Positions 1-64,000 of a stretch of DNA of 64,000 nucleotides are shown piece after piece. Made by a program: the position numbers and the translations under genes. Source of the DNA: Ectocarpus siliculosus (Eukaryota; Sar; Phaeophyceae; Ectocarpales; Ectocarpaceae); the NCBI GenBank assembly GCA_000310025.1, contig FN649750.1, positions 3,206,495 to 3,270,494 of the forward strand, written 5' to 3'. Below the pieces are notes generated by a model. The model saw only the letters and a program-made list of their open reading frames with translations. It had not been told where the DNA came from and made no database searches. Within the stretch, counting starts at the first letter, position 1. Each line of letters opens with the position of its first letter.

Positions 1-1872
1 CCCCCCGACTGCTACTGTTGCAAAACTACTATCATAGACCACCGTGGTTGTTCCGCTGACAAACTGGCAATCATAACGCTCGATGAACGGTCAAGCCGAG
101 CACACATCCATTAGTTTTGGTCATGAGTCTACGTACACATTTCTTGACTTTCGTCCTCTCTCTATGCCTCTCCCACCCTCTCTTTCTCTCTCTCTCTCTA
201 ACTCTCTGACCCCGCCTCTCGTCTCTGTCTCTCATGATCGGTGCCGCTCGTGCATGTAGACCGTACGGTCGCGAGTTCTGCCCACTCTCCCTGTTCGCCA
301 GAACAATCGCAAGGGCTCTGGGCCCCCACGAAACCTTAGAAGAAGCTTGCCGGGATCTCGATACGAGATACTAGTAGAGAGCTAGGCAAATGTGGTGGCA
401 ACAGATATAACGGCATTGTTTGATTTTTTTTTTTTTGTGCCCAACGTAGGGTATGGATGTTGGAGTTTAGGCGGTCCGACAACACGCACAGGAATGTAAG
501 TTGACGAGATCGGCTGGTTTTCAGGCGTGTATAGGGTCTCAAGCCACCGTGTATCCCAGGCTCGGTAAGGGCCGACCTGTGTCGTTGCGCGACTGGGGTG
601 CGCCTAGATGGAACGTATGTATTCATTCGATTTTTCGTGAAGCGTGCGGGTCGGCATGGGAACACCTGAGAAAAAAGGTTCTCCGAACACCACGTATTTA
701 GTGAATGAACGACCCCCAAGCTGACCCCAGGAAACTTGTAAGAATTCAGGATACTTGAGGCTTCTGCTGCCTTAGGACGTTTCCCGGGCCTAGACGGAGA
801 CGTTTTTTATGGGTATTTAGTATCATCTGTCTTCTTGCGGCGAAATTTCTATTCGCCTCTTGTCCACCAGAATCGTGTGCTGTAGGGGGGGAAAGCCGTT
901 TCATTTTGTACACCACCGGTGTGATTGAAATCGCGTTGATGAATGTTTTTTTGTCATGGGGAGGGGACTATTTTTTGTTGTTTCGAAGAAATGTAGCTGG
1001 CTTGGGTGCTCCTCTTGGCAACGTTTAGATTCGGCCGAAGTTGGTGTGACTCATCCATCATCCACGTCCTTGTCTTGTTTATGTGTCCTAATCTTGAGCA
1101 TCGACCGCGAACTCCGGAGGTCTGCTAGTTTGTCGTGTTTGTGGAGTAGTAAGGTGTTGGCTGCGCAGAACGAAAATTGGGCAGTCTTGGCGATGGTGTA
1201 CCATGTGTCTTTGTGTGTGTTATTTGTTGAGCTGAGTGATTTGGGTTGATCTTATAGTAAGCTAGGTTTGTCATAGAGTATGAGACGGCCTCTCTTGCTT
1301 GGGACAATAGTTTAACCCGCCGCAGCACCGACGTGGTATCTTTGTCTTTGTCGTCATTTCTTGCCCTTGGTTCCGTGTTGCTGTTGCAGCCAGTCACGTT
1401 AGCGTTTCGAGACATGCGCTCCGTGCCCGTTCGCTCTTTGTCCTTTGGCTCCCATTGCGAATGGTTGAGACTGCTGCCTTGCCTTCTTCTTGTTGTTGCC
1501 CGTGTGTGTGGAGACGTTTTTGCTGTAAGTGCTGTAGGTGGGAGTTCGGTGTGGAAACTAATACTACTCTTCGTTACCGTGGGTCTTACGCGCGCCAGCG
1601 CATTCGTTGTTCGCTTGGGGATCGTGCATGTATTCGGTTTGCGCTATCATTTGAGAACGAATGGTAAATTATGATGTGTCTGCTTTTCCTGCCCTCCGGT
1701 GTGGTCATCGGACGGACACAGAAGGAGTGGCATATTCTCAAACCCCGTCTTTTGGCGCAACGTAGATCGCATCCCGTCCTCCGCTCTAGAGTATGGCGTT
1801 CGATCCATTTTCACCCATGCGTGTCGTGCACAACAGGGACAGGAGGCGGACAGAGATTTGCATGAAACAATC

Positions 1873-2094
1873 TACCGTAGGTGACATTACACAAGATACC
1901 ACACACCCTCGACCAATTTTCTCCCCTCTCGACTACTTTACATGGCGGTACCGAAAATGGCAGCGGCGGAAGCGTCTCGTCGAGAGCTTTCCGAAAGTAC
2001 ATCCATTGAGTTTTTATGCCCCAATGAAGTGGAATAAGATCGAGTTTTGAAAATCGCTCGGGGGTGTGTGTGATATCTTACGTCATCCGTGGTA
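1873..2094. repeat. Inverted-repeat MITE-like element, copy 1
   Basis: The left end begins TACCGTAGGTGACATTACAC and the right end, read in reverse complement, begins TACCACGGATGACGTAAGAT. The ends continue into matching AAGATA-CACAC-CCC and GAAAATCG/CTCGATT blocks. Length (222 bp) and order of blocks match the cleaner copy at 7964-8184, so this is a diverged member of the same family. No coding capacity is seen. Confidence 0.6.
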
Positions 2095-4984
2095 CTGCAA
2101 ATGTACAAGTACGCGAGTGGTTGCGACGAATGTGAAGATTCCGCATTGAGTATTGGAGTATTGGCCAGGTTTGTGAACGGTATTGGACGAAAGGCAAGTA
2201 ACACAATTGACATGCTCCGCCATTGGGTAGGCGGGAGAAACTACAATGAAATCAAAGGTAGAAGGGTGGTTTATTGTGGATTTCCGGACTACGTCGCAGC
2301 TTTTGCCTCAGAAACGCGTGAGGACACCACGGAGGTGTAAGAAGAGCACACGGAAAGTTATGTGTCGCCCCTTTTTTCTTTCTGGAGACCCGTCGTTACA
2401 CCGTTCTGTGTGTTTTCTGGACGCACAGGAGGAAGGTCGCACATGAGTTAGAGACGAAGCGGTTCTACAGTAGACCTATGGAGCAGAGAATGACACCTCA
2501 TCGACCTTTGCCCTCACGCCGGTCCATTTCACTCATGGCGTTGGCTGTCCGATCACTTTGTTTCATGCCAACAAATGCTGTGTACGACAAGGGTACATCC
2601 AGCGTGTGTCCGCAACGACTCGGCAGTGTCTGTACCGGTTGGCGTGTCCTATTTTTTGTTGCGGTCTTGAGATGCAAAACGAATGTCCAACGGCACCTCC
2701 CGACGAACGGGAACGAACTCAGAGGATGGTTTGCAGGCCGTATCGTTGGAGTTCGATTGCACCCGGCCGGGAAAAAAAAAGAAAAAGAACGGCGACCTGT
2801 TGAAGGTATTGTTAGTCCATCCGCATTATATTCTTCAGCATAACCCCGTCCAACACAGCCCATCAACGCGTCTGCAAAGTTCGAAGCTAGGTGCTTCGTG
2901 CACATCGAAGTGTTACCATGAAAGTCAACACCACCTGCGAAGTGTACCGCAACAGCCCGAAGCACCATGATCACTAGACCACTATAGTCAGCCTACCAGT
3001 CGGCGCTGACAAGTGGTCTATCTTGTGGTCGAGTGGTCATCGTGCTTCTGAATACGAGCCAGTAGGGCCCAAACACCAAACGATCCAGCCAACCAATACC
3101 TAGACTTAACCGACCTACGGGAAAAAACAAGTCCCAGGTCTATCGACACGCCCAGTCAAGAACAAGCCGGTCAAAGCTGCTGGCGAAACAAACGATTCGG
3201 ATCCGACTAACTAAACAACCTTGCTCTAAACACATGACTACAAGCGGATGAAGCAGCGTCCTTCAACCGCTGCATCCATTCACGACGACAAACAGAAATA
3301 TTATACAAGACTGCGAACATTGCCACGTACGTTCAGCGGAGTTCACCACTACCGCAAAGGGTACGGCAACAGCACAGCACACTACAGCACCGTACACCAC
3401 ATCAGGGGACGAGAGGAGCACCACAGGTTGAACAAGAAAGGATCAAATTTGATTTACTTATCCCCGTCTCGAAGAACATTATCAGCGTTCGTTATACAAA
3501 GGGTCTCTCCACTTTGAACAGAATACCCACGCTTTCAGCACGACAGAAGCCGAGCTACAATCAGAAGCTCTAACTCCACCACCACCGCTGCCACCACCAA
3601 AGGGTAGCAGCATAGCATGCATCACACAACGAACGGCTCAAGACACACACATTTACAACGGAAAAAAATCTCCAGTTGAGATTGGCCGTAGTCAACCACC
3701 CACGAGCAGCAGCTCCATCAGAGAAAGAAGGCAGTCATCGAAGCACCGACGGTGTAGTCGTGGATAGTAATATGACCTCGGACGCCACCACACGATCCAG
3801 GCTTCACCAACAACGCTACCCTGGCGGGCGCTCCCAGGTCCTGCTAAACGTTGATGATGTTGAGCAAGGCCAGATTGTTGGGGGGCGGTCGGTGTGGCGT
3901 GCACCCAAAAATTGACAAAATATTTTTTTCCCCGGCAAGCAGTCGTGCAATCTTGTGGGAGGATACAGCAGTGGTCATGGAAGGTTCCACGTGTTTCATG
4001 CGACAGGTCAGACACGCTGTAGAATGCTCCAAAGTGTGCATCCCTCGACGAAGATAAGAAGATACAGCAGTAGACAAATATATCAACGGTTAGATCCGGC
4101 CACCGCGGGCAACCCTGCACAACAGCCCAACCAGTTGTAGCACACATTAATTCAGCAGCCTTTTATCGGGACTCATTCAGCTACGCCAGGACTGCCTGCT
4201 TAGGCCAGGTACCACAGGGCGTCCTTGTGGCTCACCTCAAGAGTATGGACGGCGTAGGCCCGATGGTGGGGGAACCTCCGCCTTCCACTCGATACGGCAG
4301 CCTCCTTCAACATGCGAGAAGGTGTCGGCGTCGAAGCAGCTCGGCACGTCGCCTGTCACGTGCCGTCTTTGTCAAGGTTGACCAGGGACCACGGGGAGAC
4401 CCCCCTCGAAGAACTGATGAAGGTCGTGGCGGGGCCCACCCAAAGGGCCAGCTCCGTCTGCTCGTCTTCGTTGTGGTGATCGGGAGCGACACCGTCGGGT
4501 AGTCGTTCGGTCTCATGCTGATCTGATGTTGCTGTGGACGCCGGACTCTTCTTGTTCGACTGGCGGATAGTAGTGTAGACAGGGAGGGGGTGTCTTGAGA
4601 GATATGGTTGTGTGGTATGCGGGCCGAAGATTGTGTGTGTGCCTAGGTGCCTGTGTGGCTGACAACCCTGGCGCGGATGACGCGTTTCCTGAGCAGGCGG
4701 GGTTCTGACGCGGGACTGTCAATTGTGACGCGTGGTGACGCAGAGTGGATGGGTTGATTTCGCCGCATTTCGTTTGATTCTGACGGATTCGTACATGCAG
4801 AACATTCTTCTTCGAGTACTATAGGTTGCGTTGTGGAAGCAGTCTTGTGCTTGAACACCTCGACAGCGTCAGTCAGGCGAATGCCAAGACAATGAAACAC
4901 CCTTTGGTGTTTTTGCGCTCGTAAAATAATATGTTGTCGAACGAGGACTTTCCACTCGGACAACCAGTTACCGTGTGCCATAGA

Positions 4985-5210
4985 GGTGACATGACATATG
5001 TACTTGTAAGATATTCGCCCTCCTCGCCCGACTGTCAAAGCTTGATATTCCACAGCGGAAACAATGTTGGTGCCGAAAGGGCGGCGTTGGAACCGTCTGG
5101 CTGAGAGATTTCCGCTAAAGAACCGTTGATTTATACCATCTTCGTCGTGGGGTAATTGGCTTGATTGAACCTCGACTTAGAGGCGGTGTGATATCTTGTG
5201 TCACCCACGT
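4985..5210. repeat. Inverted-repeat MITE-like element, copy 2 (degenerate)
   Basis: The left side contains GTAAGATATTCGCC followed by TCAAAGCTTGATATTCCAC. The right side contains GGTGTGATATCTTGTGTCA. The interior shares GGAACCGTCT and CATCTTCGTCGTGG with the copy at 7964-8184. The ends are approximate because this copy is more diverged. It lies outside any gene I can recognise. Confidence 0.5.
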
Positions 5211-6793
5211 ACGTACAAGGTACGTACTTGATTGTACTGGACAGCAGGTAGGATAGGTGCTTACAAATAGTGTTTCCCTGCTTAATCTCCAGCTGGTTTG
5301 TCCTGTTGTTGGCTTATTTATATTATGACATTCGGAGATTCGAACACTTCAAACGACCTCAATTCATGTATATTATATGGGGTGTGTATGAGGACACTGG
5401 TCCCTCTGTCAGAGACAGAGGCCGGTGCTCTTGCAGTATTCTCCCACTGCCAAGGGTGGCTATTTCCTTTCGTGAGATGTAACGAGGAGAGAGGTAGAGA
5501 AAAAATTACCAGAGGGTCGAAGAGGAGAGCCGGAGGCTCTCCGTCTCTTCCCTCAGCAATCGGCCATGGACTCCGGAAGAGACGAATCTCCTCGATGTTT
5601 ACTTGCCACTTCTCAGGATGGCAAGTTACCCCCGAGGGATCATACCTTCCTTATGGCTGGTTATATTTTCCGACAGGTGCCCTCAACATGTATATTTAAT
5701 TAATTAACTGTTTTTGGTTTGGGGGGTGTTTTTGGTTTTGGGGAGACGATATCAAAAGAGCATGCAGTGAGTACACCAGCCCGTCTCAGATCCCACGGGT
5801 CACGAGTCATTCGGACCCCGGACCTCACGACAAACAACTTACATTGAACCAAACTCAAACCGTAGTGAAACGGTGTGATTTCGGCTTCTATAACCTCTGC
5901 GTACAAAAAAAAACATTTGCAACATACATGGCCCGATATTTTGCTGTTTTGAGGCTGGCGACCCGTGGCTGTGTGGGGAGCGTCCATTGCTCTAAAACCC
6001 CAAAATACGGGAGGGGGGCGTACTCTTCTGTTTTGCATGCCTTAGCGGTTAGACCATTGACCACGCGTCCTCGAGAGGACGGAGCATTGTTCCCACAGGA
6101 CCGATCACCAATGGCCAATCGTTCCTTCTTCCTTCGCCAAAGGTGGCTCAAAAAGATCTTCCGTTGTCTATACAAGTATATCCTATCGATATCACTCCCC
6201 GCCTTTTCAACCCCTTGCCATGCCCCAGTACAGCTAACGTCTTATCCTGGCTATTCCATGCCTCAAACATCTCCCTGTACTTTCCTTCTTCATTTCCCTG
6301 CTCAGTCATGTACATTTCCCTCTCCTTCTTGTACAGCCGATATTCCGCGATTACATGAACACGGTCTTCGCACTCGGAGACACAGTCACACTCAAAATAC
6401 GGGAGGGGGGGGGGGGGCATTTTCCAAATACTCTCGCATTCAGCAAAATAAAGAAAGCACGGAAATGCGGCCTAACTACGGTAAAAAATGTGGGGTCAAA
6501 ATCGAAAATAGATTTTGAGAATTGCGCTACCGAGACTACATCCTCTTATGGAGAACAAGCCCATCGTATCCCTGTCCACTGGGTCATGCCGACGAAATAT
6601 GACACTCTGGGCACAACCCGGTCCATGCGAATCACTCAATTCTTCAACTCTCGTCTGTTTACAAAATTCAACACCAGAGTGCCTCGAAAACACAACCCTG
6701 CCGTCTTGCGGACCACCGCCAAATTTGAGTAGCTGAAACCAAATATCGACAGAAAAGCTATTCTACATCAGCATCCATCCGCATTCCGTCGGG

Positions 6794-9700
6794 TCATGTT
6801 TTTTTCTTAAGCTTGATGACGATTTTCTTCTTCGTTCCTGCCGCCGCTCCGGCAGTCGGGCCGCCCGCCACTCCCTGTTTCGTGAAGGCTTTGCTCGCGG
6901 TTCCAGCCCCCTGCTGCTGTTGTTGCTTTGTCGGCCAGCCCGCTGTTTGTCCTATTGGCCCTGCAGCTGTAGTTGTCGCCGTTGACGACGTGTTGCTGGA
7001 GGCTTCTGGTGCACTTTTTCGTTCTGCCTCAGCAGCCTGGAAAAAAATTGTTATGTTCCACATTACGTTAGAAGGTTGGATGGAAATCTCTAGGGACACA
7101 CTACATGACGTGGAATACAACCAACGCTAGAGTAAAGGTAGTGTTACTGAAAGAATGCCGGAGAATGGCAGGTTTTACGCTCCGCTTAAACGTCATTTCT
7201 TGTCCACGGCGGCAATTTTTTTTCTCGCAGTAAAACAAAGCTGATAGCGGCACCAAACTAAACCCTGGAGTTCGCCAGACAAACGCATACCAATCATCGA
7301 AATTAAAGAAAGCGGCCGAGTAGCGGCAAGTGTGAATCGGTCGCAGGACACAGTACAGGCAAGACACCCCGGTGAGAAGGTCAGGAACAGCGACACAAAA
7401 ATGTTGTACCAGTGGCATCTGCTAGACGTAGAGATCGACCAGCGCCTCACTTCTTCCTCTTCCCGCTTGTCGAGCTCTTGTGCCGCGCTAACGAGGAGCG
7501 CCAGGACCGACTCGTTTGTCACGAGGTCCACCGGCTTTTCGCCTCTGTCGTTCTTAGCCCCCACGTCGGCCCCTGCCCCGATCAAAAGCTCGACAACCTG
7601 GCATCAAGAGAAGTCATTCATTCCCAGGGTTATCGTAACCTTTGGAGTGGATCTTGTCACTACAGTAGTTTGGGGGCAAGGCGCACTTGGAAGCGCGGTT
7701 GTGAGGAAGTCCGCCTACTTGGCGCCTACAAAATCCTTGTCGGAAACTACTTTAAGTGTGTTCGAAAGCGTCCGAGATGTGGGCATCAGTGTACAGGGGC
7801 ATCAAAAAGGTTGAAGCCCACTTGACATTGGTTTTGGCGTGACTTGGAGGTGCAATAAGGTGCATCCCACGTGGCAGGGAATTAACACACTTTGTCTGCG
7901 GTAAGCCAAGTACAGCTGACGATGGGATTGCTAGCTAAACCCATGGGTGGCGCGGCAGGTAATTACCGTATATGACACAAGATAACACACCCCCTGGACC
8001 GATTTTCAAAGCTCGATTACTCCACGACGAAGAGGATGCATAAATGAAACAATACGTTTTCGAACAGCTCTCGACGAGACGGTTCCAACGCCGCCGTTTT
8101 CGGCGCTGTGACTCTTCCTGCTGTTGAGAAATCGAGCTTTGAAAATCGGCCAAGGGGGTGTGTTATCTTGTGTCATATACGGTAGTAGCTCCATCCACAC
8201 GCTCTGGTAGCGTAACCCAGAACCTTTCGTGATAACCCAAGGGCCTCCTGCCTGTGAATCGGGGAACTCAGGAATGGAAATGTCCCATTCGCGAAGCACA
8301 CAGCGTGGAACTATCGGTGAATTAAACGAACGATAACGTGAGATACCCCGCCACATTTGCATATACAACAGCCATTTACGCGAAAGGCAGACACTTGTAC
8401 CGGTTCAGCGCCACTTTCGTGAACTCGACTCGACGTACTTGACAAGATGACTCTTCCAAGTCTCTTGTGTCCGAAGTATCGCTGACTCCCGCAACAGAAC
8501 AGGCCCAGTGCAACACGGTATCTCCTCCCGTGGTTCTGACGTTGACGTTAGCCTAAAACACACGGGCAAATCACGACCGGGACAAACATAAAGCTTGTGT
8601 GTGTCTTGAATTCTAGCACCAACCGCGCTAGCCGGCTGACCAATGCAGAGACGTCAGTCTCAAGTGCGGCTGAAAACATACAGCGCTTCTAAAGGCGATG
8701 ATCTGGGACCCCGTGACGGGGCGCCATCGGGGGGGCGAGGCTATTCTCCGAATTAAAGAGAGAAACGGTGGCACATGGAGGAGAACTGCACGTGTCACCA
8801 GGGCCTACTCGTGTTCATTTAGGATCTCTCCGCATGCTGGTTCTACAGTGTCATCTCGTGTGCAATGCCCTCATCATTTTGGGCGCGTGTTGTGTAGAAG
8901 ATCAGCTGGGTCGAAACTTTTACTATCTTCCGTACTATCGTACATCTCTCCGTTCTTCCTTCTTTTTTCCATCCCTCTCCCCCCTTCAACTTCCTCCTGT
9001 TTCGATACCACTAGCCGTGTGTGTTTGTGTGTTTGTCAGAGTCTTGACAGTGCGAGGCTGAAAATGGACGGTGGGTGTGAGACAACGAATTTACCTAAGA
9101 AGAAAGTCAAGAGCAAAACGAACCCGTGATACCTCGGTCCCACACAAACTATTTGTAGCGCACCTTTCCTGTTCCCAGCAGAACTTTGGCTACTTTCACG
9201 TCGCATCTTTTTGCACACCTGCGAAGAGAGATTAGGCAGAAGGAGTATATAGCATGGAAACAAGCAACACTTAAAATAACCTGCCGGATTCAGCGTAGGA
9301 TTACAGCTTGTCCGCTAGGAAAGGTTCTCCATCACTAAAGCGCCAGGTTTCGAACACAATGGGCTTGCAAGCCAAACTATGAACACCTTATCGCCAGCAA
9401 CAACACCGAACTGAGAGGTGCCTGTCCACAGCTCACAGGAGGAGCTGCACCTACACCGGCAACGGAGGCAGACGAACGTGATTGACGGAGGAAGGGTCTT
9501 CGACAGTGTTCGCACCCCCTTACCAGTGTAGCGGCGTTCTCCCGAAGCTGTCTTGTCGATTGATGTCAGTCGCATCGAGTTCGGCCAAGGCCTTCACCAC
9601 CTCGTACAGCCCTCGCTCGGCCGCCAGCGTAACTGGGGTCTTCCGAATGGTCAAGAGGGGGGGGCGGTTACGGTACCAGGAGATCCTCAACATGCAGAAT

Positions 9701-10051
9701 TCAAACCGATACGTGTACACTCAAAATCGAACGCAGCGCAAGTGAACAGCTTCAACGAAGTCCAGTATCAAGTAGCTGAAACTCAATCTTCCGTGCAAGG
9801 GCTTCAACGCATCCCCTCTGGAAATAATGGTCTCGAACGGGTACAGTACGTCCTTGCGAGGTTGCGTATATTCAGCAAAACAGCAGTGGCTGACTGCTTC
9901 TTGGCGTTTTCGGGGCGTTCTTTCATGGGTAGTGGTTTACCTGCAGGTGCGCATCTTGAGTGTTGGGATTCGCCCCAGAAGAAAGAAGAAAGCCAACCTC
10001 ATCCACATCGCCTTTCACGGCCGCTTGGTGCAAACTAGTCCGCCCCTGCAT
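6794..10051 (-). CDS. Ankyrin-repeat protein, six exons, complete
   Basis: Exons on the minus strand are 10051-9941, 9639-9524, 9218-9164, 8552-8439, 7597-7451 and 7036-6794. All junctions are GT-AG, phases agree throughout, and the sum is 786 bp (261 residues). Residues 1-150 form about four ankyrin repeats: GRTSLHQAAVKGDVDEVGFL, TPVTLAAERGLYEVVKALAE, then GRTPLHWCAKRCDVKVAKVL joined across two introns to ANVNVRTTGGDTVLHWAC, and finally VVELLIGAGADVGAKNDRGE. An acidic helix (KREEE) links to an Ala/Ser/Thr/Gln-rich low-complexity region (about 182-245) and a lysine-rich end, KKKIVIKLKKKT. The 55-bp exon is supported because it both restores the phase and completes a repeat. Ankyrin repeats bind other proteins; the specific role is unknown. 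The basic tail could be a nuclear or membrane-binding signal (inference). The start is uncertain: the first ATG overlaps a possible acceptor (ATGCAG), so an upstream exon may exist. Confidence 0.8.
7964..8184. repeat. Inverted-repeat MITE-like element, copy 3 (best preserved)
   Basis: This 221-bp element lies in the intron between ankyrin exons 4 and 5. The left end reads TACCGTATATGACACAAGAT. The right end in reverse complement gives the same 20 bases, and the match runs on through ACACACCCCC and GATTTTCAAAGCTCGATT for about 55 bp with few mismatches. If the outer TA on each side is a target-site duplication, the element behaves like a Tc1/mariner-type MITE; this is inference from the ends only. 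It has no coding capacity. Confidence 0.75.
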
Positions 10052-12858
10052 GGGGGGAAGCAGGCAGGGCGGGGGGTGGAGCGAAAGAGAGAATTTTTGG
10101 TAATGTACAGCCGCAGTGCTATTGAACGACTCGGCATGTTCGGGTGTGGGGAAGAGGGGAGGCGCACGCCGTTCGGTCAAGGTAGTTAGTGAAAAGGCCT
10201 GGCTTCCCGACTGCCTATATAGACATGACCAAAGATGTTTGCGCGCTCGAGTTGCCGTATGTGCATGTAGTATAGGTTGCACCAAAGTGTGGCAGCATTT
10301 GGGTCGCGAAACTAACCGCAGCAGTTTCGCACATCAGCACTACAAAACTGCCGGGCGGAGTGAAGTAAACGAAAGGGCGCCGGGGAAAAACAGCCGTCGC
10401 GGCTCTCGCACAAGGTGATCGACACAGCGCAGAGGTGATAACTCCCAACTCTCAACAGCAGCAGGCAATCACACTCTCGTACACAGCAGGTAGCGCGCTG
10501 CCCTGCGTAGCCTACATCCGGTGCGGAGTTGGTGTTAAACTTGCCGCCGTCTTTTGCCGTCACCGACAACAAATGCGGTACTGCTGTAGAACATGCATAG
10601 AACGCACCGTCTCATCTTGGGTGTCCGGGATAGAACCTTTCATGGCACAGGCGTGTTAGCACGGAAAGCGAACAGCGGTACGGGTAGTGGTGAAGTGTGT
10701 TGGAAGTGCTGAGCAAGAGACGCAGCTGCAGTGGCAGCAAGAGAGCACAAAAGCAAGCGCGTGGTGGCGCCGTGAATCAGCAACGCGTTGATTGGGCAGG
10801 GTCGACAGTTCGCTTTGCTGTCATCAAAGAGCAAAGAGCATCACCGCCCCGGTTCGCTTCTCAGACAGCCGCTCTTTCCCAGAAAGGGTACCCAAACTTC
10901 ACCAGCGTGCTTCGGGGCAGGGTTGAGTGAAGCCCAAGGAGATCCTTTGGGTAGGGGGAGTCACGTCACAGCACCTTCACAAGGTAAACGACCCCCACAC
11001 GTGCGCGACGGAGAAAAATCAATCCGAGCTGCATTGAGGCGTTGAAGCATCTAACGGCAAAACTCGGCTTTTCGCGTTTGTGTTGACGGCTACATGTAGA
11101 CTCTCTAGGTGCTTGTACTGCTAATAGGAGAGTCGATCAATACCTGGTACGTCGTTTCCGCCGTTCAACGGGGCATCGTTTGCCCTACTTGACCCACGAT
11201 AATCGCGAGTTTTTTGTGCATCAGTCTCCCTCAATCTGAATACCTGTCGAATGATCATGAGCAACGCACACGTGTTGCCCCCTATGGAAAAATTACCATA
11301 TATATTTTTTTATGCAGACAATACAAATCCTGGAATCACATCCCCTGGCGGTCCCTCCGCATAGAGTTTTGAGTTATTCTGCTATACCTCTCGCTGTAGT
11401 GCTGATCCCTAATCGTGCACATCCGATATGCCTTGCCCACACATAGAGACGCACACACCCCAATTTCTGTCAGGTTGGTTGGGGTTAGGTCTTCAGCAAA
11501 CGGCGTTGACAGTCCGGTGCGTGCTTCAATGGCTTTGATTTCTATATGTTTTCGGAGGTAGACGCATGATCGTTCTGGAAGCCACTTCTGCTGACTACTG
11601 GAGTTAAGACTTTAATTTGGGCGGATTTTCGCAGGCCAACCGCGGACGCTGTAGTGGAGACCCCTAATCATGCACATCATGGATTCGTTCTATGGTCTTT
11701 TATCTCTACGATAGGCAAAGTATCGGCCGAATCGGGGGACCGTAGTGTTTCAGCAAACCTCGGTGAAAGTTGGTCCCCAAGAGCTGAAAAGGTTGCGCGC
11801 AGCAGCAGAAAGCTGGTTCAACTCAGCTGTGATCGTGAGGCATTTCTCGCGTCCAAAGCACAATCAAAGGGTGAAAACAGCTTTCCGGTGGAGGGTATGA
11901 CCTTCTTGAGGTGCCCGTGTACTTTGGTGGCACGCCGAGGTCTGTGTGAGGAGCACGAGGTGGTGAAAGAACTGGGCTCAGCCTTGTCCAATCTGGGGAG
12001 GGGATGAAACAAAATTGACCCCGCTGAAACCTGCGGCGTGATTTTTTGTCCGTACTTTTTTTCGATTTCCTATAGGGGGCAACACGTGTGAACGTTGCGC
12101 GTGAAGAGGCTTCGGATAATCACGAAACCATGGGGTGTCTCGATCAACGAATACCATCCGTTTGTACTCTTTGGTTCAATCGTAAACGGAAAAGCGTTGC
12201 TGCGCCACAGCTGAACTGCAGTCGTTTCCAGCTGCTGCTGAACGGTGGTTGTATTCCCTGTTGTCTAGGGAGGCAACTCGAAACCGATGTATTTGTACGA
12301 GTGTCGTCTGCGGATTCTCCACAACAATATGTAGAGCATTGAACGATTAGCCGTTACGCGCACATCGCCACTGCGGTGGTCGGCGTCGGCCTCCAAAAGA
12401 AAAACCGCTCTCCCCAATGTCCTGTTCAAAACTATGATGTGCTAGCGGACCTGTAGCGTAAGGTTACGTTCTATCTGGGTGCGTATGCAAAGGGTCGAGG
12501 TCGAGTAGGACGTTTCAATTTGTTGTGTGCGCTTTTTTGCGGGCTTTGTTGACGCACAGATTGTTCGGCATGCAGCTGGCAGCGTTTTGTATTTTCTTTT
12601 GTAGTGGCCGAAGACGCGTTTACACCCGCACAGAGGATACCTTCATTCACTTTCTTTTCCCACCTCCTCTGTTGTGCAGCAAGTGTTTTTCGGCACAACA
12701 AGCTTCACCCCCACCGTCGGTAATACTTGTCCCCAAAACTGAGATAGTACAAAATACTGGAAACAAACCACCACCAGCCCCATTTTTTTGCTTGTTTTAG
12801 CCAAGTTGTTCATATGGCAGTCTGGCACGTTCATCAACACGTACATCTCCAGGTTGAA
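10052..12858. other. Intergenic stretch between ankyrin gene and TTC4-like exon
   Basis: No convincing exon is seen. Its main content is the 840-bp inverted-repeat element at 11261-12100. The 10100-10700 part is mixed-frame with poly-Q-like triplets on the plus strand but no plausible splice sites linked to a recognisable protein. Confidence 0.5.
11261..12100. mobile_element. Putative non-autonomous inverted-repeat element, 840 bp
   Basis: The left end reads GCAACGCACACGTGTTGCCC, continuing CCTATGG. The right end in reverse complement reads GCGCAACGTTCACACGTGTT, continuing GCCCCCTATAGG. The two arms therefore share about 30 bp with a 2-base offset. Inside, TAATCGTGCACAT and TAATCATGCACAT occur about 250 bp apart, and a 117-codon open frame (11654-12007, plus) has no recognisable domain. 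No transposase is visible. Target-site duplications are not clear, so the class cannot be assigned. Confidence 0.45.
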
Positions 12859-13055
12859 AATGGAGGTAGATGCTGCCGCGGAGAACGGTGCAAGCTCCTC
12901 TTCAGGAGGAAAGATGGACCATGGTACAGTAGAGGAGCAGGAAAAAGATGAAGACGAATGTGCGTTATTTGCGACCAGCATGCCTCGAGATGTCTGGGCG
13001 AACCCATCTTTGGCAGCCTTGGCGGCGATGATCGATGAGGACGCGGAGGAGAAAG
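12859..13055 (+). CDS. TTC4/Cns1-like N-terminal exon (orphan, partial)
   Basis: The exon starts with ATG at 12859 and ends at a donor, GAGAAAG|GTGAGAG. The product is acidic. After about 45 residues it carries CALFATSMPRDVWANPSLAA, then LAAMIDEDAEEK. The TTC4/Cns1 family (Hsp90-binding TPR co-chaperones) has just this kind of N-terminal segment: a PLFM-S-P motif, an N-P-x-L-x-x-L-Q stretch, then an acidic helix entering the TPR domain. Read through the donor, the frame gives NAFDKSG, which resembles the first TPR helix (GN-AFK-G), then stops at 13159. I found no downstream TPR exons on this strand. It is therefore either the first exon of a gene whose later exons I missed, or a truncated gene copy. 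The identification rests on a short motif. Confidence 0.35.
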
Positions 13056-15907
13056 GTGAGAGTGGCGAGGCGGGAAAAAATATGTCCGTCAACGCTTTTG
13101 ACAAATCCGGATTGGTTTCGGTAGAGAACAGGCCAGATGTTGAGGGTACTGTGCGTCTATGAAAAGCTCTCCAAGATAGCTAATCTGAAAGCATCCTTTC
13201 GTCACAGTAGTATTGTGCGTCTACGAGAAGCTCTTCAACAGCTATTTTGAAAGCATCCCTTGATCACAATAGTGATTGCGGCGGGAACTGAGTGTGTTCG
13301 CTGGCGCTTGCCCAAGCTCAGCAGCGATCGGGGCGGGAATTGAGTCTGTTCGCTGGCGCTTGCCCAAGTTCCCGTGATACCGCTTAATCGTTTCGAGTCG
13401 GAAACCTATGTACCGCATAGATAATTCTTGCAACTCGCACCGCACGGCTTTGGACCGAGTCAAGTCATGCGACAGATATCTCTTGGGCAGAGACGAGCAC
13501 CTTACGATGCATGTGCCAGCACGCGGCCTGCGCACTCACCTCTTCGGTGCTGCGCTTCCCCTGGCCTTGTTGTTTTAAGTCGCAAGAAAATGTTTGTGGG
13601 TTTTGTTTTTTTGTTTTGGGTATTTTTCATTTTCCTGGTTTTGGCAGGGCATATTGCCTTGAACGGACACCTATTACCATTCAAGTGTGGGCCCTTGCGT
13701 TCCACAGAAAAACAGGTTGATGGACAAGAACACAGCCGCAGCAACGACCACCAAGGTGCACCACGAGAGGGAGGCTCCAGCATCAGCGACGATGGCAACA
13801 AAGACGGACTAGCTCCACCGATTCAAGGCGCTCACTCCACAACCGCCAACCAAAACGGTGTCCGCGGTGGTACGGCCCCCACCTCGGGGTCGAGGCATCA
13901 GCGCCGAGAGGACACGAGGCGAAGGCGAACCGACCGGAGAGCATCCCCCTATGGCCCGGCTGCTGGTCGGCGAGAACAGGGAGAACATAAATCATCGGGG
14001 AGAAGTGGTATCAGGGATCGAGGGTCAGCGCCGACGACGGGGGAAACGCAGGTCTTGATGTCCTTGTGGGGGTTGTAGGTTGTAGGCTTCCATGACGACG
14101 GCGTTACGCACTTCGCCCTGAAACCTCTTGTGACTCTGGGAAACGTACAACCCAGTGAGGAACGGAGCATCGATGGCTTGATCTGAGATTTGGCTTAGCA
14201 GAGTCAAGATCCATTTGGCGGCTGTTGTGTATGCACTGCGAAGGGGGAAAGGAGAGGTCATGCACGTGACGGAATGGGGCAAGCTTTTTGGGGTCGTTCG
14301 CAGTGCCTTGATCAGAAAGTTTCCATCTCCAAGATTTGTATATGAAGATACCGCTGAGTTGCGATTACTCCTTACACGCAGGATGAGGTTCGTGCGTTCT
14401 CACGGTCGAGAGCAATCTAAAATCTGCTCCCGTACGATTGAATACGGTTGGTCGTGGCGTAGTTGGAGGCACATTATTCTAAGTCGCATGGTGGACTCAA
14501 GGATTGTTTCTATTGGGGGAGAGGGTTATGTATCTAAGAGAGCTTCGAAATGTCTGGCAAGAAAAATAGTTCCACTTACAGAGCCAAGTTCGGGCAAGCA
14601 CAGCAGAAAACGCGCCGAATACAGTATGTATTGCTTGAGACGGCCGTCCCGACACTAGGGAAGGGCCATATAGCCTGTGATTACGACAAAGAGAGAGGTG
14701 GCATTGGAAAACCAACACCAACATGGTCGGGAGACGCATCCAGCCCAGTTCTTGTCCCAAAAAATAAGAGTAGCTTCCGTTGCAAAACACAACCTCACGC
14801 CGATGTGCTACAGTAGTATGCCGTCAAAGAGCAAACGGTTCGCGCATTGTCCAGAACCGCTCAATCCAATCATGAGCGCAACAAGAATAGCAAGCACTCT
14901 GCTTTTTTTCCGGGTGCACGACGACCAAACCTCACCCTCAGACTCTCGTCGGCACGATGAGTGTTTTCAGGGGATGATAAAAACGATGCTGTATCTACTA
15001 CTGTACTTGGGGTGAAACTATAACGAGCATCAACTTTCATGGGGCCTGATCTATTCCTGACGCCAGGGAGGCAGTCATGCTGGCCGGGATAAACACATGT
15101 ACAACAAAATGTGCACCCCTTTTCGCGACGTGGTTCAGAGATACGAAGTAGAATTTTGTCTGGATGAGGCCTCCTGTTGATTTCCATTTCTCCTTTCCGG
15201 GTTCGTTCGTTGCTCGATGAATTTGTTTGTGATCTGCTATTTAGTTGGACCTGTACGGATGTTAGAAGGTACCTTGGGCAGAGACTGGAGCGGTTTTTCT
15301 GAAATGTATTCGGCGAAAACTCAACAATAACAAAGGGGCTCTCCATTTCGTCATGAACAGCACTTCGTGACAAAAAGAAACACAGGTACTTTCTGACGCT
15401 ATGAATTCATTGCTAATCTGTCTCAGACTCTTTTCTATGATAGAGATGGATTCGTTGTGTCATATTAAGAAAAATAAAAAAAAGAAACACAGCTCAGCGA
15501 CGGATCCTGCACTGAACTCTACTGGGTAGGTCGGCAAAAATAACGTGATGGGAGAACCTTTCTGATATGTCGTGCGCTTGCAAATTCGCCCGCCTCTACA
15601 CCTACTACCTGGAAAACTGTCTCCCGATATCTAGACTCACAGGGTGTCGCGATGCATTAGACTTGATATTATAATAGAGTGGATGCACGTGGGGTAGTTT
15701 TCTTTTTTCGGCGCGGAACAAGGAAACCCTCTTGCCTTCATCAAGGCGTAAACCTCGGACAAAGTGGAGTACTGTCGTCTCATATGGTGGTGGCCGTTGC
15801 AGAACCCAGTTGTTCCAAGTAGAAACTGCGGGGTCTGTGGCTTCGGGGTTATTTAGAGCGGTCGGATACAGCTGTTTGCAGAAGTCGTAGTGATAGTGTA
15901 GACTGTG
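13056..15907. other. Stretch with no gene assigned
   Basis: Apart from the tandem repeats, this stretch has a 216-codon plus-strand frame (13428-14078) rich in Arg, Gly, Ser and Gln, and a 167-codon minus-strand frame (14870-15373). Neither resembles a known family nor joins other exons by plausible splice sites. The 13.7-14.05 kb part is open in several frames at once, which argues for composition rather than coding. Confidence 0.45.
13149..13360. repeat. Two adjacent two-unit tandem duplications
   Basis: The first pair has ~63-bp units, each opening with TGTGCGTCTA and containing GAAAGCATCC; they run from about 13150 to 13275. The second pair has units of about 52-60 bp sharing GTTCGCTGGCGCTTGCCCAA, at about 13276-13370. 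The units differ at several positions, so they are not recent assembly artefacts. They start at the point where the open frame of the TTC4-like exon ends. Confidence 0.75.
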
Positions 15908-17068
15908 CTACATTATATATTCCGAACCCTCTGTTCTCGTCCACATGGCTTGCTCGAAAACCGGTGGGGAGAAATATTGTACAGCACCTGCCCCCGCTAT
16001 CATGTAGTAAGAAACGGCTACACTGACAGCAAGTCCCTCCTTCAGAGCCTCGACGAATGAGGACAGAAGACTTTTGCGAAGGGTGCATTTACCAGAGATC
16101 ATGTTATATATATATACTTACATATACTTACAGGATGGTCGTCGTGACGTGATACATTTCTTGTTATTAGTATGGAAAAAAATTAAAAAAAGATGGCTCG
16201 ATTTTTGAATTTCTACAGCAGTATGGACCAGACGCCGACTTTACATGGAAGTCGTACGAGTGTCGATTTAGTTGTGCTGTCACAGCATCTTCCACGCACT
16301 TCTGCCAGTGCTGATTTGTTGATTGGAGTCTTGTAGGTCGAGATACAGCAGTGGGATTCTCGGGTTGTGGAGGCAAAAGTGAACGACCGCGGCAATCGAC
16401 AAAATCGCCTTCAATCTCGTGTGGCATGCCTGTTGGACCTAAGTGAGAAGCATCGATGGGCCGGCCGCCCCGTAGAGACTAAATCGTTTTCACATGTGAG
16501 TCCACTTTCAACAGGGGGTGGGGTGGGGTTGAGAGTACGACGCTATCGTACTACTTATCGAGGTGTGGGGTTTCAGCTTTCTACTCCTTCATGAATCTGG
16601 ATGGTCGACATATTTGGTTGATCGCTAAGTAGGGATGCATCCCCAAGTTCTCCCGCCGTTGGTGCCGAGAGATGCAGAAACTCAACCTCAGAGAATCCCA
16701 CATGCGTCGTAGACATTTAGAGATGGTTGATGCATAGCGAACTATTAGCTGTGCGTGCGGGAGACGGGTAAGACTTGTCCGGTCTCCGCACTCACTCATA
16801 ACACCCGGACCGTCGGCGTAGTTCACCACAGTGGTCACTTCGGAGGCCACGACAAGGGAGCCGATCCCGAACACCACCAAAACCCGGCTCTTCGGATGGT
16901 TCCGAGTATAGATGTGGCGGAGATAGAAAGGTGGTTCTTGTTGAGGCCCGTTTCCTCTCGATTCCGGATGGGAGATACGCAGGAGGAATATCTCCACGAG
17001 AGCCATCAAGATTGTCCCCCAAGCGACGACGAGTGTGGGCCCCAGCAAAATCGAAAAGAAGCTGCCAC
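15908..17068 (-). CDS. Exons of an unidentified multi-pass membrane protein
   Basis: The best exon is 17068-16796 (minus): acceptor CGCACACACAG|GT and donor GTTATGA|GTGAGT, 273 bp. It reads FFSILLGPTLVVAWGTILMA, a loop rich in Pro, Gln and His, then SRVLVVFGIGSLVVASEVTT and NYADGPGVM, i.e. two likely membrane segments. Codon third positions are GC-rich as in the other genes here. A second candidate, about 16080-15908, reads SLLSSFVEALKEGLAVSVAV and SYYMIAGAGAVQYFSPP and ends in a TAG stop. I could not join the two in phase, so a middle exon is probably missing. A possible upstream exon (PIDNMMFARSRPGWSDRHKP, about 17463-17392) also does not join in phase. I do not recognise the family. The span given covers only the supported exons. 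Confidence 0.4.
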
Positions 17069-19203
17069 CTGTGTGTGCGGTTGGAGTTCGTGAGGCAAAA
17101 AATACAGACAGCGGCAGTGTTGAGGACATCCTAGTCTTTCGCCACTAGATGTTTGAGCCTATCTACCGTACCTAAGACTGTTGCCAGGATTTTTCTGTAT
17201 CACCGACACGCAGCTCTTCCACTGCTCATGATAAATAGTAAGGATGTGTGCTTCGTTTCTTGCGATATGTATGCATAGCCATTTAGTGAATATTGTCAAG
17301 AACTCGAGAGGTTCGTCTGAAATTTAGGTGGGGCAGCCATGTGGCTCTGGCGTTTTTGCATAGCCAAACGCGAGGTGTCTTTACATATTCTGGACCGGGT
17401 TTGTGCCTATCGCTCCACCCAGGTCGACTGCGTGCAAACATCATGTTATCGATAGGCTGCAAGAACGCGACATTTTGGAGGTTGGTGGTTTCTTGATGCT
17501 GGAGAAACCTTCACCAGGTAGATATCTCTCGCGCGCACAAGCGTTTGTCTATTTTCTCCACACCGTTTAGTTCGTGACGTGACACTTATAGAGAGCACAC
17601 AGTGTGTACACGTGTCCGCTTCTCATCATCGACGGCGCGGCAAGCAGCTATCGTTGACACTTCGACTGATTTGAAGGTACTCCCGATGAACCAGTGGTCA
17701 TCTGCAGCAGCGATCACACTCAATACCCAAGCGAAGCGACCCTCCGTGTGTTCGAGGGGGCAGGGTAAGGCAGGAGACTGTTCGATTTCATGTACTCAGC
17801 GGGTGGGGTCGTTTCACTTGTCGGATTATTGCCGTTGTGCTGCTATCAGTTTAGCGTTTCTCCGTTCCATGATGTGTTTGCATGTGTACTTCAGAAACAT
17901 GCCACCCTTCACCCCGGCTGTTGTCACTATCAGTCAGGAGTGCCTTGCATCGCGCGGGCCCGTGGGCTGCAATGGACAATTTTTCAGCGCTCTTGAAAGA
18001 GTGAGAGGCACACAAAAGATGCTGCGGGGCTCGATAACTTCGACCAGACCCGAGCCGTGTCACACAAGACGGAGCGGCTCAACGGCGATCGAAGACATGT
18101 TCTGCCAACAAGGACCAAAAAGACCACATGGAGGAACCTCAGTCATATCACATGTGCTACATTCAAGTCTTGAGATGGCGACCAGACTCATTTTCCCTCT
18201 TCGTCAGCAGTGTACTGTACCAAGACGTTCCCCATGTACCAACGCCGACTTTCGCGCTTTTGGCCGCTGGGAGGGAAAAACACACATGTACAAGGAGGCA
18301 GTATCAGCAGCAGCGGCGGCGGCGGCGACCCAAGTGTTCGCTCGAGGATGTTTCTCTCCTGTCTCTCATCTTCATCGTTATTTTGAGACCCATTCTCACG
18401 GACACCTACGGAATCATTGCTGCATGTACGCATAAAGCTGCTTGGCTGGCCAAACGAAAACGAAAGCTGCCCCTGAAACACTCACTACAATTGTCACCAC
18501 CAACGGACGCCTGGAAACTTCCTCGCCTTCGGAGGAAGTGGGGTGGACCTGGGATTCCTGAACATCAAGCGCACACAGACATTGTGGGCCGAAATACGAT
18601 CAACGTGATGGGATTTAAACGGCAAGTTTGCCACCGACGTCCATTTTCTTCCGAAACATTCTCGAAGAGGATCCAAGATGTACCTGCAACGTAAAAAATA
18701 GTAGCATCACGAAACAAGAGGGTTGGAGTTGCGTCTGGGTTGCTTTCGTGTGGGTTTCTTTTCTTAAGTGGGTCCCTATCCGAATGTTGTGGCAAGCCAT
18801 GTCGATCAATCGTCTGCTCTGTAGAGTCAAGCAGCCGATCTTCTGAAGCGGACGTGTGGACATACCAGCGGCTCGTGTCGCGACAACGAACAGTTCAACG
18901 CGTGCACACCCGGCTGTCGTACTCAATGGTAATCGGTGATGTCCACTTCCGAATAAGATTGTCACAGGCGCGTATACCTTACCACGTCTCCTGTGCACGC
19001 TCAAACCTATGTATCACTATCCACTATATACTGAGCTCACACCAATCGGTTGTGCTTTGGTCCATCGGTGTTGATTGGGGTAGGTTTTGTAGGGCTAGGA
19101 AATTGGGAAAACGGACCGCAAAAACGCCCACGAAAAGACAGACGCAAAAAGATTGTTGTGAACCGTCTACAAACGAAAACTCCGCGCGGCAAGAAGACAG
19201 TAA

Positions 19204-19220
19204 CCCCCCCCCCCCCCCCC
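19204..19220. repeat. Poly-C tract, 17 bases
   Basis: An uninterrupted run of cytosines in non-coding DNA. The length may be unreliable because homopolymers are prone to sequencing error. Confidence 0.9.
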
Positions 19221-20074
19221 ACCCCGGATCAATTGGGGTTCAAGGGACGTGAGAATTGAAGGATAGAGACATCGTAAGCGAAATACGGAAATATCCGGTG
19301 GATAGGGAAGGCAACAAGAAAGGGCTTAGATCCGATGAAAAGGGAGGAGGGGGAGTCGGATTCCTAATCAAGGAACACTTGTCTGACGTGGTGGAAGTAG
19401 TGGTTGAAGATACCTCGAGAGCGGGGTGAGAATGTTTTGGGTCTAGTGTACGTACTACCGTCTTCGAAGAAAGTCGCAAGCAAAGCGCAGGAGGACTTTG
19501 GATAAATTGGGGAAGATGCCCAGAGGTTCAGAAGGAAAAGGGAAAAGTTGCCATAGTGGCCGATATGTTGTTCGAAAGCGGAGGTGGCAACACCTGAGTG
19601 AATGGATGTAATGTTCGATCTCATCAATGCATGCATTCCCTCCTCATGAATTTCCCACCCCCGTCTTCCGTCCGCCTTACGTTTGGTGATCGGGCACTGA
19701 CCTTTCCACGAAAATTCCTTTCTGTTTCTACGCAACGGACGGACGCGTGGACCTCACATCGTCTAAGACTTACCCTTTCGTATCGATGTCATAATCGCCT
19801 CTACTTCCTCTGCCTATCAAAGCGCTGCACCGGCCCCACGCATGCTGGCCGCCCGCCCCCCCCGGGGGCGGGGCGCAAGTCGTTGCCCTACATAGTTACT
19901 ACAGGACTGCTTTTTGCTGTACATCTGGACATACATGTCGATTTGTGCACACAGTACTACAGCAGACTGCGCTTCAATATTATTGTACTGTAGTACTGTA
20001 GACATCTTTGGCGAAATGAGTCTGTAGCCATGACTTTTCGACTGCTTTACTTCTCGGCCTCGTTACAATATCAC

Positions 20075-20141
20075 CTCTCGACTCTCGATCTCTCGATCTC
20101 TCGATCTCTCGATTCTCGATCGCTCCGCTCTCCGCTCTCCG
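20075..20141. repeat. Short tandem repeat of TCTCGATC type
   Basis: About five imperfect copies of an 8-base CTCGATCT unit are followed by CGCTCCGCTCTCCG units. The tract is about 240 bases upstream of the possible first exon at 20379. Confidence 0.8.
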
Positions 20142-20378
20142 TAGATCGGTCGTGCGATTACGCCGCATCTGGGTGTTAACCCGCCGCGCATCTCCGGAGA
20201 GAAGGCTCTGCTAACCCTAACGCTGTTCAGTGCAGCAGGAAGGTGCCTTGTTCAGTGCAGCGGGAAGGAGCTTTGTGTGCGGGTTGTGCTGAGAGATTTT
20301 GTGTTTATTGTTGCCATCGGCTGTGCTGTGGGGGAGCGGAGTTGAAACTTGAAGTTTGAGAGAGAAGAAGGAGAAGCA

Positions 20379-23194
20379 ATGCCGCGGTTGGACCACAGGA
20401 AGCTGGAAAGATTGGTCTCTCCCGGGGGAGTCTCGTGTTTACAAGGGAATGGAGAGGACGTGGCGCTTCGACGGAGAAGGGTAGCTGGTGCTGTTTCCCT
20501 TCAAATGGTGAGGATAGACAAGAGAGAGTTGAAAATCACATGGCAGACCACAAAACCATGGTGAACCCGGGGACTACGCTATAGCGTTGTGCCAGATTGC
20601 CTGTCTTCCTCTCTTCCCGAAGAGTTGACGGGATGAGCACGAGGGTGGTTTCGGTTCTCCCAAGTTCTCCCCAAATCCACAACACGAGTCGGGGCCGAAA
20701 AATCGAAAGACGGCCTTCCGGCGGTCAACTTTTCTGTACTGCTGTATTGCTGTAGTGGGTTTCATGCAAGAGCGGTAGACTACACTAAGTGCCTCGACAC
20801 TAGACACGCCTACGTGTGTTGTTGCGGGATCGAATGTCCGAGGCCCGCCAGGGTCGTCACTGCTGTATGTCGACGCCCCGAGCCCCAATCCCCCGCACTG
20901 TGGGTCGTCCATGGCAGCTACAGTAGTGGTATGTCCTACTGCTGTAGTCAGCCTACACCCGTTCAGCAGCGTCTCCTCTCCGGAGATAAAGAGTCTATGA
21001 TGCCGGGTGCAGCAGAAGAACACGAATGGTGTGGACCCAGATGCCCACACATGTCAGGACCGCAGCAGTAGCAGCGTCCGGAAGAACAGACCCAAGACGC
21101 ACGTCGCTAATCCACGATGTCCTCTGCAGATGAGTGTTTGCAGGTTGGGACGTCGACAACGGCAACCAGCCTGTTTGATCACCGCCCGCATCTGCTGTTT
21201 GTCTTGAATTTTGACTTGTGGAAAATTGTCTTGGTTTCAGAGGAGGCCTGTGGGGGTAGACCGCTGCTGGTGGAGACAAGTCACAACCGCTTCTTCGCGC
21301 ACAACCCAATGGACTTTTCATGCCCAACTCCTTCCAACTGGTCTTGCGTATCTCGTCCGCGATAACTGGATGCTGTTTCGGTCGTTTCGAATTCAGAAAT
21401 CAGTAAAAACCCAGAGCGGCTATTCTCTCTGTTGGCCGTGCGCTCGGAGGATGCCGCAGTAAGAGGAACGGACTGTTTGTTACCCAGATACGCTGACTAT
21501 TCCTTCCATGCTTCCCGGTGCGTGTGTGTGCTTAACGATAGATATACGCGGCTTTCACGCTGGGTTTCGCGTTGTACGAGATATCGACTGGCGGTAGCCT
21601 CGTGCACATGCGCCCGCCTGCAGAATGTGAGCCAGCCTCTGACTACGATTCGGTGGTACAGCTTTGAGGTCAGCGGGAACTCGCGCACCGCTGCTATCTG
21701 CGGGTGTCTAGAGCACAAGTTTTGTCTTGGTTATCGCCCGTGCTTGTATTCGCTATCTCTGGTCTTGGCCGGCATGGAATCCTGCTCATATGTAAACTCA
21801 GAAGAACCCTTTCGGGACGACCTTTTGGCACCCAAGCGCAGGCCTCGAATTATGCTCGCAGGGAATAGAGTATCGGCCTACATACTGGTGGTGGGCTCTG
21901 CTGCACGGGAGTTGGCTGGTTCCTTCATGGGGCCAGTCGTAGCGGAGGGGAACCCCCTTGTCTTCTTGTGCACCGGTATAGGTATATTGCTTAACCGACG
22001 TCACTATAATACTGTAGTCAGCCTGTTGTCGTAGAAAATGCCGCGCAAGTACTATTTTGTAATAGGATGATCCCAACCCGGGGGCAGCCGGGCGTCGCAT
22101 GTGTCGGATAGGGTAAATGGCTGCTTGGCGTGAATGCACCGAACAGCCCGTTGTTGCTGCATTATCTCGTCGTGTTGTAAGGAAAGTGAGACACGCCCCT
22201 CTCGCCGGGGTGATCCTGAAAGCCAACACACGTTTCCCCAGTATTCCACCGCTAAACATCTCCGTAGATGTATGAATATCTCCGTAGATGCATGGAATCC
22301 CCGCCGGTTTTGCATTGCTATAATGCCCCATCAAGCGTCGTGTATTGATGTTGTTCCCTGTCCTCCTGCTTGAGTGTGTACATCTTGTGCTTCCACCGCA
22401 CAAACTTATCGTCCACATATGTACCACGGTCGCTGCGGTGGGTCTGGGCCGCTTATTCCATTTGCCTTGCTCTCTTGTCCACACTTTAGCTGAGCTTGGT
22501 GCTCACATGGATTGGACGCACACTCAACGGCCCGACAACCTTGAGATATCTGTATATCTGCAATTATGACAAATTGTGGTGCTCGACTAAATAGTGCAGG
22601 TTGGCCCTCGAGCCCACCGAGCCTGTGGTTGTGTGCGTTTTTTACCCCACATCACCGATTCTGCTGTGCTGTGCCATTTCGTCGGTAATTCTCCGCAGTG
22701 TTTAAGGTGGTGGCGTACAGCGTGTCGTGCCTGCTCGTCTACCGCAGCGTATCATTGGTGAGGGTGAACTACTCGCGATAGGAGCTCAATCACTCCATTA
22801 CAGCCAACTATGTTCGTATGGCTGTAGGTGGACAGATCTGTGTATCGTACTTGAGCTGATGTGATACAGGTAGATGGGTCGAAATCATCCCAAGATCATC
22901 TCGCGTAGCCTCATCATTTGTCTGATGCTGTACATGATGTAGAGCATGTCTTCACGCACACGCACAATCTCCGTGGTTACGTTTTGGTATGCTGCCTAAC
23001 ACTCGCGTTCCCGCCTCCCTTTCTGATGCTCGCATCGACAGTATTTGAGACTTATGCTGATCTGGACAATTACGACGGCCTTCAGCGGGGTGTTCCAATC
23101 GCTTCTGTGGTTGGAAAACTCTAGTGGCTCTGCGACAGAGAGACGGTTGGTCTGGACGATGCTAGTGCTCAGCATCGCAGGAATGGCTGGCAAT
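20379..23194 (+). CDS. Possible membrane-protein gene, two exons seen
   Basis: A candidate first exon, 20379-20507, starts MPRLDHRKLERLVSPGG after a purine-rich leader and ends at ATG|GTGAGG in phase 0. A well-bounded exon at 23042-23194 (acceptor CGCATCGACAG, donor GGCAAT|GTAAGT, also phase 0) reads YLRLMLIWTITTAFSGVFQS, then SGSATERRLVWTMLVLSIAG, i.e. two hydrophobic segments separated by a charged loop. Its pattern (W-T-I, aliphatic run, charged loop with S-x-R, second aliphatic run) resembles the membrane exon at 16796-17068, which may be a relative. Linking the two exons is a guess based on phase. A further open stretch at about 23900-24279 could hold the end. Family not recognised. Confidence 0.3.
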
Positions 23195-24455
23195 GTAAGT
23201 CCGTATGCCCACAGGGTATTCCACTGCAACAACGGCCTTGTGATCCCACTGTGTAACGGTCGCGCGGTCTATTTTGCAAATATTTTGTTGTTTGCCAAGG
23301 TATTTGCTTTGACGGCTTCTCTCGTCTTGGTGGAGATTTCCTCAGCCGTCTGTACGTTTCTTCGTCATGGCATGATTTGCCAAGCTTTCACAGGACCGAT
23401 GTCCATTACCTTTGTACTTCCTCGTTATCACCTGCTCGATTCACTAGCACAAATTCTCGGGAAAGTTGTTGTTGTTGTTGTTGTTTTGTTGTCTCCACAA
23501 TGATAAGCGTTCCGATCTCTCTACCCAGTAACTTCTTCTGTCCGTACTAGTCTAACACTTGACGCGGTCGATTCCCGTGGTCACAGGCTAACTTACCCAA
23601 AAGGTTTACCAACATAAGATGGACCCGAAGAGTCCGCAAGTCCCTAGAAATCAACGACAGACATTCTAGATCCCTCCGCTCGCCTCTACACGCTATGCGA
23701 GGCAACCATAGACTGGAAAAAGAAAAGAAGAAGAAAAAAGAAAAATATGAAGAAAGACAGCAGAGGGAGACAAAGAGGGACAAAGAGAAAGACACGCCAG
23801 AACCACTATCGTAGCGATAACCAAACAAACAACTCAACGCAACACAAAATGAAACGAGCCACTCAAAGTGGAGTTGCTTTTTTGTGCCATACAGGAGTTC
23901 TGCCTGGCACACGTTTGTTCCAGGTCCTCTCCTCCATGACGGGATTACTACAACCTGGTCGTTCGATGAGCAGCCGCCTACAATCCATTTCGCAAACTCC
24001 GGACCCTTATTTCCTCCTGTGTGTCTGCGGCGTGTACCTGCCGTTGCTCCGTTGCATATTGGGCTGCCGGTGCTTGCAGATTATCGGAGCCGTGACAGTG
24101 TTTCCGTCCGTGGGGGGGTCATCGGGGAAGGCCAGACGTCGCCGCTACAAATCGTCACTCAAAGAGACCTGATCAGGATCCGCGCTTGGATGTACAGCGC
24201 GCAATCTACACTCGGCTCTCAACAAGTGCAGCATAGTTCGGCAGCTGGAATATTTAGCTGTACGACATTTACATTTTGAAGAGCAGGCGGCATCATGAAC
24301 ACTTTTTGCTTTCGGCGAGGTGGATGTTTCCACTTGATTGATAGGCTCGTTGCAACTGCTGTCGTGACCAGCAAGAAGAAATCATCGTTCTGTGCTAAGG
24401 TGAGGCCAACTTGACGGCAAGGATATCACAATATCGCTTCTTGTGTGACCTTGGC

Positions 24456-26836
24456 TTAAATTGCAATGCCGAAGATGGTGATCACGCACGCCATGGTCTC
24501 ATTTTCCCAGCGAACAGTGCTGGCCCCATCGGCTCTCGGGTCCCAAAAAGCGGCGGTTGTTGAATCCACCTGTGCCGATGTTCGCTGTTGCATACGCTCC
24601 ACCAGTAAGCAGCTTACCTGTGGGGTAGTGAGTGCTCTGTGCTGGGTAAGAGACAATTGAACATGTACACTACGGTGCGCTAGGAAGAGTGCTCATCTTG
24701 CTGTTGGTTACGCTCATGTTCTCTCAACATGTTTTTGAAGGCGCTGGATTGACTGGAGTGGAATTTCGATCGAGAAGTGCCCCTGCGTAGTAAAAGGTGC
24801 GCTGTACCCATGTGATTGAGGATCGTACATGTGCATACAGAATACCGTTTTGGGAGAATTCTCAGACGTGGACCCTCATTTTGGTCTGTGAAAACTATCG
24901 CGTCCCGCCGAGCAGCTCCCTCACCCCGAACTTGAAGTTTTCACATAACCTTGTCAGCCCCGTGATGCAGCGAGCTGTGATGGTGTCTGTCCAATCTCCC
25001 ACCTGTTGCGGCGAGATGAAACCATGCACAAGTATAATTCGCTTTGCAACAGAGGGCGTTCACTGGAAAATAGTTGCAGCAATGGTGGATGAAGAAATAC
25101 GTGCAGGATGAAATTACTCTCAGGGCTGGTCTTTACCACTTTGGTGCTCCCACAGTTCACACCCACTCCACCAATAGTTAGAGCAGGAAGAACCACAGAA
25201 GTCGCTAGTTGATTGGGTGAAATTATGACAAGAGCACGTTTTTTTTTTTTATCTACCTGAAGTTCCAGCGAGCAATACTATAACCATGAAAATCATTTTT
25301 TTCAAATCATTGTTCAGCGAAGCGGCACACATAGTTCCCAAAGGCAACCAAAATTCACGCCACGTTATAACATAGCACGAGGTACAGTAGTCTTCAAACT
25401 CGCGCACCACACACGCTCCACCATCAATCCTTGAGCACAAGATGATACCCTCCTCGCATGCTGACCAACAGCACCGCGACAAGTAGCAGCAGCAGCAACC
25501 TAGCAACCGCAGCATATGCGTATGTGCCCTCGCTTTCTATACTGTATGGATGGCTGTGCCACCCTTGCAACCCTTCCATCGAGTTCGTACAATGAGGTAG
25601 GGTGTTGCCAGCCCGCGTAGCTCTCAACGGGCTCACTGACCGTGGCCCTGTCTCCCCATATCGACACACCCAACTGCCGACCCGCGCAGTTCCCAAGGAG
25701 CCCACTGGCCGTTGCCCCAACCCATCTCCACACAATAGTAAACCAGCTCCGCAATACCTCCACAGTCTATTCGTTGTTATGCCGACCAATCAACTCAAAC
25801 TCTAGGTCCGGTTTTGCTACAAAGGGGTTAGGACCCGCCACTATTTTACTCCCACAGTTCTGTGGATCTTCCTGTTCTAACTGTTGGTGTGGGTGTGAAG
25901 TGTGGGAGCACCAAAGTGGTTAAGACCAGCCCTCACGACATGTGGACAATGCCCGGTCAACAATATAATAGTAGACCTCCCAGCAACATCGGACAGGGAC
26001 GAGGCTTTCCTACAGTACGTACGCATTTTTTTCTGACGGACGGAGTATCAGTTCGACAACACACCGAACTCTTGAATTTTTTACTGCCGCCTTCGTACAT
26101 CGCTGATCCGGTTTGATATGGTTGGCAAAGTCTGTCTGTGGTGTCTCACGTTTCGGTGGGAGTATCGCCTCCCCTCCAACACCTTGCCGACGGCGTCCTG
26201 AGCGATCTCCTGAGCTTCCTCTGAGATGCATATGTAGTCACATAAAACAATACCCCGTTCGAGCCATAGACTTCCCAAGCAGTAGTCTAGATGGTCTGTG
26301 TCCGACAGACACCTACGCAAAGGATCTGTTCACACTACTCTGCGACCACCATTGCTTGTTCAATCTACATGTAACACATCGGCCCGTGCGTTACTGTAGA
26401 TTCATTCAGGACGCTGTTTTGGTTCTGACCTTGAAGTTGCTTACGGGGATACGAAATGATCTGCAAGTACACGTAGGCTTCAGGAGGGTTCAACCAACAG
26501 CAGTAATAATACATGGATTCTACCAGGTTCAAGGAGCAACTCGGAAAGATCTTGGTTGCCACAAAGTATGTTCTCAGGGACTACAAGTAAACAATCCGGC
26601 TCCCTCGCCCGGCCCCTTCTCAGTCAGGATGTATTCACTGTCTGTAGTCCGGTCTAAACGTACGCCGACGCCAAAGATCTCGTCGCCGGTCCACAGCGAG
26701 ATGATGGATGCACAACCACAACCGTACCGTTGTATCTTATCCTGGGCACAAAATAATCTGTGGACGAATTCCCCTGCCAAAATGACTCACCTGTGAGTTC
26801 CGTGAAGTCAAAGACACCCGCAGCTACATCGGCCAT
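24456..26836 (-). CDS. DYNLT1: Dynein light chain, Tctex1 type (DYNLT family), complete
   Basis: Four minus-strand exons: 26836-26791, 26220-26150, 25002-24925 and 24617-24456. All junctions are GT-AG and in phase; the total of 357 bp encodes 118 residues, close to the usual ~113. The protein starts [15 protein letters not shown]. The family helix [20 protein letters not shown] follows, then [20 protein letters not shown] and ENFKFG (family: W-x-x-x-V/I-x-E...L; PFKY). The diagnostic C-terminal strands are [20 protein letters not shown] and [15 protein letters not shown], against the family's CFWD...DG..TVRWEN.TM.C.V..FG. Such light chains bind dynein intermediate chain in cytoplasmic and axonemal dyneins. 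The closest match I recall is DYNLT1, but other Tctex1 paralogues cannot be excluded. Intron 2 carries an inverted-repeat transposon. Confidence 0.9.
25123..25932. mobile_element. PIF/Harbinger-like MITE inside DYNLT intron 2
   Basis: The terminal inverted repeats are about 75 bp. The left begins GGGCTGGTCTTTACCACTTT and the right, in reverse complement, begins GGGCTGGTCTTAACCACTTT. Both continue GGTGCTCCCACA, TTCACACCCAC and GGAAGA-CCACAGAA with few mismatches. TCA flanks both ends immediately (25120-25122 and 25933-25935), consistent with a 3-bp target-site duplication. A GGG start and 3-bp duplication are typical of PIF/Harbinger elements, although those prefer TWA. The 810-bp interior has only short frames and no transposase, so it would be non-autonomous. 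Confidence 0.75.
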
Positions 26837-27057
26837 GTTTCCTCTGTGTACGCGCCCGAGGCCGACTTACAACAACAGCGGGATGCAGGTATGTGTATTG
26901 TGCGTTGGTAGTTGGTGCTTTTGAGCTTGCGGTCTGTGTGGAAAAGGAAGAGAGTGACCAAAAGAGGTATGTTTACTTTGGTTGTTTTCAGATAGCTGGC
27001 ACCAGCGGGTACAGCATCAGATTCATTCAAATGGATTCATTCCGATCCTGATCACGT

Positions 27058-27097
27058 GATGATCAACATCCGACACTGATGATCAACATCCGACACA
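27058..27097. repeat. 20-bp unit in two tandem copies
   Basis: Two adjacent copies of GATGATCAACATCCGACAC plus one base, differing only at the last base. They lie between the dynein light chain gene and the plastid-leader gene, which are divergently transcribed, so this could fall in a shared upstream region (inference). Confidence 0.85.
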
Positions 27098-27455
27098 AGA
27101 CACAAGTTCTTTTATGGGGGGGGGGTGAAACGGCAATATGCATACCGCCTCCCGCTCTCTTTGGCACTCCTCTCTCTCCCCCGACCTCTCCCCCATTTCT
27201 GCTGCTGACTGAGTCGCGTCCCCTCTACATAGTCTCTGTCTCTCTGTCTCTGTCCAGCGCCTCCTTGCGATCCTCGGCGGACCCCCGTTGAGGGAGAGGC
27301 ACGCAAGGCACGCAAGGCCTATCTACTCCCAATTGACCGTTGATGATAGCTGGGAGCGATAGATAAGAGCAGCGGAATTTTGAATCTCGCAACCTGTTTT
27401 CGCAAAGGCATTGCGAGTGCGTCGAGTGTCTTCAACACGCAGGGACAGGGGAGAG

Positions 27456-30400
27456 ATGAAGCCATCATGCTCTATGCTTGCAGCAGTTGTCGTGCTCACC
27501 GCACGATCTTCAGTATCATTCCACTACTGCAGCTGGAGGGCGAAGCAGCCGCGCCATCACCAGCTGAAGCAGCAGCACAAGCAGCAGCAGTTCTTCGCCC
27601 CTATGCGTAGGGTGGACCTGGAGCAGCAGCACTCAACCTCCAGATGGCGCCGCCGAAGTTCGCTCCAGCTTTCCGGAGTCGGGTCCACCGTCGCTCCACC
27701 TCCGACTACCCAGGTGTGTGTTTCACGGGCGACACGTAGGCACAAAGTTATTGCGTTAGGACGGAAACCATACCACGCTCTCGGTCTGTTCTCTCGGCGG
27801 CGCAATCAAAGGCGGTTCAAATACTTTTGCAGCTGCACTAGAACACCTTCGGATACTCAGGTCTATTCGTGTAGTCTAGGTGTGCTGAGTACAGAGTGCA
27901 GGCGTTGTTCAGCAGCACATCACAGATTACCTAGCGCGGAGAGCGTTAACTGGTGTTCATTGGAGAGCACGTTCGATATTTCGAGTTGTTATGACCGACG
28001 TTGTTGTCCTCGTCTTGTATTAGCAATACCCCGTTCTCCACGATGAACGCGTGTTGTAGGTATCCCCTCGGACAGCAGCATCTGGTAATGCGAGCAGCGA
28101 ACAGTTCTGTCTGCTACAGTACCCTTCGCTTGCAGTCGAAACGACTTTGCTGAATATGGGCTGGGTGAAGTAGAGGAAGCAAGTAGGCGTGCACTCTTGC
28201 CTTTGTGACCACACATGAGCGGGGCCAACGTTTCGGGCCCTATTAGACGGCAGCTGTACCAAGCAAGCGCTCACCAGCAGTTGTGGATTTGTCACCACCA
28301 AGCCGTCACCTACGTCTACTGCTGTTGCGTATGTTCCTTTTGTCCGCTCATTTAAGTGATGCAGAACGCCAAGGTAAATCGGTAGTGAGGTTTGCCTCCC
28401 ATCGGCATAAGAAAGGTGGCAAACATTAATATTCTGCGACACCTCCTAAGAGATTCCGAGAAGTCTCCGCAAGGTACCCGGTGTGTACCAATGGTGTACG
28501 GCTGTGTAGTGCCACACACGTCTTTCATCTACGCATCTGACGAGTGCACGAGTAAACCGTCTGACGCGCATCGAAATTGCATGCTTCAAAAGCGTACGCG
28601 TCATAATGTGGAGTATTGTCGACGAGCGTGTCCTCACCGCCGCAAGAACAAGCCTCCATGCTGTTCCCTCAATACACTCTACCACCATACAACGTGTACT
28701 CGATACTGCTTCAATTGCGTCCTGAATCATTCGTGTATTTATTCGCTCTTTGCTGCGCTTTGCACCGGTCAATTTGTGGCTTCAACGCCGGGTCGTCCGT
28801 TTGCGATTCTGCGGCTGCTGCTGCTGCTGCTGCTGCTCGATATACCCCTACCCTCCCGGCGGACCGGGATCATGATGGATATCTGGATGCTTGATGAACA
28901 TCTGGGTGGGTTTGGGATGATGGAACTGGAATCTGGATTTCGGACCCCATATCTGGATGGTGGAACTGGCATCTGGGTTGTGGGATGGTTCCTGCCTGGG
29001 TTGTGGTGGAATTGGATACGGTATATTTGGACCGTGGACGCTCCCGTGGGTCAGACCACGGCTCGCGGAGGTGGCGAAGATGGCATTCGAGAACTCACAA
29101 GAGAGGTGAGGGGGGGGTAGGGACTGCATCATAGGCACACACGGGTCATGTCAATGGTACATCTGTAGCAACTATCGTTAGGGGTAGCTAGCGGTTCTAA
29201 ATATGGTGTAGTACATTATATATATATGGAGTAGTTTTTTACGTACCACGCACTCGTGTTTAGCGTTCACCCCCGCACATGTATCCTCTGGATGCGAAAT
29301 GTTTCGCCCGTCGTGTCTGTGCTGCCAAACGGCCTTGATCGATGGCAATGTACACTGGAATCCAATTAATTTCATGATAGCTCCTCTCTTGTCAGAAAAA
29401 CCGTTGATATACCCTACGTAGATTCGACTTCGCCATAAATACGGAGCGAAATAGTGTATTTTCAACAACACATCACCGCACGTGCTCGTGCACTCTAACT
29501 CTGACCCCAATCCATTTAGCGGTGAAATGGCTTGATACAGGTAATACGTCAAGTTTCAGTGGTGTTTCGTCGAACATCGCGATGGTTCATGCTCACTTGC
29601 TTCCTAGAACGAGGGCGGCTCGTTGTGTGTCAGGGTACATGTTACGGGTAGAGTTGTAAGCTACAGTACTGTCGATAAATATACATGTCGTGATAGTTCG
29701 TGCAGCCTACCCTCTAAAGTTAGTCTGCACCCGCAACGCAAGTCCAGTACTACACTGTGCCATACGAATCACGATCCTCTCCTTTGAGCCGTATCCTTTC
29801 GCGCGTGCCTTTCGGGGGGGGTTGTTTTCACGGTGTGTGGTTGGTGCATTTCCCTGCAGGAGAGCGAGGCCGCAATACTGTCATTCGCGGATTCCGCGAA
29901 GAGGCACTGCCGCACACAGTCGGATTATGACGACCACATCGAGTTGCTACAAGGGTGAGAGAGAGTGAGAGAGAATTAAAGCAAGCAAGACGCAGGCGAC
30001 TGCGTTACTGCAGGATATGCCTTGTTTATTCGAGTGTTTATGGAAGATCTGAAATGTTTGTCGTATCAACCGGCTGAGACTATGGCTGCCAATACCTCTT
30101 TGCTGGGTCGGGGTTCAACGAGAGTGTTGTGTTTGCGTCCTATGGAAGAATAATGGTCCGCCCGAACCCAGTTTCTCTGCCCCCCCCCCCTCTCGGCCAC
30201 CCACGCCAGGATGCGATCATGGGGACAACCTTTGACGCAAAAGCGCGTCGGGTGCAAGCGCGTGGTGTTGGGCAACTTCAAGCGAGGAAACCTTGTCTGC
30301 ATCGCCGCAGCGCAGGTGGTGTGGAGCACGTGAGTCGCCTATACCGATCGATGGCGTCGGTACTCACTTGGGTTTTATTTTTGTGATGAGGCATTATTTC

Positions 30401-33400
30401 CCTTCGTCTTGTCTCGCATGTGTTGACACGCTGGAATATCTCAAGCGATACCTTCTTGCTTTGGATTGATCAATTCGGTGTCGTTGGAGCAGAGTGCGTC
30501 TTGCACGGGGACGGTGTTGGTTTTTGAGTGGTGGCTGCTTAGAGCGTATGGGTGATGCCTGACCTCGTGCATGATAGCATGATCGGCTTATAGATGGATT
30601 GGCGTACAGGTGTGCTCAGTGCAAACGGCTTGGGCGGTATTTAGCAGGCCTGCTTTGATTTTTCCAGAAACCATTTCACGAATGTTTTTCAGACATAAGA
30701 TCGTTGGTTGCCTTAGAAATTGAAAGAAGCACCGCGTTCTCAGCAACGTGATGGCCCATACTACTACCTGGCCATGTCCGCAACCAAGCTGGGGCGGCCT
30801 TTTGCTTTGAGATTGTCTCACCTTGTGTTTGGCGGCTTGATTCGCTCGGTGCGCGTTTCCGTGAATTGCTCAACCCCGACTCTACAACTCTACAATCTCT
30901 CAGAGGATATCTCAGCCGGGACGTGCGATTATCCCTGGCACTCATTGCGGTCAACCCCAAGTATGACATGCGAAAGGTCGGCTTCGAGACCATCAAGCGG
31001 ATGAAGTCCTTCGGCATGCAGAACGCTGTGAGTCACCGTTAGTTCGTCGTCATTACTCGTATTCTTCGCCAACATAGAGTACCTACCATGGCAAGACGTT
31101 CCTGTTGGGTTGTCAGCGTCATGACGCTCCGGCGTGCCAGCTCCCCGGTGGTACTTGTGCGTCTTCCATCTTCTACACTCTTGTATTTTGGATGTTTTGG
31201 ATCGGTATCGAGCCGACCCGTGTTACTGTCTTTGTCGAGCAAGTTTGGATCTGTGTTTCTCTGCTGTAGCCGCTGCCACTACGTATCAGCGGTACGACTA
31301 TATTCAGTGTGCGGGTGAGTTTACGGTTTTGCTGGTGTGCCGTGGCGGAAGGAGCTATATGTGGACTTTGATGTGCCGCGCTGTTCCGCTTTCTTGTGAA
31401 TGACCTAGGCCGTATATCAATATCAATGCCCGTTTTTCCTGTTATACATGCTGTATGCATGATGCTTTCTTTGTGTCCCCAGCTACTGCTGGATTTGTCG
31501 CCCTTGATGACGGTGCCGCGGCTAAGGGTGTTTTGTTTGGAGTCTACCCAAACGCTTGATGAGGATCCGGAAGGAGTGTTCCAGGTACAACTGCAGTAGT
31601 AGATAACTGAAACTCTAGTCGACTGATGTCGGCACTATTATATCACCTCGGGATTGTTTATTTCTCGCTTTTTTTGTTTTGTTCATGTTGGTTTATTTGA
31701 AATGGGTAAAACGCGCACCTTTGTATTGTTTACGTTTGTCTCAACTTGTCACAACACCGGAGTGGGGCCGTGTGTGAGCGCTCGAAAGAAAGGCTACTCG
31801 CGGGGTTCTGATATACCATCACGAGGACGCTTTCCTTTGCCGTTTTGTTTGTTCCCCGCTCCGTCTCCATATGGCCGCACAGGATAGACACCGCCTGGCC
31901 GACCTTCCAAGCTTGTCGGTCTTACGATGGAATATCCATATGCAAAATGAAAACACAAGTGCCATGTCGACGGCGCTCACTTGGTACTTTTCGCTGTTGT
32001 CTTCTCTTGCGCGTTTTTCCATCTGACTCTCAAACATTTTTTTCCTTCGCTATTTGCACCGCTGCTTGCGGTGCTATGATATTAACCCTTGGAATGGTGT
32101 GGTGAGACAGGATCCTCTCGTGCAGCAGTACAACAGCCGTGTGCGGCGAAGCTGCTACGTGTTGGACGATATCCCCACGTGGGCGGACTTGGGGCCGTAT
32201 TGGTACGAGGGGGTTCTCCCGCGAAGCGTCCGTTTCTTCTTCCGGAAACGGTTTCACGCGGTGAGCACATCATCTGATTGGCCTAGCCTGGCCTGATCGT
32301 CTAGCAGTTGCCCGGTACGTGTTGCTGCCAGACGGCCTCCGATGATTTTGTTGCTTCCAATGCTCTTTATCCCTTGACCCCGTTTGTAAGTGCAACGTGG
32401 GTAGTTTCAAATCCAGCACAAACTTTACATTCTCAACTTTGGTGCACTATTTTGGCGTCGTATTCAGATCAAACACAACCGGCATGTTCTCGCCAGAGCA
32501 AACGATCTCCAAGTACCGTGTTTGGTTGTTCAAAACTTGTATCCGCAAGCCATGAGTGCCTTAATCTTGGCGCGCTCAGTGGCCTTTCCTGGTTAAGGTG
32601 GGACAACAAGCATTAACATGTTCGAAAGAAGCAATGTTAATGTTGTGTTTCGATAGTGAAAATGAACGACCGCCGGTCCAACCGCACAGGTGAACGAGTT
32701 TGAGGTGACCTTGCAGCGCCCAGGGGCAGGGCTGAGCACAGGGAGCGGGACTGTGGGAGGGGCCCGCGTCATCGCAATGGACGAGGTGAGGCATGGGTTT
32801 CTTTGGTGCACCCCAAGCACGTGCGTAAGCGTGTATTTCTCTAGCTTGATTTCTGGCCAGGAAGTGTGCGCTGCGTTGTGCGGCATCGTGTCTTTATAAG
32901 GTGATGAAGGTGTCACTGGTTCACCCCACGTAGATGCGCAAGCGCGTTTTCTCCGTGTTGCCAAGGAGACGTGCACTGCGTTGTATTTGGCCGTGTCGTA
33001 TGGTACCACTGACGGCAGCATGCTCCCTGCCGCGAACTGAACCGGAATGATACCTTCAGTTTTCCTTTCTACGGTAGCGTTTGTGTTTGCTATCGTTGCT
33101 ACTACTGTTGCTGCTGCCGTTGCTGCTACGGCTTGCTTCTGCGATGGTGTTTCCCTCTGTCGTTGTCGCCAACCTGTCATATACATGTGATGGACGATGA
33201 CGCACGTCATGTTCACTTTTCCAGGCGGAGGCAGCCACCGAGATCCCTGGACACGGCAAGGTTAGGGAGATCGAACGACGGCTGGCAAGCCGCCTTCTAG
33301 AAGAGGTGAGCCAAAAATGATCAATTTGCAGGATTTCTGCCTACAGTAGAGCTTGCTTGGATTCGCCGTTCTCAGGCACGGTTTGTCTGGGTACTGGCCC

Positions 33401-33775
33401 GCGTGTGATCGAGGTAGCTACGGGTTGCAGCGCATGGCGGCGCAAGCTTGAGGCAAGCTTGAAGGGGCGGTGTTCATCAGAAGGAAGTGGCATTCTGCGA
33501 CGCTCTCGTGACATCTGCGTTTGTAGTTTTATATTTCTTCTGCTGCGAGACGCATTTGCAGCGGCCGTTTATGTTACGTGTGCCATACCCCAACACGACG
33601 AGGACCTTCAAACATGGTCAACCGGGAGCACCTGTCCTGTTCTCAAGGTCCCATGTCGCTCGTATCGCCCCAGGCGAAGCGGTTAATCATCCCGCGTCCC
33701 TGCTCCCGATCCTGCCGTTACTTTTCTGCACTGGTGGCGCAGATACAAGGCGAAAACCCGGTCCGTTCTGACTGA
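27456..33775 (+). CDS. Unrecognised protein with plastid-type leader, nine exons
   Basis: Exons: 27456-27713, 29055-29105, 29860-29954, 30904-31027, 31483-31584, 32111-32260, 32690-32785, 33225-33305 and 33743-33775. All are GT-AG, every phase agrees, and the sum is 990 bp (329 residues). Residues 1-20 (MKPSCSMLAAVVVLTARSSV) look like a signal peptide with likely cleavage before Phe in SVS-FHY. A Gln/His/Arg/Ser-rich stretch containing FFAP follows. Such bipartite leaders with a Phe at the signal cleavage site are known to route proteins into stramenopile plastids. The mature part has helical ESEAAILSFADSAKRHCRTQ and DYDDHIELLQG, then SRDVRLSLALIAVNPKYDMR, an aromatic block DDIPTWADLGPYWYEGVLPR with SVRFFFRKRF, and a final helix KVREIERRLASRLLEE. 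I recognise no family. Exons 2 and 9 are short and least certain; exon 4 may start further upstream. Confidence 0.65.
28814..28837. repeat. CTG triplet repeat, eight units
   Basis: Eight CTG triplets in the first intron of the plastid-leader gene. Just downstream (28870-28990) there are several imperfect ATCTGGATG/ATCTGGGT repeats. Confidence 0.9.
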
Positions 33776-36390
33776 GCCCACGGACAAATGAGGGGGTTGT
33801 TGATGGATATGCTCAAGTCATGTTTGAGAGGCGTTTGATTTTTGGTGCCCACTTTCTGCTGTTTTTTCAGCGGGTCGAATGTAATGAGGCTTGGTGGGTG
33901 CAAAAGCAGTCAACTTCGAATTATGTCGCCGTGTTTTTGGGGTCAGTAGTCGCGTGGCTTTCCTGTCGTTGGATGGTTAAGGCATACGGCTTACGTTTCA
34001 TGTACACAGGCGGGTTGGGATGGCATGGAACATTCATTGACGCCCTCGAGACGCCAAAAACTCCACCGCCAGAAAGGGAGCAGCGGATAGGGTACAGAGA
34101 GCATTGTAGATTTTCAAAAGCGGCGTGCCGAGTGACAAATATTAAATGTGTACATACACAGATTATTTATGGAGTTAGTCATTAGCGAGCCCCGTAGAGT
34201 GCCGAGGTGGAGCTAGCTGCGGTGTGTGAACAGGATGATGCCAGTTTGGCGAAATAGGACATGGCCAACGAAAAGCGCGATCAGCGCGTGCGAAGGGTGT
34301 CGTTGTTGAATGGAAAGTAAAAGGTGTCGTGGTGGAAAACCCGGGAGGCCCCTAGTGAGCCAGTGTCTTATATCCCTATGTTGGTTTGTTTGTTGTGTTG
34401 ATACAACACTGTTTTCTGTATTCAAGGGGAGGCTGTGTTCCAGAGGAGCGTGGGCTGTGGTGCTGTACTTGAGAAGAATGGCCAAGGGTGGTATGGTGAT
34501 GGAGGCTTCCGCAGGGGCTCGAGAATAGGGGGCGGTTGTGAATCGATGGATTGGCGGGAATAGCGAAACGCGGATGAGAATGATGTAAACCATTGCTGTG
34601 TGTGCTGTGGTGCGATCGGGCGGTTGTTGGGTGTATTTCGGGTGGAGGAGATATACAAGTATTGTAGGCATCGGAGAGATTGTCGAAAGGAACGGAGTGT
34701 GTGCGATGTGAAGACTGTGACGTGCACATGTACTTTGTCTAGACTGGTTGGGATAGATGCAAGTCAAATGAAGACCCCGACAAGGTGGTGTCTATTTGAA
34801 AAATACATGTTGTGGGAGAAAAAAGTATCGAAAACCTTCTTTGTCAGCCCTGGGAAGAAGGTGACTGCTCTTGTTCATTCATCTTGCGAAGCACACAAAC
34901 CCGATTTTGTTCGTGTATTTTGCATGGGAGGATGTGCTGCACATCAACAATGCGATAGTGCCGCAACACTGCGAATCGTCGCACACACACACCACTGAGT
35001 TGAAAGCTCGATTACTCCACATCCGCGGGGCTACAATAAACCGGGCAGCAGCTACATCTATACCGCTTTCGACAATATCTTTCTAAAACCACCATCTCCA
35101 TGATATGGGCACCCGGTTGAATGTGCAGCACGCGAGCTATGAAAGTTATAGTTGCTCCTATGGTGTGAGATGACCCACAGCAGTGCGTACATGTACTGTA
35201 GTCTTACGGCACACTCTTCTTTTTTGGTTTGATATAATTATTAACGGCAGTGCTCACCGTCCACGAAGTCATTCGTGTCACCAAGGATATGAGGACCTTG
35301 GACGTCTGTATCATGAAACACGGGAGCCGTAGTCTTTGTGTTTTTCTACATGTACTCTAGCGTTGTAGGTCCGTGCTTGTGTGTTCAACCTTGTACCTTT
35401 AGTTCTTTGTCCAAGTTTGCGATCTATCGATTTGCTCGCAGCGTGGGTCCCGAACAACATGGACTAAGTGATCAGACCACAAAGTATGGCCACGTGCCAC
35501 GTGCGCGCCCCAAATGCGGCGAAAATTGAAATGGCGGCGTAACTTCGACCGGTTCGCATTAAAAAAAAATAATGCTCAGTTGTATCGCGATGTCGTCACC
35601 TATTGCTGTAGCTGGTGTGTCCCAATCCAGTACGTCATTGCATGGTTTCTTCTTGCGACGCTCAGGCTTTGCTGCATGTAAGTAGAGCTTCGCTGAGTAG
35701 AATCTCTCGGCAAACCTTGAGGTCCTGGGAATCCCTCGTCAGATCTGCCTTCGTGATGATGTGTGGAAGAGCTGGGGCCACACTAAGCCCCCCTCGAGGC
35801 TAGACCAGTCCATCGCCATGCTGCATGCAGCGAGGTTTATTAACGAACAGTCTGTCGTTCCGAGGGTTAGGAGACGATGCGAGTCGACGGGGCGTGGTTG
35901 CGATAGTTGAAGAGGTTGGATTGTTGATATCACAGCAGTACATGGTCTACAGCAGTACGTCGAAACAACGTAGAGTACGACGTAGAATAGGTGAATTACG
36001 AGAAGCGCCATGTAGACGTGAAACTCTTCTGGACCCCCTGTAGAGTCATCATGAATGGTTAAGACTACGTCAAGGAGTTTGAAACAGAGGGAGCTTGCCT
36101 TCGGACGACATAATGCAGTTAATAGCGACTTCAACCTTGCTTGGGGAATAGCTCAATATGTCGCCGCCGGTAGTCTAGTGCTTACGAGTGAGATATTCGA
36201 CGGAGGTCGATACACTGTAGCACGACAACAGCCCCTGTGTCTAAGTCACCATTAGCACCACCTTCGCAAGGTCTGGTCTGCTGCATGCTTCTCATAAATT
36301 TTGGATCGGACCATATGCAATTTTTCGCATTTTCTCCTGCCTGCTCTCTTGATGGGTGCAGGCTGGAGACGGGCAAGAAGTCTAGTTGCA
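33776..36390. other. Intergenic stretch between two plus-strand genes
   Basis: No supported exon. The 34.2-34.8 kb part is G-rich on the plus strand, so all three minus-strand frames are open for 100-184 codons; this reflects strand composition, not coding. A short piece of the MITE-like family occurs at 34999-35020. The promoter of the downstream tethering-protein gene must lie here, but I see no clear core element. Confidence 0.6.
34999..35020. repeat. Fragment of the 222-bp MITE-like family
   Basis: The segment GAAAGCTCGATTACTCCAC matches the inner arm of the copy at 7964-8184 (AAAGCTCGATTACTCCAC). The remaining element is absent, so this is a relic. Confidence 0.4.
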
Positions 36391-39300
36391 ATGGCGGATC
36401 TCAAACTCGACAACGAATTCGGTTCGGAGCTTGCTGGCGCAGGATCCCGCCCAGCTTTCGCCCACCTCGTGCGGTTCCGGCCCAAGGACATCACGCAAAA
36501 AGAGTTCCCGACCACGCTCACCTTGACGTAAGTGGCCTCCATGTGCTGATAACAGCGCATGTGTAGATATAGTCTAGTCTATACATATGTGCTACCTCGC
36601 AGCCCGCCACGCCCTGACTGTATCTATCTCCCGCCAAGCGGGTAACTTAAGGGGGTGCAGAAAAGGGGTAGTGACGCTGGCTCTTTTCCCCATACTTTAA
36701 TCCTATACAAAGAAAGAAAACAACCTTCCCACAAGGGTTAGGTGTCGGATTCTATTGTCATCAGTAGAGGACACCATGAAGAGGCGTCGTGCGTGCTGGC
36801 ACGTTCAAGTTTGCTACTGGAGCCGAAATATCGAAGGTCGCAGCAACTTCTGAAAACAGTCCGAAATCTGCGGCGGAGCCAAGCGGCATCCAACATTTGT
36901 CACAGCCGCGATCACCACCACGGACCGTAAACCCTTGAACCACGGGTCGTCAGCAGTAGCTAGTGGCATCAGCTACTGCTGTAAACCCGCAGTTCAGGAG
37001 ATTGGGGTCAGTGGCGGCGAGCACGGCTGTGACAAATGTTGGATGCCGCTTGGTTCCGGCGCAGATTTCGGACTGTTTTCAGAGGCTTCTGCGACCTGCG
37101 ATATTTCAGCTCCAGTAGCAAACCTGCACGTGTCAGCACACACGACGCATCTTCATTATGTCCACTACTGATGACAATAGAATGCGACACCTAACCCTCA
37201 AAATTGACCTTGTTTGAGCGCCTTCCGTTTTGGCTCTTTTGACTAGAGTTTAGAATGGTGCGATTTTTTATCTTGATTTCAAAGGAGGCGTGTGGAGGTA
37301 GACGCGTGAAATATATGTTTTGAGCAGCCTCTACTGCCGCCCTGTGCGAGGGTCAACGATTGCTGTTTTTCGCGGTGCCTTCCTAATGGTCTGGTGTGTC
37401 TGATGTGCAATTTCTGGTGCTCTTGCGTTTGATTTCAAAATAAGTCAACATCAAAATTCGTCTTCTGCACCTCCTTCAAGTAAGTTGGCACCTACGTTTG
37501 AATTGTTACTGGTGAACACGGCCGTATTCGAAAAGCAGAAACTCCTTGCTATGAATGCTTTAGGTATCGTCTTGTATTTCCGTCTCATTTGTTGTGGCCG
37601 CCAGTCCAGACTACATCTTTCGGTATGGTTCGTTTGACGCACTATGTAGCAGGGGTCACACAAGAAGAAGTTACCATGTTTCCCCTTTGGTATGTGCCTT
37701 CCAATTTGTTAGTAAAACTATAAATTCCGTGATTATTTGCCACCTGTTGCTCCCCATACAAGCTTCGATGACTCGTTGATCCCTTCCCTTACTCACACAA
37801 CGGTCTGTTTTTGACTGTTTAATTGCTTGCGTATGATTCGCCACAGAAACGTGAGCATCCAAGTGGGAGCGGCGCCTGTCAGTCCGAACCCTAATGACAA
37901 GGGCGAGCCGCCTGTTACCGAAGATACGCCTTTTAAGTGCATGTTTCGCATCGCGAATGAGTCTTTCACCACGGATAGGTACGACGTTACTCCACACAAC
38001 ATGTCACTGGTTGTTCGCCGCACTGGCATGCAGAGCTACTAGAAGCATCGACACGACGGAGCTGGTTTCTCTTGGACTTTGTGCTTGTCATCATCGTTGG
38101 TTGATATTTTCAACTATCAATATCAATATTTTACGTCTCACGTGTGTAAGGGTTGTAGTACTCCAGGAACTGCATCTGTATTGTTGCTCTGTTTTCGTCA
38201 TTATTGTGTTAGTTTCGACACCAACGTATCCACGCATCTGGACAGATTCGAACGTTTTGTACATTGAAAATACGAACGGCGTGTTAAAGAAGGTGTGCAA
38301 AACATGCTTTCGTTGAAGGCAGCACTGAATGAAGACAGCACAACGCAACTGCTGTGGACGAGCTGGTGCTGACGATGAGCGTGTGCTATTTCTGCGCAAT
38401 AGTAGGAACAGCCATGTCCCTCGTCCCATGGGAAGAGGACACACTTGCCTAGTGTAGTCGGAAGATCTCCGTGATTGTTAACCCTGACCAGCCCTTTCTT
38501 CTTTCCCTCCGCCCCGCCCCCTCGGCGTTCGACCATGACCCATACCAAACCTAGCTTCATTCCTGGGCAGGAGGACTGGCAAGGGTCGGGCTGTGTACGG
38601 TTTATGCTTGCGTCCAGTGTTATCTTGCTCGTGCGGGTGCTTGTGGCGGACTCCACCGGCAAACCGTACGGGTACGCTCGGCTTCGGCTCGGTCGGGTGG
38701 GGGAGGGGGAGTTCCAGGTAGCTGGGGAGATCAAGGAGACGGAATACGTGTCGATCCAGGACCAACTGCTAGGGTACATCACGATCAATTTCAAGGTGGG
38801 TGGACACTACTAGATTAACCATGGTCGAGGAGGCGATGTCGATGCTACAACTACTAGTATTTGCTCATCCGGGACCACGGCTCGTCCGGGTACGTTGTTA
38901 CAATCATTTTGATGGGATATCTATGGCGGTGAGATCAGGTAGGGCGCAATTCCCTGTGCTCGACGCCTTCGCCACGTGCATGCACCAACTCTAGTCCCCT
39001 GTCGGTGTGATTGCACGGAACACTCTTTCGAATGTCATGTCGACGTGTCTGTACCCCGTTCGTATGTGCCCCCAAGGTTCTCCCTGTTCTACTTGATTCT
39101 CCAAAACCAACCACCAGGTACAACACTATCTCGCCCATGAAGGTCGGTTCACGACCCTACAGGGCTATGTACGTTTCTAATAGAGAAAACAATTTTCATC
39201 CAAATATGAAACGTTCATTGCCCACACTCCGGTGGGTCTTTGCAGGCCATGCCATGCTTCCCACAAATCCTCGTTCTGTACATGAGATGGAGGTGAAAAA

Positions 39301-42300
39301 TGAGGGTTGGAAGCTCTTCCGACAAGCGTACATGGGATTCATGTCTCAGTCACTCTCGAATCTGGAACGGTTTTCACGAGAACACTCCGTATGCGCGATA
39401 CCTCACAACCTACCAAGAGCCTGTGGATCGTGTCCGTCTGTCCCCAAACATGCAACGCTTCAGGAATAGCTCGAAAAAACGAACTATTGTGACAAGGCAA
39501 ACGCTCACACCAAAACACGTACTTTGTGTGACAGGTCACGCCAAACTTTTCCCTAAACTTGGCTAAGCTGGACAACCAGTTCGACACCAAGAATATCCCG
39601 TCGCTCATCAGTGTGGTATCGGCAGACTCCAAGACTCTGGGGCATCGTATTGGCGCGTTCCAAGGGGCATTGCAGGTCTTGCAGTCCATCGTACTGGACA
39701 TGCAGAGGCAGGGAGGGATTGGCGCCATCGCCGGGAAGCAGCTCAGCGTCATCCTCGACCAGGTTTGGTCAAAATTGCTTCGATCCTCCCTCGAATATCT
39801 ATCTCTTACTGTTTTTTTGCCTTGACGTTCGCCATACATACCCCTCCTGAAGAATCGACCTAGATACGAAAGCGGCGTCGCTGGACTATCGAACGACCAG
39901 TCTCAACGAGAGCAAAACACGTATCATTAAAACAAGAGCGTAGTTACCACCAGCTGCGCCGAAACGGCTGGTTGCACCAGCCTCAAGAAGGAAGGCAACA
40001 ACTTCTTCTGGTAGAGGGCAACCACGCGCATCGAGAAACAAGAGAGCGAACATCAACGACCTGCACAAGCCCACCCACCCGCCCATCCATCCTGCACTCC
40101 CCTTGGACATATTTGACTCTCTAACATAATGCAAAAAAAGGCTTCTTCGGCTCAAGGGATTGAGCTGTTCGAAGACCTCTTGTGGGATATGGCCACCCTA
40201 TCTTTCGTTCCCGAAGTGTTCCAACCGACGCTCACGTTCTTCCCTGGTAACGGCAATGGTGAGGATACCAACACAACCCGGGAGGAGATTGGGGAGGGGG
40301 TTCGCAACACGACAGAGGCGACCAAGGCGAGCGTATGCGCACAACTGGTGAGTGGAGATGCAGAACCTATTGTGCGCCAGAGACACACTCAAGTACAACT
40401 TTCGGTTGCTCCTGGTGGACCTGTGTTATTGCATGAGGTGCGGGCACGCACCTTTGGAAGCGGCGTTAGCATTGCGGTGAATGTCGTATGCGGAGAATGC
40501 ACAACGGATGTTGTCAAGGGGGAGTAGCATGAAGATGCCTTTTGGGACTACCACAGGGACTCCGATCCGCCTGGAAGGCCCGGAACAGCGTAGAGAAATA
40601 TAGCCCACTAAGAATCATCGTTCAGGGAACCAATTGCCACAACATTACGTTTTTCACCCGTTGCTTAGGCAGATTTTTCGCTCCTCCTCTCGCCAGGCGG
40701 TGTACCCGCACCTTGGCCTGTCCATATAAACGATCTACAATCTACTACTACGTCCACAGTATGATCGGGCAATGGCGCCGCGTGTTTGCACCTCACTGCT
40801 AACCATCAATACCTGCGTGTCCCTAGGCTCGCTATCCGCGAAGCTTCGCGTTGGTACGAGATGGAGAAGAACCCGTCATCTTGGTCGCAGACACGGACTC
40901 AGATTACCATAGGTAAGCTGGACTTCCGCTGCTTTTCCCCATCAGTTTATAAATGTATGATCCTTCCTTCGTTCCTGCAACTAGAGCGAAGGTGCGGGCA
41001 CCCAAGCAGAATCAAGTGAAACCGAAGGCGTAGCAGGCAGATCGGGCTCGAGCGAAAACAACGTAATATTCAGCAAAAAAGTTGTCGCTAGCTAGATTAG
41101 TTCGTTCTACCAGTGCTTTCTCTCCACCGCATGGAACTGTTTCCCCGCATAGAAGAGACGATCCAGGATCACGCCGGAGTTTGAGCTCCCGGTTTTGACA
41201 ATCTAAAGGTTCCGATGACACCTTTGGCCCACCTTCTCGTCCAAATAGTTGATGCTAGAAGCACAAACAAAGCGGCGTCTATCGTTTGTTTTTCTTCTTA
41301 CACTGTTCGGCGGTTGAAGCTCGGCGGCTGCATACGAGGTATCCGATGGGCTCCGCCAACAAGTGGCCGAATATTTCATAGCAAAGGCTTTCTATACAAA
41401 TTTATATGTAGTTAAACCCCCTGAAACGTTAGTTCTATCGTTGCCGTTGCTTCGCCTCTTTCCACTGGCTGATGCTCGTGCGTCTCTTGCTTGGGTCAGG
41501 TGGACGGTGGTGTTGCGGATAGCTTGCCAGGCAAACTCGGAGGTGGACGTAGAAAAAGCGAAGAAGGTGAAGCGAGAAAAGAACGCGGGGACGTGTGAAG
41601 AAAAAATAAATAAAAACAGACGTAAAAGAGTGAGCAGTTAGAGCAAATAAACATTGAACAGCTATGAACAGGTAGGTAGCAAGGTGAAAATCCAACATCA
41701 ACGAGCTCACTAGGAGTGAAGGTGAATGAGGTTGATGAGTCGACAATCAACTTCAATCAAGACGAGCATGAGCAATGAACAGTACAATTCGCCCAGTGTG
41801 TCGCGATGAGCATGGATTCTTTGTTGGCCCTTGTATATTTTATGTCACCGTGGGCTCTTTCTTCGAGATATGTACTTTGTTTGATGTTCAACAGCGAAGC
41901 CAATGATCTGCCTTGAATCACCTGCTTTCTGTCTCACTCGTCACCACAGCTCGTAATACCGGAGTATTGCAAGGACCCCGTCCACCCCGACCACCCAACG
42001 GCCGGTTGGCTTCGTAGAAAGAAGCGCGATAAGCGGGCGTTGACTAGCTCATTCGTCAACCGTTTCTTCAGGCTCGAATACGATGCGTACATCATGCGAT
42101 ACACCTTCTCGTACGGTGAGCGCAATGGCCGAGGCAGAGAACCATGAATCGATTCCAACACGGTTGCCTGTTTCTCGCGTAGTATTGGTGGATAGCTTCA
42201 ATTTTGGGACAAAGTCCTTCCACTTTGGACAAGCAACGAGTGAATCCGTGCACATAGGACCGCGTTGGTACTGAAGCAGGGCAGGGGGCGGAACAGAGCG

Positions 42301-45300
42301 CTGGTTGAGGTTGCGGACACGGTTGTCCTTTAACAAGAAAACAGAAGCAACGTCTTTCTATTTTCGAAACAAACAAGCGGGCAACCACGTACATATAGCT
42401 AGTTTGCAATTTGAACCGATTTGAGGCTGTTCTACTTGTGCTGTGGCGATCGCTTCTTTTATGCATAAATTGGTTGTGTAGGGAAAGATCCCTCCGACGA
42501 CGCTACCCAGATGACCAAGGTTGGACTAGACGATGGCACGAGCGTGCTGCTCCCAAGCGTGCCACCAGTTCCTACTCCGTTCGCCCTTCAGGTACGGAAT
42601 ACATGATTCCTTCACTACTGAGTTACCTGTCGCTACGTCCATAAGTGTGAGAAGGTAGCAAAGTGTTCCTTCTGAACACAGAACGTTTGTCGTCCCATCT
42701 AATGTGGCATGGTCTGGAGCTGACCCAGGCATGATTCTATCACAGATGTGCAACCAACGACTCATTTATACGTTCGAGGTATGGGTTAAGTTTCACGGCT
42801 GATTTATGTACGAGGTTGGTGGCAACTTGCTGAACATGTCGACATTGCGGTGTTGAACGTTTCAGGAAGTAGATGATACACCGATATACCCCATCAAGGT
42901 AGTCGACCCTGCATTGTTTGCGATGTCCCCGAGCACTTTCCCTCATTGTGTGCATGTTTCAACCTCCATCTTTTAAACTCGAACAGACTCAGAGGAACAT
43001 GTAATTACCTGTGAACCAAATCGCTGCTCAGCATATGTTCCACTTCTCTCATTCAAAGCATGAGGGTGCCATTGGCAGGAACTAACCCCCGACCAATGTG
43101 TCTATTAATAGCAGCATATGCAAGATCTTGCATTTCGTTCGTGCCTCGTCGTGCGTTTGTCATGGAACGTAACAGATCGTTGTTCAGCAAGTGAGCGACT
43201 TTTCTTTTTCTGAGCACGATTCGCTGAGGGTGGTGGCGCAGCTCGGCTCTCTCCGGCAATGCACTCGCGCTTTTTGCCCCAAGGAGTCCACGTCCATCAA
43301 ATCCAACTTGCTGCTACCAGTCGAGCAGGTAGGTGCCATTCACTCGACTCGACTCCGCAGTATTCCCAAAGGCAAAGTCCGGAAACAAACTCCATACCAT
43401 CAGCCTAGCTTCCTTCATGTTGATTTCTCGCAACAGAGTCTTCCGCTAACATCCGCTGCATGAACGGTTTCCTGTCATCATACGGTCTGTTGCACACGCA
43501 TCCCATGTTAATGTTTCTGCCGAGACTGAAAGTGACGCTTTCGCCGAACAATGTTAACGTTTCAACCAAACCAGCAATGCCTGGCGTACGGCAACACGAG
43601 TGTCTCCACTGGAAACGTGGGTTGGTTCGGCGAGGACGTGACCCTACCCGAGAAGCAGGAAGGAGGAGATAAAAAATTCGAGCTACTCAGGTGACGAAAA
43701 CAAACCACTTTCTCTCAGTGGAGAGTTCGCATGTTACTCTTTTTTTTCGGTAAGCAATGTAGAAGAAACAAAGAATATGGCATCTTGATGTTCAAGCGTC
43801 GAAAGTCCGAACACAAGCACCGAAGTGCTTACCGCCCGAAAAACGGAAACTTAACCCCTTTGGGTCTAGGCTGGACTGTCAGATTTTTTTTTTTGCGCCA
43901 AATAAAAAAAATGAGAGCGAGAGCGAGCGGGAGAGAGAGAAGTGCAGAGAAAGACACCAGTGTACTTCTGCACACGCAACAGCTATCTCCCCCTGTAGGC
44001 CATGAAAGAAGCCGGCGACAGGGTGGTGGCCACAGACAGGGTCGTAGAAGGGTTGGTGGGTGGTCGCGCTGCGGTCAGTAGGGCAGGTTAGCTGTGTAGC
44101 CTTTGAAATGATCAGTCGTCTAGCTGCCTCAACTAGTCTATTTTCGGTATATTGTAAATGATCAGTCCAGAGAGGGCAAAATGATCAGTGAAGACCCATA
44201 GCTGGTATTTGTACTTCTGTACTTCTCTGTTCTCTGTCCCCCCCCGAAATGTGCCCTGCCAACTCTCTAGAGCTCCTGTGTTTTTCAAACAACAAGCACA
44301 TCCACCAGCACACACCTGTACCTCGTGGTTTCCTAGGTTCGGGCGAGGGTGGTATGTGTGGCGCTACGAGTGTGGATGTGTTGCCGATATGTTTTACTCG
44401 TCTACAGCAGTAGTAGTGTTGTTGTAGCGTTCGTTGTAGCTGTTGACACAATGACTGCTGGATCTTCGGAACGATTTTCAAATTGTTGGGAACCACGATA
44501 TCCTCGATATCTGGGCTTCGGCAGGGACTGCAATACCCCTCCCTTTTGCTGTCCTCTGCTCTTTGCAGCAGTGGCTTCCTACGTTCGGGCGAGTGTATGT
44601 GTGGTGCTGCGAAAGAACACATATGTGTGTATGTATGTACTGTAGGCACACACGCGTTCATTGACATGTGCATACATACGTTGAGAGATTCATGATTTGG
44701 CATTGATTGGCCCATTCCCATTCCCGAGACCTTGACATTACCCGCTGTCACTGAAGTCTCTTCATTGGTCAGCCGGTTAGCGCGGGTGCTAATAATCTAG
44801 ACACACCTACCTATGGACTTGCCAATACACGGCGCGAAGGGCTGCAGGGCGGCAACTCCACGACTTGCCACTACACCAGCATTTGCAAATGATCAATCAA
44901 TGATCAGTGAGAACGCCTGAAGACTCAAAAGGGTTAACCGTTGAGGAGGGTTGGAAGTCGTTCGTATTCGAGCGCGGGCACGGCAGATTTGTGGACAAAC
45001 CGGGTGTCGACCTTCGCGTTACGTTAGGTTCGGTCATGAGAGAGAGCCGGGGACACTCGCCTCGACCAACTTAAGCATGATTCCAAGCTTGAACATTGGT
45101 GACGTTCATGGTAGAATACTGGTTTATTTTGAGAGTGCGTCCCAAGCCGCTACATGGGATTATAGCGCGGAACGCCAAGGCGTGAAGGACGCGAGTTTCC
45201 CAGAGCTGACTCCCACAGGTATTTGAACAAGATTGATCTTGTAGAAAAAACTCGAGGTAAGCTCAGGCGGGCGTATTACACCGTTAAACGCGCCATACTC

Positions 45301-48300
45301 GTCCTGAACGCCCATTGTAGACTCTCTCAAGACGTGTTCGATATTGTTTTAACCTCGATACCCTCAGCCGCGTGTAGTAGTTGTGGACAAGGTTTGATGT
45401 GACCGCTCCGATCCCATCGCCTGCCTTGTTTTCTGGATTCAGATTCTTCATTGGGGAAGGGCAGGGGGCAAACGCCAAGACGGCAGTAGCCACTTGCAGC
45501 GTGCCTTTCGCTGACCTGCAGTTCGGTCGACAACAGGTGAAGAGTCTTCATCCCTGACAATATATCCGAATGTTGAAGAATCCATCCCGCAGTGTTGAGG
45601 AATCTATCCCGCGCTAATTTGTGTAAGACATGGATGGGGGTCTAACGAATCAAGGCACCGCCTGTGTACCAAAGCTACAGAGTCAAAGCAGACTGCAGCG
45701 TTGCGCTCAACTCAAAAACGTTACGATCCTCCTATGAAGAGCCTACAGGTTCTTGCTGATCGTGTGCTGGCATGCCGCCTTTATTGCGTACGGTGTTCAC
45801 ATGAAACCAATGGACGGGGAGACTCCAACTTTCAGACGTTCTCGCCCCTTTGCTTGGAGTTGAAACAACATAAACGATGCCTCAGCCAATCGCATTGAGC
45901 GGCTAGGCCAAGATGATGCCCCCAATGGTCCTGACCGTTTCGGTCCTCATTTTTCTTTCTCGGCACACGAAAGGATATGAATCTTTCTCTGAACGGTCCG
46001 GAGGTAGAAGACGCGGAGGAGTTGACGGTCGGCATCACCATGCGTCGACTTGGGCAGTACAAGACCGCTTGGCCCGCCACGATGACCGCTCTTCTGCAAG
46101 CGGGAAGCACGACCTCCACCGATCAGGTGTGTGCGGGAAAACCAACTCCAGATCGCGTGAAACAAGCGAACGTCCGAACTTGAGAAGCCCTTTCTTAGTG
46201 TTTCGTGGGAAGTACAGGTACACAAGAAGAGGGGGGCTGGATATCGCACGTAGCGTCCATGGACCAGAAGTGGTCACACCCGCACATGGGGGGATAGTAT
46301 CTTGCGTTGGAACATATTTTCGTTTCACCGAAAGGCAAACACACGGCAATGAGATATTGGACTCGATCCGATTCCTCCAGCCTGACACAGATGGTTCTCC
46401 CTGCACTTGTTCGCAGGTAAGGACGGCCCCGACCGATCAACTACATTTTCATAGGTGTACATCCGAGGTACAGGATGTTCCTGATTTTCTCTCTAGACCT
46501 GACCAATCGAGTTCACTGCCACCGAAAAAAAAAATGGCCTCCGGCTTCCGTGAAAAATAAAATAAAAAACGACGTCCTGTCTAACACACTATTCAGACGA
46601 TGTGGGAAGGACCTTGCATGGTGAGAACAGCCCCGCAAGGCCTGGAGGTTTTCCGGCCGATGGCCAACCCAGAGGAGCCTACCAAAGCCATCATGACCAT
46701 CGACTACTACTCCGTCGAGGTGAGCTTCGTTTTGAACTTTACCAATAACGTCTGAAAAACGTGTGCAGGTGGTTGCCCATATCGGTACGGAATTCAGATG
46801 TGCATCAAGGTATCTTGACGCACACTTAACCCAAATTCAGCGGCAAAAAAGATTTTCTCGCGGACCCAAAGTCGGGTTGCGCTCAGGTGGTCCCTGGTGC
46901 GCAGGAGTTGCATCTGTTACGAGTTTTCATCATAAAATGGTATTGCTTCAGCATAGGGTGTTCTTGGGACGGCGGTTGCACATCATTTTCATGAACCGAC
47001 TGCCAAGGTCATCATTTGAAGCAACGTTGACGTTCCATTCAACAAAACCCCGGGGTGGAGTACCCAAGATCGAAGTGTGAACCCGCAGTTTCCAAAATAG
47101 ACCATCATGCCAGCTCTGACGCAGAAGAGTTCACCTGGGTTTGTACGCCATTATTTCCAGTGTAGGCTGTCATTCGCCGTCGAACACTTTCTAGGTTAAC
47201 CGCATGACGTGCTGCATACATTGCCAACGGAACAACAAAAGACGGGGTAACATATTTCGAACGATCTATTAGCAACCTTTTTGTACATGCGATGGAGAGC
47301 AATGCAAGGGTCAGTTCAAATAGGAACACGAAGTGTATATTACGCTCTCCCCACCCACAAGTGTTGGAAGCGTTGTTGATTGTCAAGATCGCTGGCATGG
47401 ATAGCATGACACGTTACAACCTGGACACGACGAAACACTCTCAACACAGGCGATGACGGACGTGAACGCGTCTACCCTCGACATCGCAGTTATAATCGAA
47501 GACGAGTCTAGCGCGTTCAGCACGCAAGGCAGCGCCAGAAAACCTCCAAAACCTCCCGGTTCTCCGGGAACTCCGTCGACACTACCGCCTCCGTCCCCCC
47601 TATCCGGCCCAACTCCGGGCAGCAGTCCGATCCCTGGCACTCCTGGTGAGACTTATCGTTATCGAGAGGAGTATAAATCACGGCTGAGTAGCCCTTACAT
47701 GTTTCGAAGCCTCCCCTGGTTTAGAGGATCTATGTTCCTAATCGATTTCGAAATATGGCATCACGAGGGCGAGGTGAAAACATCAGAGATACTCTTAAGC
47801 TAGCTTTCGCGTTTTTTTCAAAAGAATACCCGCGAAGTTCGGGGTTTGCTAATACGGAGCGACAATGGAGAACCCGTTGCACACCCGATGTACGGACCAG
47901 AGCCTGATTCCCATCATGTGAGTAGTTGGTTGTTTCGTGGTTCCCGGGCTGACCGGTGAGAAAGTCACCCAGCGTGTCAGAATAAGTGCATCGATTCGTA
48001 TCTTGGGCGCTTGTGGTGTCTTGGCTCTCGTGTGTGGGGCGTTGTTGATCCCGTGATATAAGCTGACTTTAAACATTTCGACTCCCTCATTTCTCCTGTT
48101 GGGAACCATGGTATTGGCATACCGCTAGATGTCACGACGATAGAGATAGGCGCCCGCAAGGAACGTTGGTCTCCACAGGCAATGTGGGACGTAACCAGTG
48201 CGCTTTTTCGAAGGCTTGCCGTGCCGCAACAACTTTCTGGATGCGAAATCGTGAGAGTTGCACCGGAGCCGCAACAGCAGCAACAACAACCTACATTCGT

Positions 48301-51300
48301 GACTGACCGTCAGTGAATGTCGTTGTCATACATAGTGTATCTGGGCTGCAATGCCTGATCTGTTGGCAGTCACTTGACGGTCTCTTCTTCTCGTACTGAT
48401 TGCGCCCAACAACGTTTAGGTGTGAGTCCGGGGGCTTTTAGCAGGTCTGGGGTGTTCGGCCTCGATTCACCTGCACCCACAAGACCCAACCTTGACCGCC
48501 GCGGCAGCTTTGGGATGGTGAGTTCAGCTTTGTCGACCTGAATGACATTCATAGCAAGGAAATAAAGTTTTGTGGGCATTCTTGCGTTTATGTGTTAATT
48601 TGTGATCGTATTGTGGGTTGAGGAAGACCACCTTGCGTACATGTTCGAGAAGGATTGTTTGGGGAAGCGATGTGATGCGGCCAACACTCCTTGTTATTTC
48701 GATGTCTCGCAAATCCAACTGTCTCCGATGTACCTACAGCAACGGAGCAGCGACAACACCCGTTCACTGAGAAAAACGTGCATGGTTCTGTCTTGGAACC
48801 GACAGCAAAGCCAATGGTATCCTACAGGCATCAACGCATGTTGCTCCCACCGCTCGGCACTCACTCGAATTTCCCGACACGGACTGGCCTGGTTCGTTTT
48901 CGATCAATGCAGGTAACACGAAAGGGCAAGAGCGTCTCACCCAGTAAGTCTCCCATCAAGGACACGCGCTTTAGGTCGACCAACGGACGGGGGGACTCCG
49001 CCGCCCCGAAGAAAGTGACGGTGCCTCACGACTACTTCATCCTGCGCATTTCTCCCTGCCCGGCGGAAACTCTCAAGGATCTGGTCAGTGAGAGGAGGTG
49101 GATGTTCAAGTGCAGGAACATGCTCCTGTACATCACCAACAGGCTGCACCAGCTGAGGCAGGTGCGTGACTCAATAAAGAACGCCCGGGAACAAAGCCGA
49201 GTTGTTTGAGCGTTGGAAGTGAAGGTGAATTATTGCACGTAGATATGCATCAATCTTAGTCCAGAATCGTACCCTTTCGTGGGCACCACCAGGCATTTTG
49301 CGCTACCTGAGGTACTCCGTGTTCAACATCATTATTTCGGTTTATTTCTGTGCTGAGTCGCGTATTGAGTTCAGGTCTTCCGGCTACACTTTATAGTGAT
49401 GCGAAGCTCGAACATTGCTTGCTACTTTGTGGTCATAGTCGTTTCTTTCACCAGCCATCGAATTCGGTTCTATGACAACTATTGAAACCTAAAAAACAAT
49501 ATGTTGGCAGGAAGAGGAAACGCACGGGGAAGGTGGACCGTTGGCATCCGACCGCGGTTTGCGCGAAAAGCTGGCGATCGCGTCCGCCGAAACCTACAAG
49601 ATGCTGCGAGCGGACATGAGCGAGATCATTAAGACCTCAGACTGGAAGCGTGCGAGGGGAGTGGGCTTTACAGAGGTATAGGCTGCTGCTGATGAACAAT
49701 GCAAAGCGGACAAACAATCTTTTTCGGCCGCCAATTTGTAGCTTTGATCGACTTGGGAACACCATTCTTTCTCTGTATCGATGCCTGGCTGCAAGCATAC
49801 GAGGTGGGCCAATTTCACGAGGGAGTGGGTACGTGCTGCGGTGACAGCTCAATGCCTGAGAGGAGTTCAATTGGAGTGAATCTCCGTAGACTCTTGTCCA
49901 AGGACATCCGAAGACACCTAACGAGGTTCTCTCGGGTCGCCCTCTCTGTGTGCCCTAACGCCGTGCTTGTGTTACAGAAACAAATCCGGATGTTTTTCCG
50001 GTTGCAGCGGATGTCGGTGTACTTTGCAAAGCTGCTTGAGTCCAAGGCTCACCCGCTCTGGGGCTTGGACAATCCTATCGATCCAACGGGCTTCGCCAGA
50101 CAGGTGCTGCTACTTTAGCCAACATGCTTGAAGGACGACGATGCTTGCCCTTGCTATGTAGTAGGAGACAGGAGTGGTTATGATGTGATGACATAACAGC
50201 AACATCTTTGACGGTGCGAGTGTCGACAGATAAAATAGTAGGATGCTCATGCTTCCCTAAAACATAACCTTCTTGGAGCGCATTGAGTATACATATCCGT
50301 TATTGGTGGTTTGTTGCCTTATTCGGTAGGACGCAACTGTTTAATGAGTATTGCTTCGGAAGCACCCCCAAACACCCGTAGGGAATGTCGGGAATCCAAA
50401 CGTCTCGAAGGAGCGAACAGGTACCATGATAAACAACGGGAATGATTCTCCTGCGGCAGATGTGACACTCACAGCACAATAATCGTTAGCAAAGACTCAT
50501 GAGATGAAGGACATTGAAACGTCCGGACGTTTGATCATCAGGACTTGGACAGGGTCTTTTCGAGCCAATACGTGCAATCTGGAACGTTCGGGGCGGAGGC
50601 GCAAGGCATCGAGAACAGTGTCAAGGGGGTTGGCTGGGTGAGTTTCTTGCACATTGCTGACATTGCAGACATGACCAGAAGCTAAAGCAGAAACGATTCC
50701 GGTTGGAGAAGAGCCTTTCAAGACGTTAAGTCATCCCTCAAAAGTGAGCGGTGCTGTGGTAACAAAAACTTCTACATCTTGCCCCAAATGTGCCTGTTCG
50801 CTTCTATATACGGTACTCTCTTGCCCCTCACGCAATAGTGAAGTACAGGGAACATTGCATGTTTGACTTCTATATTTTCCTCATGTAACATTTGTGAGCA
50901 GGCGTTGAAGAGCTTGAACCGCCGGTTTGACGAGACCAAGCTATTCTACAACAACTCTCCAGAAGACATTGTGAAAACAAGCCGCATATTCTTCCAGGTA
51001 CATGAAATGGCAGTCGTCCTTGGACTCTGGCCCACGTTGATCATCTGTAGGAGTTTGGGTTGAATGAAGCCCCATACGCCTTGGCGTAGAGTCCTCGCCC
51101 TGAGCGTTTTACCTCATTGAGACAAAAGGGCCGGGAGAGCGGCGACATGTTCTGGAAAGATCCATGTACAGGGAAACCCCAAATACAGGAAAATAACTCC
51201 TTGTTGGGCGCCATGCAGATGCTCGCAACATCGATGGCATCGATGCGGGAATGTATCTCTCGTCTCAATGCTCCGGGGGACGAGGGCATATGGCACGATC

Positions 51301-54300
51301 GAATCGAGCGGGGCGAACTTGGTGCCGTCTCCGTGCCAGATCTGTTTTCATCTGATTGACTCCCGGTACTGCTATGAATATTGCTGCTCATCTGCCGTTA
51401 TTGGTACCAACGGTGCTATCCAATCGATGGCATGCCCATGGCACTCTGCGGTTACCGGTTCAAGCATTTAAGCGAAACTATCTTGTTTCCTACCAAAACA
51501 ATACACATTCGCGAACACGCCAGGAGTACTTTTTGAGGTGCACCGGAGAGCTAGGCGCCCACGTCATTTCCGACAATATCCTGAAGGAGGTGCCAATAGA
51601 GGTGGTGGTGGCGTTCGTCTGCTTCTTGGTCAAGAGGGACAACGCCTTCCATGACCTCTTGGTCGACAACTATCTCGAGCCCGACACCAACGCCTTCTTG
51701 ACCTCCATTCTGTGAGCGAAGTTCGTTCATGTATCGGCACGCGGTTGACCATGAAAACAAAGCTCCAACCACGATGTTGGAAAGTCCAATGGCCTCATAT
51801 GACAATATTATGAGTGGGACTCATCATGAAATTCGATCACCTCACGACACGTTTGGGCATCACACCTCTTAAGTACTGACTTCAACTCTCTGGTTGCAGG
51901 ACACCTATACGCACTGGTTATGCGGTTTGTGCTAGTAAATGCTACCGTTTTCCATGCAGTCGGTGTTGCGTGCCCTTACAAAGCTTGATCCGCAAGAAGA
52001 AAGTGGCATACATGTGTTCTCTCATATGGGTTGTGGCACTACCCTAGGTTTCTTGGCTGGGCACGTGAAGTTGAATGGAGTCAAGAAGAACAGGTGCCGA
52101 AGACATACTTTTGCTGCTGCCCTTCTAGTTCTGAGTGGCATGACAGATGGCAAAATGTCCGCACGAGCTTGGTTTGCGTACATCAACGTATGGTAGCCTC
52201 AATGTCTCAGTCATTACTGATGAAGAGAGCTAAACAAACGTCACGCAGAAAATCATCCGTTTAGGGCCACACGCTGTCCGTTACTTTCTCATTTATGCAG
52301 ATCAATCGACTCCATGATTCGGAGACTGACGAAGCGCACGGAGCTCGAGATCGTGGCCCAGTGGCCCAACGAGGGAGATATCTCTGAAGACGCCACGCCG
52401 GCCTACCTGACCTCTCTGCTGGAGGACTGCTCCCCGGACGCGGAAAACGATGGAAAGCTGTCGACCCGGGCGCCCGAAGAGCTCATGAAACTTTTGGCGA
52501 GTCGCTTTAGTTCGTTTTTGATGTCCCGGTGCCAGGAACATACACTGTACAGTCATTTTCGAACGCCTCTCATTATGAGAACGCCCCCCCCCCCTCCCCG
52601 TACCCCAAATACTGCCGGTAAAGCTCGAAACCCCCGAGAACTCCCGAGGGTATTCGTGTTTATTGCTGTTTCCGATGTTCTGTTCTCCTGTTCTGAATCG
52701 GCCCCGGGATACAACATTTTGCCGTTTTTTCGGCTGCCCCACGAGTCGTTCAATAGAAGATCATGCGCACTCTTGCCGGCACGATTTTGCTGTTGTTGTC
52801 ATCATTGTTATTGCTGATATCATGGCTTTCAACACGAGAGGTCTGCAGCACCATGTGGGGATCTGTGTCAAGAGTTACCCCGAACAGAAGGAGAGAGGTT
52901 GGCATCCCCGAGTATTTACAACCAGACCAAACGTTTTTCTTCCTGTTTTTTCAACAGGAGAAGTACGTTCCGCTGATCTCCAGCCAATGCCGTGCTAGGG
53001 GAAACCTGGGGGCCAAAATCTTCGAAGGAATGTTCGCGGCCATGCCGTCGTTTGCGACGACTGCGGCAGCCGCTGTGTTCGCGTTGAACCATGCATCGAG
53101 CAAGGACACCACCACTCGCTATTTGGCAGCCTTTCTCAATGACATGACCAGATCGGCCGGCCTGGTGCAGGAGATGATCGACGGCAGCGAAGAGCACCTT
53201 CAAGTGAGCGAGAAAACCGTACCGTATTTCGTCACCGAGATTTCCTTGCAAGAATCAATGTCACGACCGACGACAAACACCCCGGGCCAACCACAACTGA
53301 GACACAAACAAACACGTTGCACAAAGGTTTCGACTTCACGACAGCCGCAGCTGAGTGACGGCGCGTCGTTCTTGCTTCGGATGCAAGACACACAGTCGAG
53401 CACACAGGGTGTGTCTTGACCTCGCAAGAACGACAAACCCTGTGTCTGCATTAACGACCCGTATTTCCTACTCACCACGCACTCTTCCGCCACAACGTTT
53501 GCGATCCAAATGTGTACAGGGGATCCCTATCGATGTATCCGCCATCCAAGGCGGTATGTTCAGCGCAGGCGTGGAGGTGGCCTGCCTCCTGGCGGATGTG
53601 GCATTGCTGGAAATGGACGCCGTCTGCGCTGAATTCTTCCAGGCCGATTGGTGACTTTGCTTCGGACTCGAACATCTGTTGCTAATACCATAGCCGCTGA
53701 CATTCGAACTTTTGTTCAAGTTCTGATCTCACAAGAGTAGTACCATGGGTTTTGTTCAGGTATGCTGCACGCTGAGGTTCCGAGACGTGTCGGGGGGCAG
53801 TGTGACGACTGCAAGGCTGCTCGTGCAAATCAATATAGTCATTGCGATATGCTGACAATACTGCTCACAAGGTATTCGTTAATGATCGCCTTGCGCCAAG
53901 ATTTCAGACCAACGGCGTGAGAAGGCTCCGATGCGACTCAACGATTTTTCATTGAACGGCATCGATTATCACTGAAACGTTGTGCCATGATAGTATCGTT
54001 GTGAAACGCCCTCGTTCCAGTCACTAAAGTCCAACCCCTACACCCCAAGAATTTTCACCGACTTCAACTACTCCTAAACACGCTTTCCCGACTCTCGACA
54101 TCAGGTATGCTGACGACGAGAACGCCGTAATGCGCAAGGCGTGCAAACTGCTAAACGTCGGCATCGCCCGCCTTGAGAGCCAGACAGTGAAGGAGCCCTT
54201 CTTTGACCACGTCATCGGTGCAGCGACGGAAAAGATCGCCTTCCGATACCTGGCCGGTCTGGTGCATCGGTGCAAAGATCATCAATCCGGCGGAAAGATG

Positions 54301-56595
54301 ATAACGGAAGAGGTATGTCCGGGGCTACTATAGGAGGTCTTAACACGATACATGCGTCAATCTGAACATCCCTCATCAACTCCTGCAAGTAATCAAAGGC
54401 TGTTTCCCCGTCGCTCAAAACGGGGTCAGATCTACAGCAGCCCCTTCGATGCCCTTCGCTAGATTTCCTGTGTACTATACAAATTAAGGATCGATGTACC
54501 CGTAACCTTATCCCATGTTTTAGTTCTAAGGCCGAAGCGGCAGCTAAACATGGGGAGATTGAGGCGCGATGCTAGACGACGTGCGTCCCCCCCCCCGCGA
54601 TACAAACATGCCGCGCGTAGTTCCCCGCCGGATCCCATACAGCCATTATGCTCGAAAGCAACATTTTGAAGTTCCCAGCTTCACAATCGTAGGACCAAGA
54701 AGTTTGTTCAATGCGAGAGACGTTATCATAAACCAATCACAGGAGCTGGAGCGGATGCAGAACGACGTGGAGATGATGCAGAGCTACGTCGCCAAGTACG
54801 GGCAAGTAGGCGTGACGAGCGTCTTGCACTTGAAGGAGGCAATTATTTTCTTGACCGAGAAGCCAGAAATTATCCAGCAGGTCGTCTTCGTCGACATCCT
54901 CAAGAGGCACGAGGGGAAGGTGCGCCCAAGTGCCAAGCTACCTTTCCTGGGTCTGTCTTTGGAGATTGTGCACACATTTCTCGTGGTCGATCTCGCGCCT
55001 GCTCCGAGAGTTGTTCCTATCATTTAGCGGTGGTTGTAACGGCATTCAGTATCATAGGTCCCATGCACCTGCGCTAGAAGCACCCCCAGTGATAGTCCTC
55101 TCTGCAGTATTACAACGGTTGTCACTTCTGGTAGCAACCGAAAGCTGTCAAGCAGGAATGATGTCTGTATTGGCAGCAATGTACCCTCCTGGTTCTGCTG
55201 TCGCACACCTTCCACGTGCAGGAGGAACACGTGATGAGCATGCTCAAGACGCTCACGGCCGTCCGGGACGATCTACGCAACTTTTTCGTTCCCGCTTGGC
55301 TCAACAAGGTTTGTCACACCTCAGAGGTGTTGATAAAAGCCGTCGTTGAACAAACTTGCGGACCGTGAATAAACTCTGGTGGCGGGGGCAATAATTGTTA
55401 CTTTAACATCTACTTTTGACAGCTAATCACGGCTTGGGCCAGGAATTGCTTCGCACGTTGTGCGCAGAAAAAAGTGGATAGCGCCAATTCGTTATGTACA
55501 TCTGACTTGGCGGCCCACGGGGAAAAGGAACGCCTGAACCTTCTCGCGATAGAAGTGAAGGCAAGTGTCGAGAAGCGACGGAAGGAAGAGATAAAACATT
55601 CCTGTGTGACCTACGCTGGTGCGTCTAAGCCGTAATATCGACGCCGAGCATGAGCGAGGAAACTGCCCGAATGTTCTTGCCACCGTGACGCTTCGCACAT
55701 CTGATTGACCTCTGCTTCCGTGGTCAATATCATTCTGCCTTTGTGATCTGTGCTATCTTCACTATAGTTGACGCAAAAGCAGACCGCCGTGGTGCAAGAA
55801 AGGCAGATGATGGAGTTGGAGGGGGACGGCCGCGCATCCCGCATCGCGTTCGACGCGTTCGAGTGGGTGTTTCAAAGTGAAGTCACTCAACCTAAGGACG
55901 CCTATGTGTACAAGTGAGTTATCTATTAGTCCGTGGTGGTGGACCTTGCTCGCTTGCATTTCGATGGAGCATCAGCTTGTGACAGACGGCATTTTTCTTC
56001 GTGTGTTATGATAGGTTCTTTGCAACAGCCTTTCACCGTTCACCAAAACCGTTCACCAAAACCATTGGTGGAGTTACAGTAGCGTAAGGTGCTCAAAGCA
56101 AACACTTGTGGAGCAACAACCGATTTCAGCTGCTGCCTTGTTCGAGTTGTCGGTGTGTACAACAAAGACATTGATGAGTCAAGGCGCAAAGATGGATCGT
56201 TGACCCCTTTTGGCCAGGCACTGCCGATCTAGGGGTTCTTACTTCACCATCGATTATCTGAGCAGAGGAAGGATCATGTGTACCGTGCGCCATGTCCGAC
56301 TTCGGTAGTAATTAACCTAGCGTAGCATCTCGAAAAATGATATTGAACATATTGCACCTTCCCCTGGGTGACAGGCAACGCCAGCTATTTGTTGTTTTTC
56401 ACCGAGCGCAACTGTAGGCGTCTTGGCACGTACATACACATGCGCATGAACGGATAATGGCCGAACAAAGTGAAATCTTGACCCTCTTATTTCCAACGCT
56501 GGGTTATTTATTTTCTGGCCCAACCTTTCTCTCCTCTGCGCAGGTACCTCATGCAATGCCTTCAAGCCTCCAGGGTGCAGACAGGAGCACAATGA
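36391..56595 (+). CDS. C2-PH-Sec6-like membrane-tethering protein, ~31 exons
   Basis: Exons: 36391-36527, 37847-37978, 38618-38795, 39535-39762, 40141-40347, 40827-40912, 41950-42115, 42482-42591, 42866-42898, 43188-43328, 45974-46126, 46597-46719, 47450-47645, 47838-47917, 48179-48312, 48445-48517, 48913-49161, 49511-49675, 49978-50103, 50902-50997, 51524-51711, 52302-~52520, 52958-53203, 53520-53650, 54105-54312, 54743-54919, 55222-55308, 55423-55560, 55768-55913, 56544-56595. About 1460 residues. Residues ~46-150 are C2-like (VILLVRVLVADSTGKPYGYA). ~323-475 are PH-like (AGWLRRKKRDKRALTSSFVN, RFFRLEYDAYIMRYTFSYG). ~566-630 are proline-rich. ~727-1351 are helical, with the end matching exocyst Sec6/EXOC3: EPFFDHVIGAATEKIAFRYL, then VLHLKEAIIFLTEKPEIIQQ, then EEHVMSMLKTLTAVRDDLRN. 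MUN-domain proteins (Munc13/CAPS) share this fold and CAPS has C2-PH-MUN order. The likely role is vesicle tethering or priming at membranes. Two joins are unresolved: phase breaks between 40912 and 41950 (an exon is probably missing), and the donor of the 52302 exon. The intron after 55560 would use a GC donor. Confidence 0.7.
36734..37198. mobile_element. Palindromic fold-back element in intron 1 of the C2-PH-Sec6 gene
   Basis: Two arms of about 190 bp are inverted copies of each other around a ~90-bp centre. The left starts AGGGTTAGGTGTCGGATTCT and the right ends AGAATGCGACACCTAACCCT. Arm identity is high; for example GGCATCCAACATTTGTCACA on the left is inverted at 37025-37045. CA flanks both ends, a possible 2-bp target duplication. 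There is no coding capacity; the similar open frames in the two arms on opposite strands are a by-product of the palindrome. RNA from this intron could fold into a long hairpin. Confidence 0.85.
44754..44800 (+). other. tRNA-Ile(AAU)-like fragment, probably relic
   Basis: The stretch contains a D-arm-like GGTCAGCCGGTTAGCGC followed by GGGTGCTAATAATCTA. The latter resembles the anticodon arm of tRNA-Ile, loop CTAATAA. The 3' half of the anticodon stem does not pair and no T-arm (GGTTCGA-TCC) follows, so it cannot be a working tRNA gene. It may be a tRNA pseudogene or the head of a tRNA-derived short repeat. It lies in the long intron between exons 43328 and 45974 of the C2-PH-Sec6 gene. Confidence 0.3.
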
Positions 56596-57690
56596 GCAAG
56601 TCAATGTAGGATTTTTTTAAGTCCTCGGCGGAAAAGTTGTTTGCCGAACATAATATAGTCCAACGTAGGAATTAGACTTGGTTGGAAGTTTGTCATTCTT
56701 GCATAACCGCTACGCATGACCTTCGCCTTCAACTCTGAAGTGTGATGCTTTCGGGTCTTGACCGGGTCTTGACCGGATCGTGTTCGTCCAATGTCTTCCT
56801 TGGAATTGGTTTCAATGAGTTCTTGCTGTTGTGCCCGGATCCAGTGGAACGCAATGGGTATTTTGTGAGCTGCCGTGAGTTGCACATCTGCGGTCCAATT
56901 CTTCAAGCCAGCGTGGGCACGGGGGGGATCTAGCGGGAACGGAACTCGAGCCGGCAAATCATGGAACGGCGAAGGATAGCGGTAGCGTGTGGTAAGTTGA
57001 AAAGTGTGTAATCTCGACGTTGCATTGTGGATGGCCCATAATATCCATGCGTCTGCCGTACTACTAGTTCGTTGTGTAGCCCACAGTATTTCAATATTGA
57101 AGCTTGTCGAGCAGGCTAGGCCAGGAGAAGACTATGCCAGGAGTAGATTGCACTTATTCGCCAGGGCAGTGGTAACAACTGGGGGGAGGAAACCAGGCAG
57201 TGGCTCCGTGTAAACGCAGTGTTCCGCAAAGGTCTTACCTCGAAATGCTGCAGAAACGGCGGGGGGGGACTCTTTGCGTACCAAGAGCACTCTAGTGACA
57301 TCTACTGCAAATCAGATTCGTTCGTTCCACGCACCATGCAACCGTTACCCTAAAGCGGTACAGCGATATTTTGTATAATAAAGAACGGAGGGACACACCA
57401 AGGAGTTTTGACAATAGGTGCCCATTTGGGGGTATTGGTTGAAATGTTCGGGCTAGCACAGCAAGCTGGCATGTGGCATATACTACATCGAGTCATCATC
57501 CCGATACGCAGCCCAATGCATAGTTGTACCGGATACACGCATGTGGGGTCGGCATTGCACCGTCTTATAGAGATCGCTCCTGCCCGCCCTGGAGTGGCCT
57601 CCTGCGCGCCAATAAAATTTCTAGATCATTCGAAAACTATGCATTCGTCACAGGGTTTTCACTCTCGAAAGTTGTTTGTACACGTGTCTC
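56596..57690. other. Short convergent intergenic stretch
   Basis: This lies between the stops of two convergent genes. The minus-strand frame at 56957-56601 (118 codons) and the plus-strand frame at 57408-57878 (156 codons) show no family resemblance. The latter overlaps the well-supported last exon of the minus-strand gene and is its shadow. Confidence 0.55.
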
Positions 57691-60600
57691 TCATTCTACC
57701 GCTTCTTCGTCTCCCCTCGAGAGTCCTCCTCCCCCCTTTGAGAGACTCCTCACTGCCTTTGTGCCCGTACCCTGGGCCGGTGCGTTCTCCCCGGCGACAT
57801 CTCCTCCCTCTACGTGTGACTGTGTGTCTTCGAGGGAGTCCCCAGTTCCCGTGTGACTGCCTCCTGGAGAAGGCCTAGTGTCGTCTTTACGGTGGCTGCC
57901 TTCGCCCGTGAGGGTGCGTGGGGCATCAACAGACACCCTTTCGAGATCATTTCTGTCGGCGTTGTCATCGTTGTTGCCAGGACCCAGGGGGTGACAGTCT
58001 TCGACCTCGCTCTTCGCGGCTCCCGTCTCCGCAGGACCACCCAAGACCTTCTCCGTACATCCCATGACCGGAGAACCATCGAGGCTACGACCAACAGGAG
58101 TTTCCCAGAAGCTTGTTGGTGTCGGGGGGGGCTTCAGGCTGGTGATGCGGATGGCCTTTGAAGGAGGGTCGGCGTGCGAGCTGAAAACAGGAGGCGCGAG
58201 GTGGTGTAACTTCTCTTCGGCGGATCCTTGGCAGTTTGCTGTTTCGTCTGGTGAGCTAGCCGATACATACGCGGGCGAAAGGGCAGTGCTGATTGAGGAG
58301 CATGTACCGTCGAGTGATGCTGGAGCTCCTTCCGATGGTTGAGCGCATGCCCCGAGGAGAACATAGAAGAGGTCTTGTTGAGATGCCTACAATCGCAACG
58401 GCAGGAAGGCGACGCCGAACGTGCGCAGTTCTTGAGGGTGGAACGTATTGAGTAGTGGAGGGACCAGTGGCATTGAAAATAGGAAGGAATGCAGCAGGTG
58501 CTTCGATCAAGAGCGACCACTCTCGTTACACCCTGCCTACTGACGGGATGCATGCAGAACTCGACGGAGAGATCCTTAAACGCGACCACATACTGAACGC
58601 CGAGAACATGACTTCTAGGGCCTACTGGAAATACTGTTCCTTGTCAGACTGGGCTTCTCGATCTGTGTCACACTCGCTCACCAGAGGCTGTCGAGGAAAC
58701 GTCCTCTCTCGTAAGGCGTTGAGGCGAGACTCGGCCTCTTCCTCACCGACAGCTCTACCCAGAACCATGACCATCGCTATCCGCAGTGCCGGGATGTCTA
58801 GATGCCCCTCTGTTGTTCCCTTGGCGCTCGCGAACGCGGATACTGCCTGAACACCGTGAAAACATCGCGTGTGGGACTAAGACGCGCGTTTGAGCCGGTG
58901 ATAAGGGGTTTCGAGAAACGCGTGGAGTTTGAGTCTTGGGAACTCTGGAATCGAGGTACAGCGGAATGACATTATTGGAAAACCATGTGGCTACGGTTTT
59001 GTAGGTTCGGGCTTCCGCTCGCGGGAGGCGTTACCTCTTCGCGCAGCAAGGCTGTCTGCTCGTCTTCCTCTTCCTCGTCCGAGTCGGGAAAGTCGAGTTC
59101 GTCCATGTCTCCATCCTCGTGCTCTTCCGAATCCAGCAAGCCGACCTCCCCGAAAGTGCTTGCCACAGTAGATTGCTCTTCCACACTAACCGTCGACACT
59201 GTCCCAGCAGTAGCTCCGCGACTGCTACTCAGTCCCGCCTTTTTCCTCTGAAACACCGGGAGGGAAGGAAAAAAATGCAAGCTGGTTGTGCGTAGACGAT
59301 GATTTTGAAACACCCCCCAGAGAATGAAATATGTTGTGGCTGATGCCGTTACGGGTGCTACCCAACGTTTATCTTCTCGTATTCCATGCAAGCACTTCGT
59401 CTTTCGACGTGCGCAATATATTCAGCTGGAGCACACAACACACCTGGGCCCGAAGCGGCAGAAACTTCTAAACACAATACAAAACACATTCTTACCGCCG
59501 CCGCCTGCTCCTTCGCTGCCTGTGCTCTTGCGGCCCTGGCCTTCTCTTTGGCCTTTTGCTTGGCAGCCTTGGCCTCGCGGAAAGCCTTTCGGATCATCTT
59601 TTGCACTGACCGTTGTGCCTCTACCTCTTCCGTCGGTCGGGGATCACTCACGAGGAAACGGTCGATCTGAAGGCCAACGGACGTTACCGGCGAGGAATTG
59701 AGCGAAAACAACTGCTTAGTTCCCCACAGACTGTACACGGCAAATCATTTCTCATCTCCAATGAACCACAGAGGCCAAACAGTTTAGCCAACGATTGCGT
59801 GATTAATCCTCAGCTATCAGCACGCTGGCTCAGAGTGCCACAAACCTGGATCTGTCATCATCTCACCCCGGTACAGTCTACGGCAGAGGAACCAGCCGAA
59901 AAAACTCATGGCTGGGAAGCAAAAGTGAAAAACAGGCCCCAAATAAGCAGTCCTAGTGCGGGATCGTACCAACCCATTACTACATATGCCCATTCAGATT
60001 TGAACCTTGTCGCAGACCACGGTTGGTATGAGTGAAATGTCCAAACCTGTGCTATCCTTGATTGCTTCCAGGCTTCCCATTCGGCCAAAGACTGCCTCAG
60101 TCCCTCAGCCGCCGTGGTCGAGAGAGGGGGGTGCTCTAGCCAGACCCTGCGAATACATGCCTCCATCGCCGTGCTACATCCACGGGCAGGAATCCCGACT
60201 TGTGCCCCCTGCAAACGGCAGATAACAATTGGGTCGGTTCAATGGGGGGTGCACGGCGACCAAAATACGCCACATATTGCAATACCAGGCATGCAATAGG
60301 TCCCTAGATGTGGATCGATGCAGAAGAGCCATGGCCGGTGGTCGTGTGTAAAAGAACCTTAGGTGTTATTGTAGTGTCATACAACACGCACATATAACGC
60401 TGTCTGTGGCGACCGGATTTACTCTGACGGGGACAGCGCATAAGACGCCTCCCTTGGGCACCTGTACAGGTCATGAGAAGCGTCCACAGCCTGACGCACC
60501 GTAGCGTGCTATGCCTGCTCACCATACGAACACGACGTCTCGAAACTAAACCCTCACCAATCTTGCTCTGGCGGCTAGAGGCAGGGGTCTCGTTCTCCAG

Positions 60601-63600
60601 CTCGACTTAGATCCGACGTTTTCCGTGTGATCGTAATCATTTCCGAAAACCCGGCCTGGCCAATGCTGAAGGAGAGCCGCGAACGAGCCTTCCCCTCGAG
60701 GCGTCGGTAACACAGGAACGTAGAAGCTCAGCTGAGAGCAGACAGGCATCAAGCACACAGACGGAGAGAGGACGAGACAGGAGGGGAACATCAGGAAGAA
60801 GCGGTTGAGCACGCGATCCACTGGTCGTTTGATGTTGCCTTCTGAGTCAACACAAGGCGGAAGCTGTGGTGGGCGCACATGCTGTACACACAAACCGCGT
60901 GATGCTTCCGGTGCATGAGATTCAATCACAACTAGATGCTTTGCACCGTCTCACCTGCCGCGCCCCGTGCGAATGTGGGTCCGGGCAACAGTCTTGTTCA
61001 CGCACATCCACTGCCCGGGCTGGCCCATCCAACGATCGCCTCCTATTGTCATGGTTGTCCTTGTTCACCCCGAGTCGGGGCTGTTGCTGCTGCGACTGAG
61101 ATGGGGATATGGGTGCAAGACGCTCACACCACGTTCTCGCGTCGTCGTTCCGAAGCAACTCTAGGGCGGAGCCATCTCGACGGTAGATGAACAAGCGAGG
61201 CTCCAAGGGTTCGTTGACAAGGGCCTCAGATCGCATGCCGGCTGTTTCTCCAGCCAGGTCAATCGACACGCCGTTGGACTGAGCGCAAGAGAAAGAAAGG
61301 GGGGCGGGCGGGCGGGCGCGAGATTGTCTGTGTGCTCCGCGGACTTCAAATTGCGTTTGAATAATATGTCGAGCGCGGAGTACGTGCTGCGGAGAAACGC
61401 AGCGAAATGGTTTGAGTATTCTTGACGGTTGCGGTGGGTCCGATATTGCTTGGTTGTTTCGACGTACGTTGTGCACGCTCCTGCCGAGCTGGATTCAGCG
61501 ACAAGGGTGTTACTGTCGTGGTTGTGCTCTGTAAAAGCACGTTCGCACGTCTATCTATTTAGTACCTCGTCCGCGCTGTTCAAGGCAAAGAGACTATTCT
61601 CTGCGGCCATGAGTTTGCCCAAAACAAGGCACAGCAACATGGTCGAGGGTTCCAAACAAATTCTCACCCCTCGCGAAAAGATGAGGTTCGTAAAGAACGA
61701 GTCAAAAAGACAATAGAGCAGCAATTTTGTTGTGTTTAAAGGAGCAAGGCTCTTCGAGATATCAAGACAAAGCGACAAGGTCGGCTTTGTTGAAGGACAA
61801 GTTATCGTTCCTGCGTACTTATTCGTGTAGCAGTCAACCCACTCATGAAAGACGAGATGGCATTGCCCAGTTCATTTTCACAGCAAAGTTGCGTGAACAG
61901 TACCAGTACAGTATGACACTGCGAACTTGAACTGTGCCCTCTTTGGATCATTCCCACCTTCCCGCTGGAAGGTCGGCTCGAACCTCGCTTGCTCTTCTCT
62001 GGTTTCTCCTTGGGTGAAGTGGGGCTGGTGGCACCGTCAGCTGTGGACCCGCCTTCCCTGGAGATGGAAAAGTCTTCCCGCAGGAAGGCCGTCTTCGTCA
62101 CGTCCACGACGAAGCGGTTCCTATCGGTATCTTCTGATTCCATAACTCCTTTGAGGCAGTCGAACTTATAAGTCCCGACAAGAAGGTCTGGCTGCTCGCA
62201 GTTCGGGGGCATGGACGAGTTCGGTCCGGCCAACTTACCATGTACGGGCTCGCCCTCCCACATTCCTCTTGGACGCACCACCACTTCCCCTTTGTCGTTG
62301 GCAATAACCTGGGGAAGGTTAAGGCCGGTGGAGAAGCGGGTGGTGGGATGGCCCACGTGAAGTTTGACGAAAACGTACGGTGAAATACTGCGTTCTCCCG
62401 GCGTAAGAGGGTTGGAGAATGCCGTATTAAGCAGAGCGGTTATCCTTGCAATAAATGGTAGAGGCTGTCATTCTGTGGGCAAGTTCATCGTGCAGGGCAT
62501 CCATCACCTCGGTGTTGTCGCTGTGCACGTAGACCACCCTTCCGCAGACCTGAGAAGTGACTCTCGTGTCGTACGACACTAACGTCACACCTCCGTTGGG
62601 CATCACGGCCCTGAGCCGAACTCTGTTGCCTCCCCGGGTGATGGTGACGGGCTTCCTCCTAGCGTGCTTCGAGCACATTTCCTCGACTTCGATGTCCACC
62701 TTGAGGAGGTCGAAGGGGAGGTGGGTCGGGTCGGGCCGGGTTAATAGGGGGTTCAAATTGCAGTGTATTTGAACTGCAGGAATCAACGGATTAACGACGA
62801 GAGGTGAAGCTGTTCACGATGTCTGGCTATGATGTGTGATTTGAACCAGAAATGATCAGGATAGTAGGCGGTTCGGTGTTTGCCAGACTGGATGATTGCG
62901 TAGTACGTGAGGACCCGACCAGTTTCCTCCGATACCCCCATCCTCACTAGATAGCTGCCAAAGTTACGACTTAAAACCGTGGTGCGCAAGAACGCGTGGA
63001 GGAACGAACGAACCTCGCCAGCAGATATCTTGATAATTGGGAAGGTGGCAATGCCAACGTGCCGATGAGAACATCTCGACGAGTCGTGTCCGACAATGGA
63101 TCGTTCTTCTCCCCTTTCCACATATTTGGAGCTATCGGGCGGTACCTCGGTTCGTTTCCTCATATAGACTATTTCCCTTTTGAAGCGCAATCACATCCCA
63201 CCCACAGCCACATCACCGGAAGAAACCCCCCGCATGCCAAATATCATACGTTAAACCCCAAGCTCTAAGCTGCTCCCCACCGACAACGTGATGACTTCCT
63301 CCTCACCTCCACCGACGCAAACCCAGGACATTCCACCAGAATCAATCCCGCGGCAGCAGCACCCCCGTCCTCTTTCCCTTGGCGCCACCTCTGCGTGGTC
63401 CCGTCGGCGTGTCTGGTCACCGTCAGTTCATCTTCGTACTCGACGATCACCCTTCCATTTCCGCCGGGGGGGCACCACACAGTGGCACCGGTTTCCACAT
63501 CCGTCACAGGCGTTCCATCGTCCGGCATTTTCGATGCACTAAAGCCGCTCGAGGTTGGACCTGTCCGGTCATCATGTTTATCTTTGTTTGCGATGCTGGG

Positions 63601-64000
63601 CTGACCGGATGATTGCTTGTGCGTTGAGGGTGGGATGGGAACCCATTCCGTGCAGGAGGCTTGAAGAACGTTTGGAGGGGGTGTGGCTCTGGAGGCTTTG
63701 CCTTTTGCGGGTGGTGTTGGGTTGTTGACCTGTCGTTGCGTCGTTACGACGGGGGGGAGATAGCGAGGGTATAGAAACCGACTTTCCAGCTCACGAGCAA
63801 CGAATTTCTGCTCAACGAACCGATATGGATTTTTGCTAGGAGAGCGTTGAAGGAATTCTCTCCCTGAAGTGCAGTGACGAGAGTCGAAGAAGCTGTGGAG
63901 TACGACCGTTTCCAAGAGATGCAGAAACCCCACAATGACTGTTCCATCAATTGCATTCGCCGTTATCGCGCATGACTGGCGCCTTTCATCGGAAGGTTGA
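57691..64000 (-). CDS. SPAG17: SPAG17/PF6-like flagellar central-apparatus protein, 3' part
   Basis: Minus-strand exons: 64000-63307 (open to the window edge, so the 5' part is missing), 62699-62508, 62308-61958, 61278-60955, 60208-60047, 59666-59496, 59247-59035, 58846-58682, 58592-58541 and 58226-57691. All are GT-AG and in phase, about 952 residues. SPAG17-like signatures in order: TVWCPPGGNGRVIVEYEDEL with TVTRHADGTT; ILVECPGFASVEVDIEVEEM; TITRGGNRVRLRAVMPNGGV; VIANDKGEVVVRPRGMWEGE; PRLFIYRRDGSALELLRNDD; and FLVSDPRPTEEVEAQ followed by a Lys/Ala/Glu helix. SPAG17/PF6 is a projection of the central pair (C1a) in motile flagella. The next exon is very acidic (DSDEEEEDEQ). The last three exons are less certain: one has EF-hand-like GHLDIPALRIAMVMVLGRAV, and the final one is Gly/Ser/Asp-rich and disordered. 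They could be a separate small gene. The usual C-terminal ASH-type domain of SPAG17 is not seen. Confidence 0.65.

Follow-up and report, generated by a model that had tools for sequence, protein, structure and literature searches.

In the 64,000-nucleotide stretch of Ectocarpus siliculosus DNA analysed here (the window), splice and codon modelling yields one plus-strand gene of 31 exons, from 36391 to 56595, with a 1,503-residue product. All 30 exon junctions are in phase and a single stop is found, at the end. The gene begins with the ATG at 36391 and its stop codon lies within exon 31, ending at 56595; start, stop and strand are those already proposed by an earlier inspection of the letters alone (the sequence-only reading). 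The computation supports a single gene that unites a long N-terminal part with a Sec6-type C-terminus, in the order of about 655 partly beta-rich residues, a Pro/Ser/Gly-rich linker and the Sec6-type C-terminal half, and it is a probable brown-alga gene. What we computed is the gene structure and the Sec6 homology; which domains are present, how the protein folds, whether it binds lipids or belongs to the exocyst, and what it does are inferences.

All exons are on the plus strand. Exon 1 (36391-36527) ends at the donor ttgac/gtaagt, and the cost-13 Viterbi setting begins upstream of it, at 34768. Exon 2 (37847-37985) is the Viterbi choice, paired with exon 3 from 38571; its donor scores 1.5 bits, versus 6.2 for the alternative end at 37978. 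The beta-rich exon 3 (38571-38795) has an alternative start at 38618 (acceptor 2.5 bits, versus 11.4 for the one chosen) and is followed by exons 4 (39535-39762), 5 (40141-40347), 6 (41950-42115), 7 (42482-42591) and 8 (42746-42778, 33 nt). Exon 9 (42866-42898), also of 33 nt, is in phase and uncertain, being left out by Viterbi at all four settings. Exons 10 (43176-43328) and 11 (43575-43690) precede exon 12 (45443-45536), which came from a scan and was added because phase had to be restored across the gap at 43.7-46.0 kb; its acceptor is weak (2.1) and its donor strong (8.8). Exons 13 (45974-46126, beta-rich) and 14 (46597-46719) lead to the linker in exons 15 (47450-47645, assigned by composition) and 16 (48420-48517), joined by a phase-1 junction. 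Exon 17 (48913-49161; acceptor 12.4, donor 11.1 bits) holds the end of the linker and the first helical segment.

The C-terminal half continues through exons 18 (49511-49675), 19 (49978-50103), 20 (50542-50637), 21 (50902-50997) and 22 (51524-51711, with a weak donor of 2.3 bits). Exon 23 (52301-52496) contains PDAENDG, which aligns with the P..D.DG of Sec6, and ends at a GC donor, TTTTG/gcgagt; this join gives 45.7 bits for Sec6 versus 39.8 for the out-of-phase alternative. The Sec6 core occupies exons 24 (52958-53203), 25 (53520-53650), 26 (54105-54312) and 27 (54743-54919), and the last codon of exon 25, split with exon 26, corresponds to the W of EXOC3, yeast Sec6 and TNFAIP2. Exon 28 (55222-55308) carries EEHVMSMLKTL; on the best piece, the match to Sec6 ends in this exon. 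A C-terminal extension is formed by exon 29 (55423-55560), which is optional, left out at exon costs 15 and 17, and has the GC donor AAG/GCAAGT, and by exon 30 (55768-55913). Exon 31 (56544-56595) is passed by, to 58161, in runs trained on exons 1-16. Weak splice choices are the exon 2 donor, the exon 12 acceptor, the exon 22 donor and the two GC donors. This model supersedes a first-pass one of 1,419 residues: exons 12 and 20 were added, the exon 2/3 borders redrawn and exon 29 lengthened as far as its GC donor, exon 20 and the new borders being taken from the Viterbi model. An early candidate exon at 40827-40912 was discarded because its phase does not fit, and Viterbi runs at low exon cost were set aside as over-predicting (110, 95 and 75 exons at costs 4, 6 and 8).

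The C-terminal part is, by sequence comparison, a very divergent Sec6-type region, distantly related to the vesicle tether Sec6. Pfam PF06046 (Sec6) matches the whole product with E 9e-11 and 41.4 bits (aa 1088-1354, profile positions 238-512 of 537) and the best piece with E 4.7e-12 and 45.7 bits (aa 1088-1367, profile 238-525 of 537; genomic span 52431-55233, plus strand). Over all versions of the gene model the score stayed at 39.8-45.7 bits, above the curated cut-off of 29.7. The same region of human EXOC3 scores 336 bits, of yeast Sec6 353 and of TNFAIP2 253, so that our product lies 5 to 9 times below these yardsticks. At a limit of E 10, no family other than Sec6 was listed, whether the query was the C-terminal part or the whole product. 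The Sec6 profile is covered in part; aa 770-1044 gave no Pfam match, and the product continues for about 136-149 residues beyond the match. In this sense, the claim that the C-terminal third follows the Sec6 pattern to its end holds for a stretch of about 270-280 residues but not up to the end of the product, while the proposed alignment of EEHVMSMLKTL with the RDDHIGALL stretch of EXOC3 was confirmed. Compared by profile with three Sec6-family sequences, the 700 C-terminal residues gave P 0.0031 and the 644 N-terminal ones P 0.86, while HHalign itself assigned the C-terminal match a probability of only 10 percent; twelve alignment columns, including P..D.DG and W, are common to our protein and all three sequences. 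A PDB sequence search with the C-terminal half returned chance-level matches and did not find Sec6, and Pfam scans of ten single frames listed chance-level families (best E 0.023).

It is possible, though on balance doubtful, that the gene is just the Sec6 of this alga, a rapidly evolving one that carries an N-terminal extension specific to its lineage and works as an ordinary exocyst subunit. Sec6 being the sole family match would agree with this, as would the outcome of genome searches with PF06046 and human EXOC3, in which no second Sec6 was found. However, the score is far under even that of the side branch TNFAIP2, and a canonical Sec6 may have been missed because these searches are insensitive: PF06046 did not detect even the present gene. 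The MUN and Sec15 families likewise had no genome match, with the same limited sensitivity. Sec10 exons were detected weakly, in order, in the same genome, and therefore an exocyst is likely present. When the 1,419-residue model was used to look for paralogues, 26 of the 27 matches were the gene's own exons and the other was a chance match (E 0.26); viral contigs scanned with the 591 C-terminal residues held no relatives. Instead of the ancient stramenopile factor first suggested, the gene may be a recent acquisition of its lineage.

Ahead of the first helical segment lie about 770 residues, in line with the some 700 proposed before the Sec6 part, but the C2-like and PH-like labels given to them were not confirmed. 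The Pfam search suggested with that proposal matched Sec6 above cut-off and listed no C2, PH or MUN family on the product (limit E 10, although HMMER's filtering removes the majority of hits with E over about 0.1). A PDB sequence search with the N-terminal half gave chance-level matches, with E 0.16 or worse. Exon 6 encodes an AGWLRRKK...FVNRFFRLEYD pattern whose PH-like character is suggestive: with a home-made PH profile this region ranked first of 71 windows, and scored 5.2 bits against 5.1 for the best shuffle (916 scored of 1000), although 84 of 8,000 shuffles scored as high once windows were taken along the entire protein. C2 profiles gave no signal, their best-scoring windows falling in the Sec6 part, and exons 3 and 13 are beta-rich and C2-like by eye, without C2 profile support. 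Labelled in this way, the segments run C2?-helical?-PH?-C2?-linker-Sec6, instead of the C2-PH-Sec6 order first described; order and count come from the eye and a crude propensity plot, which gives the second segment 0.33 helix and 0.36 strand and does not support "helical".

If the labels were right, the gene would encode a single-chain hybrid tether in which C2-like, PH-like and C2-like modules and a Sec6-derived rod combine lipid targeting with exocyst-type tethering, a reading we consider unlikely; its resemblance to CAPS would then reflect convergence or common origin. Among the literature matches listed, no title or abstract beginning mentioned C2 or PH regions in a Sec6 protein. The further idea that the product is itself a CAPS/Munc13-type priming factor, with C2-PH domains and a MUN-type rod, is improbable. 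The PH-like pattern of exon 6 would suit it, and the C-termini of both CAPS and Munc13 are related to Sec6-type CATCHR folds according to the available part of one study (PMC3849599). However, the match is to Sec6 and no MUN, C2 or PH family is listed, nor, at the limit of E 10, any for the MUN (MHD1) region that would mark a CAPS/CADPS protein, and a candidate C2 seen by eye also follows the PH-like part rather than only preceding it. The link drawn earlier to CAPS/Munc13 is thus unsupported, and we keep the comparison with CAPS as a hypothesis.

Two fused genes, which the sequence-only reading had named as its alternative, are improbable; they would adjoin on the same strand, an N-terminal one ending at about 46-47 kb and a Sec6-like one from about 47-49 kb. 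Exon 12 depends on a weak acceptor, and training on the Sec6 half misses exon 13 and linker exons 15-16 in all three runs; but phases agree through exons 11-17 and no run starts or ends a gene at 46-49 kb, even with a boundary cost of 2 bits. The exons across 43-49 kb splice in phase once the missed exon 45443-45536 is included. Self-trained Viterbi returned one gene at each of its four settings. Models trained on one half recovered 6-9 of the 16 or 12-13 of the 15 exons of the other half, cross-training missing exons 6, 7, 10, 13, 15 and 16; five of these six cross-trained runs gave one gene, the sixth detached only a 5'-end piece (second start at 37833), and none placed a boundary between the halves.

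The reading that we tentatively favour, at a little under an even chance, is one gene of about 31 exons encoding a 1,503-residue Sec6-derived tether of the CATCHR type, with a linker and a probably membrane-docking N-terminus. It would be a lineage-specific tether whose uncharacterised N-terminus, matching no domain by sequence, is perhaps a membrane anchor. The roughly 655 N-terminal residues would probably dock on lipids of the plasma membrane or a vesicle, and the Sec6-derived helical half, probably rod-like, may bind SNAREs or other exocyst subunits. One chain could then do the work of Sec6 plus the PH-bearing Sec3 (or CAPS) elsewhere. In the available part of a survey (PMC6784791), Sec6 duplications are described in more than one supergroup, stramenopiles have limited expansions of Sec3, Sec5 and Sec6, and Ochrophyta show many exocyst losses. 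If true, our reading would suggest how a lineage of this last group fixes a tether to membranes. With a Sec6-derived rod behind a sizeable N-terminus that may bind membranes, such a protein would also offer a natural way to test how tethering and priming factors are related.

CAPS and Munc13, which carry a MUN domain, would resemble the proposed architecture in having membrane-binding domains before a rod distantly related to Sec6, as far as the accessible text of PMC3849599 goes; our protein differs in having no MUN, C2 or PH profile match. Exocyst Sec3 and Exo84 have PH domains that likely bind phospholipids (PMC6784791, in the part available), whereas our product matches Sec6, the Sec3 and Exo84 families are not listed for it and its PH-like region is putative. 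With Sec6/EXOC3 (PF06046) it shares profile positions 238-525 of 537 and the P..D.DG, W and C-terminal EEHV/RDDH landmarks, but it scores 41-46 bits against 336-353 for the human and yeast proteins and has about 770 residues before the helical part and about 136-149 after the match. TNFAIP2 (M-Sec, PDB 5b86), a side branch of the Sec6 family in vertebrates, is likewise a divergent, non-canonical member; with 253 bits and a 5b86 chain of 600 residues, it is shorter and much less divergent than the Ectocarpus protein.

The reading of this locus rests on a plus-strand gene model. Splice-site and codon models give a single gene of 31 exons at 36-57 kb (36391-56595), with a predicted coding sequence of 4,512 nt that yields 1,503 residues and has its sole stop codon at the end. 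All 30 introns have AG acceptors and 28 have GT donors, the other two being GC donors at 52497 (TTTTG/gcgagt) and 55561 (AAG/GCAAGT), both on the plus strand; 23 introns are in phase 0, five in phase 2 and two in phase 1. The initial model was broken in phase between 43690 and 45974, and exon 12 (45443-45536), second by score in the scan of that gap, was picked because it is phase-compatible on both sides. Weak splice sites are the donors of exons 2 (1.5 bits) and 22 (2.3 bits) and the acceptor of exon 12 (2.1 bits); the model is also weak at its two GC donors, at exon 9, which is small, and at exon 29, which is optional.

Intron 1 contains a palindrome of 465 bp (36734-37198) that forms a strong hairpin, with arms of 228 nt that are 86 percent complementary, and matches on both strands MIR8622, an Rfam family originating from Ectocarpus; this match points to a brown alga as the source. 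In the genome, all 40 places scored from 320 candidates, the window copy included, match this palindrome. The palindrome resembles foldback or MITE-type elements, and therefore the MIR8622 miRNA family may be transposon-derived. An Ectocarpus miRNA study describes 23 earlier candidates, MIR8622 not necessarily among them, as unvalidated and most likely siRNAs (PMC4513859).

The sequence-only reading joined C2-like, PH-like and Sec6-like regions in one gene, and this continuity is supported, although not proven. Self-trained Viterbi prediction gave a single gene at all four settings; exon costs 15 and 17 returned the span 36391-56595 with 25 exons exactly as in the then-current model, and exon cost 13 shifted the start upstream to 34768 and added spurious exons. 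To lessen circularity, exons 17-31 (the Sec6 half) were used for training and exons 1-16 (N-terminal part and linker) for testing, and then the reverse. The former training recovered exactly 9, 8 and 6 of the 16 exons in three runs, and the latter 13, 12 and 12 of the 15, with all three of these runs overrunning the stop to 58161. A single gene resulted in five of the six runs, the remaining one (lowest boundary cost) having an additional start at 37833, and none placed a gene boundary between the halves; this falls short of proof because the training exons of both halves came from the hand-built model. With training on exons 17-31, none of the three runs recovered exons 6, 7, 9, 10, 13, 15 and 16, which are therefore the least secure; the PH-like (6), second C2-like (13) and linker (15-16) exons are among them. 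Downstream, the minus strand at 57691-63999 holds five long open frames of 149-244 aa, without Pfam match at E<=0.01, which are possibly exons of an adjacent gene.

For the N-terminal part, the C2 and PH domains and the CAPS-like plan (C2-PH before a Sec6-like rod), the most interesting claim of that reading, are unproven. Pfam listed no C2, PH or MUN family for the protein pieces and, at an E limit of 10, no family at all for the first 662 residues of the final product, negatives that do not amount to strong absence because HMMER filters discard most matches above about 0.1; one N-terminal piece matched an Ig family at chance level (E 0.18), and NCBIfam gave zero matches. C2 profiles did not favour the C2-like assignment, the two candidate regions scoring -1.9 and -0.9 bits, inside the shuffle range, and the top windows over the whole protein falling in the Sec6 part. 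With a first profile of five PH domains, the PH-like region scored 5.2 bits, above all 916 shuffles scored (of 1000), a held-out PH domain reaching 39.9 bits; with six domains it was the top of 71 windows across the protein (3.3 bits), but 84 of 8000 shuffles equalled it, and its score is not significant once the 71 windows are allowed for. Crude Chou-Fasman strand/helix values on a 1,451-residue model were 0.41/0.21, 0.40/0.28 and 0.35/0.30 for three candidate beta segments, and an N-terminal segment labelled helical showed no helix excess (helix 0.33, strand 0.36).

The C-terminal Sec6 pattern held up, as the Pfam Sec6 profile PF06046 (cut-off 29.7 bits) matched the final whole product at 41.4 bits (E 9e-11, aa 1088-1354). 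The first gene model scored 41.6 bits, the revised C-terminal 734 residues 43.3 bits, and a 374-residue piece 45.7 bits (E 4.7e-12), its match extending to aa 1367; this last score was obtained with the GC-donor join, compared with 39.8 bits for the out-of-phase alternative. Profile comparison with the Sec6 family gave P 0.0031 for the C-terminal part versus 0.86 for the N-terminal control. HHalign assigned the C-terminal match a probability of 10 percent, and a PDB sequence search did not recover Sec6. Helix/strand values in the same crude prediction were 0.49/0.29 for the Sec6 part and 0.52/0.26 for the C-terminal extension. A Sec6-type gene that is divergent and carries a large, unassigned N-terminus is a credible description.

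Regarding its relatives, no paralogue was detected in the genome. Nine weak matches to Sec10 exons lie in order at three places (E 0.012-0.2) and Exo70 has one (E 0.003), all below cut-off, and therefore an exocyst is probably present. The Sec10-like exons are on contigs C27, C275 and C283, in the same model order each, and would be extra copies or unmerged haplotypes. These family searches are insensitive, since PF06046 overlooked even the window gene, and are silent on canonical Sec6. Earlier reports describe exocyst conservation across diverse eukaryotes, one stramenopile included (PMC5795050), and, in stramenopiles, limited expansions, principally of Sec3, Sec5 and Sec6, with many losses in Ochrophyta (PMC6784791). 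Sec6 is presented as one of the CATCHR rods, with Sec6/M-Sec as a duplication in vertebrates (PMC8290106), and the C-termini of CAPS and Munc13 as resembling CATCHR domains, Munc13 being structurally like Sec6 (PMC3849599). The alignment with human EXOC3, yeast Sec6 and TNFAIP2 (M-Sec, a side branch of the family) has 12 invariant columns, yet over the same region these proteins score 336.5, 353.0 and 252.9 bits with PF06046, from which the Ectocarpus product is strongly divergent, a gap of which the species behind the Pfam model may be a partial cause.
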